A DNA stretch of 64,000 nucleotides from an uncultured Chryseobacterium sp. (lineage in GTDB: Bacteria; Bacteroidota; Bacteroidia; Flavobacteriales; Weeksellaceae). The notes beneath the pieces were generated by a model, which made no database searches, was not told the DNA's origin, and saw nothing but the letters and a program-made list of their open reading frames with translations. The position numbers and the translations under genes are program-made. Where the stretch lies: contig CAJYLH010000030.1 of assembly GCA_913775525.1 (NCBI GenBank), forward strand, positions 1 to 64,000, read 5' to 3'. Shown here piece by piece: positions 1 to 64,000 of this stretch. Position 1 is the first letter of the stretch. Every line of letters starts with the position of its first letter.

Positions 1-74
1 GCTTTGAGAATATTAAAGTGTTCCACTAAAAATTCAGGAAGTAATAATTTAAGTAGTTCGTGATCGCTTACCAT
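1..74 (-). CDS. ISAon1-like transposase, N-terminal fragment cut by the window edge
   Basis: Reading leftwards from ATG at 72-74, 24 codons stay open to the window edge and begin MVSDHELLKLLLPEFL. This resembles the short N-terminal region protein of ISAon1-group elements common in Chryseobacterium, as far as I recall that family. Only the start is present, so the rest of the element must lie to the left. A short inverted repeat (ctgatcc at 121-127 and ggatcag at 142-148) lies just upstream and could mark the element's outer end. The identification rests on a short stretch. Confidence 0.5.
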   Translation of the reverse strand, partial: MVSDHELLKLLLPEFLVEHFNILK

Positions 75-273
75 AACACAAAGATACACCAACTAAAAAT
101 ATCCCCCCCAACTTTTGAGACTGATCCAAGTTCGGTCTTTCGGATCAGGCAGAATAAAATAACAATTTGTTTATCGGGAGTCAAATAGGCATGTCAAAAT
201 CCATTGATTTAAAAACAAAATGGAGAACAATAATGTCCTCCATTTCAAATCCGATATAATAGTCATTAGTGCT

Positions 274-756
274 TTAAAAATCATAATCTTTTGTAAAATC
301 AGCCCCATTCCCGGATAAGGTTTTATTAGTCTCATTCACTACCACCTCACCGTTCACTTCTGCTTTGAAACTGAACTTTAAATCTGAGTTGAAATTGATC
401 ACCTGGATTCCTGAGGTGGCCATCTTAAATGGCGTTACCGATTCTATCACATACGTTGTTGTTCCGCCGGTAAAATCATTGTCGCCAAGAGAAACTCCGG
501 CTTCATTGTTTTTTGTTACTCCGTTTACCTTCCAGAATGTTTTCTGATTGGTGTCATAGCTCGCACCTACAATGACGAAAGAAATATAGTCCGCATCATC
601 GATGGCAGAATTGACGCTGATGGTGAACTTATAGGTTTTATTTCCGTCTGCCGGTGTTGCCTGGTCATCATCGCTGCTGCATGAACTGATGGAAATACAT
701 CCAAAGATCAGCAGTAAAACAACGGTGAAGTTTTTAATACCTAGGTAATTTTTCAT
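274..756 (-). CDS. Small secreted lipoprotein of unknown function
   Basis: 160 residues. The N-terminus has a basic start, a hydrophobic stretch and the lipobox-like ISSCSS, followed by an acidic SSDDD run. That points to a lipoprotein exported by signal peptidase II; acidic residues after the cysteine often direct lipoproteins to the cell surface in Bacteroidota. The rest is rich in Thr, Asn and Phe with alternating hydrophobic residues, as in a beta-sandwich. I recognise no family. It stands alone between the transposon end and the histidine kinase. Confidence 0.75.
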   Translation of the reverse strand: MKNYLGIKNFTVVLLLIFGCISISSCSSDDDQATPADGNKTYKFTISVNSAIDDADYISFVIVGASYDTNQKTFWKVNGVTKNNEAGVSLGDNDFTGGTTTYVIESVTPFKMATSGIQVINFNSDLKFSFKAEVNGEVVVNETNKTLSGNGADFTKDYDF

Positions 757-1207
757 ATGAATTTATTTTAGTGTTGTTGTTATTTCCCTTTATCAATTTC
801 CTCATTTATTACTAAAAATATTTTCAGTTGTTCTGAAAAATTTCCGATGAAGCTGCTGAATTCTTGCTTACTCTTCTCCTTGTAACAGGAAAAAAGATGC
901 TGTACGAATGTTTTCTGTAAGCAACAGAATTTTCAAGCAGGCTATTCACAGGCTAACATCCAACAAAATTATCCTGAAAATAATTGCCGGTCAATCCACA
1001 AAAAACAGTGTTTTTTTCTACTGGGAAATAGGTAGATTGTGGTATGGTTTGAAATATTCATCAGCTAAAAATACCTTGTTACATAATTTTTAAAAAAAAT
1101 AAAATTTAAAGTAATTATTTCACAACCTATTCTCCGAGCCCTTCTTCACTTTTAAGATTAAATTATATATCTTTGGGTAAGCAATACAAATGATACACTA
1201 AAGGACC
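757..1207. other. 451-bp gap with a kinase promoter but no convincing gene
   Basis: AT-rich. It holds the start region of the minus-strand lipoprotein and, near its right end, a -7 promoter element for the histidine kinase. An open frame at 908-1093 (61 codons) has no recognisable features and is not called. Confidence 0.5.
1168..1175 (+). promoter_or_regulatory. Bacteroidota -7 element TATCTTTG upstream of the histidine kinase
   Basis: The octamer fits TAnnTTTG exactly and lies 32 bp before the ATG at 1208. No clear -33 TTG was found at the usual spacing. Confidence 0.45.
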
Positions 1208-2410
1208 ATGAACAGATATTCCTTTCCCGATAATCTTATCCCTTCCAACGACGGATCAAGGCTGTCTAAACTAAAGCAATATGATGTTGTTGATACGCTG
1301 TCTGAGCCGGAATTTGATACGATTTCCAGCATGGCCGCAGAAATTTTTCAGGCTCCCGGTGCTTTTGTCAATTTTGTGGATGCGGAAAAGGTTTTTTTTA
1401 AGTCTAATCTGAGTACATTTCCTACCAATCAGGTGCATAGAAACGACAGCCTGTGTTCCCTTACCATTCTTGAAGATGATATTACGGTATTTTATGATAC
1501 CCATGCGTTCAATGAACTCAGTCAAAATCCTTATGTTCATACAGAGGGCGGCATCCGCTTCTATGCCGGGGCTCCTATAAAAACACCGGAAGGACATAAT
1601 ATAGGTACGGTCTGTGTAATCGACGATCAGCCCAGGAACGCCATCACTGAAATTCAGGCTTCCCTGCTCAAGAAGCTGGCTTCCCTGGCTCTTGAAAAAC
1701 TGGAATCAAGGCGGATGAAAAGGCAGATGTCTCAGATTGTTGACGATCATCTGCACCAGGTTACCCATGACCTGCTGAACCCTCTTACATCGATCATGAT
1801 CTCTGCCCAGCTGATCCAGAAAAAAGCAGGTGATAATGCAATGCTTCAAAAAGTTGGCAACAGCATTCTGGAAAGGGCCGATTTTATGCAGAAAAGCATC
1901 AGCAATCTCCTGAGTGATGCTTCCCTGAATGAAGGAGAAGAGCAGCTGGCCAAAGAATCCGTTAAAATTAAAGATTTGACAGACCATCTGTCCCGCGACT
2001 TTAAAATGATCCTGGAACACAAGCAGCAGGTTTTGCATATAAATGGAGTGACCGATACGCTGCTGCATATTGACCGCAAGCGGATCCATAATGTTCTGGC
2101 TAATCTTGTGAGCAATGCATCCAAGTATTCACCTTTGGGATCTGTTATTCATCTCCGCTATTCGGAATTGGAAAAAACAGCGCTTTTCGAAATCTGTGAT
2201 GAAGGAGCAGGGATTGCCCCGGAAGAATTTGACAAGCTGTTCAGGAAATTCTCCCGCCTGTCTTCCAGGCCTACCGGAAACGAACGCTCCCACGGATTCG
2301 GTCTGTACACCGTAAAAGTACTTACAGAAATGCATGGCGGAAAAGTATGGGCGGAAAGTGCAGGCGTAGGAAAAGGAACTGCCTTTTTTGTGGAATTGCC
2401 CAAGTACTGA
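1208..2410 (+). CDS. Soluble sensor histidine kinase with N-terminal GAF domain
   Basis: 400 residues, no signal peptide or membrane segment, so a cytosolic sensor. Residues about 30-165 form a GAF-like domain (GAPIKTPEGHNIGTVCVID at 121-139 is typical). The HisKA dimerisation helix carries the phospho-acceptor H187 in THDLLNPLTS. The ATPase domain has an N box (NVLANLVSNASKYS, 295-308), a G1 box (DEGAGIAPEE, 331-340) and a G2 box (GFGLYTVK, 363-370), so it should be active. No response regulator is adjacent, so the partner is encoded elsewhere. The GAF ligand cannot be told from sequence. Confidence 0.9.
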   Translation: MNRYSFPDNLIPSNDGSRLSKLKQYDVVDTLSEPEFDTISSMAAEIFQAPGAFVNFVDAEKVFFKSNLSTFPTNQVHRNDSLCSLTILEDDITVFYDTHAFNELSQNPYVHTEGGIRFYAGAPIKTPEGHNIGTVCVIDDQPRNAITEIQASLLKKLASLALEKLESRRMKRQMSQIVDDHLHQVTHDLLNPLTSIMISAQLIQKKAGDNAMLQKVGNSILERADFMQKSISNLLSDASLNEGEEQLAKESVKIKDLTDHLSRDFKMILEHKQQVLHINGVTDTLLHIDRKRIHNVLANLVSNASKYSPLGSVIHLRYSELEKTALFEICDEGAGIAPEEFDKLFRKFSRLSSRPTGNERSHGFGLYTVKVLTEMHGGKVWAESAGVGKGTAFFVELPKY

Positions 2411-2435
2411 TTATCAGTAATTTTTACAATATCAT

Positions 2436-2732
2436 TTATTCCAGATATTCTTTTGGAACCGGAATGTTATTCTGCTTCATATAGTCAATCAGGTCATGGT
2501 ATTTATCCTCGTAATCGCCTACCCCGCACTGATCTGAAATGCTGCAGATATCGGACGGTCTGATCTCAAGTATTTTTGAAATTTTCGTCAGGATCTCCAG
2601 GTTGATCTTTACCTTTCCGTTCTCTATATCCGAGTAAGCCTTCTGGGAAATCCCCATTTCAAAAGCCATGTATTCCTGCGTAAAATCCTTACTCCGGCGT
2701 ACTTTCCTGATATTTTGACTGCATATTTTCAT
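2436..2732 (-). CDS. XRE-family helix-turn-helix regulator
   Basis: 98 residues. Residues about 5-60 form a Cro/C1-type helix-turn-helix: RRSKDFTQEYMAFEMGIS (helices 1-2) then QKAYSDIENGKVKINL (recognition helix and turn). The last 35 residues are acidic and of unknown role. It converges with the histidine kinase (25-bp gap) and diverges from the cbb3 oxidase genes, whose promoter region it shares. Regulation of the oxidase is an inference from this arrangement only. Confidence 0.85.
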   Translation of the reverse strand: MKICSQNIRKVRRSKDFTQEYMAFEMGISQKAYSDIENGKVKINLEILTKISKILEIRPSDICSISDQCGVGDYEDKYHDLIDYMKQNNIPVPKEYLE

Positions 2733-2788
2733 CGCAACTGTTTTAGTAGTTTTCAGTATAGTTTAGAAGAATACCTACTAGACTCCGA

Positions 2789-2796
2789 CAAAGTTA
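2789..2796 (-). promoter_or_regulatory. -7 element (TAACTTTG, minus strand) for the XRE regulator
   Basis: The plus strand reads caaagtta, giving TAACTTTG on the minus strand, a full match to TAnnTTTG, 57 bp before the regulator's ATG. It lies only 5 bp from the plus-strand -7 element of ccoNO, so the two promoters overlap. Confidence 0.4.
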
Positions 2797-2801
2797 TTAA
2801 A

Positions 2802-2809
2802 TACCTTTG
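2802..2809 (+). promoter_or_regulatory. -7 element TACCTTTG for the cbb3 oxidase operon
   Basis: Full match to TAnnTTTG, about 80-115 bp before the possible ccoNO starts. No good -33 TTG was found. It overlaps the promoter of the divergent XRE regulator. Confidence 0.45.
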
Positions 2810-2915
2810 GCAAAACATTATACACCTACATGATATTTAAATTTCTTTCTCATTTACGGGTTTAAAAATTGAATCGGAAAGGAATATGATCATCTCAGTC
2901 AACACATTTGCAATT

Positions 2916-5195
2916 ATGGATACGCAAAAATTTAATTATGACAATGCTATTGTCAGGGCATTCCTGTATGCCACTATTGTATTCGGTCTCATAGGCTTTT
3001 TACTGGGACTTACCGCTGCTTTAATGCTGTTTTACCCTGAATTACCTGAGTTTTTATTCGGAACCGATGATGTTACCATCAAAAGCCTTAGGAGCGGCAA
3101 CATCCAGGGACTGATCAATACACAGGGCGCCATGGGATTCGGTAGGATCAGAATGCTGCATACGAGTGCCGTTATCTTCGCTTTTGTGTGCAACTCATTC
3201 TTCTGCGGAGCGTATTATAGCCTACAGAGATTGCTGAAAACCCGAATGTACAGCGATACATTATCCTGGCTGCATTTCTGGTCATGGCAGATCATGATTA
3301 TCTCCGTAGTCATTACTTTCCTGATGGGAATCAACACGTCTAAAGAATATGCCGAACATGAGTGGCCAATTGATATTTTAATTGCATTTTCATGGATCAT
3401 TTTCGGGATCAATATGTTCGGAACCATCGCCAAAAGAAGGGTACGACACCTTTATGTAGCCATCTGGTTTTTTATTGCCACCTGGATTGCGGTAGCGATG
3501 CTGCATATCTTCAATAACCTGGAAGTTCCGCTTTCTTTCACCAGCTGGAAATCCTATTCGGCTTACGCAGGAGTAAAAGATGCGCTGGTACAGTGGTGGT
3601 ATGGCCATAATGCAGTGGCTTTCGTACTCACAACCCCGGTTCTAGGCCTGATGTATTACTTCCTTCCTAAAGCAGCGAACCGTCCGGTGTTTTCCTATAA
3701 ACTTTCCATCATCCACTTCTGGTCCCTTATCTTTGTGTACCTGTGGGCCGGTCCGCACCATCTTCAATATACTGCGCTTCCGGGATGGGCACAGGCACTG
3801 GGCACAGGATTCTCCATTATGCTGATCGCTCCGTCTTGGGGAGGAATGCTGAACGGCCTCCTCACTTTGAGAGGAGCATGGGACAAAGTGAGGGAAAATC
3901 CAATCCTCAAATTCTTTGTGGTGGCAGTAACCTGCTATGGAATGGCCACCTTCGAAGGACCGCTTCTCGCAACAAAATCACTGAACAAAATCGGGCATTA
4001 TACCGACTGGGTGATTGGTCACGTACACGTAGGTGCCCTCGGCTGGAACGGTTTTATGGCCTTCGGGATAGTATATTATCTTGTCCCGATCCTGTGGAGA
4101 ACGCCTCTCTGGTCTAAAAAGCTGGCCAACTGGCATTTCTGGCTGGGAACCTTAGGAATTATTTTCTATGCAGTACCGATGTACATTTCAGGATTCACCC
4201 AGGGATTGATGTGGAAACAGTTCAATCCGGATGGAACGTTAGTCTGGAAAAACTGGCTGGATACGGTAACAGCAATCATTCCTTATTTCAAAATGAGGTT
4301 TGCAGGCGGAATTTTCTATCTGACCGGTGCCGTACTGATGACCGTTAATGTATTCAAAACCGTACGCGCCGGATCATTCCAAAAAAATGTTCCTGCTGAA
4401 GCACCAGCATTAGCCAGGGTGGGAAGTGGAAGAAAAGAAGGTGAAGGCACCCATCTCTGGCTTGAAAGAACACCTACCCTGCTTTCTGTTCTGGCATTTG
4501 CCGTCATTGCTATCGGAGGTCTGGTGGAAATTGTACCCACACTGACCGTGAAAAGCAATCTGCCTACTATTTCAGCAGTAAAACCTTATTCACCGCTGGA
4601 GCTGGAAGGAAGAGACCTGTACGTCAGAGAAGGATGTAATTCATGCCACTCACAGATGATCCGGCCATTCCGGGATGAAGTACTGCGCTTCAACAGTAAA
4701 AACGGGCAGTATTCTAAAGCGGGAGAATTTATCTACGACAGGCCGTTTCTTTGGGGATCCAAAAGAACCGGGCCGGACCTTCAGCGAGAAGGCGGCAGAA
4801 ATCCTGACTCGTGGCACTTCAAGCATATGTACAACCCAAGGATTACCTCAGCAGGATCTATTATGCCACGATTCCCATGGCTGATCAGCAATGAGCTGGA
4901 CCGTTCACAGATGACTGATAAGATGAAGCTCATGAAAAATACGTTCGATGTGCCTTATACCAAAGCCCAGATCGATTCATCCAATCAGTGGGCAGACCAT
5001 CAGGCTCAGGCTATCGTCAAGAGAATTTATGCCGAAGCCAATGATGTGAAAACGCAGATGGAAAAAGAAAAGATCACCAGAGGGACTGCATTTGTACCGC
5101 TTGAAAAAAGGGAAATTACCGCAATGATCGCTTACCTGCAACGATTGGGTACCGATATCAAAACCACAGACATCCAAACTGCAAGCATCGAGTAA
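2916..5195 (+). CDS. ccoN: cbb3-type cytochrome c oxidase, fused subunits I and II (CcoN-CcoO)
   Basis: 759 residues from the ATG at 2916 (MDTQKFNYDN). An in-frame ATG at 2886 would add ten residues that look unlike the family. The first ~500 residues are the multi-spanning CcoN subunit, with H82 and H371 as likely haem b ligands, H231, H281 and H282 as CuB ligands, and H369 for the high-spin haem. The last third is CcoO, with one c-type haem site C574-N-S-C577-H578 and the likely axial M650 in SIMPRFPWL. It reduces oxygen to water at high affinity in the inner membrane. The fusion is usual in Bacteroidota. ccoP follows 14 bp later. ccoS, ccoG and ccoI are not in view. Confidence 0.95.
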   Translation: MDTQKFNYDNAIVRAFLYATIVFGLIGFLLGLTAALMLFYPELPEFLFGTDDVTIKSLRSGNIQGLINTQGAMGFGRIRMLHTSAVIFAFVCNSFFCGAYYSLQRLLKTRMYSDTLSWLHFWSWQIMIISVVITFLMGINTSKEYAEHEWPIDILIAFSWIIFGINMFGTIAKRRVRHLYVAIWFFIATWIAVAMLHIFNNLEVPLSFTSWKSYSAYAGVKDALVQWWYGHNAVAFVLTTPVLGLMYYFLPKAANRPVFSYKLSIIHFWSLIFVYLWAGPHHLQYTALPGWAQALGTGFSIMLIAPSWGGMLNGLLTLRGAWDKVRENPILKFFVVAVTCYGMATFEGPLLATKSLNKIGHYTDWVIGHVHVGALGWNGFMAFGIVYYLVPILWRTPLWSKKLANWHFWLGTLGIIFYAVPMYISGFTQGLMWKQFNPDGTLVWKNWLDTVTAIIPYFKMRFAGGIFYLTGAVLMTVNVFKTVRAGSFQKNVPAEAPALARVGSGRKEGEGTHLWLERTPTLLSVLAFAVIAIGGLVEIVPTLTVKSNLPTISAVKPYSPLELEGRDLYVREGCNSCHSQMIRPFRDEVLRFNSKNGQYSKAGEFIYDRPFLWGSKRTGPDLQREGGRNPDSWHFKHMYNPRITSAGSIMPRFPWLISNELDRSQMTDKMKLMKNTFDVPYTKAQIDSSNQWADHQAQAIVKRIYAEANDVKTQMEKEKITRGTAFVPLEKREITAMIAYLQRLGTDIKTTDIQTASIE

Positions 5196-5209
5196 TTAAC
5201 AAAACCTGA

Positions 5210-6103
5210 ATGACAATGAAACCAAGAACACCCATTTCTGTATATATTGCCGTAACGATCGTACTCAGCATCATGGTCTTCGGTATGTTCAGCCCGGACG
5301 GAAGCTATCTGACCTCTGCATTTTTCTGGGGACTGCTGCTCATCGCCACGATCCTGCTGCTCATCATGAATTCTATAGGTGACCTGATTGAGAATGAAAA
5401 TTTCAGCAGGCTTTCCGAAGAAGAAAAGCAGGCCTATATTGAACAAAAGAAAGTTCCTTATTACCAGAAGTTGTGGAACTCAGCATTCAAAAAGCAATCC
5501 CAGTCTGAAGAAAAAGATATTCTCATCGATCACGGATTCGACGGGATTACAGAGCTTGACAATTCGCTTCCAAAATGGTGGACAGGCTTATTCTGGTTCG
5601 GTTGTGTATTCTGTGTAGTCTACATGGCAGCATATGCTTTTACAGACTATGCCCATCAGGAAAAGGAATATGACCAGGAAGCCAAAACGATGCTTGCTTC
5701 CATTGCAGAATTTGAAAAAACGGCTCCGCCGGTGAATCTGGAAACCGCTAAATACAGCGCTGATAACATTGCAGAAGGTGAACAGCTTTTTAAAACCAAC
5801 TGTGCAACGTGCCACGGAGAAGGAGGAATCGGAGGGATCGGTCCTAATCTTACGGACACCCACTGGATTAACGTTAAGCAAAAAAGCCTGTTTAAAAATG
5901 TCATCTGGATGCTGGAAAACGGCTCCCCTAATAATCCGGCGATGAGGCCTTTTGTTAAAGAGGGAACTATTACCGGCCGGGATGGTGAAAAAATTGCTGC
6001 TTATGTTTATCACATCAACCAGGAAAAATCCCCGGTTACTGAAGCTCAGGGCGGCGCTGCCCCTCAGGGTGAAACGGTGGAATGGGAAAACGGCAACGAA
6101 TAA
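5210..6103 (+). CDS. ccoP: cbb3-type cytochrome c oxidase subunit III (CcoP), single haem
   Basis: 297 residues; ATG at 5216 is an equally good start. Two N-terminal membrane segments (about 9-50) precede an acidic cytoplasmic stretch, then another membrane segment at about 125-145 (LFWFGCVFCVVYMAAYAF). The periplasmic cytochrome c domain has one haem site C198-A-T-C201-H202 and the likely axial M245 in NPAMRPF. Proteobacterial CcoP carries two haems; one is usual in Bacteroidota. There is no separate ccoQ, and the N-terminal hairpin may stand in for it. It feeds electrons to CcoNO. Confidence 0.93.
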   Translation: MTMKPRTPISVYIAVTIVLSIMVFGMFSPDGSYLTSAFFWGLLLIATILLLIMNSIGDLIENENFSRLSEEEKQAYIEQKKVPYYQKLWNSAFKKQSQSEEKDILIDHGFDGITELDNSLPKWWTGLFWFGCVFCVVYMAAYAFTDYAHQEKEYDQEAKTMLASIAEFEKTAPPVNLETAKYSADNIAEGEQLFKTNCATCHGEGGIGGIGPNLTDTHWINVKQKSLFKNVIWMLENGSPNNPAMRPFVKEGTITGRDGEKIAAYVYHINQEKSPVTEAQGGAAPQGETVEWENGNE

Positions 6104-6143
6104 TATTCAAAACTAATAACCAACTGTATATATATCATGTCAT

Positions 6144-6225
6144 GCCCCCTTTTGCTATAACTAACATTTGAATTTTCATTTTTGCTAACCTTTTCACTGT
6201 TTATGCCTGAAAGGGGGCTGTTTTT
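6144..6225 (+). terminator. Probable terminator after ccoP
   Basis: gcccccttt (6144-6152) pairs with aaagggggc (6210-6218) and is followed by a T run. The loop of about 57 nt is long, so this is less certain than a compact hairpin. A second inverted pair, tgccttgactgtc (6239-6251) and gaccgtcaaggca (6300-6312, 12 of 13 matching), is followed by gggttttt. Confidence 0.5.
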
Positions 6226-6392
6226 AACTTAAACCCGGTGCCTTGACTGTCTTCATCAACTATTCACTTGACAGCAACTCAACTAAAAATTCCATAACGG
6301 ACCGTCAAGGCAGGGTTTTTGTATTCCAAACGGGTGCCGCAACAGATAATTTTATTCATCAGGATGATTATCTTTGTTAAAACCCAATCACT

Positions 6393-9300
6393 TTGAAACT
6401 GAAAATTAACAAGAGAAAAATTCTTAAGGGTATTGCGATATTCTTTATTTCATTATTGGTCATCATTACCCTGCTGGTCCTGAGCCTTCGGCTTCCTGCT
6501 GTCCAGAATTACGTGAAAGATAAGCTTGTGGTTTATCTTGAAAAGAAAATCAAAACCAAAGTAAGCCTGAAAAGGGTCTACATAGGCTTTCCCAACAGCC
6601 TGATCATGGAAGACCTCTACCTTAAAGGCCAGGAAATCGACACCCTGCTGGCTGTAAAAAAGCTCGATGTAGGGCTCCACATGCTTAAACTGATCGATTC
6701 CAAAGCAGATATTACTTCAGTGGATATGGAAGGCGTCCGCGCCAATGTAGTGAGGAAACCGGACGGAAAGTTTAATTTCGATTATATCATCAATGCTTTT
6801 GCTACCAGCGATAAACAGGAAAGTTCTTCAAAACCTTTTATTATTTCCCTGGATAAAATCAAGCTGAAAGATATCGGTATTACTTTTAATGACCAGCAAT
6901 CCCGGAATGACATCAAAGTATATTTCAATTCTTTTGACACCCAGGTGAGGACTTTTGACCTGAGTAAAAATAATTATGCGGTTAACGATATCAATTTAGA
7001 CGGATTAAAGCTTAAGCTGAAACAGGACCTGATAGAAGAAGTTTCTAAAAAAGTGGAGAAAAAAGTAGATTCCCTGGAGCAGAAAAGCCCGATGAAAATT
7101 GGTTTAAGAGGAATCAAACTGACCAATTTCAATATTGATTACGGCGATGACAATACCAAGACTTTTGCCACAGTCATTTTTAAGGAATTAAGTACCCGTG
7201 TCAACAGCCTTGACCTGGAAAATAATGCTTACAACATAGGCAACCTGTTTTTATCCGGTGCAGACATCAATGCCAATCTTTATCTCCCGGCTCAGGATGC
7301 CAATCCGAAGGACACCAAAGAACAGGATAAAAATTCAGCTCCCGCACAGAAAGCCATGCAGCTCCTTCTCGGAAAACTGGTGCTAAACGATGTAAAAGTA
7401 GCTTACAATAATACAGCAATAGCTCCTACAAGACAGGGAATGGATTTTAACCACCTGAATTTTTCCAAAATGAATGTGGAAGTCCGCAATTTTAAAATGC
7501 AGGACAATACTTTTGCCGGATCGGTAAATTCAGCAGAAATACAGGAAGCAAGAGGACTTAACATCCAGAAATTCAATACCGATTTTGTTTATGGCGAAAA
7601 GCAGGCGTACCTGAAGGACCTTTACCTTCAGACGCCTAAAACGCTGTTAAGAGATGAGGTGATCCTGAATTACAACTCTATCCAGCAGCTCAGCTCCAAT
7701 CCGGGAGCAGTGCAGGTTAATGCCAACATCCGGGATTCAAAAATCGGTTTTTCAGATATCCTGAACCTGGTGCCTACACTCAGGAATACGGCTCCTTTCA
7801 ACAAATATCCTAATGCTGTTCTTAATGTTAATGTCAACGCCAAAGGCAGTGTGAATGACCTGGCCATTCAGGACCTGAAACTTTCAGGACTGGACCAGTT
7901 CAGAGTGGCAGCTTCAGGAAGGATCAGGAATGCCATGAATCCTGAAAACCTGTATTATGACCTTAAAATCGGTGAACTCTCAACCACCGGCAGGACCGTT
8001 TTTAACCTGGTGCCTAAAGGAACGATCCCTTCCAATATTTCTCTTCCCTCCCATTTCAGTATTAAAGGAAATGCGAAAGGGACGACCAAGATGGTGAACA
8101 CGAACCTGAACTTGTACTCTACCCTTGGTAATGCTTCCGTTACCGCTGATGTGGACATGAGAAGGAAGAACAGGGAACTATACGATGTAAAAGCCAATCT
8201 GCAAGGCCTTCAGATCGGAAAAATCATTCAGAATAAAGATATCGGAGCCATCAGTGCCCAGATTTATGCGAAAGGTGAAAGCTTTGATTTTAAAAATGCA
8301 AGGGCTGACCTTAAAGGTCATGTCGCTTCTGCCGTTTATAAAGGATACCGTTACCAGAATATGGATCTGATCGGAACAATCAACCGTGGGAATTACAATA
8401 TCATCCTTAATTCCAAGGATCCGAATGCCAATATGCAGTTAACAGCCAGCGGATTGTATAACGATAAAAACCAGACGGTAAAAGTAAACGGGAACATCAA
8501 TAAACTGGATATCAATAAGCTGGGGTTTTATGCGCAACCGATGATCCTGGCCGGGAAAATAGACGGTGATTTCACAGACCTCAACCCGGATCGCCTTAAC
8601 GGGTTTTTAAACCTGAAAGATTTTGCATTTTCAGATACCAAAGAAGTATACCCCATTCAGGAGGTTAACCTTAGGGCAAGGTCTACTACAGATTCCACCC
8701 AAATCCTGTTCAACTCGCAGATTGCAGATGTAGAACTCACCGGAAAGTATAAATTGACGCAGATTTTCGGAGCATTAAGCCAGACGATCAATCAGTATTA
8801 TGAATTCCAGAAGCCCGGTAAAACCCAGAAGATTGATGGCGGACAGTTTTTTACGTTCAATGCTAAAATCAAAAATGATGACCTGATCCGTAAATTTGTC
8901 CCGGACCTGAAGAATTTTGAGACTATTGCACTGACCGGAAATTACGATGCAGATTCACAAAAAATTGAAGTGGATGGACAGATCCCGCAGTTGTTGTATG
9001 GGGAGAATGCTATTACAGATGCATCATTAAGAGTTACCAATGAGAACCAGGCATTGCAGTATGTACTGAATGTCGGCAGTCTGAAAAGCTCAAGCTTTGC
9101 GCTGAATAAGGTGAACATCAAAGGCGATGTAGCCAACAATACCATCAATTACAATATCACCACCAAGGATGCTAAAGATGTTACCCAGTTCCTGATTGCC
9201 GGTAACGCCAGATCGCTGAATGATGTCACCGAGATCTCTCTGAACCCTGATGGTCTGAAACTGAATTATACAGACTGGACCGTAGCGGAAAATAACAGGA

Positions 9301-11423
9301 TACAGATCAGCAATAAAGGAATACTGGCAGATAATTTCAGGCTTTCCAATGCAGGGAGCGAAATCCTACTGCAGTCTGAAAACAGATCACCGGGAAGCCC
9401 GCTGAATGTTTCATTAAAAGATTTTAAAATTGAAACGATCACAGAACTCATTAAGAAAGATACACTTTTAGCACGTGGAACAATCAATGGTACCGCACAG
9501 CTAAGGAATCTTATGAAGGATATGACATTTACTTCAGACCTGAATATTTCAGACCTGATCGTCTACGAAAATCCTGTCGGGAACCTTGCCGTAAAAGTCA
9601 ACAGCACTTCAGCCAAACTGCTGAATGCCGATATTGCCCTTAGTGGCAATAACAATGATGTAAGGATTACGGGAGATTATAATACCTCTGCGAGTTCTTT
9701 TGACCTGAATATGGCCATCAACCAGCTTCAGATGCGAAGTGTACAGGGCTTCTCCATGAACGCGATTACGAATACGGAAGGATACCTTTCAGGAAACCTT
9801 AAAATAACAGGCAGTACCAGCCAACCGAAGATTTTAGGTACTGTAAAGATGAACAATGTCGGCCTTGAAATTGCCAAAACCGGCAGTGATTTCAGAAACA
9901 TCAGCGACGAAATCAATTTTACAAACCGCGGAATTGAACTGAATGATTTTAAAATCAATGATAAGGATGGTAACTCACTGGTCATCGATGGACAGGTACT
10001 TACCAAGACTTACAGGGATTTTGCCTTCAACCTGGATGTGAACGCCAAAGATTTTAAAGTGGTGAATTCAGAAAAATCCAATGATGCGATGATGTATGGA
10101 ATCCTGGCCATTGATGCCGGCCTGCATGTACGGGGAAATCTTGACCTGCCTAAAGTAGACGGAAGGCTTGCCGTTGCAGACAATACGGATTTTACCTTTG
10201 TACTCCCGCAGTCTACCCCTTCCTTACAGGAGAGAGACGGTATTGTGGAATTCGTTGATCAGGATCAGGTAGCCCTTAATAAAACCATTAAAACGGATTC
10301 TATTGATACCCAAAGCAGGATCAAAGGAATGGATGTCAATGTCAATATTGAGGTCAGCAAAGAAGCCAAGGTATCGCTTATCATCGATAAGGCCAATGGT
10401 GACTTTGTGAAGCTCCAGGGAGAGGCTGAACTGACCGGAGGCGTTGATCCTTCAGGTAAGACTACCCTGGTTGGTGTCTATGAAGTGGAAAAAGGGAGCT
10501 ATGAACTTTCGGTAAGTTTACTAAAACGTAAATTCGATATCCAGAAAGGAAGTACGATTACCTGGACCGGGGAACCTACGGCTGCCAATCTAGATATTAC
10601 CGCGGTCTATAAGACCGAGACAGCACCCCTCGATTTAGTCGAGCAGCAGATCAGCGGACTGGCTCCCGGAGAAATCAATCAGTACAAGCAGAGGATTCCT
10701 TTCAATACACTTCTCCAGATGAAAGGCGAACTTTTGAAACCTGTGATCACGTTTGATATTACTACCGATGATAAAAACAATGCAGTATCTTCCTCTGTGG
10801 TGGAAACCGTAGAAGCTAAACTGGCTCAGCTGAGAACGGAAGAATCCGAAATGAATAAGCAGGTATTTGCTTTGCTACTCCTGAACCGTTTCATCGGAGA
10901 AAATCCGTTTGAGAACAGTGCCGGCCTCAGTACAGAAGCTATGGCAAGGCAGAGTGTGAGCAAAATCCTTTCTCAGCAGCTGAATAATTTAGCTTCCGGA
11001 CTCATCAAAGGTGTAGACCTGAATTTTGACCTGGAATCTTCTGAGGATTATACAACCGGCCAAAAGAATACCCGTACTGACCTTAATGTAGGCATCAGCA
11101 AAAGGTTGCTGAATGACCGCCTGAAAGTTTCGGTAGGAAGTAATTTCGGAGTGGAAGGTGAAGCGCGACAGAATGAAAGCACCACCAATATCGCCGGAGA
11201 CGTAACAGTGGATTACAGCCTCTCCAGAGATGGCAGGTATATGCTGAGAGCCTACCGTAAAAACGAATACCAGGTAGCACTTCAGGGTCAGATCATCGAA
11301 ACGGGTGTAGGCTTTGTGATCACCCTGGATTATGACCAGTTCAGGGATATTTTCAAAAAGTCCAGGAACAGAAAGGAGAAAGTAAAAGAGAATAAAAACA
11401 ACCAAGCCGTAGAATTTAAATAA
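6393..11423 (+). CDS. tamB: TamB-like translocation and assembly module protein
   Basis: 1676 residues. A TTG start at 6393 is used because it directly precedes the basic tail and membrane anchor (about 11-32); no nearby ATG preserves the anchor. Long stretches of repetitive beta-strand (AsmA/DUF490-type groove) follow. The C-terminal ~400 residues form the conserved TamB domain, with typical features such as YEVEKGSYELSV and LLLNRFIGENPF. In the family it spans the periplasm and helps assemble outer-membrane proteins or move lipids. It abuts tamL with no gap (TAA then ATG), so the two are co-expressed and likely work together. Confidence 0.93.
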   Translation: MKLKINKRKILKGIAIFFISLLVIITLLVLSLRLPAVQNYVKDKLVVYLEKKIKTKVSLKRVYIGFPNSLIMEDLYLKGQEIDTLLAVKKLDVGLHMLKLIDSKADITSVDMEGVRANVVRKPDGKFNFDYIINAFATSDKQESSSKPFIISLDKIKLKDIGITFNDQQSRNDIKVYFNSFDTQVRTFDLSKNNYAVNDINLDGLKLKLKQDLIEEVSKKVEKKVDSLEQKSPMKIGLRGIKLTNFNIDYGDDNTKTFATVIFKELSTRVNSLDLENNAYNIGNLFLSGADINANLYLPAQDANPKDTKEQDKNSAPAQKAMQLLLGKLVLNDVKVAYNNTAIAPTRQGMDFNHLNFSKMNVEVRNFKMQDNTFAGSVNSAEIQEARGLNIQKFNTDFVYGEKQAYLKDLYLQTPKTLLRDEVILNYNSIQQLSSNPGAVQVNANIRDSKIGFSDILNLVPTLRNTAPFNKYPNAVLNVNVNAKGSVNDLAIQDLKLSGLDQFRVAASGRIRNAMNPENLYYDLKIGELSTTGRTVFNLVPKGTIPSNISLPSHFSIKGNAKGTTKMVNTNLNLYSTLGNASVTADVDMRRKNRELYDVKANLQGLQIGKIIQNKDIGAISAQIYAKGESFDFKNARADLKGHVASAVYKGYRYQNMDLIGTINRGNYNIILNSKDPNANMQLTASGLYNDKNQTVKVNGNINKLDINKLGFYAQPMILAGKIDGDFTDLNPDRLNGFLNLKDFAFSDTKEVYPIQEVNLRARSTTDSTQILFNSQIADVELTGKYKLTQIFGALSQTINQYYEFQKPGKTQKIDGGQFFTFNAKIKNDDLIRKFVPDLKNFETIALTGNYDADSQKIEVDGQIPQLLYGENAITDASLRVTNENQALQYVLNVGSLKSSSFALNKVNIKGDVANNTINYNITTKDAKDVTQFLIAGNARSLNDVTEISLNPDGLKLNYTDWTVAENNRIQISNKGILADNFRLSNAGSEILLQSENRSPGSPLNVSLKDFKIETITELIKKDTLLARGTINGTAQLRNLMKDMTFTSDLNISDLIVYENPVGNLAVKVNSTSAKLLNADIALSGNNNDVRITGDYNTSASSFDLNMAINQLQMRSVQGFSMNAITNTEGYLSGNLKITGSTSQPKILGTVKMNNVGLEIAKTGSDFRNISDEINFTNRGIELNDFKINDKDGNSLVIDGQVLTKTYRDFAFNLDVNAKDFKVVNSEKSNDAMMYGILAIDAGLHVRGNLDLPKVDGRLAVADNTDFTFVLPQSTPSLQERDGIVEFVDQDQVALNKTIKTDSIDTQSRIKGMDVNVNIEVSKEAKVSLIIDKANGDFVKLQGEAELTGGVDPSGKTTLVGVYEVEKGSYELSVSLLKRKFDIQKGSTITWTGEPTAANLDITAVYKTETAPLDLVEQQISGLAPGEINQYKQRIPFNTLLQMKGELLKPVITFDITTDDKNNAVSSSVVETVEAKLAQLRTEESEMNKQVFALLLLNRFIGENPFENSAGLSTEAMARQSVSKILSQQLNNLASGLIKGVDLNFDLESSEDYTTGQKNTRTDLNVGISKRLLNDRLKVSVGSNFGVEGEARQNESTTNIAGDVTVDYSLSRDGRYMLRAYRKNEYQVALQGQIIETGVGFVITLDYDQFRDIFKKSRNRKEKVKENKNNQAVEFK

Positions 11424-13751
11424 ATGAAAAACAGATTCAATAGATATCTTACCTATGCTTTAGCCTCAGGAATTACGTCTGCTGCAGTCTCGTGCAGCAA
11501 CACCAAATACCTTAAGGAAGGACAGATGCTGTATACCGGAGCTGAAGTTAAGATAGAAAACGATACGCTCCCGAAAAAAGAAAAGAATGCCTTAAAATCT
11601 GAGCTGGAAAGCAACCTGACACCAAAGCCCAATTCATCTTTCCTGGGATTGCGTCCGAGACTGTTTTTCTACAATATTACCAAAGAACCGAAAAAGGAAA
11701 AAGGCTTACGGTACTGGCTGAAATACAAGGTTGGCGAAAAACCGGTTCTCCTCAGCGACGTAGACCGGGAGTTCAACCGGGACATCATTGAAAACTATTC
11801 AGAGAACCAGGGGTACTTTAATGCGGCAGCTACTTATGATACGGTCTCCAAAAACAGGAAAGCAGAGGTCATTTATACACTGAGACCGGGAGCAAGATAC
11901 CTAATCAGTAATGTTAAATTCCAGCAGGATTCTACAGTGATCAACCAGGAAATCCAGAAGCTGACGGGCAATACCTTATTAAAAACCGGTAATCCGTTTG
12001 ACCTGGATGTCATCAAATCTGAACGCCAGAGAATAGACAATGGCTTAAAGGAAAGAGGGTTTTATTATTTCCATCCGGATAATATTATTGTTCAGGCAGA
12101 CAGTACCGTGAGCAAAAACCATAAAGTAGAGCTGAACGTGAAGCTTAAAGATAATACTCCGGATCTGGCTACACAACAGTTCAGCATTGATAAAGTGATT
12201 GTATTCCCTAACTACAATATCCTCGATGTAAAAAACGGGAAATATTCCATTCCGGTGGATAAGGATTCCCTTTCCAAATATGCTTATGAAGATATTTACG
12301 TAATTGATCCGCAGCATAAATTCAAACCGAAAATTTTTGACCGGGCTTTATATTTCAAAACCGGGGACTTATACAACCGGACAGATCATAATCTTACGCT
12401 TAACAGGCTGATCAGTCTGGGGGTGTTCAAATTTGTGAAGAATGAGTTTGTGGTTTCAGATTCACTCCAGCACCGTTTCGATGCTTACTACCTTCTTACA
12501 CCTCGTGAACTCCAGTCGCTGCGCCTGGAAGCTCTGGGAAGAACGAATTCGGCCAACTATGCAGGAAGCGAGCTGAACCTCAACTGGACCCACCGTAACT
12601 TCTTCCGTGGAGCGGAACAGTTTAAAGCAGCTGTTTACGGAGCTTTTGACGTCCAGGTGGGCGGACCGAAAGATGCCAACAATATTTTCCGTGCCGGTGC
12701 GAATGCACAGCTTTCCATCCCGAGGATTGTGGCACCGTTCCGTTTTAATTCTTCCAGTGCCTTCGTGCCGAGAACCAACATTACGTTAGGATATGAATTC
12801 CAGAACCGGACACAATTATATACCCTGAATACATTCAATGCCTCTTTTGGCTATGTCTGGAAAGAAAACGCACGAAAGGAACATGACCTGAAGATCATTG
12901 ATGTGACTTATGTTTCTCCGGCCAATATTACTCCGAAATTCCAGGAGCAGGCCAGCCAGAATCCCTATCTGCAAAGGGTAGTGGATAAACAGCTTATTTT
13001 CGGGCCTACCTACAGCTATACCTATACCAATACGATGCTGCCTAAAACCAATACCATTTATTATAAAGGAATGGTAGATTTAGCAGGAAACCTTACCGGA
13101 CTCCTGAGCGGAGCCAATGCCAAGGAGGGGAAGCAGAAAACAATTTTTGATGTTCCTTTCAGCCAGTATGTGAAAATGGAACATGATTTCAGGTTTTACC
13201 ATAAGTTTGCAGAGAAAACATCGTTCGCATCAAGAATCATAGCCGGTATTGCTTATCCTTACGGTAATTCTGTGCAGGTTCCGTATTCAAGACAGTTTTT
13301 CGTGGGAGGAAGCAACAGTATCCGGGCATTCCGGGCAAGAACACTCGGGCCGGGAAGCTACGATCCGAGAACGCAGAAGGATACATTTTTCTTTGATCAG
13401 TCGGGTGATATTAAACTGGAGATGAATGCAGAATACAGAGCAAACCTTTACAAGTTTTTAAATGTCGCAGTCTTTGCCGATGCCGGAAACATCTGGCTGG
13501 TTAATGCTGACGAACAAAGGCCGGGAGGCCAATTTTCGAAAGACTTCCTGAGTGAAGTTGCTGTAGGTGCCGGAGTGGGTCTTCGGCTGGACTTCTCTAT
13601 TTTAGTCCTTAGGCTTGATCTTGCCATGCCGTTAAGAGTTCCCTATTATGAAAAAGGTGACCGCTGGACGTTCAATAGAATCGACTTCGGAAATTCTGAC
13701 TGGAGAAAAGATAATTTAATTTTAAATATTGCTATCGGATATCCGTTCTAA
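11424..13751 (+). CDS. tamL: TamL, lipoprotein-type Omp85/TamA-like outer-membrane protein
   Basis: 775 residues. It starts right after the tamB stop. The N-terminus is a lipoprotein signal with the probable lipidated C24 in AAVSCSNTKYL. Residues about 30-330 look like POTRA domains, with polar linkers and NPFDLDVIKSERQRID typical of them. The C-terminal half is a beta-barrel with the Omp85 signature FFVGGSNSIRAFRAR and ends in an aromatic, as outer-membrane barrels do. Lipidated TamA-like proteins paired with TamB are characteristic of Bacteroidota. Confidence 0.92.
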   Translation: MKNRFNRYLTYALASGITSAAVSCSNTKYLKEGQMLYTGAEVKIENDTLPKKEKNALKSELESNLTPKPNSSFLGLRPRLFFYNITKEPKKEKGLRYWLKYKVGEKPVLLSDVDREFNRDIIENYSENQGYFNAAATYDTVSKNRKAEVIYTLRPGARYLISNVKFQQDSTVINQEIQKLTGNTLLKTGNPFDLDVIKSERQRIDNGLKERGFYYFHPDNIIVQADSTVSKNHKVELNVKLKDNTPDLATQQFSIDKVIVFPNYNILDVKNGKYSIPVDKDSLSKYAYEDIYVIDPQHKFKPKIFDRALYFKTGDLYNRTDHNLTLNRLISLGVFKFVKNEFVVSDSLQHRFDAYYLLTPRELQSLRLEALGRTNSANYAGSELNLNWTHRNFFRGAEQFKAAVYGAFDVQVGGPKDANNIFRAGANAQLSIPRIVAPFRFNSSSAFVPRTNITLGYEFQNRTQLYTLNTFNASFGYVWKENARKEHDLKIIDVTYVSPANITPKFQEQASQNPYLQRVVDKQLIFGPTYSYTYTNTMLPKTNTIYYKGMVDLAGNLTGLLSGANAKEGKQKTIFDVPFSQYVKMEHDFRFYHKFAEKTSFASRIIAGIAYPYGNSVQVPYSRQFFVGGSNSIRAFRARTLGPGSYDPRTQKDTFFFDQSGDIKLEMNAEYRANLYKFLNVAVFADAGNIWLVNADEQRPGGQFSKDFLSEVAVGAGVGLRLDFSILVLRLDLAMPLRVPYYEKGDRWTFNRIDFGNSDWRKDNLILNIAIGYPF

Positions 13752-13752
13752 T

Positions 13753-14682
13753 ATGAAAAATAACCTTACATTTTTCTGGGATGTATTAAAAGAGACTTTT
13801 AGGGAATGGAACAAATCTTCGGCATCCAAAGATTCAGCAAGCCTGGCTTATTATGCCATTTTTTCTATTCCAGGCCTTTTGATCATCATCATCTGGATTG
13901 CCGGAAACTTTTTCGGCGAAGAAGCGATACGCGGTGAAATCAGCAGCCAGATCAGTGGGATTATGGGTGCCGATGTAGCCACGAGCATTCAGGATATGAT
14001 TGCCGGGGCGCTGATTGACAAAGAAAATATTTTTATGAAAATTGTAGGAATCGGGTCGTTGGTATTTGGTTCCACTACCCTATTTTTCCAATTGCAGCAT
14101 TCCCTGAATACCCTTTGGGATGTAGAATCTGCACCAAAAAAAGCATTCGTGAAATTCCTGATCGACCGTGCAAACTCATTAGGGATGATCCTGGTTTTAG
14201 GGTTCCTGCTGATGACCACCATGATCTTATCTTCCCTGATCAGCCTTCTGAATAACTGGATTACCAGCTATTTCGGATATGAGACCTATATGTTGGTAGA
14301 GGTGATTAATTTCGCGGTTGGGCTTGCAGTGGTCATGCTTTTGTTTGCGCTCATGTTTAAGGTACTTCCTGATGTCCGGATCCGATGGAGATCGGTATGG
14401 AAAGGGGCATTTCTGACTGCAGTCCTGTTTACCTTGGGAAAATTCCTTCTGAGTCTGTACTTCGGGCAATTTAAACCGACTTCAGCATTTGGTGCTGCCG
14501 GTACGATTATCCTGATTATGATGTGGATCAACTATTCCTGTATGCTGATCTTTTTCGGGGCAGAGTTTACCAAGATCTATACCCTGAAAAAAGGCTATCC
14601 TATTATACCGTCCAAACATGCGAAGTGGAGTGAAGCGAAGCTGTATGAAGAAAGCATGAAAGATAAGACCCCTCAAGAATAA
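13753..14682 (+). CDS. YihY/BrkB family inner-membrane protein
   Basis: 309 residues from ATG at 13753, one base after the tamL stop; an upstream in-frame ATG at 13729 would overlap tamL. Six hydrophobic segments, the N-terminal SASLAYYAIFSIPGLLIIII and the C-terminal FGAAGTIILIMMWINYSC are typical of the family. It was once called ribonuclease BN, but that activity belongs to another protein and its role is unknown. It is probably the last gene of the tamB-tamL operon, followed by a strong bidirectional terminator. Confidence 0.92.
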   Translation: MKNNLTFFWDVLKETFREWNKSSASKDSASLAYYAIFSIPGLLIIIIWIAGNFFGEEAIRGEISSQISGIMGADVATSIQDMIAGALIDKENIFMKIVGIGSLVFGSTTLFFQLQHSLNTLWDVESAPKKAFVKFLIDRANSLGMILVLGFLLMTTMILSSLISLLNNWITSYFGYETYMLVEVINFAVGLAVVMLLFALMFKVLPDVRIRWRSVWKGAFLTAVLFTLGKFLLSLYFGQFKPTSAFGAAGTIILIMMWINYSCMLIFFGAEFTKIYTLKKGYPIIPSKHAKWSEAKLYEESMKDKTPQE

Positions 14683-14687
14683 AAGCA

Positions 14688-14716
14688 AATCCTCCTGAAT
14701 TCAGGAGGATTTTTAT
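14688..14716. terminator. Bidirectional terminator between yihY and argS
   Basis: A perfect 12-bp inverted repeat (aatcctcctgaa / ttcaggaggatt, 14688-14711) with no unpaired loop base other than at the centre and a T run on the plus-strand side. It lies between convergent genes. Confidence 0.8.
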
Positions 14717-14719
14717 GTT

Positions 14720-16489
14720 TTACATTCTGTTTACGGTTTCAATTCCAAGCAGTCGAAGTGCTTTTTTGATCACCTTAGCGGTAAGGTCGGATAGGCTTAA
14801 CCTGAAGTTTTTTAACTGCTCATCTTCAAGCTTCAGGATGATATTGCTCTGGTAGAATGAATTGTATGCTTTTACCAGTTCATAGACGTAATTAGCGACC
14901 TGAGCCGGGCTGAGTGATTCGGCAGCTTTTTCCACTACAGGCTTGTAGTTTGCCAGAAGCATGATCAGTTCTTTCTCAGACTCATTCAATTCCACTTTAG
15001 GATGATCCTTAACTGCTGCATATCCTTCATCTGCTTTAGCCAGCAGTGACTGAATACGTGCATACGTATACTGGATAAAAGGACCTGTATTTCCGTTAAA
15101 TTCAATACTTTCTTCAGGATTGAAAAGCATTTTTTTCTTAGGGTCTACTTTCAGCATAAAATATTTTAATGCTCCTATACCTACTGTTTCATAAGAAGCT
15201 TCTCTCGCTTCTTCTGAAAGGCCTTCCAGCTTTCCTAGTTCAATAGCTTTTGCTTTGGCAGTCTCATACATTTCCTGCATCAAGTCATCGGCATCCACTA
15301 CAGTACCTTCACGGGACTTCATTTTACCGTTCGGAAGCTCCACCATTCCATAAGAAAGGTGATACAGATGATCTGCCCATTCATATCCCAGCTTTTTCAG
15401 GATTTTAAATAAAACCTGGAAATGGTAATCCTGCTCGTTTCCTACGGTATAGATCAGTTTCTGGATATTGTTCTGCTTGAAACGCTCTACGGCAGTACCA
15501 AGATCCTGCGTCATATAGACTGAAGTTCCGTCTGAACGCAACAGGAGTTTCTGGTCCAGTCCTTCATCAGTCAGGTCACACCATACCGAACCGTCTTCTT
15601 TCTGGTACAGCACGCCTTTATCAAGTCCCTGCTGAATAAGGTCTTTTCCAAGGATATAAGTATTGCTTTCATACTGAACCTGGTCAAATTCAACACCGAG
15701 TCTTTTGTAGGTTTCATTGAATCCTGCATAGACCCAAGCATTCATTTCTTTCCATAGGTTCCTTACGGTTTCATCTCCGCTTTCCCAGTCCAGTAACATA
15801 GCCTGCGCTTCTTTAATAAGCGGTGCTTCCTTTTTTGCCTGTTCTTCCGTCATCCCATCCTGCATCAATCCGGAAATCTGCTGCTTATATTGCTTGTCGA
15901 ACTCTACATAATAGTTCCCGACAAATTTATCCCCTTTCGTGTGGGTAGCTTCTGGAGTAGATCCGTTCCCAAACTGTTCCCATGCCAGCATCGATTTACA
16001 AATATGGATCCCACGGTCATTAATAATCTGCGTTCTGATCACATCATATCCGGCTTCCTTAAGGATCTGAGATACGGAAAAGCCTAATAGGTTATTCCGG
16101 ATATGCCCTAAGTGAAGCGGCTTGTTGGTATTCGGTGATGAATATTCGATCATTACCGTCGCATTTTTCGGCTCCACAGTATCGATACTTTCCGATACTG
16201 ATTTTAAATTCCCGATAAAGAACTGATTCCTGATCTTGATATTTAAAAATCCTTTTACCACATTAAAGTTTTCCAGAAGTTCAGTCTGAGTAGTCAGGGC
16301 CTCCCCAAGTTCCACCGCGATACTTTCCGGATTTTTTTTCAGCTGCTTTACCAGCGGAAACGTTACAATTGTAAAATCGCCTTCAAATTCGGTCTTATTT
16401 TCCTGCACTTCCAGGTTAATGTCCTTCAACTGATACATATTGAGGATCACCTCTGAAAGCTTTTCGCCTACGATATTCTTAATGTTCAT
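14720..16489 (-). CDS. argS: Arginyl-tRNA synthetase
   Basis: 589 residues, usual length. It charges tRNA-Arg with arginine using ATP. The N-terminal additional domain spans about 1-100. The class I HIGH-type motif is in NKPLHLGHIRNN, preceded by IEYSSPNT. The KMSKS position reads MKSREGTV, as in most ArgS. The C-terminal DALR anticodon-binding domain runs from about 460, with ALRLLGIETVNRM at the end. The ATG at 16489 gives the normal N-terminus. A -7 element lies about 60 bp upstream. Confidence 0.97.
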   Translation of the reverse strand: MNIKNIVGEKLSEVILNMYQLKDINLEVQENKTEFEGDFTIVTFPLVKQLKKNPESIAVELGEALTTQTELLENFNVVKGFLNIKIRNQFFIGNLKSVSESIDTVEPKNATVMIEYSSPNTNKPLHLGHIRNNLLGFSVSQILKEAGYDVIRTQIINDRGIHICKSMLAWEQFGNGSTPEATHTKGDKFVGNYYVEFDKQYKQQISGLMQDGMTEEQAKKEAPLIKEAQAMLLDWESGDETVRNLWKEMNAWVYAGFNETYKRLGVEFDQVQYESNTYILGKDLIQQGLDKGVLYQKEDGSVWCDLTDEGLDQKLLLRSDGTSVYMTQDLGTAVERFKQNNIQKLIYTVGNEQDYHFQVLFKILKKLGYEWADHLYHLSYGMVELPNGKMKSREGTVVDADDLMQEMYETAKAKAIELGKLEGLSEEAREASYETVGIGALKYFMLKVDPKKKMLFNPEESIEFNGNTGPFIQYTYARIQSLLAKADEGYAAVKDHPKVELNESEKELIMLLANYKPVVEKAAESLSPAQVANYVYELVKAYNSFYQSNIILKLEDEQLKNFRLSLSDLTAKVIKKALRLLGIETVNRM

Positions 16490-16544
16490 TATTGATATGC
16501 ATTTTAATTCAGGCAGATCCTCCTGAATGGGTATAAATCAGGTA

Positions 16545-16552
16545 CAAATATA
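16545..16552 (-). promoter_or_regulatory. -7 element (TATATTTG, minus strand) for argS
   Basis: The plus strand reads caaatata. Full TAnnTTTG match 56 bp upstream of the argS ATG, just beyond the susD terminator. No clear -33 element. Confidence 0.4.
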
Positions 16553-16557
16553 CGGAA

Positions 16558-16583
16558 ATAAAAAAACCGCCCGGAGGCGGCTA
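16558..16583 (-). terminator. Terminator of the first susC-susD operon
   Basis: On the minus strand, ccgcc-tccg-ggcgg (plus-strand positions 16567-16580) is followed by seven or more T residues. It lies about 25 bp after the susD stop. Confidence 0.8.
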
Positions 16584-16608
16584 AAAATATATTAAAATGT
16601 TGTTTCAA

Positions 16609-18159
16609 TTAGTTTCTGTTCCAGAACGGAGTAAATTGATTTTTTACAAAAACATCCGCTTGAGTTACATTAGGAACATTTGAAGAATTGGTATTATATT
16701 CTCTGGCAGGATAGACCAGTCGCCAAGGTTTATTTGGCTGCGTCGCCGTAAGCGCAAGAGGAGTTACAGGATATCCTGTTTTAAGATAATTGATATAAGT
16801 CTCCTGTGGTTTAACAAAATGGAGTGCAATCATTCTTTGATACTGGATTGCAGCAATGTGCCCATCAGCTCCATTCCATCCATAAGGCCTTGTAGAAAGA
16901 TTGTTCGCATAAGCAGTTGCCTGGCTTGCACTTAAACCAAAAAATCTGAAAGATGCTGCAATGGCCTGGTTATAATGCCCCTGAGCATTAGAGAAAATTG
17001 CAGGATATAATTCAGCAGCCTCTGCCTGTAATAATTCAGATTCCGCAACAGTCATTATATAGCCGTTAATATTGGAATTTTCCTTTATCGCACCGTTAGC
17101 AACTTCATAGAATTTCCAACCTAATCTTGAGAATGAAGCTTCTGTAGCTCCGGGAAGTTGGCCTTCACCTTGTGTTATTCCTCTGAGAGTACCACCTACA
17201 GCACGGTACATTGATCCACGACGAGGATCAGTAATTGATGCTGTTTTTGCATTAGTTCCGTTCAGAAGTCCTGCAAAATGGCTTGATAAATCTATTAATC
17301 TGTACCCATTGGTATTAACAGCTGACTGGTCAAAAATAAGATAGGAATAATTTCTGATCAATGGGTTTTGTTGTGTAGCATTACTATTGTTATACCCCGG
17401 ATTAATAGTAGCATCACTATCAATATTTTCACTCAGGAATTGTGCACCCTGCAGAGTCTGTAACTGAGCATCTACGAAAGCCCTAACCTGTGAATCGGTA
17501 ACTTTAGATTGTCTCAATAACAATCTCAGCTTTATCGTATTAGCCAATTTTTTCCAGTTACCCATCTGTCCACCGTAAATCTCATCCTCTGTACCTACTT
17601 CGAACTGAGGGGTTACAGTATCAATAGTTTGTATCGCTTCGTTGATCATCAAGACAAGAGACCTGTAAATATCTTCACCTTTATCGTATTTAGGTGTTAG
17701 ATTCGCCTCACGCTTAAAAGCTTCGGAGAATGGCGCGTCACCATAAAAATCTACGATGTATTGCATGCTGTTTGCCATTAAAATTTTAGCAATAGCAGCA
17801 TGATGTGCATACTTATCTGCTTGCGGATGATTGTATATGTTAGCGTACCTTGCCATTGCAGTATATCCGTTATTCCAGAAATTATTTCCTCTTGTAAAAG
17901 CAGAAGTAATCTGAAGCTGATATTCTGCACTGTAGGGAGAAGCAAAATAATATATATTTCCTGCCCAGTTATTCATCCATACATTTGACAGTTCAAAAAT
18001 ATCGCCTACTTCTACATTGTAGTTAGATGTCTGTGCAGCACTTAAATAAAGGTTAGGTGTTACCTGCTCTACGCCGGGATCATTTTGCGAAATATTATCA
18101 TCAAGTTTACATGAAACCAATGATAAAGCCGCGAATGCTATATAAATATATTTTTTCAT
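16609..18159 (-). CDS. SusD/RagB-type nutrient-binding lipoprotein (pair 1)
   Basis: 516 residues with a lipoprotein signal ending at C17 (SLVSCKLDD). The Ala-, Asn- and Tyr-rich helical fold with the late segment TVAESELLQAEAAELY and the closing VTPLALTAT...YPAREYNTNSSN is typical of the SusD-like_2 group. Such proteins cap the SusC channel on the cell surface and deliver substrate. It follows its susC by 21 bp. No glycan-degrading enzyme lies nearby, so the substrate cannot be inferred; this group is often not sugar-specific. Confidence 0.93.
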   Translation of the reverse strand: MKKYIYIAFAALSLVSCKLDDNISQNDPGVEQVTPNLYLSAAQTSNYNVEVGDIFELSNVWMNNWAGNIYYFASPYSAEYQLQITSAFTRGNNFWNNGYTAMARYANIYNHPQADKYAHHAAIAKILMANSMQYIVDFYGDAPFSEAFKREANLTPKYDKGEDIYRSLVLMINEAIQTIDTVTPQFEVGTEDEIYGGQMGNWKKLANTIKLRLLLRQSKVTDSQVRAFVDAQLQTLQGAQFLSENIDSDATINPGYNNSNATQQNPLIRNYSYLIFDQSAVNTNGYRLIDLSSHFAGLLNGTNAKTASITDPRRGSMYRAVGGTLRGITQGEGQLPGATEASFSRLGWKFYEVANGAIKENSNINGYIMTVAESELLQAEAAELYPAIFSNAQGHYNQAIAASFRFFGLSASQATAYANNLSTRPYGWNGADGHIAAIQYQRMIALHFVKPQETYINYLKTGYPVTPLALTATQPNKPWRLVYPAREYNTNSSNVPNVTQADVFVKNQFTPFWNRN

Positions 18160-18180
18160 TGTAATAAATTAAATTAAATA

Positions 18181-21100
18181 TTAAAAAGTAACAGTAAGAT
18201 TACCACCGAAGGTTCTTAGATTTGGATATTGAACTGCTGAACTGCTTATATATCCTGAGTAAGCACCATTACCTTCAAAACCGGTTTCAGGATCATCATA
18301 GTTTCTGTTTTCCTTAGCAAATTTGGTAAATGGATTTCTTGCCTGTACACCAATAGTAAGCTCATTGATTTTTGATTGCCCTAATAATTCTTTACTGAAT
18401 GTATAAGATAATCCAATCTCCCGTATCTTAAATGCAGTTGCATCCAGAATAAAGTTTTCGCCAACACTATTATATGAAGCTCCTCCGTAATACTCAGATA
18501 AGCCATACGTTGGGTTATAATTGCTATTATTCGGATTATTATAGGTGGTTGCATAAATTGGAACACTTGTATTAGCAACGTAAGCTCCATTTTGCATATA
18601 GACAGAATTCGGAATAATATAAGGCTGCGTCCTATCAAAAGCTGCAGACTCTTCCAGCTGACCTGAAAATGCCAATGAATTTTTAGTTCCTGAGAAGAAT
18701 TTATGTCCTGTACGATAATCAGCTGTTGCAGATAATGTAAAGCCTTTTACTCTTAAAGATGTAGTTAATCCTAAAATATATTTAGGAGTAGTTCTTCCTA
18801 AAACCTGAAGTTGAGAATTTACCTGCGGAAGACCGGTATTAGCATCTACTACAATTCTGCCTTCTGAGTCCCTTACATAGGTAGTTCCCTTCAGTACCGG
18901 AAATCTTTCTCCCTCAACAGCAAATATCCCTGAATATGAATTAGACAATAAAGCGATTTCTTTAGCTCCATCAGCCAAACGGGTAATCATACTGTAGCTG
19001 CTTGTAAAGTTGGCACCAATATCCCAGCGCACATTTGAGGTTTTTACAGGAACAAAATTGATATTCATTTCAATTCCTTTCCCCTCCATATCACCTATGT
19101 TTTTCCACTGTCCACCTAAGCCAGAAGTAGCACTTGTTTGCTGTAACGTAATCAAATCTTTGGTCTTACTCTGGAAAATTGCTCCATCAAATGTAATCCG
19201 ATCTTTAAATAAGCCAAAAGATAATCCTATCTCTGCTTTAGTGGTAAATTCAGGATTCAATCTCTGATCTGTATACGTCGTCTGAGGGTTATAACTGATA
19301 TATCCGCTACCCAGATACGGATAACCTGCACCTACACTTGCAATTGGATCTAATTGATAATTTGATATTGCAGATATCCCTCCTGTCCTCTCAATTGCTC
19401 CCGTAATCTTCATATAATTCAATACATTTCCTCCAAAATCAAAGGCTTTAGTAGGAACAAATGAAAGCGATGCTGAGGGGAAAAAGTAAGAAAAGTCATT
19501 ATTTACTGATAATTCTTTTAAACTTGAATTCATCTCATATCTACCTGCAGCGTTAAAGAAAAGGAACTTTCTGTAAGACAAATCCAAATTACCTATAAAT
19601 GCATGGATATTAGTATGAAATCTCCTGTTATTTAATGTATTAGGCTGAGCAGGGCTTGATAAATTCGGAATTGTATATAAGCCTGCAATCAGCAATCCTG
19701 TCCCTCCAGCCTGGCTATTGGTGGTTCTATAATCCTGATAGTTATGCCCTAATGTTAAATCCAGATTTAAATCTGTGGCAATATCATAATTTGCATTAAA
19801 TGTTAAATCACCATAATAATTTTGCTGATTGGCGTTAGATTGGAAATAATTAGACTGAACATCACTCACAATACCATCATAGATTGGATCTGCTACATAA
19901 CCGTCGTTATAGCTGCTGCTTTCAAGGTTAGTATAGTTCATATTCCCACGGTATGTCAAGCTTATATGATCATTAAAAGCATATCCGGCAGAACCAATTA
20001 CATTGAAATAATTTCTTAAGGAATTTGACCGTACGTGTTTCTGTCTGTAGTATGGACTTGTATAATATATACTCCAAGCATATCCTCTATCAGCGTAATC
20101 TTTGAATTTCTCAATAGGTATATCAGAAGAACTCTGCAGCAAATCGTGATAGATTGTCGCGTCTGCCTGAGTAGTTTTATTCCTAATGAAATTAACTTGG
20201 CCATCAAACGACCATTTGTTAATTTTTGCTCCTCCTTTAATTAATGCGGAATATCTGCTTAATTTATCCCCAGCAACAACGAATTCTTTTTCTAAACTTC
20301 CTAATGTCATACCAAAGTATCCATTACTGTTTCCTGAAGATATAGATAAGGTATTCTGAAGAATTGTACCATTTTGAAAAAAGTCCCTAACATTATCTTT
20401 ACCATAAGGAGCGAACGGTGACTGTATAGCACCACCTTCATCTCCTGCAGGGACGCTGCTGTCTGGATTTACATTAATAATCCCGTCACCATTGAAATCA
20501 TACAATGGAATACCATATGGCTGCATTGTACCTGCAAATGCCGGATCATTAAAAGCAGGACCCCAAGCTCCATTTTCTACATGAACTTTGTCACCGAACC
20601 ATCCTTGACCGTAGGTCCTCTGCCTTTTCGGTAAAAAAGCAATACTTTCGAAATCTATGGAAGAATTTAAAGTAACTCTCAGACCACCACTTGCAGTTCC
20701 TCTCTTTGTCGTAACTACAACTACTCCGTTTACTCCTTGGGAACCATAAATAGCAGCACCTCCTGCTCCTTTAATAATATTCACGGATTCAATCATATCA
20801 GGTGGCAGCTGTGATAATACTGCCGCTGAGGAAATTACATTATCAATAACAACCAGCGCTTCCTGTGAACCTGAAATCGTAGTTGGCGTCCTTATTACGA
20901 TACTCTGTGATGAATTTACACTGTTATTGGTCTGATTTACCCTTACCCCTGAAGCTTTACCCGCAATGGCACTTATTGCATTGGGGTTATTTGCTACTTT
21001 TAACTGTTGATTACTAATGATCTGCTGGGCAGTAGTTACTTCATCCCTTACTTTTAATCGACCCGTAACAGGCTGAACAAAAACAACTTCTTCAATATTT

Positions 21101-21198
21101 CCAGTTTTTATCGTGTCATTTCCTCTATTTTGTGCACTTACTAATGCAAAAGAAGAGGATACAACAACCAGTAAAATACTTGCTGTTAATTTCTTCAT
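18181..21198 (-). CDS. SusC/RagA-type TonB-linked outer-membrane transporter (pair 1)
   Basis: 1005 residues from ATG at 21198, which gives a clean signal peptide (MKKLTASILLVVV...VSAQ). An upstream in-frame ATG at 21258 would add 20 residues with no signal character. A TonB-dependent plug (about 50-180, with AALYGS-like AAIYGSQGVNGVVVVTTKRG) is followed by a 22-strand-type barrel ending in TVTF. The usual N-terminal carboxypeptidase-like domain is absent, and the plug start (EEVVFVQPVTGRLK) departs from the common form seen in pair 2. It imports large substrates using TonB energy together with the next-encoded SusD. Confidence 0.94.
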   Translation of the reverse strand: MKKLTASILLVVVSSSFALVSAQNRGNDTIKTGNIEEVVFVQPVTGRLKVRDEVTTAQQIISNQQLKVANNPNAISAIAGKASGVRVNQTNNSVNSSQSIVIRTPTTISGSQEALVVIDNVISSAAVLSQLPPDMIESVNIIKGAGGAAIYGSQGVNGVVVVTTKRGTASGGLRVTLNSSIDFESIAFLPKRQRTYGQGWFGDKVHVENGAWGPAFNDPAFAGTMQPYGIPLYDFNGDGIINVNPDSSVPAGDEGGAIQSPFAPYGKDNVRDFFQNGTILQNTLSISSGNSNGYFGMTLGSLEKEFVVAGDKLSRYSALIKGGAKINKWSFDGQVNFIRNKTTQADATIYHDLLQSSSDIPIEKFKDYADRGYAWSIYYTSPYYRQKHVRSNSLRNYFNVIGSAGYAFNDHISLTYRGNMNYTNLESSSYNDGYVADPIYDGIVSDVQSNYFQSNANQQNYYGDLTFNANYDIATDLNLDLTLGHNYQDYRTTNSQAGGTGLLIAGLYTIPNLSSPAQPNTLNNRRFHTNIHAFIGNLDLSYRKFLFFNAAGRYEMNSSLKELSVNNDFSYFFPSASLSFVPTKAFDFGGNVLNYMKITGAIERTGGISAISNYQLDPIASVGAGYPYLGSGYISYNPQTTYTDQRLNPEFTTKAEIGLSFGLFKDRITFDGAIFQSKTKDLITLQQTSATSGLGGQWKNIGDMEGKGIEMNINFVPVKTSNVRWDIGANFTSSYSMITRLADGAKEIALLSNSYSGIFAVEGERFPVLKGTTYVRDSEGRIVVDANTGLPQVNSQLQVLGRTTPKYILGLTTSLRVKGFTLSATADYRTGHKFFSGTKNSLAFSGQLEESAAFDRTQPYIIPNSVYMQNGAYVANTSVPIYATTYNNPNNSNYNPTYGLSEYYGGASYNSVGENFILDATAFKIREIGLSYTFSKELLGQSKINELTIGVQARNPFTKFAKENRNYDDPETGFEGNGAYSGYISSSAVQYPNLRTFGGNLTVTF

Positions 21199-21223
21199 AT
21201 CTAAATTGATTATTTTATTTGTG

Positions 21224-21255
21224 CAAATATGTAAAACTTTCTTAACGTAACCAAA
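21224..21255 (-). promoter_or_regulatory. Promoter of susC pair 1
   Basis: On the minus strand, TTG (plus 21252-21254), a 20-bp spacer and CATATTTG (one base off TAnnTTTG). The stretch between carries AAGAAAGTTTTACATATTTG, almost the same as upstream of susC pair 2, so both operons share a promoter type. Confidence 0.55.
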
Positions 21256-21884
21256 CATTATGTTAAAAAATATTAACTAAATAAATATATTTAGTTTAAA
21301 AAATAAACATAAATAATGAATAATTGAAATTATTTTTAGAACTAATTCTACAGCAGTAAAATTCACAAACAAATTAAGTTTCAGACACGAATCTATAAAA
21401 TAGGATAAATTAATTAGCTGTAATTAGATCTTAGGATATACAGACAATAGAACTTTACTTCTGTTATATACACAACTTATAATCAGTAATATCCACAGGG
21501 ATTATATTAGATCCTCACGGTTATTAATTCTTTACTGAATATATTAAACAGATGATTAATCATAATATGATTTGGGAATAACCAGACAATATCTTATAAA
21601 TTATTAATAATTAGAATCCTAACACCCCTTATTAATTAAAAAAATTCACAATAACTGCTAATATATTGAAATTTTTAATAAAACAAATCTAAATGACATC
21701 TTTTAACAAAAAGAATATTTTACACTATTTAATCACTATAAATGGATATTTTACACCAATTTCATTAAACTACAGATAAACAGCTTTTAAGCTATTTGAA
21801 ATGTGTATTAAATCTATTTATTACGAACAATGATTCCCTTTTGTATGAAAAGTATAAATTACTATTATAACTTATTTAAAGGAT
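21256..21884. other. Long AT-rich gap between the two sus operons
   Basis: About 630 bp of very AT-rich sequence without a usable open frame. It contains two DnaA-box-like nonamers close together, ATATACACA (21467-21475 region) and ATATCCACA (21489-21497 region), each one base off TTATnCACA, and TGTGTATTA near 21803 on the other strand. Three one-off matches are not far above chance in DNA this AT-rich. It could equally be an untranslated leader or an unannotated small RNA region. Confidence 0.4.
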
Positions 21885-21912
21885 ACAAAAAAACCGCCCT
21901 AAGGCGGGCGGC
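21885..21912 (-). terminator. Terminator of the second susC-susD operon
   Basis: On the minus strand CCGCCC-GCCTTA-GGGCGG (plus 21894-21911) is followed by eight T residues. It lies about 30 bp after the susD stop and separates the two sus operons. Confidence 0.85.
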
Positions 21913-21941
21913 TATATAATATAAATGTTAAAAGAGTGTTA

Positions 21942-23396
21942 TTAAAGTTTGTCCCAAAAGATCTTAGTTGTGAGCAGATCTCCACCTATTGCTGAAGCAG
22001 CTGCATTAACATTTGCCCCGTTAGTCTGATATTCGCTTGCAGGATAAGTCATACGCACAGGAACACTGGTAATTGTAGCTGCACTTGCAGGTTGAAGAGC
22101 CGGATAATCTAACCTTCGCCAGAAATTCCAGGAGGTAAGAGGTTGATTATACATGGCTACCCAGGCCTGCTGACCAACAGACTGCTTCCAGTTTGAAGCA
22201 TTATAAGGATGAGTTACAATATATGCCGCCGCATCTGCAGTTGCGCCCCAGTCTGTAAAAGATGAAGTAATGGCATTGGCGTAATTTACAGCGGCACTTC
22301 CTCCTATACCCCACCGTGCACTTGCTTCTGTAAGGTAAAATGCAACTTCAGTGTAATTCATGATGATTCCTGGTGTAGTAGCTGTATATGCGAAATTACC
22401 CGGTGCAGAAAAGTTGGCAAAAGATGCCGGTTGGCCAATTGCCTGACCAATATAGTTCCCTGTATTACCAACCGGTTTAAAATACCGTGATATTCTAGCA
22501 TCATTATTAGCATTCATATAATCCACTAATGTTTTTCCTCCTACAAAATCATTTCTATTACTCGCTTTTACGTTTTCATAAATTGGATTCCAGTTGGGTG
22601 AGCCTGATAAATATTGAATTTTACAATCATTTGCAGATGAAGTCATTACTCCATTACTGATAGCAGTAGCTGAAGTTTGCTGTGCTAATGACGGATTAGA
22701 ATCCGCAAGTGCAATTCCTAACTTTAGAAGAAGAGAATTACCGAAGGTTTTCCATCCTGATAAACTTCCTGAATAAAATTTGTCTGCAGAAGAGAAATCA
22801 TCTGAAGCAGAGTTTAATCCTCCGTTCAGATCAATATTTGCTATATCCTGTTGTAACCTTGTTATCAAATTGGCATAAACCCCTGCTCCGTCATCATAGG
22901 CAGGCGCAACATTGTTTCCAAGCTGATTAGCCTGCGAATATGGAATATTGCCGAAAGTATCTACTAAAACCTGATAAGTATAGACCTGCATAATGTCAAT
23001 TATCGCTAATTGATTCTGTTTAATTTTAGGCCAGGTATTTACCTCAGAAGGTACAGGTTGATAAGCATTTATCAATTCCTTGGCTTTTACTAAACTGTTT
23101 AAGACATTAACGTAATTATCTACATATATCTGATTAGATACATTTCTGTTAGTAAAATTATAATTACTTTCTTCCACATAGGTTGTTTCCTGCCAATATT
23201 GCATGGTCAATCGAAAATTATTCTCATTAACACTGCATGTATTTACATAATCACTTAATTCTTTTTGAGCATTGGTTACTAATGTGGAAGGAATAGTTGT
23301 ATAGGCCGAGTGTGGATCCAGATTGATATCATCCGATGCACAACTGGTAAATAATGTCAACGTCCCTAACAATATTGGTATTATGATTTTTTTCAT
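21942..23396 (-). CDS. SusD/RagB-type nutrient-binding lipoprotein (pair 2)
   Basis: 484 residues, lipoprotein signal with C19 (LFTSCASDD). Helical SusD-like_2 composition, with NYTEVAFYLTEASARWGI in the position of the conserved helix and the closing VPVRMTYPASEYQTNGANVN like that of pair 1. It follows susC pair 2 by 10 bp and should form its surface lid. The two SusD proteins share little obvious identity outside conserved positions, so the pairs probably import different substrates. Confidence 0.93.
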   Translation of the reverse strand: MKKIIIPILLGTLTLFTSCASDDINLDPHSAYTTIPSTLVTNAQKELSDYVNTCSVNENNFRLTMQYWQETTYVEESNYNFTNRNVSNQIYVDNYVNVLNSLVKAKELINAYQPVPSEVNTWPKIKQNQLAIIDIMQVYTYQVLVDTFGNIPYSQANQLGNNVAPAYDDGAGVYANLITRLQQDIANIDLNGGLNSASDDFSSADKFYSGSLSGWKTFGNSLLLKLGIALADSNPSLAQQTSATAISNGVMTSSANDCKIQYLSGSPNWNPIYENVKASNRNDFVGGKTLVDYMNANNDARISRYFKPVGNTGNYIGQAIGQPASFANFSAPGNFAYTATTPGIIMNYTEVAFYLTEASARWGIGGSAAVNYANAITSSFTDWGATADAAAYIVTHPYNASNWKQSVGQQAWVAMYNQPLTSWNFWRRLDYPALQPASAATITSVPVRMTYPASEYQTNGANVNAAASAIGGDLLTTKIFWDKL

Positions 23397-23406
23397 TTCT
23401 TACTGT

Positions 23407-26400
23407 TTAAAAATTAACTTTTACATTAAATGAGAAGTTTCTTGTTGTAGGCATAACCCCTGACTGATATCCTTGTAAATTTCCCGACGATAATCCTGCT
23501 TCAGGATCAGCATACGGCAAGTTTTTATGGATAATCCAAAGATTACTTCCTATCAGACTAAATGACATTCCCTGAATAAATTTAGAACCTAAAGCTTCTT
23601 TTGATAAATTATAGGTAATAGAAGCTTCTCTCAGCTTAATATAACTTGCATCATAGACAAATGCAGCTGCCGGAGGGTCTGTATTTAATACCTGGCTGGA
23701 CCATGATTTATCTAACCTGACATTATTGGTTATATATTGTCCGGGATTGTTAGGATCTGGGATAACTCCCTGCTGAATAATCCCGCCACCGTTTGCCAAA
23801 GTATTTCTGATTGGATTACCTAAATCATTCAAGCCCACTGAATCAGCATATATACCCGTTCCGTAGCCATAAGATTGATCTAAAGAAAACACTTTCCCTC
23901 CTTTCTTCATATCAATTAAGAAACTCAGAGAGAGATTTTTATACGTCACTGTATTTCTTAACCCTCCAAACCACTGAGCCTGATAACTGCCCAGATTGTT
24001 ATTCGTTGTTGTTGTTTTCATGTAAGCACCCGTATTTGGATCAATTACTTTTTGTCCATCCGGAGCATAAATAAAATCAGTTCCATAAATCGTTCCGTAT
24101 AATCCGCCTAAAGGAGCATTCAATGTAACGCCTCCTTGAGAAGTATTGGTTTGTAAGGCTAAATTATCTACTCCATTTTTAAGTGCTGTAATAGTAGTCT
24201 TAGGATTTGACCAGTTGGCTACTAAATTCCAAGAAAAACTTTGAGATTTAACAGGAGTCAATCGTAATGACAGTTCAAATGCCTCGGTTCTCAAGTTACC
24301 AATATTCTGTTTCTGCAATGTAGTACCGGAAGCATAAGACACAAGTACATTTGAAATCAGATTTTCTGAATCATTTTTATACCATGTAGCATCAAAACCA
24401 ATCCTGTTTTTTAAAAATGAAGTTTCGATACCAAATTCCATACTTTTCAATTTCTCAGCTACAAGATCTGGATTTTTTAAAACTCCGTTAAATTGATACA
24501 CAGGTTGCGACCCAAACGGAGAGCCCGCCAAATAAGTATCTATCAACTGATTAGCATCCGTATCATTTCCTACAACAGCGTAATTGGCGCGAGCTTTGGC
24601 AAAACTTAACCATGGCGCCTTGATTAAATTTGAGAATACAACACTACCGGAAACGGACGGGTACCAATACACATTATTGCCCTTTGACAAAGCTGTACTT
24701 TGATCCCTTCTTATTGTTCCTTCCAGATAATAGGTATTTTTATACCCTAGGCTAGCCTGGGCAAATAGTCCGATAATCTGTTTACTTACATCTGTGGTTT
24801 GATTAAGCGGTCTTTCTTTAGAGTTTGATATGTCAAAATAATTGGGAACACTTAGCCCGCCTACTGTAGAATGAATATCCGAGTATGCAGTATTATAACG
24901 GATATTGGTACCAAGTACACCATTCAAGTTTAAATCCTCAGTAAGATCCTTTTTGTACGTTCCAATAAAATCATAATTCCTTTCAGACAATCTGTAATTA
25001 CCGACCTGATAGCCTGAAGGCTGAGGTGTATTCGGATTAAGACCAAAGATATTTGGAACAGAACCGTTAGCCTTTCTTTCTTCGGTAGTCATACTGTAGC
25101 TATCATTACTTAACCGGAGTAAGAAATTCAATTCTTTTGAAACATCATAGCTTAGAGAAACGTTCCCACTGAATCTATCTCTGCTATCATTTTGGTAGTT
25201 TTGATAGCGCTGGAAATAAATATTATCCCAGTATTGCGGTGCAAGATCTGTAGGACTGGTGATATTCCATGTATAATTCTGGTGAGAGATATTATAAAAC
25301 TCTTCTTGTTGCTTAACATCTACATTTGTAGGCCACCATTGTCTGAAACCGGTGAGTATATTACCATTATATCCGGTATCATTCCGACCCTTGGTTTTCT
25401 GAGTAATATAGTTGGCATACAAGGATGCTGTTAGCTTTTCTGTAATTTTATAAGATGCATTACCCCCAAAATTATTTTTCACCAATGAGCTATTCGGCAT
25501 TATATCCGTGGCATCCTGATTGGTGTAATTAATTCTGTAAGTAGCTGTATTATCTCCTCCACTCAGGGATACACTATTCGTAAAGTTGGAACCGTTTTTG
25601 AAAAATGAAATAGGCCCGTTCTTAGCCATGGTCCAAGGTGTTGCTTTACCAAAGTTCGGAGAACCTGGTATAAATGCGTCATATTGATACACCAATAAGT
25701 TTGGATCATATTTAGGTCCGTAAGAAGCATCGCTTCCAAAGCCTGCTGCCAGGCCACCATTATAACTTCCCCACTCATCTTCTCCTACATATCCCTGACC
25801 ATATTCCGTCTGATATTTTGGAAATGTTGTCCTGTCAATAGAAGAAATCGTAACTGAACTTGAATATTCAACCCCTATTCCTTTTTGGTTCTTTTTGCCT
25901 TTTTTAGTAGTAATGATAATTGCACCATTGGCAGCACGTGAACCATACAAAGCAGCTGCCGCGGCCCCTTTGAGCACATTTATGGTCTCTATATCATTTG
26001 GATTAATGTCGGATGCCGCGTTACCGTAATCGATTCCGTAACGACCGGTAGCCTGACTTGATGTATTGATATTATTATTAATGATAGGAACACCATCAAC
26101 AACAAACAAAGGCTGATTACTTCCTGAAAAAGATTTAAACCCTCTCAGCACGACATTAATAGAACCTCCGAAATTCGTACTTTGCTTAACATCCAGACCA
26201 GCAACCTGTCCGGATAAATTGTTTAGAAAATTTGGTGTCGGATTTTTGTTGACATCCTCTCCTTTTACTTCTTGGGTAGCATACCCCAATGATTTCTTTT
26301 CTCTTTTAATACCCAATGCGGTAACTACAACCCCTTCGATCTCCTGAGTTCTCACTGTATCAGATCTCTTTTCCTGAGCATTGGACACAGCTAGGGATGA

Positions 26401-26442
26401 AGATAGTACTAGAGTAAGTATACCTACAGTTATTTTCTTCAT
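23407..26442 (-). CDS. SusC/RagA-type TonB-linked outer-membrane transporter (pair 2)
   Basis: 1011 residues with signal peptide (MKKITVGILTLVLSSSLAVSNAQ). The segment EGVVVTALGIKREKKSLGYA after the signal is the common Chryseobacterium form, with no carboxypeptidase-like domain before it. The plug carries LRGFKSFSGSNQPLFVVDGV and AAALYGSRAANGAIIITTKKG. The barrel ends in SFNVKVNF, with a terminal Phe as needed for outer-membrane insertion. Co-transcribed with susD pair 2. Confidence 0.95.
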   Translation of the reverse strand: MKKITVGILTLVLSSSLAVSNAQEKRSDTVRTQEIEGVVVTALGIKREKKSLGYATQEVKGEDVNKNPTPNFLNNLSGQVAGLDVKQSTNFGGSINVVLRGFKSFSGSNQPLFVVDGVPIINNNINTSSQATGRYGIDYGNAASDINPNDIETINVLKGAAAAALYGSRAANGAIIITTKKGKKNQKGIGVEYSSSVTISSIDRTTFPKYQTEYGQGYVGEDEWGSYNGGLAAGFGSDASYGPKYDPNLLVYQYDAFIPGSPNFGKATPWTMAKNGPISFFKNGSNFTNSVSLSGGDNTATYRINYTNQDATDIMPNSSLVKNNFGGNASYKITEKLTASLYANYITQKTKGRNDTGYNGNILTGFRQWWPTNVDVKQQEEFYNISHQNYTWNITSPTDLAPQYWDNIYFQRYQNYQNDSRDRFSGNVSLSYDVSKELNFLLRLSNDSYSMTTEERKANGSVPNIFGLNPNTPQPSGYQVGNYRLSERNYDFIGTYKKDLTEDLNLNGVLGTNIRYNTAYSDIHSTVGGLSVPNYFDISNSKERPLNQTTDVSKQIIGLFAQASLGYKNTYYLEGTIRRDQSTALSKGNNVYWYPSVSGSVVFSNLIKAPWLSFAKARANYAVVGNDTDANQLIDTYLAGSPFGSQPVYQFNGVLKNPDLVAEKLKSMEFGIETSFLKNRIGFDATWYKNDSENLISNVLVSYASGTTLQKQNIGNLRTEAFELSLRLTPVKSQSFSWNLVANWSNPKTTITALKNGVDNLALQTNTSQGGVTLNAPLGGLYGTIYGTDFIYAPDGQKVIDPNTGAYMKTTTTNNNLGSYQAQWFGGLRNTVTYKNLSLSFLIDMKKGGKVFSLDQSYGYGTGIYADSVGLNDLGNPIRNTLANGGGIIQQGVIPDPNNPGQYITNNVRLDKSWSSQVLNTDPPAAAFVYDASYIKLREASITYNLSKEALGSKFIQGMSFSLIGSNLWIIHKNLPYADPEAGLSSGNLQGYQSGVMPTTRNFSFNVKVNF

Positions 26443-26464
26443 ATCAGATTAAATTTTGTTAACA

Positions 26465-26500
26465 CAAATTTGTAAAACTTTTCTTAATAAATCACAACAA
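26465..26500 (-). promoter_or_regulatory. Promoter of susC pair 2
   Basis: On the minus strand, TTG (plus 26495-26497, 22-bp spacer) then CAAATTTG at plus 26465-26472, one base off TAnnTTTG. It shares the sequence AAGAAAAGTTTTACAAATTTG with the pair 1 promoter, apart from one extra A and one substitution. Confidence 0.55.
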
Positions 26501-26534
26501 AAAGCTATTCCTTTCATAGTATTTCAAATATTTA

Positions 26535-26542
26535 TAAATTTG
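26535..26542 (+). promoter_or_regulatory. -7 element TAAATTTG for rnhB
   Basis: Full TAnnTTTG match, 25 bp before the chosen rnhB start at 26567. This position supports that start over the upstream ATG at 26456, which would lie before the promoter. Confidence 0.5.
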
Positions 26543-26566
26543 TACTTGAAAAACAGGAGCAAAATT

Positions 26567-27151
26567 ATGGAATTGTTAAAAAAATGGACGGATTGTTATA
26601 TTGAAGCGGGTTGCGATGAGGTGGGAAGAGGTTGCCTGAGCGGTCCTGTAGTTGCAGCGGCCGTCATTATAGATGATACCTTTGAACAAAATCTCATTAA
26701 TGATTCTAAAAAATTAAATTTTAAAACCCGGCAGGAGCTAGATATGTATATCAAAGAAAATGTGAAATGCTATGCCATTGCAGAATTGCCTCCTGAATTC
26801 ATAGATCAGCATAATATATTGAATGCCAGCATACATGCAATGCATAACGCTTTGGATAAGCTAACTATTAAACCAGAATTTATTCTGGTTGACGGAAACC
26901 GTTTCCATCCTTATAATTATATTCCCCATCTGTGCATTGTACAGGGAGACTCAAAGATGCTGTCTATTGCCGCGGCTTCTATTCTGGCTAAAAATTACAG
27001 GGATAAATTAATGATCAATCTGCATGAAGAACATCCTGAGTACGGATGGGATACCAATTTCGGATATGCAACCAAAAAACATCAGGAAGCCCTGATCAAG
27101 CATGGTCCCACGAAATACCACAGACAATCTTTCCGATTGAAGTATGATTAA
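26567..27151 (+). CDS. rnhB: Ribonuclease HII
   Basis: 194 residues from ATG at 26567, preceded by aggag and a -7 element; the in-frame ATG at 26456 would add 37 unrelated residues. It cleaves the RNA strand of RNA-DNA hybrids and removes ribonucleotides from DNA. D17 and E18 in CDEVGRGCLSGPVVAAAVI are the first two metal ligands; the third acidic residue is in FILVDGNRF, and the last in the SIAAASILAKNYRDKLM region. The length is normal. It diverges from susC pair 2. Confidence 0.96.
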   Translation: MELLKKWTDCYIEAGCDEVGRGCLSGPVVAAAVIIDDTFEQNLINDSKKLNFKTRQELDMYIKENVKCYAIAELPPEFIDQHNILNASIHAMHNALDKLTIKPEFILVDGNRFHPYNYIPHLCIVQGDSKMLSIAAASILAKNYRDKLMINLHEEHPEYGWDTNFGYATKKHQEALIKHGPTKYHRQSFRLKYD

Positions 27152-27216
27152 TGATCAGGCAGAGGTAAGCTATACGATTTCAAATATTGGCTATTGAAAT
27201 TTAGACTGATTCTAAA

Positions 27217-27254
27217 TAAAAAAGAGAAGTAATAATTTACTTCTCTTTTTTTAT
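27217..27254. terminator. Bidirectional terminator between rnhB and yidC
   Basis: aaaagagaagtaa pairs with ttacttctctttt around the centre at about 27235, flanked by A and T runs. It lies between convergent genes. Confidence 0.8.
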
Positions 27255-27266
27255 TTTATAGTGTTT

Positions 27267-29066
27267 TTATCTCTTCTTTCCTCTTTGCTGTTCAGCAGTT
27301 TTCTGTTGCTCTTGGGCCTTTTCCATCATCTCTCTCATCCTTCGCTGGAACTTGCCTTCCGTTTTAGGCTTCTCTTTATTGGCCTGAATCTGTGCATGAA
27401 TTTTCTTTTCATCAAGAATCCAGTATTTGATCACCAGGATAATCAGGATGTTAATCGCGTTGGATACAAAATAATACCATGAAAGACCTGAAGCGGAAGT
27501 ATTCAGGAAGAACAGGAATGTTACCGGGAAAATGTACATGAGCACTTTCATGTTCGGCATACCTTCCTGCTGAGGCTGCTGGATGTTACCGGACGTCATA
27601 ATCGTATAGATTAGAATCACAATAGTACAGGCAATAGCAAAAATACTCAGATGGTCTCCCAGGAACGGAACTTTAAACGGCAACTTAATCAGGTCATCAT
27701 AAGCCGTAAGATCTTTGGCAAACCAGAATCCTTTCCCTCTCAGATCAATAAAATTCGGGAAGAAACGGAAGAGTGCATAGAAGATCGGGATCTGCACCAG
27801 CGCCGGAAGACATCCTGCCATCTGATTCACGCCTGCCTTACGGTACACTTCCATAGTGGCCTGCTGCTTCTTCATCGGGTCTGCATCCTTCAGCTTAGCA
27901 TTTACCTCATCAATTTCCGGACGGATCACACGCATCATAGCACTTAGTTTATGCTGCTTGTACATGATTGGTGAAAGGATCAGCTTTACTAAAATGGTCA
28001 GAACAAAAATCGCCCATCCAGCAGTTAAGCCCCATGATGAGATAAAATTGTAGATCGGAATAAAGAATCCTCTGTTCATCCACCCGATGAAAGACCATCC
28101 TAATGGTAAAATCTCATCAAAGTTTTTATCATATGATTTCAGTAGAGGCAAATCAAGCGGCATGAAATACCAGGTAAAATCCTGGTTCAGCTCGCTGCCG
28201 GTCATCTGAACAAAACCTTCATAATTCAGTTTTTTCAGGTATTCGCCCTCTTCAATGTTTTCCTGGTTCCCTTTGCTTTGGGTAAATCCGTTTTTGGCTT
28301 CAATCACAGAAGCAAAGAATTGTTGCTTCACTCCGATCCAGTTCAGCGTTTCTTTTTCTTCATCCATCGTCGTCCTTCCGTCATAATCATAATCCTTATA
28401 ATTATTAAAAGCATATGAGAATTCTGAATGCGACTGTTCCTGGGCACGTCCTTTTTCAAGGTTCCTTACACTGTAATCCCAGATAAAATCTGCTTTATTG
28501 TCTGAAGTGATTTTAGCCAGCCCCTGAGTTCTTACTTTAAAATCAAGCGTATACTTTTCAAGCAGTGTATAGACAAACTGGATTACTGCACCATTGTAGT
28601 TGGCAGTCATCGTTAAGGCATTTCCAGTTACCGAAGGCGTAAAAACCAGGTCTTTGGTATTAATTACCTTTCCTGTTTTATCTTTGAACTGAAAACCGTA
28701 GTTGGAGTTATTTTTTGTAATCAGATACAGCGGAAGATCGGCATTATCTGTTTTATGATCATAGGCTTTGTACTTGGCCAGTTCCACTTTAGACACCTGC
28801 CCGCCCAAACTTGAAAATTCAATTTTCAGTTCATTATTACCAAGACTGGCAGTCTGGATCGCACCTGGCGTCACATTAGGGTTGATGTTACTGGCCTGAG
28901 TCGGTTTTACAGCATTTTTTACCTGCTCGGTTTTCTGTTGCTGAGCCTTTGCCTGTTCCTCCTTCGACTGCTTATTCTGAAAATAAAACATAAATCCGAA
29001 GAGTACGACACATAACACCGCAAAACTGATCATTTGACTTTTATCAAGTCCGTTGTTCTGTTGCAT
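27267..29066 (-). CDS. yidC: Membrane protein insertase YidC
   Basis: 599 residues from ATG at 29066 (MQQNNGLDKSQMISF), which leads straight into the first membrane segment; the longest open frame would add 54 residues rich in Lys and Arg. A large periplasmic domain (about 60-340) precedes the conserved five-segment core with GWAIFVLTILVKLILSPIMY and AGCLPALVQIPIFYALFRFF. The basic tail (KRRMREMMEKAQEQQ) is typical and binds the ribosome. It inserts proteins into the inner membrane with or without Sec. It lies downstream of pyrG, a common order in flavobacteria. Confidence 0.96.
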   Translation of the reverse strand: MQQNNGLDKSQMISFAVLCVVLFGFMFYFQNKQSKEEQAKAQQQKTEQVKNAVKPTQASNINPNVTPGAIQTASLGNNELKIEFSSLGGQVSKVELAKYKAYDHKTDNADLPLYLITKNNSNYGFQFKDKTGKVINTKDLVFTPSVTGNALTMTANYNGAVIQFVYTLLEKYTLDFKVRTQGLAKITSDNKADFIWDYSVRNLEKGRAQEQSHSEFSYAFNNYKDYDYDGRTTMDEEKETLNWIGVKQQFFASVIEAKNGFTQSKGNQENIEEGEYLKKLNYEGFVQMTGSELNQDFTWYFMPLDLPLLKSYDKNFDEILPLGWSFIGWMNRGFFIPIYNFISSWGLTAGWAIFVLTILVKLILSPIMYKQHKLSAMMRVIRPEIDEVNAKLKDADPMKKQQATMEVYRKAGVNQMAGCLPALVQIPIFYALFRFFPNFIDLRGKGFWFAKDLTAYDDLIKLPFKVPFLGDHLSIFAIACTIVILIYTIMTSGNIQQPQQEGMPNMKVLMYIFPVTFLFFLNTSASGLSWYYFVSNAINILIILVIKYWILDEKKIHAQIQANKEKPKTEGKFQRRMREMMEKAQEQQKTAEQQRGKKR

Positions 29067-29279
29067 TTTATTGTAATTAAAATTTTTAAATGTATTCCTT
29101 TTATTTAACCACTCATCACGACACTTAAAGATGTAAAGCTTTTCAGGTTCAATGTGTTCGTTTCTTTTGCGGTTGTAAACTTTCAATTTAAAATGTACAT
29201 CAAAAGACATACGATTTAGAGTCGACAAAAATACTGTTTTTTTATCAAAACTCTATGCTATAATGCATTACTATATAAT

Positions 29280-29312
29280 AAACTCAGGCTGACAATAATC
29301 AGTCTGAGTTTA
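29280..29312 (-). terminator. Possible terminator after pyrG
   Basis: aaactcaggctga pairs imperfectly with tcagtctgagttt in the gap between pyrG and yidC. There is no long T run, so it could instead be an attenuating hairpin ahead of yidC. Confidence 0.4.
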
Positions 29313-29337
29313 TGGTATGACGTATTGCAGTCTGCAA

Positions 29338-30951
29338 TTACTTTACTTCTTTTCCGCAGGCCTTGATGAAGGCTCTGAACAGAGGATGCGGCGTTGCCAC
29401 AGTGCTCTTGTATTCCGGATGATACTGTACCCCGATGTAGAAAGGGTGCTCCGACATTTCCAGCGCTTCCACCAGCCCGGTTTCAGGATTGCTTCCGGTT
29501 GCATGGAATCCGTTCATCTCAAATTCACCGATATAATCACTGTTGAATTCGTATCTGTGACGGTGTCTTTCCGTAATATTTTTGCTTCCGTAAACATCAT
29601 GCAGTGCGGAACTGTTTTTCAAAGCACATTTCCAGGCACCTAAACGCATGGTCCCACCTTTATCCACTACATTTTTCTGTTCTTCCATTAATGAAATCAC
29701 AGGATGTTCGGTAGATGTATCGAACTCCATAGAGTTAGCCTTGGAATATCCCAACACATTTCTGGCGAACTCAATCGTCATAATCTGCATTCCCAGACAG
29801 ATTCCCAACATTGGAACTTTATGTTCGCGGGCATACTGTGCTGTAAGCACTTTTCCTTCAATACCGCGGTCTCCGAATCCCGGTGCAATCAGGATCCCGT
29901 TAACCCCGGCTAATGTATTTTTAATATTTTCTTCAGTAATATCCCCGCTGTACACCCATCTGATCTTCACTTCGGTCTCCAGGTCAGCTCCGGCATGCTT
30001 GAATGCTTCTGCAATGGAAATATAAGAATCCTGAAGGGAAACATATTTTCCTACAAGGGCAATTTCAATTGATTTCTTAGGATTCTGGAATTTCTTCAGG
30101 AAGCTTTTCCAGTCTTTAAGGTCCGCCTCTTTATCGCTTTTCAGGTCCAGTTCTTTTAAAACCACATCATCAAAGTTCTGCTTCTGCAGGTACATCGGTA
30201 CTTCATAAATGGTTTCAAGGTCCTTGCATTCTATGACGTTATCCAGAGGAACATTACAGAACTGTGCCAGTTTGGCCCTCTGATCTTTCGGGATCTTATG
30301 CTCTGTTCTGCATACCAGGACATCGGCCATAATTCCGCTTTCCATCAGCTGGCGTACAGAGTGCTGGGAAGGTTTTGTCTTCAGCTCACCGCTTGAGGCC
30401 AGGTAAGGCAGCAGGGTAAGGTGGATCACCATGGAATTCTTTTCTCCCAGTTCCCATTTCAGCTGGCGTACCGTTTCAATATATGGCAGGGATTCAATAT
30501 CCCCTACCGTACCACCGATTTCGGTAATGATGATATCGTAGTTTTGTTTGGAAAGGATTTTAATCCTGCGCTTAATTTCGTTGGTGATATGAGGGATGAC
30601 CTGTACCGTTTTTCCCAGGAAGTCCCCTTTTCTTTCCTTTTCAATAACAGTCTGGTAAATTTTCCCTGTGGTAACGTTGTTGTTTTGAGAAGTAGGAGCG
30701 TCCAGATAACGCTCATAATGACCTAAATCCAGATCCGTTTCCGCACCATCTTCGGTTACATAGCATTCTCCGTGTTCATAAGGATTGAGGGTTCCCGGGT
30801 CGATATTGATATAAGGATCAAGCTTTTGAATCGTTACGTTGAAACCGCGTGATTTTAGCAGAAGCCCCAGAGAAGCAGAGACGATTCCTTTCCCCAAAGA
30901 TGAAGTTACACCTCCTGTCACAAAGATGTACTTTGTATTCTTTTTACTCAT
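29338..30951 (-). CDS. pyrG: CTP synthase
   Basis: 537 residues from ATG at 30951 (MSKKNTKYIFVTGGVTSSLGKG), the normal start; a longer frame begins at 31014. The N-terminal synthetase domain converts UTP to CTP with ATP, and carries the P-loop-like GVTSSLGKGI and the conserved IEYSP-region equivalent. The C-terminal class I glutaminase domain supplies ammonia, with the nucleophile Cys in MLGICLGMQ and the catalytic pair in GVQYHPEYKS. Usual length. It has a good promoter of its own. Confidence 0.97.
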   Translation of the reverse strand: MSKKNTKYIFVTGGVTSSLGKGIVSASLGLLLKSRGFNVTIQKLDPYINIDPGTLNPYEHGECYVTEDGAETDLDLGHYERYLDAPTSQNNNVTTGKIYQTVIEKERKGDFLGKTVQVIPHITNEIKRRIKILSKQNYDIIITEIGGTVGDIESLPYIETVRQLKWELGEKNSMVIHLTLLPYLASSGELKTKPSQHSVRQLMESGIMADVLVCRTEHKIPKDQRAKLAQFCNVPLDNVIECKDLETIYEVPMYLQKQNFDDVVLKELDLKSDKEADLKDWKSFLKKFQNPKKSIEIALVGKYVSLQDSYISIAEAFKHAGADLETEVKIRWVYSGDITEENIKNTLAGVNGILIAPGFGDRGIEGKVLTAQYAREHKVPMLGICLGMQIMTIEFARNVLGYSKANSMEFDTSTEHPVISLMEEQKNVVDKGGTMRLGAWKCALKNSSALHDVYGSKNITERHRHRYEFNSDYIGEFEMNGFHATGSNPETGLVEALEMSEHPFYIGVQYHPEYKSTVATPHPLFRAFIKACGKEVK

Positions 30952-30966
30952 TAGATTAGGTTTGTG

Positions 30967-30997
30967 CAAAGTTATGGGAAAAAGAAATACAAAGCAA
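30967..30997 (-). promoter_or_regulatory. Promoter of pyrG
   Basis: On the minus strand, TTG (plus 30995-30997), a 20-bp spacer and TAACTTTG (plus 30967-30974), a full match to the Bacteroidota consensus, 16 bp before the ATG. Confidence 0.65.
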
Positions 30998-31421
30998 TTT
31001 TTTAGATTTATCAATTTGAGAAATAGCAGACAATTTCTGAGATTTCAAGATTTTTTTATTTATATTTGATCTTACCGAAACGCAAAAAACCCAACAGAAA
31101 TAATGATTTCTGCATATACCTCAAGCCAAAGATTACAACAGCTGACCAGCCTTGTCTGGTATTTTAACAGAAAACAAATTAATGGCCCGTTTATTTACAG
31201 TCTGCGCTATTCTATCTGCTGAGTCCTGAAGCCTTTTGAAATTTTTATAAATATGCCCGCTTTAGCGCAGTAAGCAAAAATCATTTAACTGACATAAAAT
31301 CATTTCCAAGGTGATTGAAGAACAAAAAACAACTGTATTCCCTTCAAAGATAAAACGCATGGTAAAATCAGGATCAGGTATTTCCTGTTCGTTATTAAAT
31401 ATCGTGACGTTAAAAAAGAGA
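30998..31421. other. Gap between pyrG and the PAP2 gene
   Basis: Holds a plus-strand -7 element TATATTTG at 31061-31068 and, downstream of it, a 40-codon open frame at 31103-31225 of unknown worth. The promoter is 350 bp from the PAP2 start, so a long leader or a small gene is possible. Nothing else recognised. Confidence 0.35.
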
Positions 31422-32216
31422 ATGACTGAAAAGCAGTTGAAAATACGGCGGCAGGCATATGCATTAACACTCTGTACGGTTGTATTCATGGTGGTTTACA
31501 ATCTTTGTACGTGGTACGCTTCTTCTTTGGATCATGTACCATCATTTACCTTTGATTTCGAAAAATCAATTCCATTTGTGCCCTGGTCGATTATTCCTTA
31601 TATGGCAGGAGGGCTTTTTTTCTGCCTTGTATTCTTTTCATGTAAGGATAAACATCAACTAAAGATATTAACATGGAGGATGCTTTTTGTCATTGTTACG
31701 GCAGGAATATTTTTCATTATAACTCCTTTACGGTTTTCATTTCCCAAACCTGAAGTGCCCCATGCTATTTTAGGGATGCCTTTCTCGTTTTTAAAAACGT
31801 TTGATTCACCTTTTAACCAATCGCCGTCGCTGCACATCGCCTTTGCTTTTATATTCTGGTCGGTATTTAAAGACCTGTCCAAATGGCGGAATTTCTTAAT
31901 GATCTGGCTGATCCTTCTGGGAATTTCAACACTCACCACTTATCAGCATCATATGATTGATATTTTAACCGGAGCCATTCTTGCACATGTCAGCTTTATC
32001 ATCATTCCCTATTACAAAAATGATCCCGGACACCGGAACCTCCGCACCGCCAATGTTTATTTCCTGTCGGGTCTGATCGTTAGCTTGGTTGCGTTGTTGT
32101 GTAATGAATATGTTGGACCTGGAGGACTAATCCTTTTCTTACCCGCATTGGTGATGATGATTAGGGGTTATTATTATCAGGAAAAAAATAAATCAGGAAA
32201 CTCCGTAACATTATAA
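31422..32216 (+). CDS. PAP2-superfamily membrane phosphatase
   Basis: 264 residues from ATG at 31422 (MTEKQLKIRRQAYAL), chosen because the upstream 37 codons from 31311 look non-coding and the new start leads into the first membrane segment. About six membrane segments. The motifs SPSLHIAFAF and TTYQHHMIDILTG supply the catalytic histidines and aspartate of the PAP2 / inositol-phosphorylceramide-synthase-like group. It probably removes phosphate from a lipid or isoprenoid on the outer face of the inner membrane; the substrate is unknown. Confidence 0.88.
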   Translation: MTEKQLKIRRQAYALTLCTVVFMVVYNLCTWYASSLDHVPSFTFDFEKSIPFVPWSIIPYMAGGLFFCLVFFSCKDKHQLKILTWRMLFVIVTAGIFFIITPLRFSFPKPEVPHAILGMPFSFLKTFDSPFNQSPSLHIAFAFIFWSVFKDLSKWRNFLMIWLILLGISTLTTYQHHMIDILTGAILAHVSFIIIPYYKNDPGHRNLRTANVYFLSGLIVSLVALLCNEYVGPGGLILFLPALVMMIRGYYYQEKNKSGNSVTL

Positions 32217-32220
32217 AAAA

Positions 32221-32322
32221 AGAGGCTGTCTCAAAAGGTAAACTAATGCTCTGAGAATCTTCTAAACGACTAAATTTGTCAGACAGGAGTCCGAGAGAAG
32301 GGGTACTTTTGAGACAGCCTCT
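32221..32322. repeat. 102-bp element with 17-bp perfect terminal inverted repeats (MITE-like)
   Basis: agaggctgtctcaaaag (32221-32237) is exactly inverted at 32306-32322. The 68-bp interior has no open frame. The repeat sequence resembles ends of IS elements seen in Bacteroidota, as far as I recall. It sits between convergent genes and may also act as a terminator. No clear target-site duplication was found. Confidence 0.55.
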
Positions 32323-32350
32323 CTCCTAAACTAAATTGTTTTTATGAAAA

Positions 32351-32920
32351 CTATTGTCTGATTAATTCAAAATAAAGATTAACATCAACATCTTTAGCTA
32401 CTCCAGCTCCGGTAGGATCATATTTGATATTATAATCCAGACGGTTTACTTTAAATGCAGCCTGGAAACCCATCACCTCTTTTCCCTGCTGGTTTTTGGT
32501 GATCCCTCCGAATGTTACCGGAACACTTACTTCCTTCACAACATCTTTAATTTTCAGTTTCCCTTTCAATACGTAAGAATTATTTTTTCCTTTGTTAAGA
32601 GAAGTGGATTCAAAAGTCATCTGCGGATATTTTTCGGCATCAAAGAAATCAGCGCTTTTCAGATGCTTATCCCTCATGTCAACATTGGTGTTGATTGAAT
32701 TCACATCTACCATGAATGACATGGAAGCACCATCAAGGCTGTTTGCTTTAGTCGTAACCTTCCCGTCGAACTTATCAAATCTTCCCTGGACAAAGCTGAT
32801 GCCCATATGCTTGATATTGAAATTCACTGAAGAATGCATCGGGTCTACCTGCCATGCAGTCTGGGCAAAGCTTACCACGCTCAAAAATGCAAATACAAAA
32901 GTTAAAAATACTTTTTTCAT
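32351..32920 (-). CDS. Secreted YceI-family lipid-binding protein
   Basis: 189 residues with a signal peptide (MKKVFLTFVFAFLSVVSFAQ). The family start TAWQVDPMHSSVNFNIKHMG and the motif FDAEKYPQMTFES are clear. YceI proteins form a periplasmic lipocalin-like barrel that binds polyisoprenoids. The length is normal. A -7 element (minus strand, plus 32950-32957) lies 30 bp upstream. Confidence 0.95.
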   Translation of the reverse strand: MKKVFLTFVFAFLSVVSFAQTAWQVDPMHSSVNFNIKHMGISFVQGRFDKFDGKVTTKANSLDGASMSFMVDVNSINTNVDMRDKHLKSADFFDAEKYPQMTFESTSLNKGKNNSYVLKGKLKIKDVVKEVSVPVTFGGITKNQQGKEVMGFQAAFKVNRLDYNIKYDPTGAGVAKDVDVNLYFELIRQ

Positions 32921-32949
32921 TGTACTATTTTTTAAAATTAATTTTAAAG

Positions 32950-32957
32950 CAAAAGTA
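32950..32957 (-). promoter_or_regulatory. -7 element (TACTTTTG, minus strand) for the YceI gene
   Basis: The plus strand reads caaaagta. Full TAnnTTTG match. The candidate -33 TTG gives too short a spacer, so only the -7 is supported. Confidence 0.4.
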
Positions 32958-32979
32958 CCCCGGTTAATGCAACAGGCTG

Positions 32980-33007
32980 TTGATCTATGATATGATTTTT
33001 ACTTTTG
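32980..33007 (+). promoter_or_regulatory. Promoter of radA
   Basis: TTG (32980-32982), 17-bp spacer, TACTTTTG (33000-33007), a full match to the Bacteroidota consensus. The start codon is about 108 bp downstream. Confidence 0.6.
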
Positions 33008-33115
33008 TGGCATTTAAAGCGCAGTTGTACCATACAGACCGCCGTAAAGCAATAATGTCTGAAAATTAACTAAAATCCGGAACAGAAATTCAAAAAAAAT
33101 TTTGAACTTCGCAGT

Positions 33116-34465
33116 ATGGCAAAATTAAGAACAGCATATTTCTGTCAGAACTGCGGTGCACAGTACTCCCAGTGGATGGGACAGTGCAAAAGCTGCGGGC
33201 AATGGAATACTTTAGTGGAGGAAGTTATTGAAAAACCGTCTAACAGGAGCCTTCCTTCAGCCAGGTCTAAACAGCACGTCATCAACATCATAGAAGTAGA
33301 AACCAGCGAGGAACCCCGTATCAAAACCCCTTCCGAAGAGCTTAACAGGGTTCTTGGCGGAGGAATTGTCCTGGGATCGGTGACCCTCATCGGCGGTGAG
33401 CCGGGAATCGGAAAGTCTACCCTGCTCCTGCAGCTGGCCCTGAAGATGAAGAAAAAAATCTTTTATGTTTCCGGTGAAGAAAGCGCTTCACAGATTAAGA
33501 TGAGAGCCGACAGGTTAACTGAAATCCAGAACCCGAACTGTTTTCTGTTTACAGAAACCTCACTGGAGAAGATACTTCAGGAAGCGAAAAAACTGGATCC
33601 TGACTTTATCATCATTGATTCCATACAGACATTGCAGTCACAGTTGATCGAAAGCTCACCCGGCACCGTATCGCAGATCAGGGAGTGCTCCAATGAGATT
33701 ATTAAATATGCCAAAGAAAACAATACGCCGGTATTCCTGGTAGGACATATCACCAAAGACGGACAGATTGCAGGACCGAAAGTATTGGAACATATGGTAG
33801 ACGTTGTATTGAATTTCGATGGCGACCGTAACCATCTTTTCAGGTTGTTAAGGGCCAATAAAAACCGTTTCGGTTCTACTGCCGAGATCGGGATCTACGA
33901 AATGGTTTCCCAGGGACTGAAAGAAATCAAAAATCCTTCTGAGATCCTGATCACCAAAAAATCCGAGGAACTTTCCGGAAATTCGGTGGCTGTAACCCTG
34001 GAGGGAAACCGGCCGATGCTGCTCGAAATCCAGGCCTTGGTCAGTACTGCTGTCTATGGAACACCTCAAAGGAGCTCTACCGGCTTCGATTCAAAAAGGC
34101 TGAACATGCTTCTGGCTGTCCTGGAAAAAAGAGCAGGGTTCCAGCTGGGAGCCAAAGATGTCTTCCTGAATATTACCGGAGGGATAAAGACGGACGATCC
34201 GGCACTGGACCTGGCAGTTGTTGCCTCTATCCTGTCTTCCAATGAGGACATTGCAGTATCTGAGCATTACTGCTTCGCCGGAGAAATCGGACTGAGCGGG
34301 GAAATCCGTCCGATTGCACAGGCAGAACAGAGGATTACCGAAGCCGAAAAATTAGGATATGAGAAAATTTTCATTTCCAATCTCAATAAACTGCCAAAGA
34401 AGAAATTCGGGATTAAAATTGAGGAGGTGAGCAAAATCGAGGATTTTCATGAGCGGTTATTTTAG
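33116..34465 (+). CDS. radA: DNA repair protein RadA
   Basis: 449 residues, normal length. The N-terminal zinc finger uses C10, C13, C24 and C27. A RecA-like ATPase follows with Walker A GGEPGIGKS at about 93-101, then the RadA signature KNRFG in RANKNRFGSTAEIG, and a C-terminal Lon-protease-like domain (about 290-449, QLGAKDVFLNITGGIK) that lacks protease function in the family. It drives branch migration during recombination. Confidence 0.97.
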   Translation: MAKLRTAYFCQNCGAQYSQWMGQCKSCGQWNTLVEEVIEKPSNRSLPSARSKQHVINIIEVETSEEPRIKTPSEELNRVLGGGIVLGSVTLIGGEPGIGKSTLLLQLALKMKKKIFYVSGEESASQIKMRADRLTEIQNPNCFLFTETSLEKILQEAKKLDPDFIIIDSIQTLQSQLIESSPGTVSQIRECSNEIIKYAKENNTPVFLVGHITKDGQIAGPKVLEHMVDVVLNFDGDRNHLFRLLRANKNRFGSTAEIGIYEMVSQGLKEIKNPSEILITKKSEELSGNSVAVTLEGNRPMLLEIQALVSTAVYGTPQRSSTGFDSKRLNMLLAVLEKRAGFQLGAKDVFLNITGGIKTDDPALDLAVVASILSSNEDIAVSEHYCFAGEIGLSGEIRPIAQAEQRITEAEKLGYEKIFISNLNKLPKKKFGIKIEEVSKIEDFHERLF

Positions 34466-34575
34466 GGCTGTGGTGAATTTGCCTTACGGCTAACAGTGCA
34501 ATTTTAAACAGATATAATTAATCAATAGAATAAGATTGCTGCTCAGCATTTGGTTTAGAATGCATACCTTTAAGT

Positions 34576-35172
34576 ATGAATTATCTTGCGCATTCCTTCC
34601 TCACCTTCTCCAACGGGCAGATTGTCGGGCAATTCCTGGCGGATTTCATCCGGAACAAAGACCGGTTTTCCTTTCCGAAAGATATCCGGGATGGCATTAC
34701 GCTGCACAGGGAAATTGATAACTTTACCGATGCGCACCCGGTGATCCATGAAGCAAAAAAGATTTTCAGTCCGCTGGTTAGATTGTATGCAGGAGCTTTT
34801 GTAGATGTGAGCATGGATTATTTTATTGCTAATGACACCACGCTGCACAGCCCTAAAGAATGGAAAAAACATTCTCTGCATGTATATAAGGTGCTGAATG
34901 AACATTATCCATGGCTTCCGGAAAACTTCAGACGGATGTTAAGCAGGATGGAACAGGATGACTGGCTCTACCACTACCGTAATGACCAAGGCATCCAGTT
35001 CAGCATGCAGAATGTTTTAAACAAAGCCAAGTATTTGGATAAAGATATTCCGGTTTTTGAGCTGTTCCTGAAGCATAAAGCACTTTTGCAGCAATACTAC
35101 AATGACTTTTTCCCTGATCTTAGAGCTCATGCGGAAGGCGTTAATGCGTTGCTTCAATTGGAAAGCCACTGA
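34576..35172 (+). CDS. acpH: Acyl carrier protein phosphodiesterase family protein
   Basis: 198 residues. The start MNYLAHSFLTFSN and GQFLADFIRNKD, followed by GITLHREIDNFTDAHP, match the AcpH (HD-like) family, which removes the phosphopantetheine arm from acyl carrier protein. The conserved metal-binding residues H6, D23 and the HREID and D of FTDAHP are present. Activity is inferred from family membership. It converges with the DUF6702 gene with a 4-bp gap. Confidence 0.85.
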   Translation: MNYLAHSFLTFSNGQIVGQFLADFIRNKDRFSFPKDIRDGITLHREIDNFTDAHPVIHEAKKIFSPLVRLYAGAFVDVSMDYFIANDTTLHSPKEWKKHSLHVYKVLNEHYPWLPENFRRMLSRMEQDDWLYHYRNDQGIQFSMQNVLNKAKYLDKDIPVFELFLKHKALLQQYYNDFFPDLRAHAEGVNALLQLESH

Positions 35173-35176
35173 AACA

Positions 35177-35677
35177 TCAAAACTGCTGGTAAACATACCG
35201 GTTCGGATAGGTCAGTTTTTCACTTTTCCGCTGACCTCCTACGATCATATGCACGATATTGATCTGGTCATCAAATAAATTATACAGGAAACTTACCGCA
35301 GCCTCCACTTTCTTAGGATTGGCTACCGCTTCAGATTCCAGATAGATATTAACCGATTCATGGTCTTCTTCATAGCCTACGAAATTGACCTTTAGAAATT
35401 TGTTATTGGTTTTCAGTTTAAAGTATTCTGCGCTGTAATTTTTCAGGGCTTCATTCAGCCTGGCTTTATAAGCCGGATCGTTAAAATGGAGTGCATTACC
35501 GTATTTTTTGTTCAGCCCGTTCTCCAGGTCATCCAGGAAAAAACGTCCCGTTACCTCAAAAGTCCCTGACTTCTGATTGTAATTGATCTCTACAGAACCT
35601 ACATGGTAAGGATGCTTTCCGGCAGTGAACGAAAAAAGGAAAAACAGAAAAGAAAATAATACAAGGGCTTTTTTCAT
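35177..35677 (-). CDS. Secreted DUF6702-family protein
   Basis: 166 residues, signal peptide MKKALVLFSFLFFLFSFTAG, then KHPYHVGSVEINYN and RFFLDDLENGLNKKYG, which I recall as typical of DUF6702. In flavobacteria this gene often lies next to a HupE/UreJ-like gene and an M1 peptidase gene, as here. Its ATG overlaps the toxin stop by four bases (ATGA), so it is probably translated from the toxin-antitoxin transcript. No function is known. Confidence 0.8.
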   Translation of the reverse strand: MKKALVLFSFLFFLFSFTAGKHPYHVGSVEINYNQKSGTFEVTGRFFLDDLENGLNKKYGNALHFNDPAYKARLNEALKNYSAEYFKLKTNNKFLKVNFVGYEEDHESVNIYLESEAVANPKKVEAAVSFLYNLFDDQINIVHMIVGGQRKSEKLTYPNRYVYQQF

Positions 35678-35976
35678 GCTAGTAAATCAATAATTTTTTG
35701 CGGATCCTGCCTCATGTCAAAAAAGAGAAGGACTCTTATGGTATGGGGATTTTCCATTCTGAAAAACATCCGCACATGTTTTTTACCGATGAGTGCGGAA
35801 CGGATATCTTTGAAGTGTTTCTGATAAAGTTTGAATTTACCGTCTTTTAGTTTCCCCACTACCTTTTCCGCTTCATCAATAAACATATTGATCTGTTTCT
35901 CAGTCCAGGTTTCAGAGAGAAATTCAATAATGTTTTCATAGCTGATATTGGCTACTTCCGAGAATATAATTCGCAT
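35674..35976 (-). CDS. RelE/ParE-family toxin
   Basis: 100 residues, small and basic. It starts MRIIFSEVANISYENIIEFL and carries the beta-strand pattern of the fold: DIRSALIGKKHVRMFFRM and HTIRVLLFFDMRQDPQKI. Members cleave mRNA on ribosomes or inhibit gyrase; which applies here cannot be told. It overlaps the antitoxin upstream by 25 bp and DUF6702 downstream by 4 bp. Confidence 0.85.
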   Translation of the reverse strand: MRIIFSEVANISYENIIEFLSETWTEKQINMFIDEAEKVVGKLKDGKFKLYQKHFKDIRSALIGKKHVRMFFRMENPHTIRVLLFFDMRQDPQKIIDLLA

Positions 35977-36203
35977 GCTTTCTTTCTTGCATTTGAAAAA
36001 AACTCTTCTTCAGAAATCATGTCCTTTTCTTCCAGGCGGTCTGCATAATCAGCCAGCCGTTCAATAAACCATTTAGGTGTACCGTCTTCATAAAACTCTT
36101 CATCCTCCTGTACAGAAACAGATTTCACGCCCTTCAGTTTTTCCAGAAGCTCTTTGATGAATGGGAAATCTTCTGCATTTTCAAGTTCTATATTCACTGT
36201 CAT
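35952..36203 (-). CDS. Antitoxin partner of the RelE/ParE toxin
   Basis: 83 residues, acidic, with EDFPFIKELLEKLKGVKSVS and a C-terminal helical part (RLADYADRLEEKDMISEEEF). It precedes and overlaps the toxin by 25 bp, the usual order in type II systems. No DNA-binding motif is obvious. The identification rests mainly on position and size. Confidence 0.75.
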   Translation of the reverse strand: MTVNIELENAEDFPFIKELLEKLKGVKSVSVQEDEEFYEDGTPKWFIERLADYADRLEEKDMISEEEFFSNARKKACELYSRK

Positions 36204-36219
36204 GACGATGTATTTTCAA

Positions 36220-36227
36220 CAAAGTTA
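36220..36227 (-). promoter_or_regulatory. -7 element (TAACTTTG, minus strand) for the toxin-antitoxin transcript
   Basis: The plus strand reads caaagtta. Full consensus match 17 bp upstream of the antitoxin ATG. No good -33 TTG was found. Confidence 0.4.
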
Positions 36228-36270
36228 AAATAAATTTTGTATCATCGCATTTCCAAAAAATCATTTAACA

Positions 36271-36849
36271 ATGCAGGACTTTTTATTTTACCTGAACCTG
36301 GGCTGGGAACATATCATTTCACTGGACGCCCTTGATCATCAGCTTTTTGTATTGGCCTTAATTGCCGTCTATTCTTTTAACGACCTTAAAAAAATCCTGA
36401 TCCTGGTAACGGCGTTCACCATCGGGCATTCCATTACCCTGGCATTGAGCACATTTGATATTGTAAGGATCAACTCCGCCTGGGTGGAATTTTTAATTCC
36501 GCTGACGATTGTGATCACTTCCCTGGACAATATCCTGATGAAGAATAAAAAGCAGACGCTGATGAAAGCTAATTACTATCTGGCGCTGATCTTCGGCCTA
36601 ATTCACGGTATGGGCTTTGCCAATACAGCGCGGGTGATGATCGCCAAAAGCCAGAGCATTGCCGTTCCGTTGTTAGGTTTTAATATCGGGCTGGAACTGG
36701 GACAGATCGCTATTGTTTTCGGCATTCTGATTCTGCTGTTCATCCTGATTAAAATATTTAAGGTCAACCAGAAAGACTGGGTCCTGTTTGTTTCTTCAGG
36801 CGTATTTGCCCTGTCCCTGAAAATGGCTTTGGAAAGAATTCCGTTCTAA
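36271..36849 (+). CDS. HupE/UreJ-family membrane protein
   Basis: 192 residues with five or six membrane segments. WEHIISLDALDHQLFVLALI, FTIGHSITLALS and IFGLIHGMGFAN are typical of HupE/UreJ proteins, some of which carry nickel or cobalt. No hydrogenase or urease genes are nearby, so the metal role is unproven. It stands between DUF6702 and the M1 peptidase. Confidence 0.85.
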   Translation: MQDFLFYLNLGWEHIISLDALDHQLFVLALIAVYSFNDLKKILILVTAFTIGHSITLALSTFDIVRINSAWVEFLIPLTIVITSLDNILMKNKKQTLMKANYYLALIFGLIHGMGFANTARVMIAKSQSIAVPLLGFNIGLELGQIAIVFGILILLFILIKIFKVNQKDWVLFVSSGVFALSLKMALERIPF

Positions 36850-36885
36850 CGCTGAAACATTTCCGATTTTTCAACTACTTATTAT

Positions 36886-36893
36886 TATATTTG
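36886..36893 (+). promoter_or_regulatory. -7 element TATATTTG for the M1 peptidase
   Basis: Full TAnnTTTG match, 23 bp before the ATG at 36917. Confidence 0.45.
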
Positions 36894-36916
36894 AACATCC
36901 TTAAACAATTTTGGTC

Positions 36917-39301
36917 ATGAAGTTAAAGATTACCGTACTTTCCGTACTGGTCGGTGCCGGTGTAACCGCTCAGAATATTCAGAATAACCCCGGCAGCAAC
37001 CATGGAAATAAATTCGAGCAACTGGGAACTATCCTCCCTACGCCGAATATATACCGTACGGCATCCGGAGCACCGGGACACGGCTACTGGCAGAACAGGG
37101 CCGACTATGATATCTCCGCCTATCTGGATGAAGACAAAAGGAATTTAAAGGGATCTGAAACGATTACCTATTACAATAATTCTCCGGACGACCTGGATTA
37201 TATCTGGCTTCAGCTGGATGAAAACCAGCAGTCAACCGTAAAAAAAGCAGATTTCCCCTACCCTTCCACCCTGCCCAAAGCGGCCAATGACCAGCAGCTG
37301 AGAGCAACGGAACTTCCGGTGAAAGATAATGGCTATGGTGTAAACCTTGAAAAAGTGACGGATGCATCCGGCAACCCGCTGAAATACACGGTTAACCAGA
37401 CCATGATGCGCATAGACCTGCCGAAAATCCTTAAAAAAGGAGAAAAACTGGTCTTTAAAATTGATTGGAACTATAATATTCCCAACAGAATAAAAATGGG
37501 TGGCCGCGGAGGCTATGAAAACTTTGCCGAAGACGGGAACGACCTGTATACCATGACCCAATGGTACCCGAGGATGTGCGTCTACAGTGACTTCCACGGC
37601 TGGCAGAACCACCAGTTCACCGGAAGAGGCGAATTTGCCCTGGTTTTCGGTAACTTCAAGGTTTCCATGAACGTTCCGGCAGACCACGTGGTAGGCGGTA
37701 CCGGGGAATGTAAAAACTACAGCCAGGTCTTAACGGCCGACCAGCTGGCCAGGTACAATACATCGAAGACCTCTAACGAGCCTGTGGAGATCGTAACACT
37801 GGATGAAGCCAAAAAGGCGGAGAAAAACCACTCCAAGCAGAGAAAAACCTGGAGCTTTGAAGCCAATGACGTAAGGGATTTCGCCTGGACATCTTCAAGG
37901 AAATTCGTTTGGGACGGAATGGGCGTTACCATTCCTGAAAATAACAACAAAGTAATGGCAATGAGCTTCTATCCTAAGGAAGCATATGCATTGTACAGGA
38001 AATTTTCCACCAAGGCAGTAGCCCATACCATCAAAACCTATTCAGAATTTACGATTCCTTATCCTTATCCGGTAGCCCAGTCAGTGGAAGCCGCCAACGG
38101 AATGGAATACCCGATGATCTGCTTCAACTACGGAAGGACGGAGAAAGACGGCACCTATTCGGAGGGAATCAAAAACGGAATGCTGGGGGTAGTGATCCAT
38201 GAAGTAGGACACAACTTCTTCCCGATGATCATCAACTCAGACGAGAGGCAGTGGTCATGGATGGACGAAGGCCTGAATACTTTTGTGGAATACCTTACCG
38301 AAGAACGCTGGGACAATAAATTCCCGTCCAAAAGAGGACCGGCATGGACCATTGTGGATTATATGAAGCTTCCTAAAGATCAGCTGGAGCCCATCATGAG
38401 CAATTCTGAAAACATCATCCAGTTCGGGCCGAATGCCTATTCAAAACCTGCCACGGGACTGAATATTCTCCGTGAAACCATTATGGGAAGGGAGCTGTTT
38501 GATAAAGCATTTAAAACATATTCCAAAAGATGGGCGTTCAGGCATCCTGAACCGGCAGACTTTTTCAGGACCATGGAAGATGCGAGCGGCGAAGACCTCG
38601 ACTGGTTCTGGAGGGGCTGGTTCTACGGCACGGATCCTGTAGACATCTCCATTGACAAAGTGACGGTTGCCACTCCGGACTTCGACACCCCGCCAAGGGA
38701 AAGCAAAGAAGTGAAATATAAAACCGATAAACCCTTGCAGAATGATTTTGAGGACATCTCAAAGATCAGGAACAGACAGGATAAAAACATCACGTTCTAT
38801 GCAGATACGGATAAGCAGGTACAGGATTTCTACTACCGCTATGACAGAGGACAGGAGAAAGTAGACGCCAGTAAAGAATATGCCCTTAAAATGGATGGCA
38901 GCGAAGCCCTGGACAGCAAGGACAAAGAAAAATTCAAAAATATGACGGCGTATCAGGTTGATTTCGTCAACAAAGGCGGGCTAGTGATGCCGATTATCCT
39001 TGAATTTACTTTTGAAGACGGGACAAAGCTGTATGACAAATCTTCCGCACAGATCTGGAGGCTGAACGAGCAGAAAACTTCCAAGACCTACTATTTCGAG
39101 AAAAAACTGAAATCCATCCAGCTGGACCCGATGAGGGAAACAGCAGATATCGATACCTCCAATAACTTCTGGAGCAATGACGGCACATCCGGTGAAACCA
39201 CCAAGTTCCAGCTGTTCAAGCAGAAGCAGGAAGGCGGATCCGCCAGGGGCGCTTCCAGCGGGAAAGTAAACCCGATGCAGGCGGCAGGAAAGAAAAACTA
39301 A
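36917..39301 (+). CDS. Secreted M1-family metallopeptidase
   Basis: 794 residues from ATG at 36917 (the TTG at 36911 adds only two residues). A signal peptide (MKLKITVLSVLVGAGVTAQ) precedes an N-terminal beta domain. The zinc site is H428-E-V-G-H432 with E451 as third ligand (WMDEGLNTFVEYL), spaced HEXXH-18-E as in M1 enzymes. It is probably an aminopeptidase acting outside the cytoplasm. The Gly/Ser-rich, basic tail (after about 770) is of unknown use. The classic GXMEN motif is GMEYPM-like here (NGMEYPMICF), which still supplies the substrate-binding Glu. Confidence 0.93.
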   Translation: MKLKITVLSVLVGAGVTAQNIQNNPGSNHGNKFEQLGTILPTPNIYRTASGAPGHGYWQNRADYDISAYLDEDKRNLKGSETITYYNNSPDDLDYIWLQLDENQQSTVKKADFPYPSTLPKAANDQQLRATELPVKDNGYGVNLEKVTDASGNPLKYTVNQTMMRIDLPKILKKGEKLVFKIDWNYNIPNRIKMGGRGGYENFAEDGNDLYTMTQWYPRMCVYSDFHGWQNHQFTGRGEFALVFGNFKVSMNVPADHVVGGTGECKNYSQVLTADQLARYNTSKTSNEPVEIVTLDEAKKAEKNHSKQRKTWSFEANDVRDFAWTSSRKFVWDGMGVTIPENNNKVMAMSFYPKEAYALYRKFSTKAVAHTIKTYSEFTIPYPYPVAQSVEAANGMEYPMICFNYGRTEKDGTYSEGIKNGMLGVVIHEVGHNFFPMIINSDERQWSWMDEGLNTFVEYLTEERWDNKFPSKRGPAWTIVDYMKLPKDQLEPIMSNSENIIQFGPNAYSKPATGLNILRETIMGRELFDKAFKTYSKRWAFRHPEPADFFRTMEDASGEDLDWFWRGWFYGTDPVDISIDKVTVATPDFDTPPRESKEVKYKTDKPLQNDFEDISKIRNRQDKNITFYADTDKQVQDFYYRYDRGQEKVDASKEYALKMDGSEALDSKDKEKFKNMTAYQVDFVNKGGLVMPIILEFTFEDGTKLYDKSSAQIWRLNEQKTSKTYYFEKKLKSIQLDPMRETADIDTSNNFWSNDGTSGETTKFQLFKQKQEGGSARGASSGKVNPMQAAGKKN

Positions 39302-39336
39302 AAAAAACGGCTAATATCAATTAGCCGTTTTTTTGT
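39301..39336. terminator. Bidirectional terminator after the M1 peptidase
   Basis: aaacggctaat pairs with attagccgttt around a short loop, flanked by A and T runs, between convergent genes. Confidence 0.85.
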
Positions 39337-39338
39337 TT

Positions 39339-39893
39339 TTATAAGATAGAGAATGTAGCAATGATGGTACTTTTCTCATCCAGTGAATTAGGGTTGGTTA
39401 CCGTAATCCCGTATTCACCCGGAGGCTTATCCTTTAACGTGATCAGATAGGAGTTCTGTCCGTACTTCTTCCCGGTGAAGTTAAGGTAATGCAGCTTGTT
39501 CGTTTTCATGGTTCCGAAGGTATTGACAGAAGCCATTTCCGCCCTCCTGAATTTTTTGTTGGAATCGAATTCAAAGATTTTGATGATGGCCATCGGATCG
39601 GTGTTGTTGTCTACCGCACGTACGATGAACTGGATGTCATCACCCTGTCTTACTTTCGTGGAGGAACAGCATCCGTCAATCTGAAGCTTGGATTTTACGC
39701 TCCCGAAACCGGTGATCACCATTCCCGCATTCATGGCAGAACGTGTTTGCGTGGTGTGTTTTTCCAGCAATATCGTAGACTGATCCGGTTTCAGCAACAG
39801 ACATTCGCCAATGAATTCCGGTTCCTGTGCAGTCTGCGAATACATGCTGATGCTGCACAGACTCATTGCAGCCAATAATAGAAATTTTCTCAT
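39339..39893 (-). CDS. Secreted protein of unknown function
   Basis: 184 residues with a signal peptide (MRKFLLLAAMSLCSISMYSQ). The mature part is a beta-rich domain with IDGCCSSTKVRQGDDIQF and ends in KPPGEYGITVTNPNSLDEKS. No family recognised. It has its own promoter upstream and ends at a shared terminator with the M1 peptidase. Confidence 0.75.
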   Translation of the reverse strand: MRKFLLLAAMSLCSISMYSQTAQEPEFIGECLLLKPDQSTILLEKHTTQTRSAMNAGMVITGFGSVKSKLQIDGCCSSTKVRQGDDIQFIVRAVDNNTDPMAIIKIFEFDSNKKFRRAEMASVNTFGTMKTNKLHYLNFTGKKYGQNSYLITLKDKPPGEYGITVTNPNSLDEKSTIIATFSIL

Positions 39894-39920
39894 TTAATTT
39901 AGTTTTTTATAATGATTCTG

Positions 39921-39948
39921 CAAAAATATAATTTAATCCGAAATACAA
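39921..39948 (-). promoter_or_regulatory. Promoter of the 39339-39893 gene
   Basis: On the minus strand, TTG (plus 39946-39948), 17-bp spacer, TATTTTTG (plus 39921-39928), a full consensus match 28 bp before the ATG. Confidence 0.55.
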
Positions 39949-40056
39949 AACATATTTTACTATAATTATTTCAATTCATGATGTAAAAAATTGTCTGCCA
40001 AATTTTCACACCGGTAATAAAAATCCTGCCAAATTTTTCTTTTAGGGAGCTTGGCA

Positions 40057-40064
40057 TATATTTA
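40057..40064 (+). promoter_or_regulatory. Possible -7 element of the groES operon
   Basis: TATATTTA, one base off TAnnTTTG, 41 bp before groES. No CIRCE inverted repeat was seen in the upstream region. Confidence 0.3.
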
Positions 40065-40104
40065 GAGAAGTACAGGATAGAATAATTAAAAAATTAAATA
40101 TATT

Positions 40105-40383
40105 ATGTCAGTAAACTTCAAACCATTAGCAGACAGAGTTCTTGTAGAGCCTATCGCTGCAGAAACAAAGACCGCTTCAGGGATTATTATTCCGGACACC
40201 GCCAAAGAAAAACCACAAGAGGGTACTGTAGTGGCAGTAGGCCCGGGTAAGAAAGATGAGCCAACAACGGTTCAGGTAGGTGATAAAGTACTTTACGGAA
40301 AATACTCCGGTTCTGAATTGAAACTGGACGGGAAAGATTATTTAATTGTAAAGGAATCTGATTTATTAGGAGTGATCGGCTAA
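40105..40383 (+). CDS. groES: Co-chaperonin GroES
   Basis: 92 residues, standard. [20 protein letters not shown] is the conserved start, with the mobile loop [10 protein letters not shown], and [14 protein letters not shown] in the middle. It caps the GroEL ring during folding. GroEL lies downstream but is separated by another gene. Confidence 0.98.
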
Positions 40384-40409
40384 AAGCCGTACGCTTGAGG
40401 CAGTAGGCA

Positions 40410-40769
40410 ATGAGAGACTACAAAAGATATGATACCTGGAAAATGGCCCATGAGCTGGTCAAAGAAATTTATACCATTTCAGAAAATTTTCCAAAATCAG
40501 AACTTTTTGGTTTAACCTCTCAGGTCAGAAGAGCTTCGGTTTCCATTCCCACCAATATTGCGGAAGGTTGTGGAAGATCCACCGATAAAGAATTTGCAAG
40601 ATTTTTAGAGATCAGCATCGGTTCAACGAACGAAACTGAATATTTGCTTTTCCTCGCTTGTGATCTGGGATTCTGTTCTGAAGACGACTTATTGCACCTC
40701 AATCCAAAACTGAATACCGTCAGACAAAAACTTATACAACTTAGAAAAAGATTATTAAATAATAATTAA
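40410..40769 (+). CDS. Four-helix-bundle protein (23S rRNA intervening-sequence type) between groES and groEL
   Basis: 119 residues. [40 protein letters not shown] and [16 protein letters not shown] are clear marks of the S23/IVP four-helix-bundle family, which in some bacteria is encoded inside 23S rRNA insertions. It lies 26 bp after groES and 54 bp before groEL, in the same direction. Imperfect inverted repeats flank it: gcttgaggcagtaggca on the left, and gcttcaggctgtaagcag as the complement on the right. These suggest it was inserted. Its function is unknown. Confidence 0.93.
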
Positions 40770-40805
40770 CTGCTTACAGGCAAGAGCATACTGCTTACAG
40801 CCTGA

Positions 40806-42449
<1,644 letters not shown>

Positions 42450-42469
42450 TGACGTGTCGCCAAGACAAT

Positions 42470-42508
42470 TTATATACTAACCGCTCTATTGTATGGGGCG
42501 GTTTTTTT
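42470..42508 (+). terminator. groEL terminator
   Basis: The hairpin accgctctattgtatggggcggt (centre near 42491) is followed by seven T residues. The preceding stretch tatactaaccg occurs again after the groEL fragment and near 51088. Confidence 0.8.
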
Positions 42509-42535
42509 GTTTACTCATGGTACCATATAAATAGA

Positions 42536-42543
42536 TATATTTG
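42536..42543 (+). promoter_or_regulatory. -7 element TATATTTG for the monooxygenase gene
   Basis: Full TAnnTTTG match 20 bp before the ATG at 42564, after the groEL terminator, so the gene has its own start of transcription. Confidence 0.45.
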
Positions 42544-42563
42544 TAAAAACGATTACAGCAATT

Positions 42564-42875
42564 ATGGAAAACAAATATTTACTTCATGGGAAACTCACCG
42601 CAAAAGCAGGGCACCAAAAGGAACTTGCGGATATTTTAATACAGGCATCCCAACTGGTATCAACAGCTAAAGGCTGTACACTATATGCCGTTAGCCACGA
42701 TCAAGAGGATGAAAATGCTGTTTATGTGACAGAAATCTGGGACAGCAAAGACGACCATGACAATTCTTTGAAAGTTGAAGGCGTCCGAGAACTGATTATG
42801 AAAGCCATGCCGATATTGGATGGGCCACCAACGAAAGGACAGGAACTGGAAATTTTAGGAGGTGTGGGAGTATAA
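42564..42875 (+). CDS. ABM-domain quinol monooxygenase-like protein
   Basis: 103 residues, typical of the small dimeric alpha-beta barrel family (YgiN type). LLHGKLTAKAGHQKELADIL, AKGCTLYAVSHDQEDENAVY and EIWDSKDDHDNSL fit it; VYVTEIWDSKDDHDNS is the usual strand-turn. Members act on quinones or similar aromatics without a metal or cofactor. It is flanked by the real groEL end and by a groEL fragment. Confidence 0.85.
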   Translation: MENKYLLHGKLTAKAGHQKELADILIQASQLVSTAKGCTLYAVSHDQEDENAVYVTEIWDSKDDHDNSLKVEGVRELIMKAMPILDGPPTKGQELEILGGVGV

Positions 42876-42881
42876 AAAATT

Positions 42882-43079
42882 GGAATACAATGCAAAACTT
42901 ACAAATATGTAAATATGCTTGAAGCAGGAATCATCGACCCAACTAGAGTAACAAGAGTTGCCCTTGAAAATGCTGCTTCTGTATCCGGAATGCATTTAAC
43001 CACTGAATGTGTGATCACTGAAGTGAAAAAAGACGAACCAGCTATGCCAATGGGTGGTGGAATACCGGGAATGATGTAA
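42882..43079 (+). pseudogene. Fragment of groEL: last ~66 codons plus terminator
   Basis: From 42915 to the stop at 43077-43079 the sequence aligns without gaps to groEL 42285-42449, with 10 differences in 165 bases. Seven of these are silent; three change residues (K to R, L to H, M to I). Weaker similarity, with a one-base deletion, reaches back to about 42882. The following terminator is also a copy. There is no start, so this is not expressed as a chaperonin. Confidence 0.9.
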
Positions 43080-43107
43080 CATCGTGTCGCAGAGACAATT
43101 TAATATA

Positions 43108-43140
43108 CTAACCGCTCTAATTTTTAGGGCGGTTTTTTTT
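43108..43140 (+). terminator. Second copy of the groEL terminator
   Basis: accgctctaatttttagggcggt followed by eight T residues, preceded by atatactaaccg, equals the groEL terminator apart from the loop. Confidence 0.8.
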
Positions 43141-43183
43141 ATTTCAATTATGGTTTTCTGTAAGAAAAATAGTATATTTATAT

Positions 43184-43191
43184 TAGGTTTG
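43184..43191 (+). promoter_or_regulatory. Possible -7 element TAGGTTTG for the AlbA_2-RRM gene
   Basis: Full TAnnTTTG match 127 bp before the ATG at 43318. No -33 TTG. Weak support. Confidence 0.3.
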
Positions 43192-43317
43192 ATGATTTAC
43201 AAATAGATAACTAAAACCAGAACAACATTAGCATAGTTGTAAACATTGTAATATTGACTCAATGCCTCAATTTGGATGTTAAGTGCAATTATAACCAAAA
43301 GAAATTAAACAAAATTA

Positions 43318-45123
43318 ATGGAAAACATATTACGTCTAAAGGAAAGAGTTGATATAGCAGTTGAAATAAGTGAGAGTTTTTATAGAGAATTTAAAAGTGG
43401 ATTTGAGGGACCTCCTGATAATAAAACACCAAGAGATATAAAAGAGATAAAATATGATATTGCAAAAACTTTAGTTGCTTTTGCTAATGCTGATGGTGGG
43501 GAGCTTTTTGTTGGTATAGAAGATAACAATAAAATAACTGGATTACCTCATTCAGACAAGCAAATAGAAGAAATACTTCATTCATATAAAGATTGTATTT
43601 TAAAAGATACACCAATACCTCTGAAACAAGCAACAATAATTGATTACGATGGATTAAGTATAGTATATTTTTCTGTAAGTAAAGGGACAGAGTTTGTTCA
43701 TCTTACATCTAAAGGTGAATGCTTTCAAAGGAAAGATAGGGAATCAGTTCCTACAGCTTCCGAAAAAATAATTTTCCAAAGGGCTGAAAAAACTTCAAGA
43801 GAATATGATAGATTATTTGTAGAAATTGCAAGTGTAACTGATTTAGATCATGATCTTTTGAATTCTATAGGACAAAGGATTTCAAGGTTGATATCTTCAG
43901 AAAAACTTTTACAATATCTAGATTTAGCTGAATTTGACGGCACTTCTCTAAAACTTAGAAAGTCAGCTTTATTACTTTTTTCTAAGAAATCTAGTAAATG
44001 GCATCCCAGAAGCCAAGTTAGAATTTTTAAAGTTCGAGGAACAGAAGAAAAAACGGGAACAGATTTCAATGTAACTGAGGTGGGTGAAGCTAATGGAAAT
44101 ATTTTCGAGTTGATAGAAAGTAGTTGGGACTTACTTCGTCCACACTTAACAGATACTAAGTTCTCAGATGATGCACTTTTTAAAACACAAATCATGTATC
44201 CTGAATTAGCTTGTAAAGAAGCATTAATTAATGCCATTACACATCGAGATTACAGTTCTGAAGGAAGAGGTATTGAAGTTAAAATATTCGATGACCGACT
44301 GACGATTGAAAATCCAGGCGAACTTCTATCATCCATTACTCTAAAGGATATTCAATCTCTAGAAGGTGTTCATTTATCTAGGAATACATATATTGCAAGA
44401 GTTTTAAGAGAAACAGGATATATTAGAGAACTGGGAGAAGGTATTAGACGAATCTATGATTTACTTAAAAGTAACGATATGATTCCTCCTGAGATTAAAT
44501 CAGCCAATAAAACGTATTCAATAACATTATTTTATAAACATATTTATTCAAAAGAAGAACAACTATGGCTTGATAATTTTAAGCATTTGGAATTGTCTAG
44601 GGAACAAATGACAGTTATTAGACTAGGTGTTGATGGCAGACTTATCTCTGCAAAAGAAATTTTTGAAACGGTTGGAATAGTTGATGAAAAAACTTACAGA
44701 GAACTAATTGAATCTTTAAGAGTTTTATCCGTCTTAGAAACAACTTTGGACGGAAATCAAGTTTCTTTCTTAAGGAAAAAATACAACGGCTCAAGAAAGG
44801 CTGTGCCTAGGTATACTATAAAGCTTCCCAATGAAACAGTTAACACTAAAAATAATAATGAAATTGATGGGTCAGAATATGCACGAATTTATGTAGGTAA
44901 TATTCCTTATGATTTACAAGAAGATGAAATAAATGAAGCATTAAGCAAATTTGGAGAAGTTGTAGATGTAACTATTCCAAGACGGTCTAACAAACAAACC
45001 AAAGGTTTTTGTTTCGTTGAATTTGACAAAAAATCACATGCAACAAATGCACTAAACAGTTCCTCTGATATATATATTAGAGATAGGAAACTTTATCTAA
45101 GAGAGGCGGACAAAATGAAGTGA
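43318..45123 (+). CDS. AlbA_2 (Schlafen-type) plus GHKL ATPase-like protein with C-terminal RNA-recognition motif
   Basis: 601 residues. About 15-150 is a Schlafen AlbA_2 nucleic-acid-binding domain (ESFYREFKSGF, KTLVAFANADGGELFVGIED, EEILHSYKDCI). About 290-400 is the HATPase_c_4 domain of this family, with ELACKEALINAITHRDYSS and RLTIENPGEL. A winged-helix-like stretch follows (about 430-500). The last 80 residues are an RRM: RNP2 IYVGNI (524-529) and RNP1 KGFCFVEF (562-569), with the aromatic residues that stack on RNA. AlbA_2-HATPase_c_4 proteins are common; an RRM on the end is unusual to my knowledge. Base and codon use are clearly more AT-rich than neighbours, so transfer is likely. 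Function is unknown: RNA-triggered regulation or defence are possibilities. Confidence 0.88.
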   Translation: MENILRLKERVDIAVEISESFYREFKSGFEGPPDNKTPRDIKEIKYDIAKTLVAFANADGGELFVGIEDNNKITGLPHSDKQIEEILHSYKDCILKDTPIPLKQATIIDYDGLSIVYFSVSKGTEFVHLTSKGECFQRKDRESVPTASEKIIFQRAEKTSREYDRLFVEIASVTDLDHDLLNSIGQRISRLISSEKLLQYLDLAEFDGTSLKLRKSALLLFSKKSSKWHPRSQVRIFKVRGTEEKTGTDFNVTEVGEANGNIFELIESSWDLLRPHLTDTKFSDDALFKTQIMYPELACKEALINAITHRDYSSEGRGIEVKIFDDRLTIENPGELLSSITLKDIQSLEGVHLSRNTYIARVLRETGYIRELGEGIRRIYDLLKSNDMIPPEIKSANKTYSITLFYKHIYSKEEQLWLDNFKHLELSREQMTVIRLGVDGRLISAKEIFETVGIVDEKTYRELIESLRVLSVLETTLDGNQVSFLRKKYNGSRKAVPRYTIKLPNETVNTKNNNEIDGSEYARIYVGNIPYDLQEDEINEALSKFGEVVDVTIPRRSNKQTKGFCFVEFDKKSHATNALNSSSDIYIRDRKLYLREADKMK

Positions 45124-45191
45124 AACTGCACGTAAAAAGCAGTTTGGTAGAATGGCTCCGGTCATGGCCAATTGAAGTTGTTTACCACCCG

Positions 45192-45280
45192 CTGGCGCGA
45201 GCGTCACGCTTGCACACACTCCCACGAGTCTTTTGTCACAGTAAAAAACTAATAAAGCACGAGCGATACGCTCGCGCTAG
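45192..45280. repeat. REP-like inverted pair (REPIN-like)
   Basis: ctggcgcgagcgtcacgcttgcac (left unit 45192-45215, written here in two parts in meaning) is mirrored by the complement of 45257-45280, which reads ctagcgcgagcgtatcgctc and then gtgc. About 18 of 24 positions match, giving a GC-rich stem with a 41-bp loop in otherwise AT-rich DNA. Such pairs are often spread by RAYT-type transposases. Confidence 0.55.
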
Positions 45281-45368
45281 TAAAGAAATGAAAGTGTTAA
45301 TAAAAATCACCAATCCTCCCAGAATAATTTACCCACCCACTCCGCTTCCAATCCGCAAAACTTTTACC

Positions 45369-45376
45369 TATATTTG
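45369..45376 (+). promoter_or_regulatory. -7 element TATATTTG for the XRE-lipoprotein pair
   Basis: Full TAnnTTTG match, 22 bp before the ATG. The longer stretch TTTTACCTATATTTGTTT is repeated exactly upstream of the 57514 gene. Confidence 0.5.
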
Positions 45377-45397
45377 TTTTTGTTAAAATAAACAAAT

Positions 45398-45796
45398 ATG
45401 CAGGACAAGAAAATACATCAGGGCAGGAACATCAAGCGGTTCCGGGAAATGCTGGGCATCAAGCAGGAAGCACTGGCTTTCGATCTCAATTGCAGCCAGC
45501 AAAAGATATCTATTCTTGAGCAAAAAGAGACTGTCGAAAAGGATATGCTGGAAAAAATCGCCGGCCTTCTGAATGTTCCGGTAGAAGCCATTGAAAACAT
45601 GGAGGAAGAGCAAGCCATCAGTATTATTTCCAGTACATTTAACAACAGTTCCCTTACAGGTGTTGTAAATAACACAACCCATCCGGTTGATGCACTTCTT
45701 CAGTTACACGAAGAGAAAATTGCCCTGTACGAAAGAATGCTGAAAGAAAAAGACGAAATGATGGCGAAGCTGGAGCAATACCTGCAGAAACCGTGA
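45398..45796 (+). CDS. XRE-family regulator with C-terminal coiled coil
   Basis: 132 residues. About 10-65 is a Cro/C1-type helix-turn-helix (FREMLGIKQEALAFDLNCSQ, QKISILEQKETVEKDML). After a Ser/Thr-rich linker the last 35 residues (EEKIALYERMLKEKDEMMAK) form a coiled coil, likely for dimerisation. Such standalone regulators are frequent in Chryseobacterium. The following lipoprotein overlaps its stop by four bases. Confidence 0.85.
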   Translation: MQDKKIHQGRNIKRFREMLGIKQEALAFDLNCSQQKISILEQKETVEKDMLEKIAGLLNVPVEAIENMEEEQAISIISSTFNNSSLTGVVNNTTHPVDALLQLHEEKIALYERMLKEKDEMMAKLEQYLQKP

Positions 45797-46371
45797 TCCG
45801 GATTTTTCTGGCGGTGCTTTCGGGTATTCTTCTGTTGAGCTGTTCCAAAACTGAAAAACAAGAAAGCACTGAACTGAACCGCATTCTGAATGCCGTCCTG
45901 AAAAATGAATCGGCCCGCAGGGAATACGCCCATCTTCAATACACCATCAGTAAAGAACTTCAGCCGTTAGCGGTATATGTCCCAACGGCAAAAGAGATAT
46001 CCGGAGAAGAGCCGGGACCGCCTTCATTTTCCGGCAAAAATATTGTCAGTATTCTTGATTTAAATCACAGTCGCTCAGATGAGAGAAGATCGGATTCTTT
46101 ACATCTGTTAAAACAAAAACGGTATGTTTTTGATTCCATTCCGCTGGATAAAACCATCAATCCAAACATCAGGCTGGCCGACAAAACAGAAGCGGATCAG
46201 CGGAACAGGATTTACCGGTTTTCAAATCCGCTTTATCTTAACGATCATACCGTGTATATCGAATCAATGTTCTTCGATACTTCTTTCGGGATCGGCTTCG
46301 GATACCTGTTGGTAAAACAGGAAGATGGAAGCTGGATTGTGAAGAAAATGATCAATACTTTTATTACCTAA
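45793..46371 (+). CDS. Lipoprotein of unknown function
   Basis: 192 residues from a GTG start that overlaps the previous stop (GTGA), so translation is probably coupled. The signal MIRIFLAVLSGILLLSCSK gives lipidated C17. The mature part has charged helices, then ends SFGIGFGYLLVKQEDGSWIV, recalling secreted proteins that sense or bind. No family recognised. Confidence 0.72.
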   Translation: MIRIFLAVLSGILLLSCSKTEKQESTELNRILNAVLKNESARREYAHLQYTISKELQPLAVYVPTAKEISGEEPGPPSFSGKNIVSILDLNHSRSDERRSDSLHLLKQKRYVFDSIPLDKTINPNIRLADKTEADQRNRIYRFSNPLYLNDHTVYIESMFFDTSFGIGFGYLLVKQEDGSWIVKKMINTFIT

Positions 46372-46457
46372 AAAATGCAGAATGTATTCTCTACATTCTT
46401 CGTTTTACTTTACCGTGATTTTTCTTAGTTTAGCTACCTAAAAATTAATCCTTAAAA

Positions 46458-46784
46458 ATGAAAATCGAATTAAAACCGGAACTCTCTATTGAGCACGACG
46501 AATTTCCGAAAATGATCGAAGTCGATATCGATGAAAATTCATCCTCAATCGGAGAACTGATTTCTAAAATTCATGAGCAGACGAATATTCCCGCCAATAT
46601 AGAACTGAAGTGGGAAGATTTTATCGAAAAAATATCCTGTACCTATTATGTCATTGAAAAAGGCGAATATGATGACTACCTCATGATTACAGACATGGAA
46701 GAAAAAATCGGTAATTTTCCCAAACACGGGCAGGAAGGGGCAATGATTATCGTAATCGAAGGAATAACTGGGCGTGTTAATTAA
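46458..46784 (+). CDS. Small protein of unknown function upstream of a 2OG-oxygenase
   Basis: 108 residues, acidic, no signal. The pattern of alternating strands and one helix (MIEVDIDENSSSIGELISKI, then YLMITDMEEKIGNF and EGAMIIVIEGITGRVN) suggests a ubiquitin-like beta-grasp or similar fold, but I cannot confirm it. It overlaps the start of the next gene by 11 bp, so the two are co-translated and may be partners. Confidence 0.65.
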   Translation: MKIELKPELSIEHDEFPKMIEVDIDENSSSIGELISKIHEQTNIPANIELKWEDFIEKISCTYYVIEKGEYDDYLMITDMEEKIGNFPKHGQEGAMIIVIEGITGRVN

Positions 46785-47469
46785 TCATCAGTGGGGACAG
46801 CATCCAGGTGACGCGGCCATCAAAGAAAGCCTGCAGCAGGGATATCTGCTGGTCATAAAAAATTTTCCTCTGTCCGATGAGGAACTGCAATTATTCATCA
46901 GCCGGTTGGGAACCGCATTAAACGAAAGGCGGAATAACAATGGAAAAGCGGTTTTTAATGTGATCATTTCCCGCCACAACAACTTTTTCACCTCCATTGC
47001 TAATTCCAATCTGGCTTTTCCACTGCATACAGACTGCGCCGATTTTGATGAAATTCCAAACACCATAGGCCTATTGTGCGTGGAACCGGATGAGGAAGGC
47101 CAGGGTACCAATACCTTTATGCTTCTGAGCAGCCTTTTAAGACATCTGCCCGAAGACGAAAAGCAGAAAATGCTCGGTAAAAAATGGAAGTTCGGAAATC
47201 AGCAGAGAAGTATTTTATCGTTTGAAGACGGAAACTATGCCTTCTGCTACGACAGGATTACGATGGAATCTTTCTCCAGACTTGAGGCAACAGAAATTGA
47301 TGAATTAAATAAACTCGATAAGCTTTTTAAAAGTCTTTCCTTCGAGATTAAACTGGAAAAAGGTGACCTTATCTTATTCAGAAACGATTTAATGCTGCAC
47401 GGACGGGATAAAATGCATATCGATTCAAAAAGATGGATTAAAAGGATCAGGTTTGATATGAAATATTGA
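46774..47469 (+). CDS. TauD/TfdA-like Fe(II)/2-oxoglutarate oxygenase
   Basis: 231 residues from a GTG start inside the previous gene's end. H85-T-D87 in FPLHTDCADFDE and H209 in LMLHGRD are the iron-binding facial triad, and R224 or R226 (WIKRIRF) the 2-oxoglutarate-binding arginine. The order and spacing fit TauD/TfdA-type enzymes, which hydroxylate small molecules. The substrate is unknown; the preceding small gene may be involved. Confidence 0.8.
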   Translation: MLINHQWGQHPGDAAIKESLQQGYLLVIKNFPLSDEELQLFISRLGTALNERRNNNGKAVFNVIISRHNNFFTSIANSNLAFPLHTDCADFDEIPNTIGLLCVEPDEEGQGTNTFMLLSSLLRHLPEDEKQKMLGKKWKFGNQQRSILSFEDGNYAFCYDRITMESFSRLEATEIDELNKLDKLFKSLSFEIKLEKGDLILFRNDLMLHGRDKMHIDSKRWIKRIRFDMKY

Positions 47470-47482
47470 AAGCCTCTTGCTA

Positions 47483-47941
47483 ATGAACCGTAACCAAAAG
47501 AAATTTGAAGAAATTAAACAGCTCCTCATTGAAAAATTAGGAGACCAGGCTGAATATTCAAAAGATGAAGACGGAACTGAATATGTGACTGTTAAAAATT
47601 CAGATTTCTGGGTTTCAACAACTTTTGGGGAATTGGTGGTGGGTTATGGTTTACATCATACGCATTTCAGCCAAGAATTCGAAAATTTAGACGACGGACT
47701 CGTTCAAGCCTTTGATTTATTAACCAACAGGATCAAAACAACTCAGTACATTAAAGGAAATACAGTATTTAAAACAACAGTTGAAATTGAATATCCCGAT
47801 GCAACGCTTGTCAATATCGGAAGTTCAGGCCTGGTCCTGTTTCCTTTCTGGAAAAAGACAAAACTTGAGGTAAAGTATGATGAAAAAATTTTAGAGAAAA
47901 AAGAAATTGAGGATCAGGTGAATTTAATCTTAGAAACCTGA
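47483..47941 (+). CDS. Cytosolic protein of unknown function
   Basis: 152 residues from ATG at 47483 (TTG at 47477 gives two more). No signal peptide. The centre has EYVTVKNSDFWVSTTFGELV and a GLHHTHFS segment, then beta-strands. The type resembles small SMI1- or immunity-like proteins, but I recognise no family. It follows the oxygenase gene by 13 bp. Confidence 0.65.
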   Translation: MNRNQKKFEEIKQLLIEKLGDQAEYSKDEDGTEYVTVKNSDFWVSTTFGELVVGYGLHHTHFSQEFENLDDGLVQAFDLLTNRIKTTQYIKGNTVFKTTVEIEYPDATLVNIGSSGLVLFPFWKKTKLEVKYDEKILEKKEIEDQVNLILET

Positions 47942-47977
47942 ATTGATTAATATTTTAAAAATTTAAATGAACCATCG

Positions 47978-48436
47978 ATGATTAAATTCTACACTTTAAC
48001 AACCGCAATCCTTTTATTTTTCCTCGGCTGTACAAAAAAAGACGACATGAAATACAATGTGGGCCAGGAATGGAAATACAAAACCAGACCGGGGGAAGAA
48101 AACTCGACCCTGAAAATTTTAAAGGTTGAAGAATATCCAACTGTTGGAAAAGTGATTCATATTTCGGTAAGCGGATTAAAGATGAAAAATCCTCAGCACC
48201 CAACAGGAATTGCCGATAAAATAAGCCATCTTCCGATTACTGAAGAAACATTGGATAAAAGTATCATCAGCATTAAAAATGATACCCGCCAAATGCCCGA
48301 CTCCACTGAAATGGATGGTTATTCTTACTGGAAAAAAGAGTTTGATAAAGGAAATGCCGGCGTGTTTTCCATTCCCGTTTCCGAGATTGTAAACTCAATG
48401 GAAAAATCAATTGTTTCAGGAGACTATACCAAGTAG
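47978..48436 (+). CDS. Small lipoprotein of unknown function
   Basis: 152 residues. MIKFYTLTTAILLFFLGCTK gives lipidated C18. YNVGQEWKYKTRPGEENSTL and KVIHISVSGLKMKNP suggest a single beta domain. No family recognised. Confidence 0.68.
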   Translation: MIKFYTLTTAILLFFLGCTKKDDMKYNVGQEWKYKTRPGEENSTLKILKVEEYPTVGKVIHISVSGLKMKNPQHPTGIADKISHLPITEETLDKSIISIKNDTRQMPDSTEMDGYSYWKKEFDKGNAGVFSIPVSEIVNSMEKSIVSGDYTK

Positions 48437-48444
48437 ATTTACCC

Positions 48445-48452
48445 TAAATTTG
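48445..48452 (+). promoter_or_regulatory. -7 element TAAATTTG for the DUF2461 gene
   Basis: Full TAnnTTTG match 15 bp before the ATG at 48467. Confidence 0.4.
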
Positions 48453-48466
48453 CTAAAAACCGTAAG

Positions 48467-49132
48467 ATGAAAAAAGCCTTTGAATTCCTGAAGCAGCTGG
48501 AAAGAAACAACAACCGGGAATGGTTTACCGCCCACAAAGCGGAGTATGAGGCGATAGCAAAAGAAAACAAAGCCCTTTTTAATCAGATCCATGCAGAGCT
48601 TCAGCAACATGACCAGGTACCGGGAATCCATGTGTACCGGATTTACCGGGATGTCCGGTTTTCTAAGGATCAGACGCCATACAAAACCCATTTCGGAGTC
48701 GGGTATTCCCGCCTGAAACCGATGCTGAGAGGAGGCTATTACATCCATCTTGAACCCGGCAACAGTTTCGTGGGCGGCGGGTTCTGGGGACCGGATGCCA
48801 AAGACCTGCTCCGCATCCGCAAAGAATTCGAAATCAGCACCGCAGGAATTGAAAAGATTACTTCAGATCAAACCTTCATCAATTATTTTAAAGAAATAAA
48901 AGGCGATACCGTGAAAACCGCACCCAGAGAGTTCGATAAAAATCATCCGGCCATCGATCTCATTAGGAAAAAGCAGTATGTTGTTATGCGTCCGCTGACC
49001 GATCAGGAAGTTTTTTCTGCCGATTTCCCGAAAGAAGCGGTGCTCACCTTATTGGCCATGCGCCCTTTTTTCGATTACATGAGCGAAGTACTTACGACGG
49101 ATTTGAACGGAGCGTCTTTAATTGAAACATAA
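48467..49132 (+). CDS. DUF2461-family protein
   Basis: 221 residues. LERNNNREWFTAHKAEYEAI, then HVYRIYRDVRFSKDQTPYKT and GGGFWGPDAKDLLRIRKEF are the standard signature of the DUF2461/TIGR02453 family. It is widely distributed but has no assigned function. No signal peptide. Confidence 0.92.
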   Translation: MKKAFEFLKQLERNNNREWFTAHKAEYEAIAKENKALFNQIHAELQQHDQVPGIHVYRIYRDVRFSKDQTPYKTHFGVGYSRLKPMLRGGYYIHLEPGNSFVGGGFWGPDAKDLLRIRKEFEISTAGIEKITSDQTFINYFKEIKGDTVKTAPREFDKNHPAIDLIRKKQYVVMRPLTDQEVFSADFPKEAVLTLLAMRPFFDYMSEVLTTDLNGASLIET

Positions 49133-49264
49133 AAGATGATTGATAATTGGCAAGCGTACCCACTCTTGCTACCACTGAAAAGGAAGATAAAAACATTCAA
49201 AAATCCACCATTTCCGTATCTTTACTTTCATTCAAACGCAAATCATATACACAAAACCTTACTT

Positions 49265-49993
49265 ATGGAAAACGATCACACCAACTTTTACGAAAAGGAC
49301 ATCAGGGAATTAAAGGAAGGATTAACCCCTTTTCCTGAAAATATATTTGTGGCAGACCAAGCCTGGCTAAGCAATTATGTATTGCCTTTGATATCGGTGG
49401 ATTTGGGGATACTATGGCCGGATTTAAAAGGAACCGTGATACACCTTCTCAATCCTACTGAACCTAACGAGGGAGTAATTGGTGAAAAAACCACCGATTT
49501 CTACACTGAATTCTGTACAGAAAACTGGTTGGCCTTCCGGCTTACGGAAGATAACCAATATGCTTTCTTAGGGAAGGAAGAATATTTCCTGTCTGCTCCG
49601 AAACATCAGGATGCCATTGATGCTGACTTTACAGAACACATCAAGACCATCCGGGACAATTACCAGAGGACGAAGGCCAGATTTAAAATGACAGGCCAGC
49701 TGTTACCCTGGCAGGAAGACAACCCGCAAAGTTTCCTGGACACGTTAGGCGGAGAACTGTGGGAAGGCAACTGGACATTCATGGCGCCTGTTCCGCCCGC
49801 CTTTGAAATGAATGTTGATGACTCCGGTGAAGACCTGCCTAATGATGGGATTTCAATGACCTATCAGGGTAAAGAATTCCGGTATGTGGGTGAAGTATCC
49901 GGATACAATTACTGCGGAGAGGGAGCCGATGCTATCCTGCTGTTCTATGAACCGGAAAGCCGTATGGTGTTATTTACTTACGACTGGACGTAA
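49265..49993 (+). CDS. Cytosolic protein of unknown function
   Basis: 242 residues from ATG at 49265 (MENDHTNFYEKD); an earlier in-frame ATG at 49136 would add 43 residues that look non-coding. Acidic and aromatic-rich, with WEGNWTFMAPVPPAFEMNVD and FRYVGEVSGYNYCGEGADAI. No family recognised. Confidence 0.68.
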   Translation: MENDHTNFYEKDIRELKEGLTPFPENIFVADQAWLSNYVLPLISVDLGILWPDLKGTVIHLLNPTEPNEGVIGEKTTDFYTEFCTENWLAFRLTEDNQYAFLGKEEYFLSAPKHQDAIDADFTEHIKTIRDNYQRTKARFKMTGQLLPWQEDNPQSFLDTLGGELWEGNWTFMAPVPPAFEMNVDDSGEDLPNDGISMTYQGKEFRYVGEVSGYNYCGEGADAILLFYEPESRMVLFTYDWT

Positions 49994-50117
49994 AACCAAT
50001 GCCTTAACATGGCGAATACAAAATCAGACCATTTTCAGCAGGCAGACTGAAGAACAATAACAACAACAGTCTTTTAACCGAGCATTATTAATTAGAAAAA
50101 TAAAAAAACAAAATACA

Positions 50118-50651
50118 ATGAGAAAAATAATCTATTACGTGGCAAGCTCACTGGACGGCTTTATTTCAGGCCTGAATGACGACATCAGCGGTTTCGTGGG
50201 AACAGGAAACGGCGTGGACCAATACCTTGCAGATCTGGCCCGGTTCGATACGGTTATCATGGGAAGGAATACCTATGAATTTGGCTATAAATACGGCATG
50301 GAGCCCGGGCAGCCGGCCTATCCGCATATGAAGCATTATATTTTTTCAGACACCCTGGAACTTGAAAATCCGCATCCTCAGGTACAGGTAAAAAAGCTGG
50401 ACCTTTCCGAAATAGACCAGCTGCAAAGAGAAGAAGGAACAGACATTTATCTTTGCGGCGGCGGGCAGTTGGCAGGCTGGCTTCTGGACCATCAGAAAAT
50501 CAGCACGGTGAAGGTCAAACTGAATCCTCTGATATTGGGAGAAGGGGTCACGCTGTTCGGGGATTCTACTTCAAGCTATAAACTGGAGCTGGTAGACAGT
50601 TCAATATATGAGGGCGGATTACAATTGATGACATTCAACATTATGTATTAG
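50118..50651 (+). CDS. Dihydrofolate-reductase-like (RibD C-terminal) protein
   Basis: 177 residues. RKIIYYVASSLDGFISGLND, TVIMGRNTYEFGYKYG and DIYLCGGGQLAGWLL are typical of the RibD_C/YyaP-YwjB group, which keeps the NADPH-binding fold of dihydrofolate reductase. Substrate unknown. It precedes the DUF4180 gene by 31 bp. Confidence 0.92.
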   Translation: MRKIIYYVASSLDGFISGLNDDISGFVGTGNGVDQYLADLARFDTVIMGRNTYEFGYKYGMEPGQPAYPHMKHYIFSDTLELENPHPQVQVKKLDLSEIDQLQREEGTDIYLCGGGQLAGWLLDHQKISTVKVKLNPLILGEGVTLFGDSTSSYKLELVDSSIYEGGLQLMTFNIMY

Positions 50652-50682
50652 TGATGAATATGGAAAACAAAATTTAATCAGA

Positions 50683-51045
50683 ATGAAAATCGAAACCTAC
50701 CCTATTAACAACCTTAAGATTGCGGAAATTATAACAGATGAGGTTGTTTTAAGTACTCCAGAAGAAGGATTGGACTTTTTAGGGAACCTGTATTATCAGG
50801 GCTTTGATGGTATAATGATCCATAAAGAAAATATCACTTCAGATTTTTTTGATTTAAAAACTAAAATCGCAGGAGAAATCCTTCAGAAATTCGTACAATA
50901 CCAGATGCCGCTGATTATTATTGGTGATTTTTCTCAAGTCAGCAGCAAGAGCTTACAGGACTTCATATACGAAAGCAATACAGGCAGGCAGGTCAATTTC
51001 CTTTCTTCCCGATCGGAAGCCATACAAGCCTTTTCCCGGATATGA
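50683..51045 (+). CDS. DUF4180-family protein
   Basis: 120 residues. GLDFLGNLYYQGFDGIMIH, then DLKTKIAGEILQKFVQYQ and QDFIYESNTGRQVNFL match DUF4180 as I recall it. No known function. It lies directly after the reductase-like gene and before a terminator related to the groEL one. Confidence 0.85.
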   Translation: MKIETYPINNLKIAEIITDEVVLSTPEEGLDFLGNLYYQGFDGIMIHKENITSDFFDLKTKIAGEILQKFVQYQMPLIIIGDFSQVSSKSLQDFIYESNTGRQVNFLSSRSEAIQAFSRI

Positions 51046-51089
51046 AGGCGAAGAATTTGAGTTGATCAAGTGTCACTAAAACTGCCTAA

Positions 51090-51126
51090 TATACTAACCG
51101 TCCTGTTTACAGGCCGGTTTTTTGTT
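51090..51126 (+). terminator. Terminator resembling the groEL terminator
   Basis: atatactaaccg followed by tcctgtttacaggccggttttttg. The loop differs, but atatactaaccg and the closing ccggtttttt repeat the groEL arrangement at 42470 and 43108. Confidence 0.65.
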
Positions 51127-51131
51127 ATCTT

Positions 51132-51139
51132 TATATTTG
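51132..51139 (+). promoter_or_regulatory. -7 element TATATTTG for the acetyltransferase gene
   Basis: Full TAnnTTTG match, 33 bp before the ATG at 51173. Confidence 0.4.
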
Positions 51140-51172
51140 AATCACATCAACCCCATTAAAAAATTATAATCT

Positions 51173-51652
51173 ATGAAAATAACAGATAACAGCTTTATAT
51201 TTAAGCAGCTGGACAAGAAAGATGAATTGCCTTATGAACTGCTGCTGCTTGCAGACCCGTCCAAGAAGATGATTGATCAGTACATCCGGAAATCGGATGT
51301 GTTTACCGCCCTATACCAGGAAGAAACCATAGGCGTGGTCGCATTGTTCCCGCTCACGAAAAATACCGCTGAAATTAAAAATGTTGCGGTAAAAACTGAA
51401 TTTCAAAGACATGGGATCGGGACTTTCCTCATTGAAAATGCGATCCAGGCAGCCCAAAGCAACGGCATGAAAAGCGTTGTTATCGGAACAGCCAATTCCA
51501 GCATCGGGCAGCTCTTCCTCTACCAGAAATTAGGTTTTGAAATGACGGAGGTGAAAAAAGATTTCTTCCTGGAAAATTATGCCGAAACTATTTTTGAGAA
51601 CGGCCTCCAGGCGAAACATATGGTAGTGATGGAGAGAGCGCTGAAGTGCTAG
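51173..51652 (+). CDS. GNAT-family N-acetyltransferase
   Basis: 159 residues. The acetyl-CoA-binding motif A is AVKTEFQRHGIGTFLIENAI, with QxxGxG-like RHGIGT. VALFPLTKNTAEIKNVAV is the strand before it. LYQKLGFEMTEVKKDFF near the end is the usual motif B. The substrate is unknown; the length is normal. Confidence 0.92.
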   Translation: MKITDNSFIFKQLDKKDELPYELLLLADPSKKMIDQYIRKSDVFTALYQEETIGVVALFPLTKNTAEIKNVAVKTEFQRHGIGTFLIENAIQAAQSNGMKSVVIGTANSSIGQLFLYQKLGFEMTEVKKDFFLENYAETIFENGLQAKHMVVMERALKC

Positions 51653-52015
51653 ACAGCCAGTAATGCCAGTGAGACAATTTATTATTTTAAAGAAATATGC
51701 AGCAGCCTTGCGCAGTCCTCCGAATATCTCCTGCAAATTGCGTGAAATCTTCGGAGGGTTACGCTGATTTCAAACAGACTGCAGGAATCCTCAGCAGCCC
51801 TTATTTGTTTTCAACCAAACCGGTTAAGATCATCGTAGGCTTCCATGTATGATAAACAATGGTGTTTGCAGTCTTCGCAGCCATTCTTCAACCGATCCCT
51901 CCGGGTTTAATATTGGTTTTCAAAAATAAAGTATATTTACTCATGCATTGTATGAGTCTGACCGATTCCCAATGACAGCATAATGCCAACTATAAAAACA
52001 CTTAAAAAATATAGC
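51653..52015. other. 363-bp gap with an inverted repeat, no gene seen
   Basis: cctccgaa (51717-51724) pairs with ttcggagg (51750-51757), extended by gcg/cgc on the outside. The segment around it (51710-51765) is GC-richer than its surroundings. It may be a repeat unit, a structured RNA or the remnant of a terminator. A gtgagacaattta stretch at 51668-51683 resembles DNA just downstream of groEL. The remainder is unremarkable. Confidence 0.35.
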
Positions 52016-52429
52016 ATGAAAAAAAACCATTCAACAAATTATTTCGACACTTTTATTGAAGTGGCAGAAGATACTAAACGGGACAGCGGCACCAAACCAC
52101 CGGCAAAAGAAAGGAAAACCGTCGCCGAAATGCAGTACGATTATATTGCCGCACATCCTTACCTATATACCTCAGACGATGTTCTGTTCCGCGTATTTGC
52201 AGACAGGAAAGACCTGACCAAAGCAGAGGAGGAAGAGGCCAGGAAAGAGTTCTTTTCCAAAGGCCAGCCCTGCTTTAGGGCTTCCCCACTCACCAAAATG
52301 TATGGTTTCGGGATCCACTGCAACAGCGAAGGTAAGATCGCCCTGTACGGAATGGAAACGGAAGCCTATCAGAAATTCATGACTGATCCTAAGGTCAAAA
52401 AGGTCCAGGCTATGAAATCTGGGAAGTAA
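52016..52429 (+). CDS. DUF6157-family protein
   Basis: 137 residues from ATG at 52016 (MKKNHSTNYFDTFIEVAED); an upstream ATG at 51983 adds 11 residues. The start, then KPPAKERKTVAEMQYDYIAA, YLYTSDDVLFRVFADRKDL and KMYGFGIHCNSEGKIALYGM, match DUF6157 as I recall it. No known function. Confidence 0.82.
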   Translation: MKKNHSTNYFDTFIEVAEDTKRDSGTKPPAKERKTVAEMQYDYIAAHPYLYTSDDVLFRVFADRKDLTKAEEEEARKEFFSKGQPCFRASPLTKMYGFGIHCNSEGKIALYGMETEAYQKFMTDPKVKKVQAMKSGK

Positions 52430-52609
52430 CCATTAGAGTAACCTCACAACATCTGAACCGTGTTCAAAGCTTTAAGGGTAATTATCATATATAATCCGTT
52501 TTATTATGGACTTTTAGTCCGTTAACCATGTACAATCCTTTATCAACCTATAAAAGGATGGTATATCGCAATAAAAACGTACATAAGGGATCAATATTTT
52601 ACATAGATA

Positions 52610-53488
52610 ATGAAATTATTCATCACTGTTCTGCTTCTTGTATTAGGTATACATTCAGGCGGACAAATACAATCAAACACCATGCAATCAGAAAGATATA
52701 AAAAAGGCTGGGAGAAACTCAGAGAAATTGAAGGAAAAACAGAAGAAAAGGCTGTTGAAAGCTTACAGGACATTTCTCCGGATTTAAGAATATTCATTGT
52801 TGAATATGCTTATGGTGATATCTATACCAGAAACGGTCTGGATCTGAAATCCAGAGAGATCGCTGTTGTGGCAGCATTAACGGCTATGGGAAATGCTGAA
52901 CCACAGCTGAAAGTTCATATCAATGGGGCCCTGAATACAGGAAGTTCAATAAACGAACTTAAAGAAGTTATTTTACAAATGTCTGTATATTCAGGCTTTC
53001 CTAAGGCTATGAATGGGATGAACGCATTAAAAGAGGTACTGCATGACAGACAGCAGCAGGGAATTAAAGACACAGCGGGGAATACAGCTACAAAAACAAA
53101 AACAGACCGTATAAAATCAGGCGAACAGGAAATATCAAAGTTAGACAGCCAGCAGGTAGAAAAGCTAAAAAAAGCTTATCAGGATTTTTCGCCTGACCTT
53201 ATAAGATTTATCTTAGGATACGGCTACGCAGATATTTTCGCAAGGGATAATTTAGATAAAAAATACCGGCAGATAGCTACCATTTCAGCACTAACTGCCT
53301 TAGGCACAGCGCAGCCACAACTTAAATTCCATATCGACGGTGGCTTAAATATCGGGCTTACAGAAAATGAAATAAAAGAAATCATGCTTATGATGACGGT
53401 TTATTCAGGTTTTCCATCCGCCATGAACGGTATGAATGCGCTGAAAGAAGTTCTTGCCGAGCGTAAAAAAGACAATAGCAATAGTTAA
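52610..53488 (+). CDS. Secreted protein with two carboxymuconolactone-decarboxylase-like domains
   Basis: 292 residues with a signal peptide (MKLFITVLLLVLGIHSGGQ). Two homologous AhpD/CMD domains lie at about 40-140 and 180-280: first ALTAMGNAEPQLKVHINGAL, then ALTALGTAQPQLKFHIDGGL, each followed by SGFPxAMNGMNALKEVL. No AhpD CxxC pair is present, so it is the gamma-type rather than a peroxidase. A Lys/Thr-rich linker joins them. The duplication and export are unusual for the family. Confidence 0.88.
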   Translation: MKLFITVLLLVLGIHSGGQIQSNTMQSERYKKGWEKLREIEGKTEEKAVESLQDISPDLRIFIVEYAYGDIYTRNGLDLKSREIAVVAALTAMGNAEPQLKVHINGALNTGSSINELKEVILQMSVYSGFPKAMNGMNALKEVLHDRQQQGIKDTAGNTATKTKTDRIKSGEQEISKLDSQQVEKLKKAYQDFSPDLIRFILGYGYADIFARDNLDKKYRQIATISALTALGTAQPQLKFHIDGGLNIGLTENEIKEIMLMMTVYSGFPSAMNGMNALKEVLAERKKDNSNS

Positions 53489-53943
53489 CAGATTGTAATC
53501 TGGCAATTCTGGAATCGGGGAAGTAATTCTGAGGAATATGAGCAGAAATTAAGTATATTATTCATTCCAAACAGTCAGCTGAAAATATCTTACTTAGAGA
53601 TAAATTGTAGACTTAGCCATACTTCTTTTCATTTATAGTTTTCTGAATTTTTGTTCCCTTAGGGAAACTCAAAATTTCTAAATGACATATCGCACTGTAA
53701 CGCATCTAACAACAATATCATAGAATTTCCAACAGATAACAAAATGCAATTTCATCATAAAAACCATTACTAAAATAAAATAATACATAGCTGGTTTTAT
53801 TGTATAATCTATATTAAAAATTAATAATTTACAACAAATTAATCCCAATTAATCATATATATAAAGAATGAATTATATCACAGACTATTGTATTTTATAT
53901 TTTAAATACATAAATTACACGCTCAATTTTATAAATAATAACA
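53489..53943. other. 455-bp AT-rich gap
   Basis: No open frame or clear promoter was recognised; the last 150 bp are very AT-rich, as is common before lipoprotein genes in this region. Confidence 0.4.
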
Positions 53944-54492
53944 ATGAAAAACAAATTTTTACATGCTTCAACAGTATTGTGCTTAGCCTTTTTAACTAGT
54001 TGTTCTGCTACTACAGACACAGAAGACCTATCCTTATCTGCTTCTACTGCTTCAGTAAAAAACTCTACACAAAATAAGCTTGCCGACGATAGTGATGAAT
54101 ATGGTGGTATTGGTAGTGGATCTGTAACTACAGTATTGACTATCGGACGTAAATCTAGAGAATGTGGTGGTATAGGTATCTGCAAACTAACAAAGGTAAA
54201 AGTTAAGATTGAATCAATAGAAGCAACAGTTTATGGCAATAGAATGTTTGCTGCAGGTGTCAAGGTAGTAGATCCTAACCGCTTCATTTTACAGGTAGAT
54301 GAAGAAAATATGCTGGATATTGTGAAGGAATTTGGTGGCAAACATCTTATACTAGAAGAAGATCTGACAATCAGTGCAGAAAGTGCAGAAGAATTAGGTT
54401 TATCTGAGAACTTTATCATTAAAAAAGGAATATATGATTTCTTAAAGAATGAATCCAATGGATTTTATGAAGTTAAGATTGTAAATAACTAA
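53944..54492 (+). CDS. Lipoprotein with GRKSxxCGGIGIC motif
   Basis: 182 residues. The signal ends FLTSCSATTD with lipidated C20. The mature part has YGGIGSGSVTTVLTIGRKSR and then C74-G-G-I-G-I-C80-K, two cysteines five apart, followed by beta strands and helix (MLDIVKEFGGKHLILEEDL). I have a vague memory of similar GRKS...C.G.GIC proteins in flavobacteria but no function. It is followed by a strong hairpin and then a secreted protein, and may form an operon with it. Confidence 0.72.
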   Translation: MKNKFLHASTVLCLAFLTSCSATTDTEDLSLSASTASVKNSTQNKLADDSDEYGGIGSGSVTTVLTIGRKSRECGGIGICKLTKVKVKIESIEATVYGNRMFAAGVKVVDPNRFILQVDEENMLDIVKEFGGKHLILEEDLTISAESAEELGLSENFIIKKGIYDFLKNESNGFYEVKIVNN

Positions 54493-54499
54493 AAAAACT

Positions 54500-54540
54500 A
54501 TCAATCTTTATAGGTAAATTGATTACCTATAAAGATTGAT
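54500..54540. promoter_or_regulatory. 18-bp perfect hairpin between two secreted-protein genes
   Basis: The stem arm at 54500-54517 (atcaatctttataggtaa) is exactly complementary to 54523-54540, with a 5-nt loop (attga). No T run follows, so it is not a classical terminator. It starts 8 bp after the upstream stop and ends 8 bp before the next start, so it could set the ratio of the two genes, protect the upstream mRNA, or bind a protein dimer. Confidence 0.7.
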
Positions 54541-54548
54541 CATATATC

Positions 54549-55136
54549 ATGAGGCTCTACATAAACCTGTTATCTTTTTTACTATTGAGCTTCTGGGGAT
54601 CTGCCCAGAAGAAAATACAGATTAATTTTGCTTTGCAGGATGAGGCTTCCCTCACAACATACCTGTCGTCTAAAAAAATAGATTTCAGCGATGCAGACCT
54701 GTATATCCTCAAAGATTTTAAAAGCTTTGCGTATTTCAACAACAACGATAAACTTCAGGTTCCGGAGATCCTGTTCTTCAATAGTGAAGGGTATCTGGTA
54801 AAAAACAGGTTCAATAATAATGAATGTACGGAAGTGATTTCGGACATAGAAACAGTCAACCGGTATAAATCTGATAAAAAAATAACCCTGCAAGACTGGT
54901 TACAATTTATAAACCCGCTCAAAAATCCACAGCCTGCGATAGACCACAATAAAATTACGGTAGTTATCAACTGGGCCATTTTTACTGACCAGTATAACGA
55001 ACAATCTTTTGAATGGTACAAAAGAATCAGGTCATTATCCTTATCCACAAAAATTAATTGCATCCTCCTGAATCTGGATGTGCAGCAAAAATGGGACCTG
55101 ACAGAAAAACAAAAAGCAGCGCTTCATATTGAATAA
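54549..55136 (+). CDS. Secreted protein of unknown function
   Basis: 195 residues, signal peptide MRLYINLLSFLLLSFWGSAQ. QVPEILFFNSEGYLVKNRF and ITVVINWAIFTDQYNEQSF recall a thioredoxin-like arrangement, but no CxxC is present. It follows a perfect hairpin and the GRKS lipoprotein gene, and is probably linked to it. Confidence 0.68.
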   Translation: MRLYINLLSFLLLSFWGSAQKKIQINFALQDEASLTTYLSSKKIDFSDADLYILKDFKSFAYFNNNDKLQVPEILFFNSEGYLVKNRFNNNECTEVISDIETVNRYKSDKKITLQDWLQFINPLKNPQPAIDHNKITVVINWAIFTDQYNEQSFEWYKRIRSLSLSTKINCILLNLDVQQKWDLTEKQKAALHIE

Positions 55137-55245
55137 TTCTACTATCTCGTCTGTAAGCTAAAAGAATTTACTTTCGCAAATTGCTCCTGGCAAAAGTATA
55201 CTATCACATTTTATTGAAAGTATTTTTTTATTTCAGCCTTACCAC

Positions 55246-55253
55246 TATATTTG
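55246..55253 (+). promoter_or_regulatory. -7 element TATATTTG for the TPR-like gene
   Basis: Full TAnnTTTG match, 59 bp before the ATG at 55313. Confidence 0.4.
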
Positions 55254-55312
55254 TTTCCATGAGAGATAAACCGAAATCTTGTTGAACCATCATCCTCTAT
55301 ATACTGATCCAC

Positions 55313-55933
55313 ATGAAAATTCTCATTCTTGCAGTATTCCCGTTACTCCTGTCCGCACAGGAAAAAAACGAATGGTCAACGACCATGAAAGCCGCCATGA
55401 GCGATATTAAAGAGCACAATTTCGAAGATGCCATCAAGAATTTGGACCGGTCTTTAAAAATAGTTCCCAATAATTGGAGTGCACTGTATTTTAAAGGCTA
55501 TTCCCAGATTATCTTAGCCAGAACGGAGGAAGGATGCAGCACCCTGATAGATGCCATTTATTACGGCGGAAACAATGAGACAAAAAAGGTTTACGCTGAA
55601 AAATGTATTGAATATGATCCTCAAATAAATCCGGAACAATTTAAATCCGGGAAATTTACGCTTCAGGTGTTAGGCAGCCCGTCTGTTTATAATTTTGAAC
55701 GGAAAAATGGGATGCAATATGAAAGTGAAGCGGGGCAGGTATATAGTGGAACGATCAAATGGTTCGAAAACGGGGATTATACCATTATTCCTACAGAAGA
55801 AACCAAAAAAATAATGACCGAAAATCCCAGGTTCCTCACCCGTATCCTGAAAATTTCCGGAAAGGAATATTTATATGAAAAAATAGAAGAAGAAAAACAG
55901 GTACAGTTCGGAATCATAAAAAAGATTGACTAG
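55313..55933 (+). CDS. Secreted TPR-like protein
   Basis: 206 residues with a signal peptide (MKILILAVFPLLLSAQ). Two to three tetratricopeptide-like helical pairs follow (NFEDAIKNLDRSLKIVPNNW, ALYFKGYSQIILARTEEG), then a beta-rich second half (YSGTIKWFENGDYTIIPTEE). Function unknown. A broken open frame just after it (55980-56081) may be the remnant of a related gene. Confidence 0.75.
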   Translation: MKILILAVFPLLLSAQEKNEWSTTMKAAMSDIKEHNFEDAIKNLDRSLKIVPNNWSALYFKGYSQIILARTEEGCSTLIDAIYYGGNNETKKVYAEKCIEYDPQINPEQFKSGKFTLQVLGSPSVYNFERKNGMQYESEAGQVYSGTIKWFENGDYTIIPTEETKKIMTENPRFLTRILKISGKEYLYEKIEEEKQVQFGIIKKID

Positions 55934-55979
55934 ATAAAGCTTTCGGCACGCATGAGCGTTCTGCTCATACTATGGGTAA

Positions 55980-56081
55980 AGATATGATCCGCATGAATAT
56001 TACGTTCAGGATAATATTTCAGACCTGAGAATGTTCCGTTTGTTCAGGAACGGTAATTACACAAAAGTGGTATTGAATTAA
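55980..56081 (+). pseudogene. Possible remnant of a secreted-protein gene
   Basis: 33 codons without a start, protein-like in composition (DPHEYYVQDNISDLRMF...GNYTKVVLN), directly downstream of the TPR-like gene. Too short to identify. Confidence 0.25.
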
Positions 56082-56129
56082 AACAGGAGATTACTCAATT
56101 TTGAGGTAATCAATTTTAAAACAAATGCC

Positions 56130-57398
56130 ATGAAAACATTTTTACTGATCCTTATCTTCGGACTGATCTCCCAAACCTCCCGCGCCCAGGTCACCACCGC
56201 TGCGGCACTGATTGCATTAGACGAGATTGATGCAAAAGTCACCGGTCAGTTACAGACCATTGATAACCTGGCCACCAATGCCATCGGCAATACCGGCAAC
56301 ATGGTTTTATCCGTCTCGGCAAGGCTGAGAAAAGACATTAATGAAACGATCGGCAATACCGACCAGGTATTGAGGGAAAACCAGCTTCTGCTCTATAATC
56401 AGCTCCTCAATATGTCCGGGGATTTCAGCAAAGTGGTGGAAGGGAGCATGAGGGAAGCGGACATGATGACCACAAAGCTCACCGAAACCATTGATAATTT
56501 TATCGTGGTAAAAAAAGAGCCCCGGGTCTACCGGTATGACACCCAGACTTTCATTAAGCAGTATACCGGTTCTTACCTGTTTAAGGTAAAAGGCAAAAAC
56601 TTTGACCAGTCAGACCAGGTTTTCATCACCATTAACAATAAGCAGATCAAACCTGTACAATCTGCCTATGACGAAGTGGTTTTCAGAATCGATTCCTCGG
56701 ATATTGTACTGACTTCACCCCAGGACTATTATGCAGACGCCCGGATTAATTTCCTGTGGAAGAAAGGGCTGTTTCGAAAACAGATGCACACAAAAATCCC
56801 TTTCCTCATTCCGGTCATTCCGCTGAACATAGGAAAAGTTACCGTATTCTATGACCAGGCGCTTCCGGAAAGAAAATATGCTGAACCCATTTTATACAGC
56901 TGCAGTTGCAGGACGGGCGGTCCCGGAATTTCAGGCGGCAGGAAACACAGCACCACGGCATTCAATATCATCCCTACTGGCGGGCGTTTATTTGATCCTA
57001 ACAGCATTGAGGTAGTCTCATGGACCCAAAGGCATGGAGGCGGGTATAATTTCGATCACAAAACGGAACAGCAGTTCAGAGGCTATATCAACTGCAGTTC
57101 AGAATCCAGGCCTTTTGGAGCCGGCGGTTCATCATCGCTTACATTCAGGTATAAGGAATATGAAATCATTTATCCGGTCCATAAAAAACAGACGGATATT
57201 AAAGCAATCACTTCCATCAACCCGATCATTTTCGACCTTCCGGAAGCCGTTGATAACAAAAGGCCGAGTATAAGCTTTGCTGTCGTAAAAACCTATGATC
57301 AAAAAGAGTTTATCCTCACGCCTGCAGCCCCGAATAAGTTTTTCGACCTGAGGCTGAACCCTGTTACTGATGATGTTATCATCAACTGGAAAAATTAA
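56130..57398 (+). CDS. Secreted protein of unknown function with coiled-coil start
   Basis: 422 residues, signal peptide MKTFLLILIFGLISQTSRAQ. About 25-130 is a helical, Thr/Asn-rich stretch that could form a coiled coil (VTGQLQTIDNLATNAIGNT). The rest is beta-rich, with SYLFKVKGKNFDQSDQVFIT like an IPT/TIG-type fold and CSCRTGGPGISGG. No family recognised. It ends at a terminator. Confidence 0.7.
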   Translation: MKTFLLILIFGLISQTSRAQVTTAAALIALDEIDAKVTGQLQTIDNLATNAIGNTGNMVLSVSARLRKDINETIGNTDQVLRENQLLLYNQLLNMSGDFSKVVEGSMREADMMTTKLTETIDNFIVVKKEPRVYRYDTQTFIKQYTGSYLFKVKGKNFDQSDQVFITINNKQIKPVQSAYDEVVFRIDSSDIVLTSPQDYYADARINFLWKKGLFRKQMHTKIPFLIPVIPLNIGKVTVFYDQALPERKYAEPILYSCSCRTGGPGISGGRKHSTTAFNIIPTGGRLFDPNSIEVVSWTQRHGGGYNFDHKTEQQFRGYINCSSESRPFGAGGSSSLTFRYKEYEIIYPVHKKQTDIKAITSINPIIFDLPEAVDNKRPSISFAVVKTYDQKEFILTPAAPNKFFDLRLNPVTDDVIINWKN

Positions 57399-57420
57399 CT
57401 TCCGTAACCCCAACTGATAA

Positions 57421-57447
57421 ACGCCCTGTCTCGCAGGGCATTTTTTA
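57421..57447 (+). terminator. Terminator after the 56130 gene
   Basis: gccctg-tctcg-cagggc (57424-57440) followed by six T residues. Confidence 0.8.
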
Positions 57448-57462
57448 TGCCTGAATTTTACC

Positions 57463-57470
57463 TATATTTG
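57463..57470 (+). promoter_or_regulatory. -7 element TATATTTG for the 57514 gene
   Basis: Full match, in the shared stretch TTTTACCTATATTTGTTT also found before the XRE gene at 45398. It lies 43 bp before the ATG. Confidence 0.5.
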
Positions 57471-57513
57471 TTTATGTAATCAGCACTACTGTGCAAGATA
57501 AACCATCCGCACA

Positions 57514-58221
57514 ATGATGATGCCCAATGACAAAACGTATATCCAGGCCAGGCAGATCATGCTGGGAAAAGAGAATATAAAACCTGAATTTGCTCCGCTT
57601 GCGCAGTGGATAGACCAGACTTATGGTGTAAAAACCGTTGATATTTTCTACGAACTTCCGGATAGCGGAAAACCGAGAATCCAGGTGTGCCTGGAATTGG
57701 AGGAAGACATGGAAAAATTTCTTACCCACAGCATATCCTATTTTGATACTTCAAAGCAGGAAGCGATTGCACAAAAATTCAAGGCCGTCATAGAGCAGCA
57801 GGGACTTTCTGAAAAAACAGGCTTCTTTTCAGGATTATTGGGCAAGCCTAAGAACAATACCTATAGTACAGATCATGTCTTTGTCACATACAATGCTTTT
57901 GAACCTACGGCAAAATATGAAGCAACCTCTAAAATCTCCCGGCAGCAGATAGAGGAATTCATGGCATCCCTTGATCATAAAGACCTCTGGACGATATCCA
58001 TAGAATTTTTTGTACCGGTATTTTTTGTATTCACTTACAGCCAGGCAGAAGAATATAACCGGTCAGAAACAAAATCCGTATGGGAAGAAGAATTCTTTAA
58101 TTTTATCCAGCCGTTTGATGAGTTCGGTTACTTTACAAAAGAAAACATCCGGATTATCATTGACAGCAAAGAGAATTTTGATGATAATTACAGCAGTAAC
58201 TGGTATTATTACTATAAATAG
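57514..58221 (+). CDS. Cytosolic protein of unknown function
   Basis: 235 residues; three in-frame ATGs in a row (57514, 57517, 57520). No signal peptide. IQARQIMLGKENIKPEFAPL, GVKTVDIFYELPDSGKPRIQ and YYYYK at the end. It has the size and mixed fold of immunity-type or SMI1-like proteins but no recognised family. Confidence 0.68.
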   Translation: MMMPNDKTYIQARQIMLGKENIKPEFAPLAQWIDQTYGVKTVDIFYELPDSGKPRIQVCLELEEDMEKFLTHSISYFDTSKQEAIAQKFKAVIEQQGLSEKTGFFSGLLGKPKNNTYSTDHVFVTYNAFEPTAKYEATSKISRQQIEEFMASLDHKDLWTISIEFFVPVFFVFTYSQAEEYNRSETKSVWEEEFFNFIQPFDEFGYFTKENIRIIIDSKENFDDNYSSNWYYYYK

Positions 58222-58298
58222 GAAACAGCAATAAATGGTTGTATGTAAACAGTTGCGGGCTCTGCTTCAGCTTAAACAAAAATAAAAAAAATTACACA

Positions 58299-58760
58299 AT
58301 GATTACAGAAAAAATTAAAGACTACATCCGCCGGAGTGTGCTATGCTGGCTTGCCACCTCCAATGCAGATAACGAACCCAATGTATCGCCAAAAGAAATG
58401 TTTACCTATTATGGTGATACTGCCCTATTTGTTGCCCATATTGCATCTCCCAATACTGTTGAAAATATTAGAGTCAACCCTAATGTCTGTATAAGCTTCA
58501 TCCATGTATTTGTCCAGAAGGGATATAAAATAAAAGGGATTGCCAGAATAATTGAGAAAACCGACAGTACATATCAGGAAAAACTCAATGTACTGACCGG
58601 TCTGTTTTCCGATCGGTTTCCTATCTGCTCCATTATCGAAATCGAGATTATAAAGATTGATACAATTGCTGCGCCCAGCTACTACATTTATCCGGAAACC
58701 ACAGAAGAAAGCCAGGTGGAAAGTGCTCTGAAAACGTATCAGGTAAAGGCTATCAGTTAA
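58299..58760 (+). CDS. Pyridoxamine 5'-phosphate oxidase-like flavin protein
   Basis: 153 residues from ATG at 58299 (MITEKIKDYIRRSVLCWLAT); an earlier start at 58239 adds 20 residues unlike the family. LATSNADNEPNVSPKEMFTY, then VAHIASPNTVENIRVNPNVC are typical of the small FMN-binding PNPOx group. The substrate is unknown. Confidence 0.88.
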   Translation: MITEKIKDYIRRSVLCWLATSNADNEPNVSPKEMFTYYGDTALFVAHIASPNTVENIRVNPNVCISFIHVFVQKGYKIKGIARIIEKTDSTYQEKLNVLTGLFSDRFPICSIIEIEIIKIDTIAAPSYYIYPETTEESQVESALKTYQVKAIS

Positions 58761-58841
58761 ATTATGATCCAGGCACTTACATCTTTTAATACTGGATCGG
58801 AATTAAAGCCCTAACAATACTTTTTTTTCACAGCTGTTTAA

Positions 58842-58967
58842 TACTACAAAAGCATTGAAAATCAAAATCTGGATCAAAAATCAATTCTGAAGGAAATTTA
58901 TAAAAAATATATATGGAAGGTTGATTTGAAATACCAGATAGAAATAAAGAAAATAATTAACGAGTAA
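58842..58967 (+). pseudogene. Possible gene remnant
   Basis: 42 codons without a start (LKEIYKKYIWKVDLKYQIEI in the middle), Lys/Ile-rich. It is bounded by stop codons and is likely a fragment or a chance frame in AT-rich DNA. Confidence 0.2.
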
Positions 58968-59033
58968 CACTAATGATCAGATTAATGTACTATCAGAATC
59001 ATCTGGTTAGCCTAAAGGAAAAATCACTCTACC

Positions 59034-59525
59034 ATGCAGGAAATAAAAGTCATCAATCAGAACCTCAGCCGGGAAGCCCTTTTCCATGCGCTCGAATCAG
59101 CCGGCATTCAAACCAATGCCTATGCGGATCTTATTTTTGATCATCCGGCCTATCGCTATACTGATGCTGAAAAGGAAATATCGATTGTTGCGTTAACAGT
59201 ATATGATCTGGGCCTGAAAAAAGGAGGGAATTTTAAACAGATAGAAGAAGCCGTACAGTTAAGCGGGTACAGCTGTTGTCCTCTGGAAGCAGCTCCATAT
59301 ATCAGGATGCATTGCCATTCACAAAAACCGGCAGCACCCAAAACGGAAAGCGGGCACCCGCCGGATTCTATCCTCATATTCTCAAAACCGATGATGTATA
59401 GCGATGATTTCCCAAAAGGATTTTACCTGCGCAATACAGAAGGCACACGCTGGCTGAGGGCTTATATCGCCTCCGATGACTATTTCTGGGAACCCGAAAC
59501 GCAGCTCATAGTCAGAAAGCTTTAA
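59034..59525 (+). CDS. Cytosolic protein of unknown function
   Basis: 163 residues, no signal. A helical start (FHALESAGIQTNAYADLIFD) and a beta-rich end (GFYLRNTEGTRWLRAYIASD then FWEPETQLIVRKL). No family recognised. Confidence 0.65.
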   Translation: MQEIKVINQNLSREALFHALESAGIQTNAYADLIFDHPAYRYTDAEKEISIVALTVYDLGLKKGGNFKQIEEAVQLSGYSCCPLEAAPYIRMHCHSQKPAAPKTESGHPPDSILIFSKPMMYSDDFPKGFYLRNTEGTRWLRAYIASDDYFWEPETQLIVRKL

Positions 59526-59828
59526 TTAAAAACATTCCTGATAGTACAATGGCAGCTTAATCCTTCTCAGCAATTGCCTATCCTATCTGTATCCCTGTTT
59601 TGAATTGCCTCGGCATCTGAAAAAACAGTCCGGAAAAATGAGCGGATGTTCAAAAATAAAAAACATCCGGGCATCCATTCTGTTCCTTTATCCAGAGGGC
59701 AACTCATTTACACAATGAACATTAAATTTTCATTTTTTCATTATTTTTTTCTTAAATCTGTGAAAAATTTTTGTTTATTTAAAAAATAATTTCTACTTTT
59801 AGGTACTATTTTTTTTAAAAACATCACC
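59526..59828. other. 303-bp gap with promoter of the lipoprotein gene
   Basis: Carries TTG at 59771-59773, a 20-bp spacer and TACTTTTA at 59794-59801 (one base off consensus), 28 bp before the next ATG. The left part has no recognised feature. Confidence 0.5.
59771..59801 (+). promoter_or_regulatory. Promoter of the Gly/Ala-tail lipoprotein gene
   Basis: TTG-N20-TACTTTTA; the last base of the -7 differs from TAnnTTTG. Confidence 0.45.
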
Positions 59829-60674
59829 ATGAAAACAATGTTAAAATCGATTTTAACTGTGGCTTTACTATGGAGCGCAGTGAGCTGTAACACGAATGAA
59901 ATGAGTGACCTCAATTCATCGGCCCGAACCGAAATTTCAACCTCCGGAAACCTTGCTTCCAAAGCTTCAGATAATCCGGAAAACCCATTGAACAACTGGG
60001 AAGAATGCGGCAAGAAACACAATGTCATTTTAAACTACGTTATCACCTATCAGAAAACCCTGGACAATTCCGGATTGACCAATTCAGAAATTGCTGATAA
60101 GTGCATTGTGGCCAGCAATAATTATTTCAACCAGAAATACGCCCAGGATTACAATAATACCCAGTCTCCGTTCACCGTGGATAAAATCAGGAGCATCCTG
60201 AATGACGGCGACAATAAATTCAGCAATGTTATCCAAGGCATGAATGCTTCTGATAAAGTAAAAGCGAAAAGTTCTGAGCTCATCAATATGATGTACAATC
60301 TGGCATCTACCGATAAAGACACGGAGTACGAAGATGTAAAAGCCAGCATTGTGAGTTTTGAATCCAGCATTATGAATGATGCCAGCCTGAGCCAGGCAGA
60401 AAAAGACCAGCTTCTGCAAACAACTTCTATAGCACGTTATTCTTCGTACTTATGGTCCACTACTATAGACAAGTCAGACTCTGTTTCTTCCGTTACCGGG
60501 AAAAAGAAATGGTGGAAATGGCTGGTAGTTGCTGTTTGTGATTTAGCCGGTGGTGCAGCAGGTACAGCAGCAGGTGGCGGAGTCCTTTCTGTAGCAGGAG
60601 CAATTGCCGGCGCAGCAGGAGCAAGTTCAGGAGGAGCAGCCCTGGTAGACTGGATCAGCCCGGATGCCCCATAA
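59829..60674 (+). CDS. Lipoprotein with bacteriocin-like Gly/Ala-rich C-terminal tail
   Basis: 281 residues. The signal ends at lipidated C20 (LWSAVSCNTNEM). About 50-220 is a helical, Asn/Lys-rich domain. The last 54 residues begin WWKWLVVAVCDLAGG and are very rich in Gly and Ala (GTAAGGGVLSVAGAIAGAAG), with GxxxG spacing, like class II bacteriocin or pore-forming helices. A surface protein that inserts into target membranes is possible; this is inference only. The next gene is 12 bp downstream and may be its partner. Confidence 0.78.
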   Translation: MKTMLKSILTVALLWSAVSCNTNEMSDLNSSARTEISTSGNLASKASDNPENPLNNWEECGKKHNVILNYVITYQKTLDNSGLTNSEIADKCIVASNNYFNQKYAQDYNNTQSPFTVDKIRSILNDGDNKFSNVIQGMNASDKVKAKSSELINMMYNLASTDKDTEYEDVKASIVSFESSIMNDASLSQAEKDQLLQTTSIARYSSYLWSTTIDKSDSVSSVTGKKKWWKWLVVAVCDLAGGAAGTAAGGGVLSVAGAIAGAAGASSGGAALVDWISPDAP

Positions 60675-60686
60675 AAAATTTATCCT

Positions 60687-61259
60687 ATGAAAATCCTAAT
60701 CTTAAGTTTATTCTTTCTGATAAACCTGGCCTCGGCACAGAAAGGAGCACAGGCCCTGTTATACAGGAATCTTGCAGGAGCAGGGGCAAACGCCACGACC
60801 ATAAAGAATGCAAGGATGAATATTTCCTTTAGGGAGCCGTTTACCGGTTCTGTGAAGTACAATGATTCAGAGATTTCCTCCGGCCTTATCCGCATCAGCA
60901 ATTCATATATTAGTGCAGACAACATGAGGATTGACCTGTATGATAAAAAGCTCACGGAAGTCAACCTGAAAAACGGAGATCAAACCGTACGCTGGGAACG
61001 GGTAGATTATGACCGTACCCTGAAAAAAGTGGTGCTTGACAGCTTAGGATTAAAACTGTATGATGAGGATCTTATTGATGAAGGCAAAAGGAAATCCCGG
61101 AATTACCTGATGTCCTATAACGGAGAGTACCAAAAGCTGAAAATCAGGGATAACAGCAGCCCTGAAAAAATAAGACAGACGATGTCTCAGCTGGGACTAC
61201 ATGATAAAGGGTACATTAATTTTGTCACTTCTTTTATCCTCAACAGGAAAGAATTATAG
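60687..61259 (+). CDS. Secreted protein downstream of the Gly/Ala-tail lipoprotein
   Basis: 190 residues, signal peptide MKILILSLFFLINLASAQ. A short Ala/Gly stretch (NLAGAGANATT) follows, then a beta-rich domain (GSVKYNDSEISSGLIRISNS). No family recognised. It lies 12 bp after the previous gene, so they form an operon. Confidence 0.72.
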   Translation: MKILILSLFFLINLASAQKGAQALLYRNLAGAGANATTIKNARMNISFREPFTGSVKYNDSEISSGLIRISNSYISADNMRIDLYDKKLTEVNLKNGDQTVRWERVDYDRTLKKVVLDSLGLKLYDEDLIDEGKRKSRNYLMSYNGEYQKLKIRDNSSPEKIRQTMSQLGLHDKGYINFVTSFILNRKEL

Positions 61260-61309
61260 ATTGCTTTATAATATCAAAGGTGTTTCAGTCATAGAAATGC
61301 CGCAAAAAG

Positions 61310-61335
61310 GGAGGCTGTAAGAGGCCTCCTTTCTG
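61310..61335 (+). terminator. Terminator after the 59829-61259 operon
   Basis: ggaggc-tgtaagag-gcctcc followed by a T-rich stretch. Confidence 0.75.
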
Positions 61336-61495
61336 TTTTGATTCCCTTCCGAAATTCTATCTTCTGAAGCATTATGTGAATTGGCATTCAATCAGCCATT
61401 ATTTGGAAAGCGGGAGATGCTTCTGTTTTTCTTTACCCGGTTTAGCATTCCGGCCTGAGATTTTCGTAACTTGAATCAACCAAAATCCAACAGAG

Positions 61496-62149
61496 ATGAA
61501 TACAGAAGAATATAAGGAACGCTTTAACGAAGAAGGGGCCGTAGGCTGGGAATGTATCGACCGGGAACTGCTTAAAATTTATCCCGATCAGCAGCCGCTT
61601 CATTTTGTTCCTGAACTCCACTATATCGCAGGCGGAAATGATCCGCTTGACGGCATCAGTGTTTATAAAAGCAGGAAACAGGCCGATCATTTCCATTTTG
61701 TGACGTACGGATTTTCCGAACTGTATTATAATGAAAAAGCCGCAGGAGGAGCATTCAGCAAATTCGGTTTTGAGCTGACCTTCAGGCTTGCCATGGAACA
61801 TGAGAACGACAATATAGCCTGGGCCTACAACCTGCTACAGAATCTCGCGCGCTATGTCTTCAAATCAGGCAAATGGTTTGAAGAATACCATCTCATTCCG
61901 GCCAACGGCCCGATCAGGATCGGTTTTGATACCGATATTACAGCACTTTCTTTTGTCCTTGATCCTGAACTGGGAAAAACCGATACTCCGCACGGGGAAG
62001 TTTCTTTTCTCCAGATCGTCGGGCTCACCACCAGCGAATACCACCAGCTGGAAAAGGATCCCAGGCCTTCGGAAACGGAAAAATTACTGGAAACCCTGAA
62101 GCAGTCCGATCCGCTGCTGATTACTGACCTTAAACGGCGGTCATCCTAA
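61496..62149 (+). CDS. Suppressor-of-fused (SUFU) domain protein
   Basis: 217 residues. YIAGGNDPLDGISVYKSRKQ and DHFHFVTYGFSELYYNEKA are typical of bacterial SUFU-domain proteins, and FGFELTFRLAMEHENDNIA completes the conserved core. In bacteria these are regarded as likely immunity proteins of polymorphic toxin systems. No toxin gene is adjacent here. Confidence 0.9.
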   Translation: MNTEEYKERFNEEGAVGWECIDRELLKIYPDQQPLHFVPELHYIAGGNDPLDGISVYKSRKQADHFHFVTYGFSELYYNEKAAGGAFSKFGFELTFRLAMEHENDNIAWAYNLLQNLARYVFKSGKWFEEYHLIPANGPIRIGFDTDITALSFVLDPELGKTDTPHGEVSFLQIVGLTTSEYHQLEKDPRPSETEKLLETLKQSDPLLITDLKRRSS

Positions 62150-62235
62150 AATCATAGTACTGATCAGCCAATGTCCTCAATAAGCTGAACATGTTAAAGA
62201 AATGATAAATAAGGAATAGTGAATATTATTTTTTG

Positions 62236-62243
62236 TACTTTTG
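62236..62243 (+). promoter_or_regulatory. -7 element TACTTTTG for the racemase gene
   Basis: Full TAnnTTTG match, 91 bp before the ATG at 62335. Confidence 0.4.
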
Positions 62244-62334
62244 AATACGGAAGATCTGGATAACGGCAGTGCAATAGCCGTCTTTGCCCTAAACCTGTTC
62301 CTATCTCCTGAAAACATTAAAAACACAAGCGGCT

Positions 62335-63021
62335 ATGAAAAAAGTAGGTCTGATCGGCGGATTAAGCTGGGTCTCTACCTTAGATTACTACACATTTATC
62401 AATAAAGGCGTTAATGCTGAACTCGGCGGACTGAATTTCGCTGAAATTCTTATCTATTCCCTGAACTTCGGAGATATCCAGTCTGTCACCTGGCCCCACT
62501 CCTTCCATCTTTTGCTTACGGCCTGCGAAAGCATCAAAAAAGCAGGTGCCGAAGCCATTGTATTATGTGCCAACACAGCCCATCTTTTTGCCGACCGCCT
62601 GGAGGATAAAGTTGGCCTGCCCATGATCCACATCGTATCGGAAACGGCAAAGGTGATTCAGAAAACCGGTCTCAAAAAAGTAGGGCTTCTGGGTACAAAA
62701 TTCGTGATGGAAATGGATTTTTATAAACAGAAGCTTGAAGAATACGGTCTTGAAGTACTGGTGCCTGAAGATCAGGAAACGCGGGATTATATCCAGTATA
62801 CCGTTAAAGAAGAATTGGGAGCTGGTGTGGTAAGGCCCGAAACCAAACAGAAATACCTTAAAATTGTCGCAGATTTGGAGAAGCAAGGAGCAGAATGCCT
62901 TATCCTGGGATGCACGGAAATCCCGATGCTCTTAAGCCAGGAAGATTTTGAACTGCCGGTTTTCGACAGCACAAAAATTCATTCGGAAGCAATTGTAGAT
63001 TATATCCTGTCATCTAAATAA
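62335..63021 (+). CDS. Aspartate/glutamate racemase family protein
   Basis: 228 residues. It starts KKVGLIGGLSWVSTLDYY. The two catalytic cysteines are C78 in VLCANTAHLF and C193 in LILGCTEIPM, the standard pair. It converts an amino acid between L and D forms without a cofactor; the specific substrate is unknown. Normal length. Confidence 0.94.
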   Translation: MKKVGLIGGLSWVSTLDYYTFINKGVNAELGGLNFAEILIYSLNFGDIQSVTWPHSFHLLLTACESIKKAGAEAIVLCANTAHLFADRLEDKVGLPMIHIVSETAKVIQKTGLKKVGLLGTKFVMEMDFYKQKLEEYGLEVLVPEDQETRDYIQYTVKEELGAGVVRPETKQKYLKIVADLEKQGAECLILGCTEIPMLLSQEDFELPVFDSTKIHSEAIVDYILSSK

Positions 63022-63056
63022 CAAAGACCTGAATTAACCCTATACCATGTAGCACC

Positions 63057-63377
63057 ATGAAATACGTGTATTTACTGCTTTTTGTCTTAGGAACGGTCTT
63101 CCCGCTGGCTCAGTTTTTCCCGTTTGTAATACAATACGGACTCAATAGTAATCTTTTTTTCAGCCAGCTGTTCGCCAACAGAATATCATCATTTTTCGCT
63201 ATGGATGTGTTGGTTTCAGCGGTGGTAATAATCATTTTCACAGCTTATGAGTCTAAGAGGTTGAATATTAAAAATACCTGGATTTGTTATGCAGGGCTTC
63301 TGATTGCCGGTGTATCCTGCGCTTTACCGCTATTTCTCTATATGAGAGAAAAAAGAATTTCCGCTTCCAGGACATGA
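63057..63377 (+). CDS. DUF2834-family small membrane protein
   Basis: 106 residues with three membrane segments. YVYLLLFVLGTVFPLAQFFP and FFAMDVLVSAVVIIIFTAYE fit DUF2834. No known function. It lies between the racemase and the LysE exporter genes, 35 bp after the first. Confidence 0.85.
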   Translation: MKYVYLLLFVLGTVFPLAQFFPFVIQYGLNSNLFFSQLFANRISSFFAMDVLVSAVVIIIFTAYESKRLNIKNTWICYAGLLIAGVSCALPLFLYMREKRISASRT

Positions 63378-63447
63378 TCCTTGTAAAATAGCATACGATA
63401 CCCGGAAGAATGATTGAAACCGAATTTAAAACATAAATAAAAACACT

Positions 63448-64000
63448 ATGATCCCATTTCACGAACTTTTGTTTTTTGCTTTGGCAGCTCTGGTTCTGGT
63501 CATCAGTCCCGGGCCCAACATGATTTACCTGATTTCCCGTACCATCACTCAGGGACGAAAAGCAGGCTTAACCTCACTGGCAGGTGTTATCTGCGGGTTT
63601 ATGTTCCATATTGTCATGGTCTCTTTTGGCCTTACAGCGGTATTGTTTGCAATCCCGTACGCTTATTTGGTACTGAAGACCTTAGGAACATTCTATCTGC
63701 TTTATCTGGCCTATCAGGCTGTAAAGCCCAACAGCAAAAATATTTTCGATGTAGATAAAAACATGAAGATCGACGGGCCTAAAAAACTATTTTCCGTAGG
63801 ATTCCTGACTAATGTACTCAACCCTAAAGTAGCTGTATTCTACCTTTCATTCTTTCCGCAGTTCATCAAACCGGAATATGGCTCCGTCTTTACTCAGAGC
63901 CTGGAACTTGGCATTACGCAGGTCTTTGTAAGTTTCAGTGTCAACTTTATCATCGTGCTTACTGCTGCAAAAGCGGCCCTGTTCTTTGCTAAAAATCCAC
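63448..64000 (+). CDS. LysE-family exporter, cut by the window end
   Basis: 184 codons to the window edge from ATG at 63448 (IPFHELLFFALAALVLVISP). PGPNMIYLISRTITQGRKAG and GFLTNVLNPKVAVFYLSFFP are the family signature. Six membrane segments are expected; about five are in view. It exports amino acids or similar small molecules. Confidence 0.92.
   Translation, partial: MIPFHELLFFALAALVLVISPGPNMIYLISRTITQGRKAGLTSLAGVICGFMFHIVMVSFGLTAVLFAIPYAYLVLKTLGTFYLLYLAYQAVKPNSKNIFDVDKNMKIDGPKKLFSVGFLTNVLNPKVAVFYLSFFPQFIKPEYGSVFTQSLELGITQVFVSFSVNFIIVLTAAKAALFFAKNP

Follow-up and report, generated by a model that had tools for sequence, protein, structure and literature searches.

A Schlafen-type AlbA_2-GHKL protein with a C-terminal RNA-recognition motif, and the groEL-tail gene array around it in Chryseobacterium

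Fusions of a Schlafen RNase with a minimal histidine kinase and a wHTH are known from at least 1017 taxa, where they adjoin BREX or related loci (PMC12839542, which also cites a preprint on bacterial Schlafens, 10.1101/2025.07.24.666596). For the mammalian relatives, it is reported that E205, E210, and D248 of rat SLFN13 form a site required for tRNA cleavage (PMC5862951), and that the mammalian nuclease is built from two Schlafen folds (PMC10567574). Integrons and CALIN arrays consist mostly of single-gene units in one orientation with a repeat between them; for Bacteroidetes proper, a survey of these elements reported only one complete integron, from Salinibacter, where earlier only integrases lacking cassettes had been reported (PMC9024848).

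The gene described here lies in the window, the whole stretch of 64,000 nucleotides from an uncultured Chryseobacterium sp. that was analyzed. Its product, P0001, resembles the published Schlafen-GHKL-wHTH proteins, which occur in a defence setting, in joining an RNase-type AlbA_2 domain and a GHKL domain in one chain. Unlike them, the chain ends in an RNA-recognition motif (RRM), or in a cold-shock-like domain in two homologs, and no BREX partner was noticed by eye among the ORF starts of the window. An E-x4-E motif and an Asp of mammalian SLFN11 align with P0001; in contrast to the mammalian nuclease, P0001 has one predicted Schlafen fold, and SLFN11/12/13/14 showed no GHKL or RRM in the alignments made here. 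The PADLOC pAgo model PDLC02394 matches the AlbA_2-GHKL stretch of P0001 (residues 39-420, 83.3 bits) over profile positions 48-449 of 1121, the remainder of the profile being unmatched. The array of groEL 3' ends that surrounds the gene is similar to integrons in its mostly single-gene units, single orientation, and intervening repeat, as well as in the tyrosine recombinase found on the opposite strand beside some arrays. It differs in its repeat, which consists of the terminator and 3' end of the protein-coding groEL gene, and in a recombinase that scores below the cut-off of the integron-integrase model.

Neither an AlbA_2-GHKL-RRM protein nor a groEL-tail array was described in the titles and abstract openings of the open-access matches listed in our literature searches. 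The Schlafen architecture with an RRM is real, widespread, and not found described; its Schlafen-GHKL-wHTH relatives are already published.

Domain architecture and conserved residues

The gene and its parts are located as follows.

43318..45123, plus strand: gene of the AlbA_2-GHKL-RRM protein P0001, 601 aa (ORF list, Pfam)
43372-43374, plus strand: E19, putative catalytic residue, just before the Pfam-matched AlbA_2 stretch
43375..43752, plus strand: Schlafen AlbA_2 domain, residues 20-145 (Pfam)
43387-43389, plus strand: E24, putative catalytic residue (alignment A3, SLFN11 profile alignment)
43522-43524, plus strand: D69, putative catalytic residue (alignment A3, SLFN11 profile alignment)
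44263..44529, plus strand: HATPase_c_4 GHKL ATPase domain, residues 316-404 (Pfam, conserved columns, PDB 3lmm relative)
44545..44832, plus strand: segment between ATPase and RRM, residues ~410-505, of winged-helix look by eye, with no significant profile match
44887..45093, plus strand: C-terminal RRM, residues 524-592, with RNP2 IYVGNI and RNP1 KGFCFVEF (Pfam, PDB sequence search)

An earlier note, made from the letters of this DNA, had proposed an AlbA_2/HATPase_c_4 protein that ends in a complete RRM with both RNP1 and RNP2. Pfam confirmed this, placing all three domains above their cut-offs: SLFN_AlbA_2 at 65.9 bits (cut-off 25.3), HATPase_c_4 behind it at 76.4 bits (cut-off 26), and RRM_1 at 66.4 bits (cut-off 20.7) over profile positions 1-69 of 70. 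The top PDB sequence matches of the tail were poly(A)-binding protein and other RRMs. A chance RRM was dropped as an explanation on the score of 66 bits and the recurrence among the homologous loci (41 of 80, see below), and a read-through or sequencing artefact as the source of the fusion on the single open frame in most homologs. Two further remarks of the note also held. Bacterial RRMs are usually small and free-standing, which fits the RRM-only matches in the family sample, ORFs of 94-157 aa; and the gene is AT-rich beside its neighbours, with a G+C of 0.316 compared to a mean of 0.414 (z -2.6), the lowest among the 54 window ORFs that reach 100 aa. The idea of a phage or plasmid gene was dropped, since no phage or plasmid record spans 80% of the sequence.

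Two copies whose match spans the RRM were seen on IMG/VR contigs (L111 and L112).

All 51 homologs of alignment A3, from which broken frames and ~410-aa forms were left out, share the three putative catalytic residues E19, E24, and D69. In a wider set of 82 rows that includes fragments, E19 is present in 78 (4 gaps), E24 in 76 (3 gaps, 3 other letters), and D69 in 78 (3 gaps, 1 N). A PDB search with a profile from 33 AlbA_2 domains returned SLFN12 as the best match (E 2.8e-8), and also matched 5yd0, deposited as Schlafen 8 (1.6e-5), SLFN11 (2.2e-5 and 1.1e-4), and chains of SLFN14 and SLFN5. The SLFN12 alignment covers the profile only from position 33 onward and lacks an Asp at the D69 position. 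The SLFN11 alignment (7zel) pairs the stretch ES--EFK with ESQLVEFK and GVEDD with GVDDK, such that the whole triad is paired. We take the SLFN11 residues aligned with E19, E24, and D69 to be its catalytic residues. Judged by these alignments, E19, E24, and D69 are the likely equivalents of the SLFN13 carboxylates E205, E210, and D248.

Conservation extends to the GHKL part, where E301, N305, H309, R310, Y312, G334, E371, G373, E374, and G375 are invariant in the same 51 rows; E301, N305, and the HRDY stretch are placed just upstream of the HATPase_c_4 match. In the 42 RRM tails compared, an aromatic residue occupies RNP2 position 2 in 39, RNP1 position 3 in 41, and RNP1 position 5 in 35, consistent with an RRM that mostly retains its RNA-contacting aromatics. 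The segment of residues 410-505 yielded HTH or transcription-factor PDB chains only at E 0.85 and 1.2, and Pfam gave no match to it and no HTH anywhere in P0001 at E up to 1. The winged-helix reading was thus not confirmed by the Pfam and PDB profile tests. The RRM may have been added behind a wHTH, as opposed to standing in its place.

AlbA_2-GHKL proteins are also called transcriptional regulators, and P0001 could be read as a post-transcriptional or transcriptional regulator in which AlbA_2 binds without cutting, the GHKL domain changes shape with its nucleotide, and the RRM selects RNAs. The annotations of plasmid relatives name ATP-binding or RNA-binding domains, with nothing in favour of cleavage; the tail matches NF058537, a family of small RNA-binding regulators, at 53.3 bits, below the cut-off of 100; and the segment before the RRM, despite the profile tests, may be a winged helix. 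We nonetheless consider a regulator of this kind unlikely, given that binding alone would not require three Schlafen carboxylates in 51 of 51 homologs and that the gene spreads as a lone unit, as its neighbourhoods illustrate.

Distribution, history, and neighbourhoods of the family

When bacterial and archaeal genomes were scanned, with an alignment of three sequences as query, 167 relatives were obtained, the best 80 of which were kept. A profile of the RRM built in this analysis found the motif in 41 of these 80 loci, plus the window; at one locus it lies in a separate overlapping ORF (L044), at another the frame is broken (L065), and at a third it scores 17.3 bits, below the Pfam cut-off of 20.7 (L072). 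Two homologs have instead a cold-shock-like tail (L061 and L097; 18.0 and 25.8 bits, below the Pfam cut-off of 27). By their record titles, where MAG bins can be wrong, the RRM-bearing loci among the best 80 of 167 belong to Bacteroidota, Ignavibacteria, Proteobacteria, Acidobacteria, Actinobacteria, Bacillota, Chloroflexi, and a Hodarchaeota MAG. The fusion is not a one-off. The earlier note would have given up its point for an architecture both common and long described; the architecture proved common, but no description of it was found in the literature searched.

Occurrence is patchy at close range. Within the genus, a match at E 1e-40 or better was found in four of 173 genomes, and in a phylum-wide sample four of 395 genomes pass E 1e-80, the window's own genome being included in both counts; the other three matches of the phylum-wide sample lack the RRM end. 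The closest relatives of P0001 are from Pedobacter (76% identity) and an Ignavibacteriales MAG (75%), compared to 51-53% for those of two congeners (G148 and G185).

To follow the history of the core, a tree was built from the AlbA_2-GHKL part only, with the tail left out (64 rows, after near-copies, fragments, and broken frames were dropped; quick method, SH-aLRT support only, midpoint root; non-RRM tails labelled by length or by eye). Rows with an RRM cluster strongly, with six label changes compared to 19.1 in shuffles. P0001 falls in a set of seven rows (support 100) with copies whose record titles name Pedobacter, Parapedobacter, Arcicella, Flavobacteriaceae, Bacteroides, and Ignavibacteriales, and does not group with the copies of its two congeners. 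This grouping with distant taxa over congeners points to horizontal transfer of the AlbA_2-GHKL-RRM gene. A sister clade is without RRM, which indicates that the RRM is not essential to the core. If the tree is rooted with the long-branched rows labelled as wHTH (by eye), the simplest reading is that the RRM was acquired early and later lost in a clade of ~410- and 506-aa proteins.

No fixed operon partner was seen around the homologs, and the idea of one was dropped: the families common to several neighbourhoods are broad (ABC transporters at nine loci, TonB-type receptors, and others) and lie at varying distance, from 70 nt to 9 kb away. This weighs further against the regulator discussed above. 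Ten neighbours, chosen by eye from the 142 listed and scanned with Pfam with no control set, comprised type III-like restriction-modification (R-M) genes (L035), HsdM and HsdS upstream of the homolog (L063), Vsr (L051), and a BglII-type nuclease two ORFs off (L054), such that four loci have R-M genes (type I or type III-like), a BglII-type nuclease, or Vsr within two ORFs of the homolog. They also comprised a relaxase (L032), an HNH protein (L107), and DUF5343 and DUF5712 proteins (L034 and L051). PADLOC, applied to 126 of the 142 neighbours, had models of type I, II, and IV R-M and of HerA among the 25 of 219 families listed. Several loci of the RRM type have housekeeping genes around them (for example, L041, L044, L049, and L050).

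The groEL-tail array

The elements around the AlbA_2-GHKL-RRM gene, from groEL to the HTH gene on its right, are located as follows.

40824..42449, plus strand: native groEL (recognized from sequence)
42263..42508, plus strand: native groEL 3' end and terminator (stem 42479-42503), used as the "tail" query
42564..42875, plus strand: ABM (antibiotic-biosynthesis-monooxygenase) gene, 103 aa (Pfam)
42893..43139, plus strand: second groEL 3' end and terminator (stem 43110-43134), 90% identical to the native one
45398..45796, plus strand: HTH protein, right flank of the slot that holds the AlbA_2-GHKL-RRM gene

The earlier note had pointed out a duplicated groEL end at this place, and the coordinates above bear it out, with the ABM gene between the two copies. 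The second tail joins the DNA upstream of it ~201 nt before the stop codon of the tail. The duplication is part of a genus-wide pattern and no local accident. A search of 118 genomes of the genus with the 246-bp native groEL 3' end (E 0.001, six candidate stretches scored per genome) gave a match in 117 and two or more in 64, up to eight, some of them short. A 188-bp coding query, run against 148 genomes from the family, gave at least two matches in 12 of the 20 from the genus versus none of the 128 from other genera, where 124 had one match and four had none. General duplication of gene ends was dropped on two controls: the pyrG 3' end was single in 60 of 60 genomes, and that of radA was found in 57 of 60, with an extra match (45 or 29 nt, chance-like) in two.

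For a closer view, 59 regions were fetched, 54 of them selected for several tail matches, which makes 60 with the window. All 185 tail matches, native ones included, are in the orientation of groEL; in one genome (G082), two tails are 50 kb apart. Exactly one ORF of at least 80 aa is present in 83 of the 114 inter-tail intervals longer than 250 nt (median length 1006 nt). Strand bias was rejected as proof of cassettes, as ORFs behind the last tail number 783 plus and 39 minus compared to 182 and 9 inside the arrays. The 206 cargo ORFs form 121 families that recur in varying order, the ABM family in six of the 60 regions, window included. Among the cargo are AbiTii, AAA_15/AAA_21 (AbiEii-type AAA), OLD-TOPRIM, Mrr, Fic, DUF4917 with a SIR2 match just below the cut-off, a further AlbA_2-GHKL protein, SLATT_5, AIPR, and a D12 methylase.

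Much of the cargo, among the families listed, appeared by eye to be hydrolases, lipoproteins, and unknowns, not defence. Such company would suit P0001 as an accessory enzyme of RNA repair, processing, or stress that is not primarily anti-phage, as would the homologs found among housekeeping genes. Defence genes, R-M included, in the vicinity of several homologs, together with the patchy occurrence in the genus and the phylum sample, speak against this role, and we regard it as improbable.

Three of the four close homologs in the genus (173 genomes) lie directly behind a groEL 3' end; for three of four within 20 kb behind groEL, the probability is 4e-7, calculated post hoc. In the window, the slot between the second tail and the HTH gene holds the AlbA_2-GHKL-RRM gene, and in a second genome (G227) the place between a groEL tail and an HTH-gene relative is taken by an AlbA_2-GHKL protein of 505 aa that has no RRM (44% identity). 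The third (G148) has an RRM form directly behind native groEL, the RRM-form gene of the fourth (G185) is placed elsewhere, and in another genome (G130) groEL is followed by the HTH gene ~640 nt behind the terminator, with no AlbA_2-GHKL gene. The window and G227 have a common leader behind the terminator and a common HTH flank, and their proteins belong to different clades. Independent entry of the three homologs into the groEL slot is weakened by this shared leader and flank.

With regard to how the array grows, one possibility is that it is laid down in an integron-like manner by a site-specific tyrosine recombinase with attachment points in the groEL 3' end, which we place just short of an even chance. 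Three genomes (G275, G239, and G112) have a tyrosine recombinase on the opposite strand, 6-64 nt behind a groEL 3' end, and broken or more distant copies are present behind groEL in four others (G271 at ~3.4 kb, G130 at 1.3 kb, G250 at 15 kb, and G216 at 14 kb). It scores 220.2 bits against NF040815, "site-specific tyrosine recombinase/integron integrase" (cut-off 220), but 198.3 bits against the integron integrase model TIGR02249, below the cut-off of 265. The single orientation of all tail matches agrees with a site-specific process, as does a hot spot of joins: of 64 distinct cargo joins, 13 lie within a single groEL stretch of 8 nt (-140 to -133 from the stop), a number reached in none of 5000 uniform draws. 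Many other joins, however, are scattered between -250 and -66, and most arrays showed no such recombinase among their cargo. Within 171 genomes, seven of the 17 closest recombinase relatives, itself included, lie within 15 kb behind groEL, and for the other ten the groEL tail was absent from the 13-15 kb fetched around them. In four genomes, the recombinase lies behind a gene that resembles L-asparaginase by eye, and no asparaginase tails were found behind it at these four loci. Rfam, which may hold no attC model, returned nothing att-like on six fetched stretches, only an FMN riboswitch, and no attC match in positions 38000-58000 of the window. At the ten recombinase loci that are not near groEL, a weak signal was seen: groEL-downstream regions share 13 of the 57 downstream genes and 8 of the 56 upstream ones.

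Alternatively, and in our estimate with somewhat less than even probability, tail-flanked cassettes could be added or exchanged by homologous recombination between groEL 3' ends, with a rare illegitimate join creating a new cassette. For 50 of 56 tails, the native groEL end of another genome ranks above that of the own genome (own median rank 8 of 58, ties not separated), in line with such exchange. The scatter of joins also agrees with it, and so does the fair stability of the cargo-tail join within cargo families: the median difference is 36 nt compared to 78.5 nt in shuffles, none of 2000 being as low, and by raw tail start alone 52 compared to 72 nt, with 46 of 2000 as low. Homologous recombination leaves unexplained why groEL was chosen, as the pyrG and radA 3' ends are not multiplied, as well as the restriction to the genus and the junction hot spot. 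Uptake of DNA from other species is a possible source of the cassettes.

Tentatively, and with rather more doubt than confidence, we propose that the groEL 3' end, coding sequence included, could be the recombination site of an integron-like capture locus in Chryseobacterium, with cassettes of one cargo gene and a groEL tail building up behind groEL, the recombinase present in some strains, RNA-sensing Schlafen-GHKL-RRM effectors among the cargo, and groEL itself left intact.

Proposed function and significance

The earlier note had suggested a regulator or a defence protein on the strength of the fusion. The fusion proved common, and of the two roles defence appears the better supported, by the published bacterial Schlafens, the catalytic residues, and some of the genomic contexts. 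We propose, as a reading about evenly balanced between right and wrong, that P0001 could be a solitary, horizontally spreading, ATP-gated, RNA-sensing RNase effector of the Schlafen family, probably anti-phage, captured behind groEL. The AlbA_2 domain would be a metal-dependent RNase with tRNA or a similar target, and the protein probably acts as an oligomer, because two such folds are required in mammalian Schlafens. The GHKL domain would serve as a nucleotide-gated switch, and the RRM may bind single-stranded RNA, either a phage or aberrant transcript as the trigger or the substrate itself. Activation would then shut down translation and stop phage growth. The gene would be one cargo of a gene-capture zone behind groEL, in which units are parted by copies of the groEL 3' end.

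If this proposal is true, a Schlafen nuclease with an RRM would be a single-protein system that couples RNA recognition to RNA cleavage. The groEL gene-capture zone is unusual and deserves its own study; a capture locus that uses the end of a housekeeping gene as its repeat would escape searches for attC.

Relatives of the AlbA_2-GHKL-RRM protein

Two homologs of the protein share its AlbA_2-GHKL arrangement but carry a cold-shock-like tail where it has the RRM:

L061 (fetched locus), 5164–7119: AlbA_2-GHKL protein with a cold-shock-like tail, which is sub-threshold in Pfam
L097 (fetched locus), 10010–11938: AlbA_2-GHKL protein with a cold-shock-like tail, likewise sub-threshold in Pfam

Weaker AlbA_2-GHKL relatives were present in 109 plasmid records, 33 of them from Pseudosulfitobacter.

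DNA elements

Two DNA elements were located, one in the window and one in the fetched stretch L150 of G161, another genome of the genus:

Window 45192–45280: inverted repeat with 19-nt G+C-rich arms, shortly behind the AlbA_2-GHKL-RRM gene
L150, 2547–2672, minus strand: FMN riboswitch

Roughly 10 kb separate the riboswitch from the final groEL tail.

Tyrosine recombinase loci

An integron-integrase-like tyrosine recombinase was observed on the opposite strand at the groEL loci L201, L212, and L213 (also L214–L217), located directly or some kb behind groEL. The groEL-associated copies in the genomes G271 and G130 are broken. At four further loci (L218–L221), the same recombinase family lies behind a gene that by eye resembles L-asparaginase, and at each of these one downstream gene belongs to a family that is also present behind groEL.

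Gene order and strand around groEL

In the window, the interval between groES and groEL holds the following gene:

Window 40410–40769: four-helix-bundle (23S rRNA intervening-sequence protein) gene

A similar gene was observed upstream of groEL in G148 and G227, two genomes of the genus. Every called ORF in the last 24 kb of the window, starting with groES (40105–64000), is on the plus strand.

Across 59 fetched groEL regions, the plus strand carried 1043 of the 1109 ORFs of at least 100 aa behind groEL.
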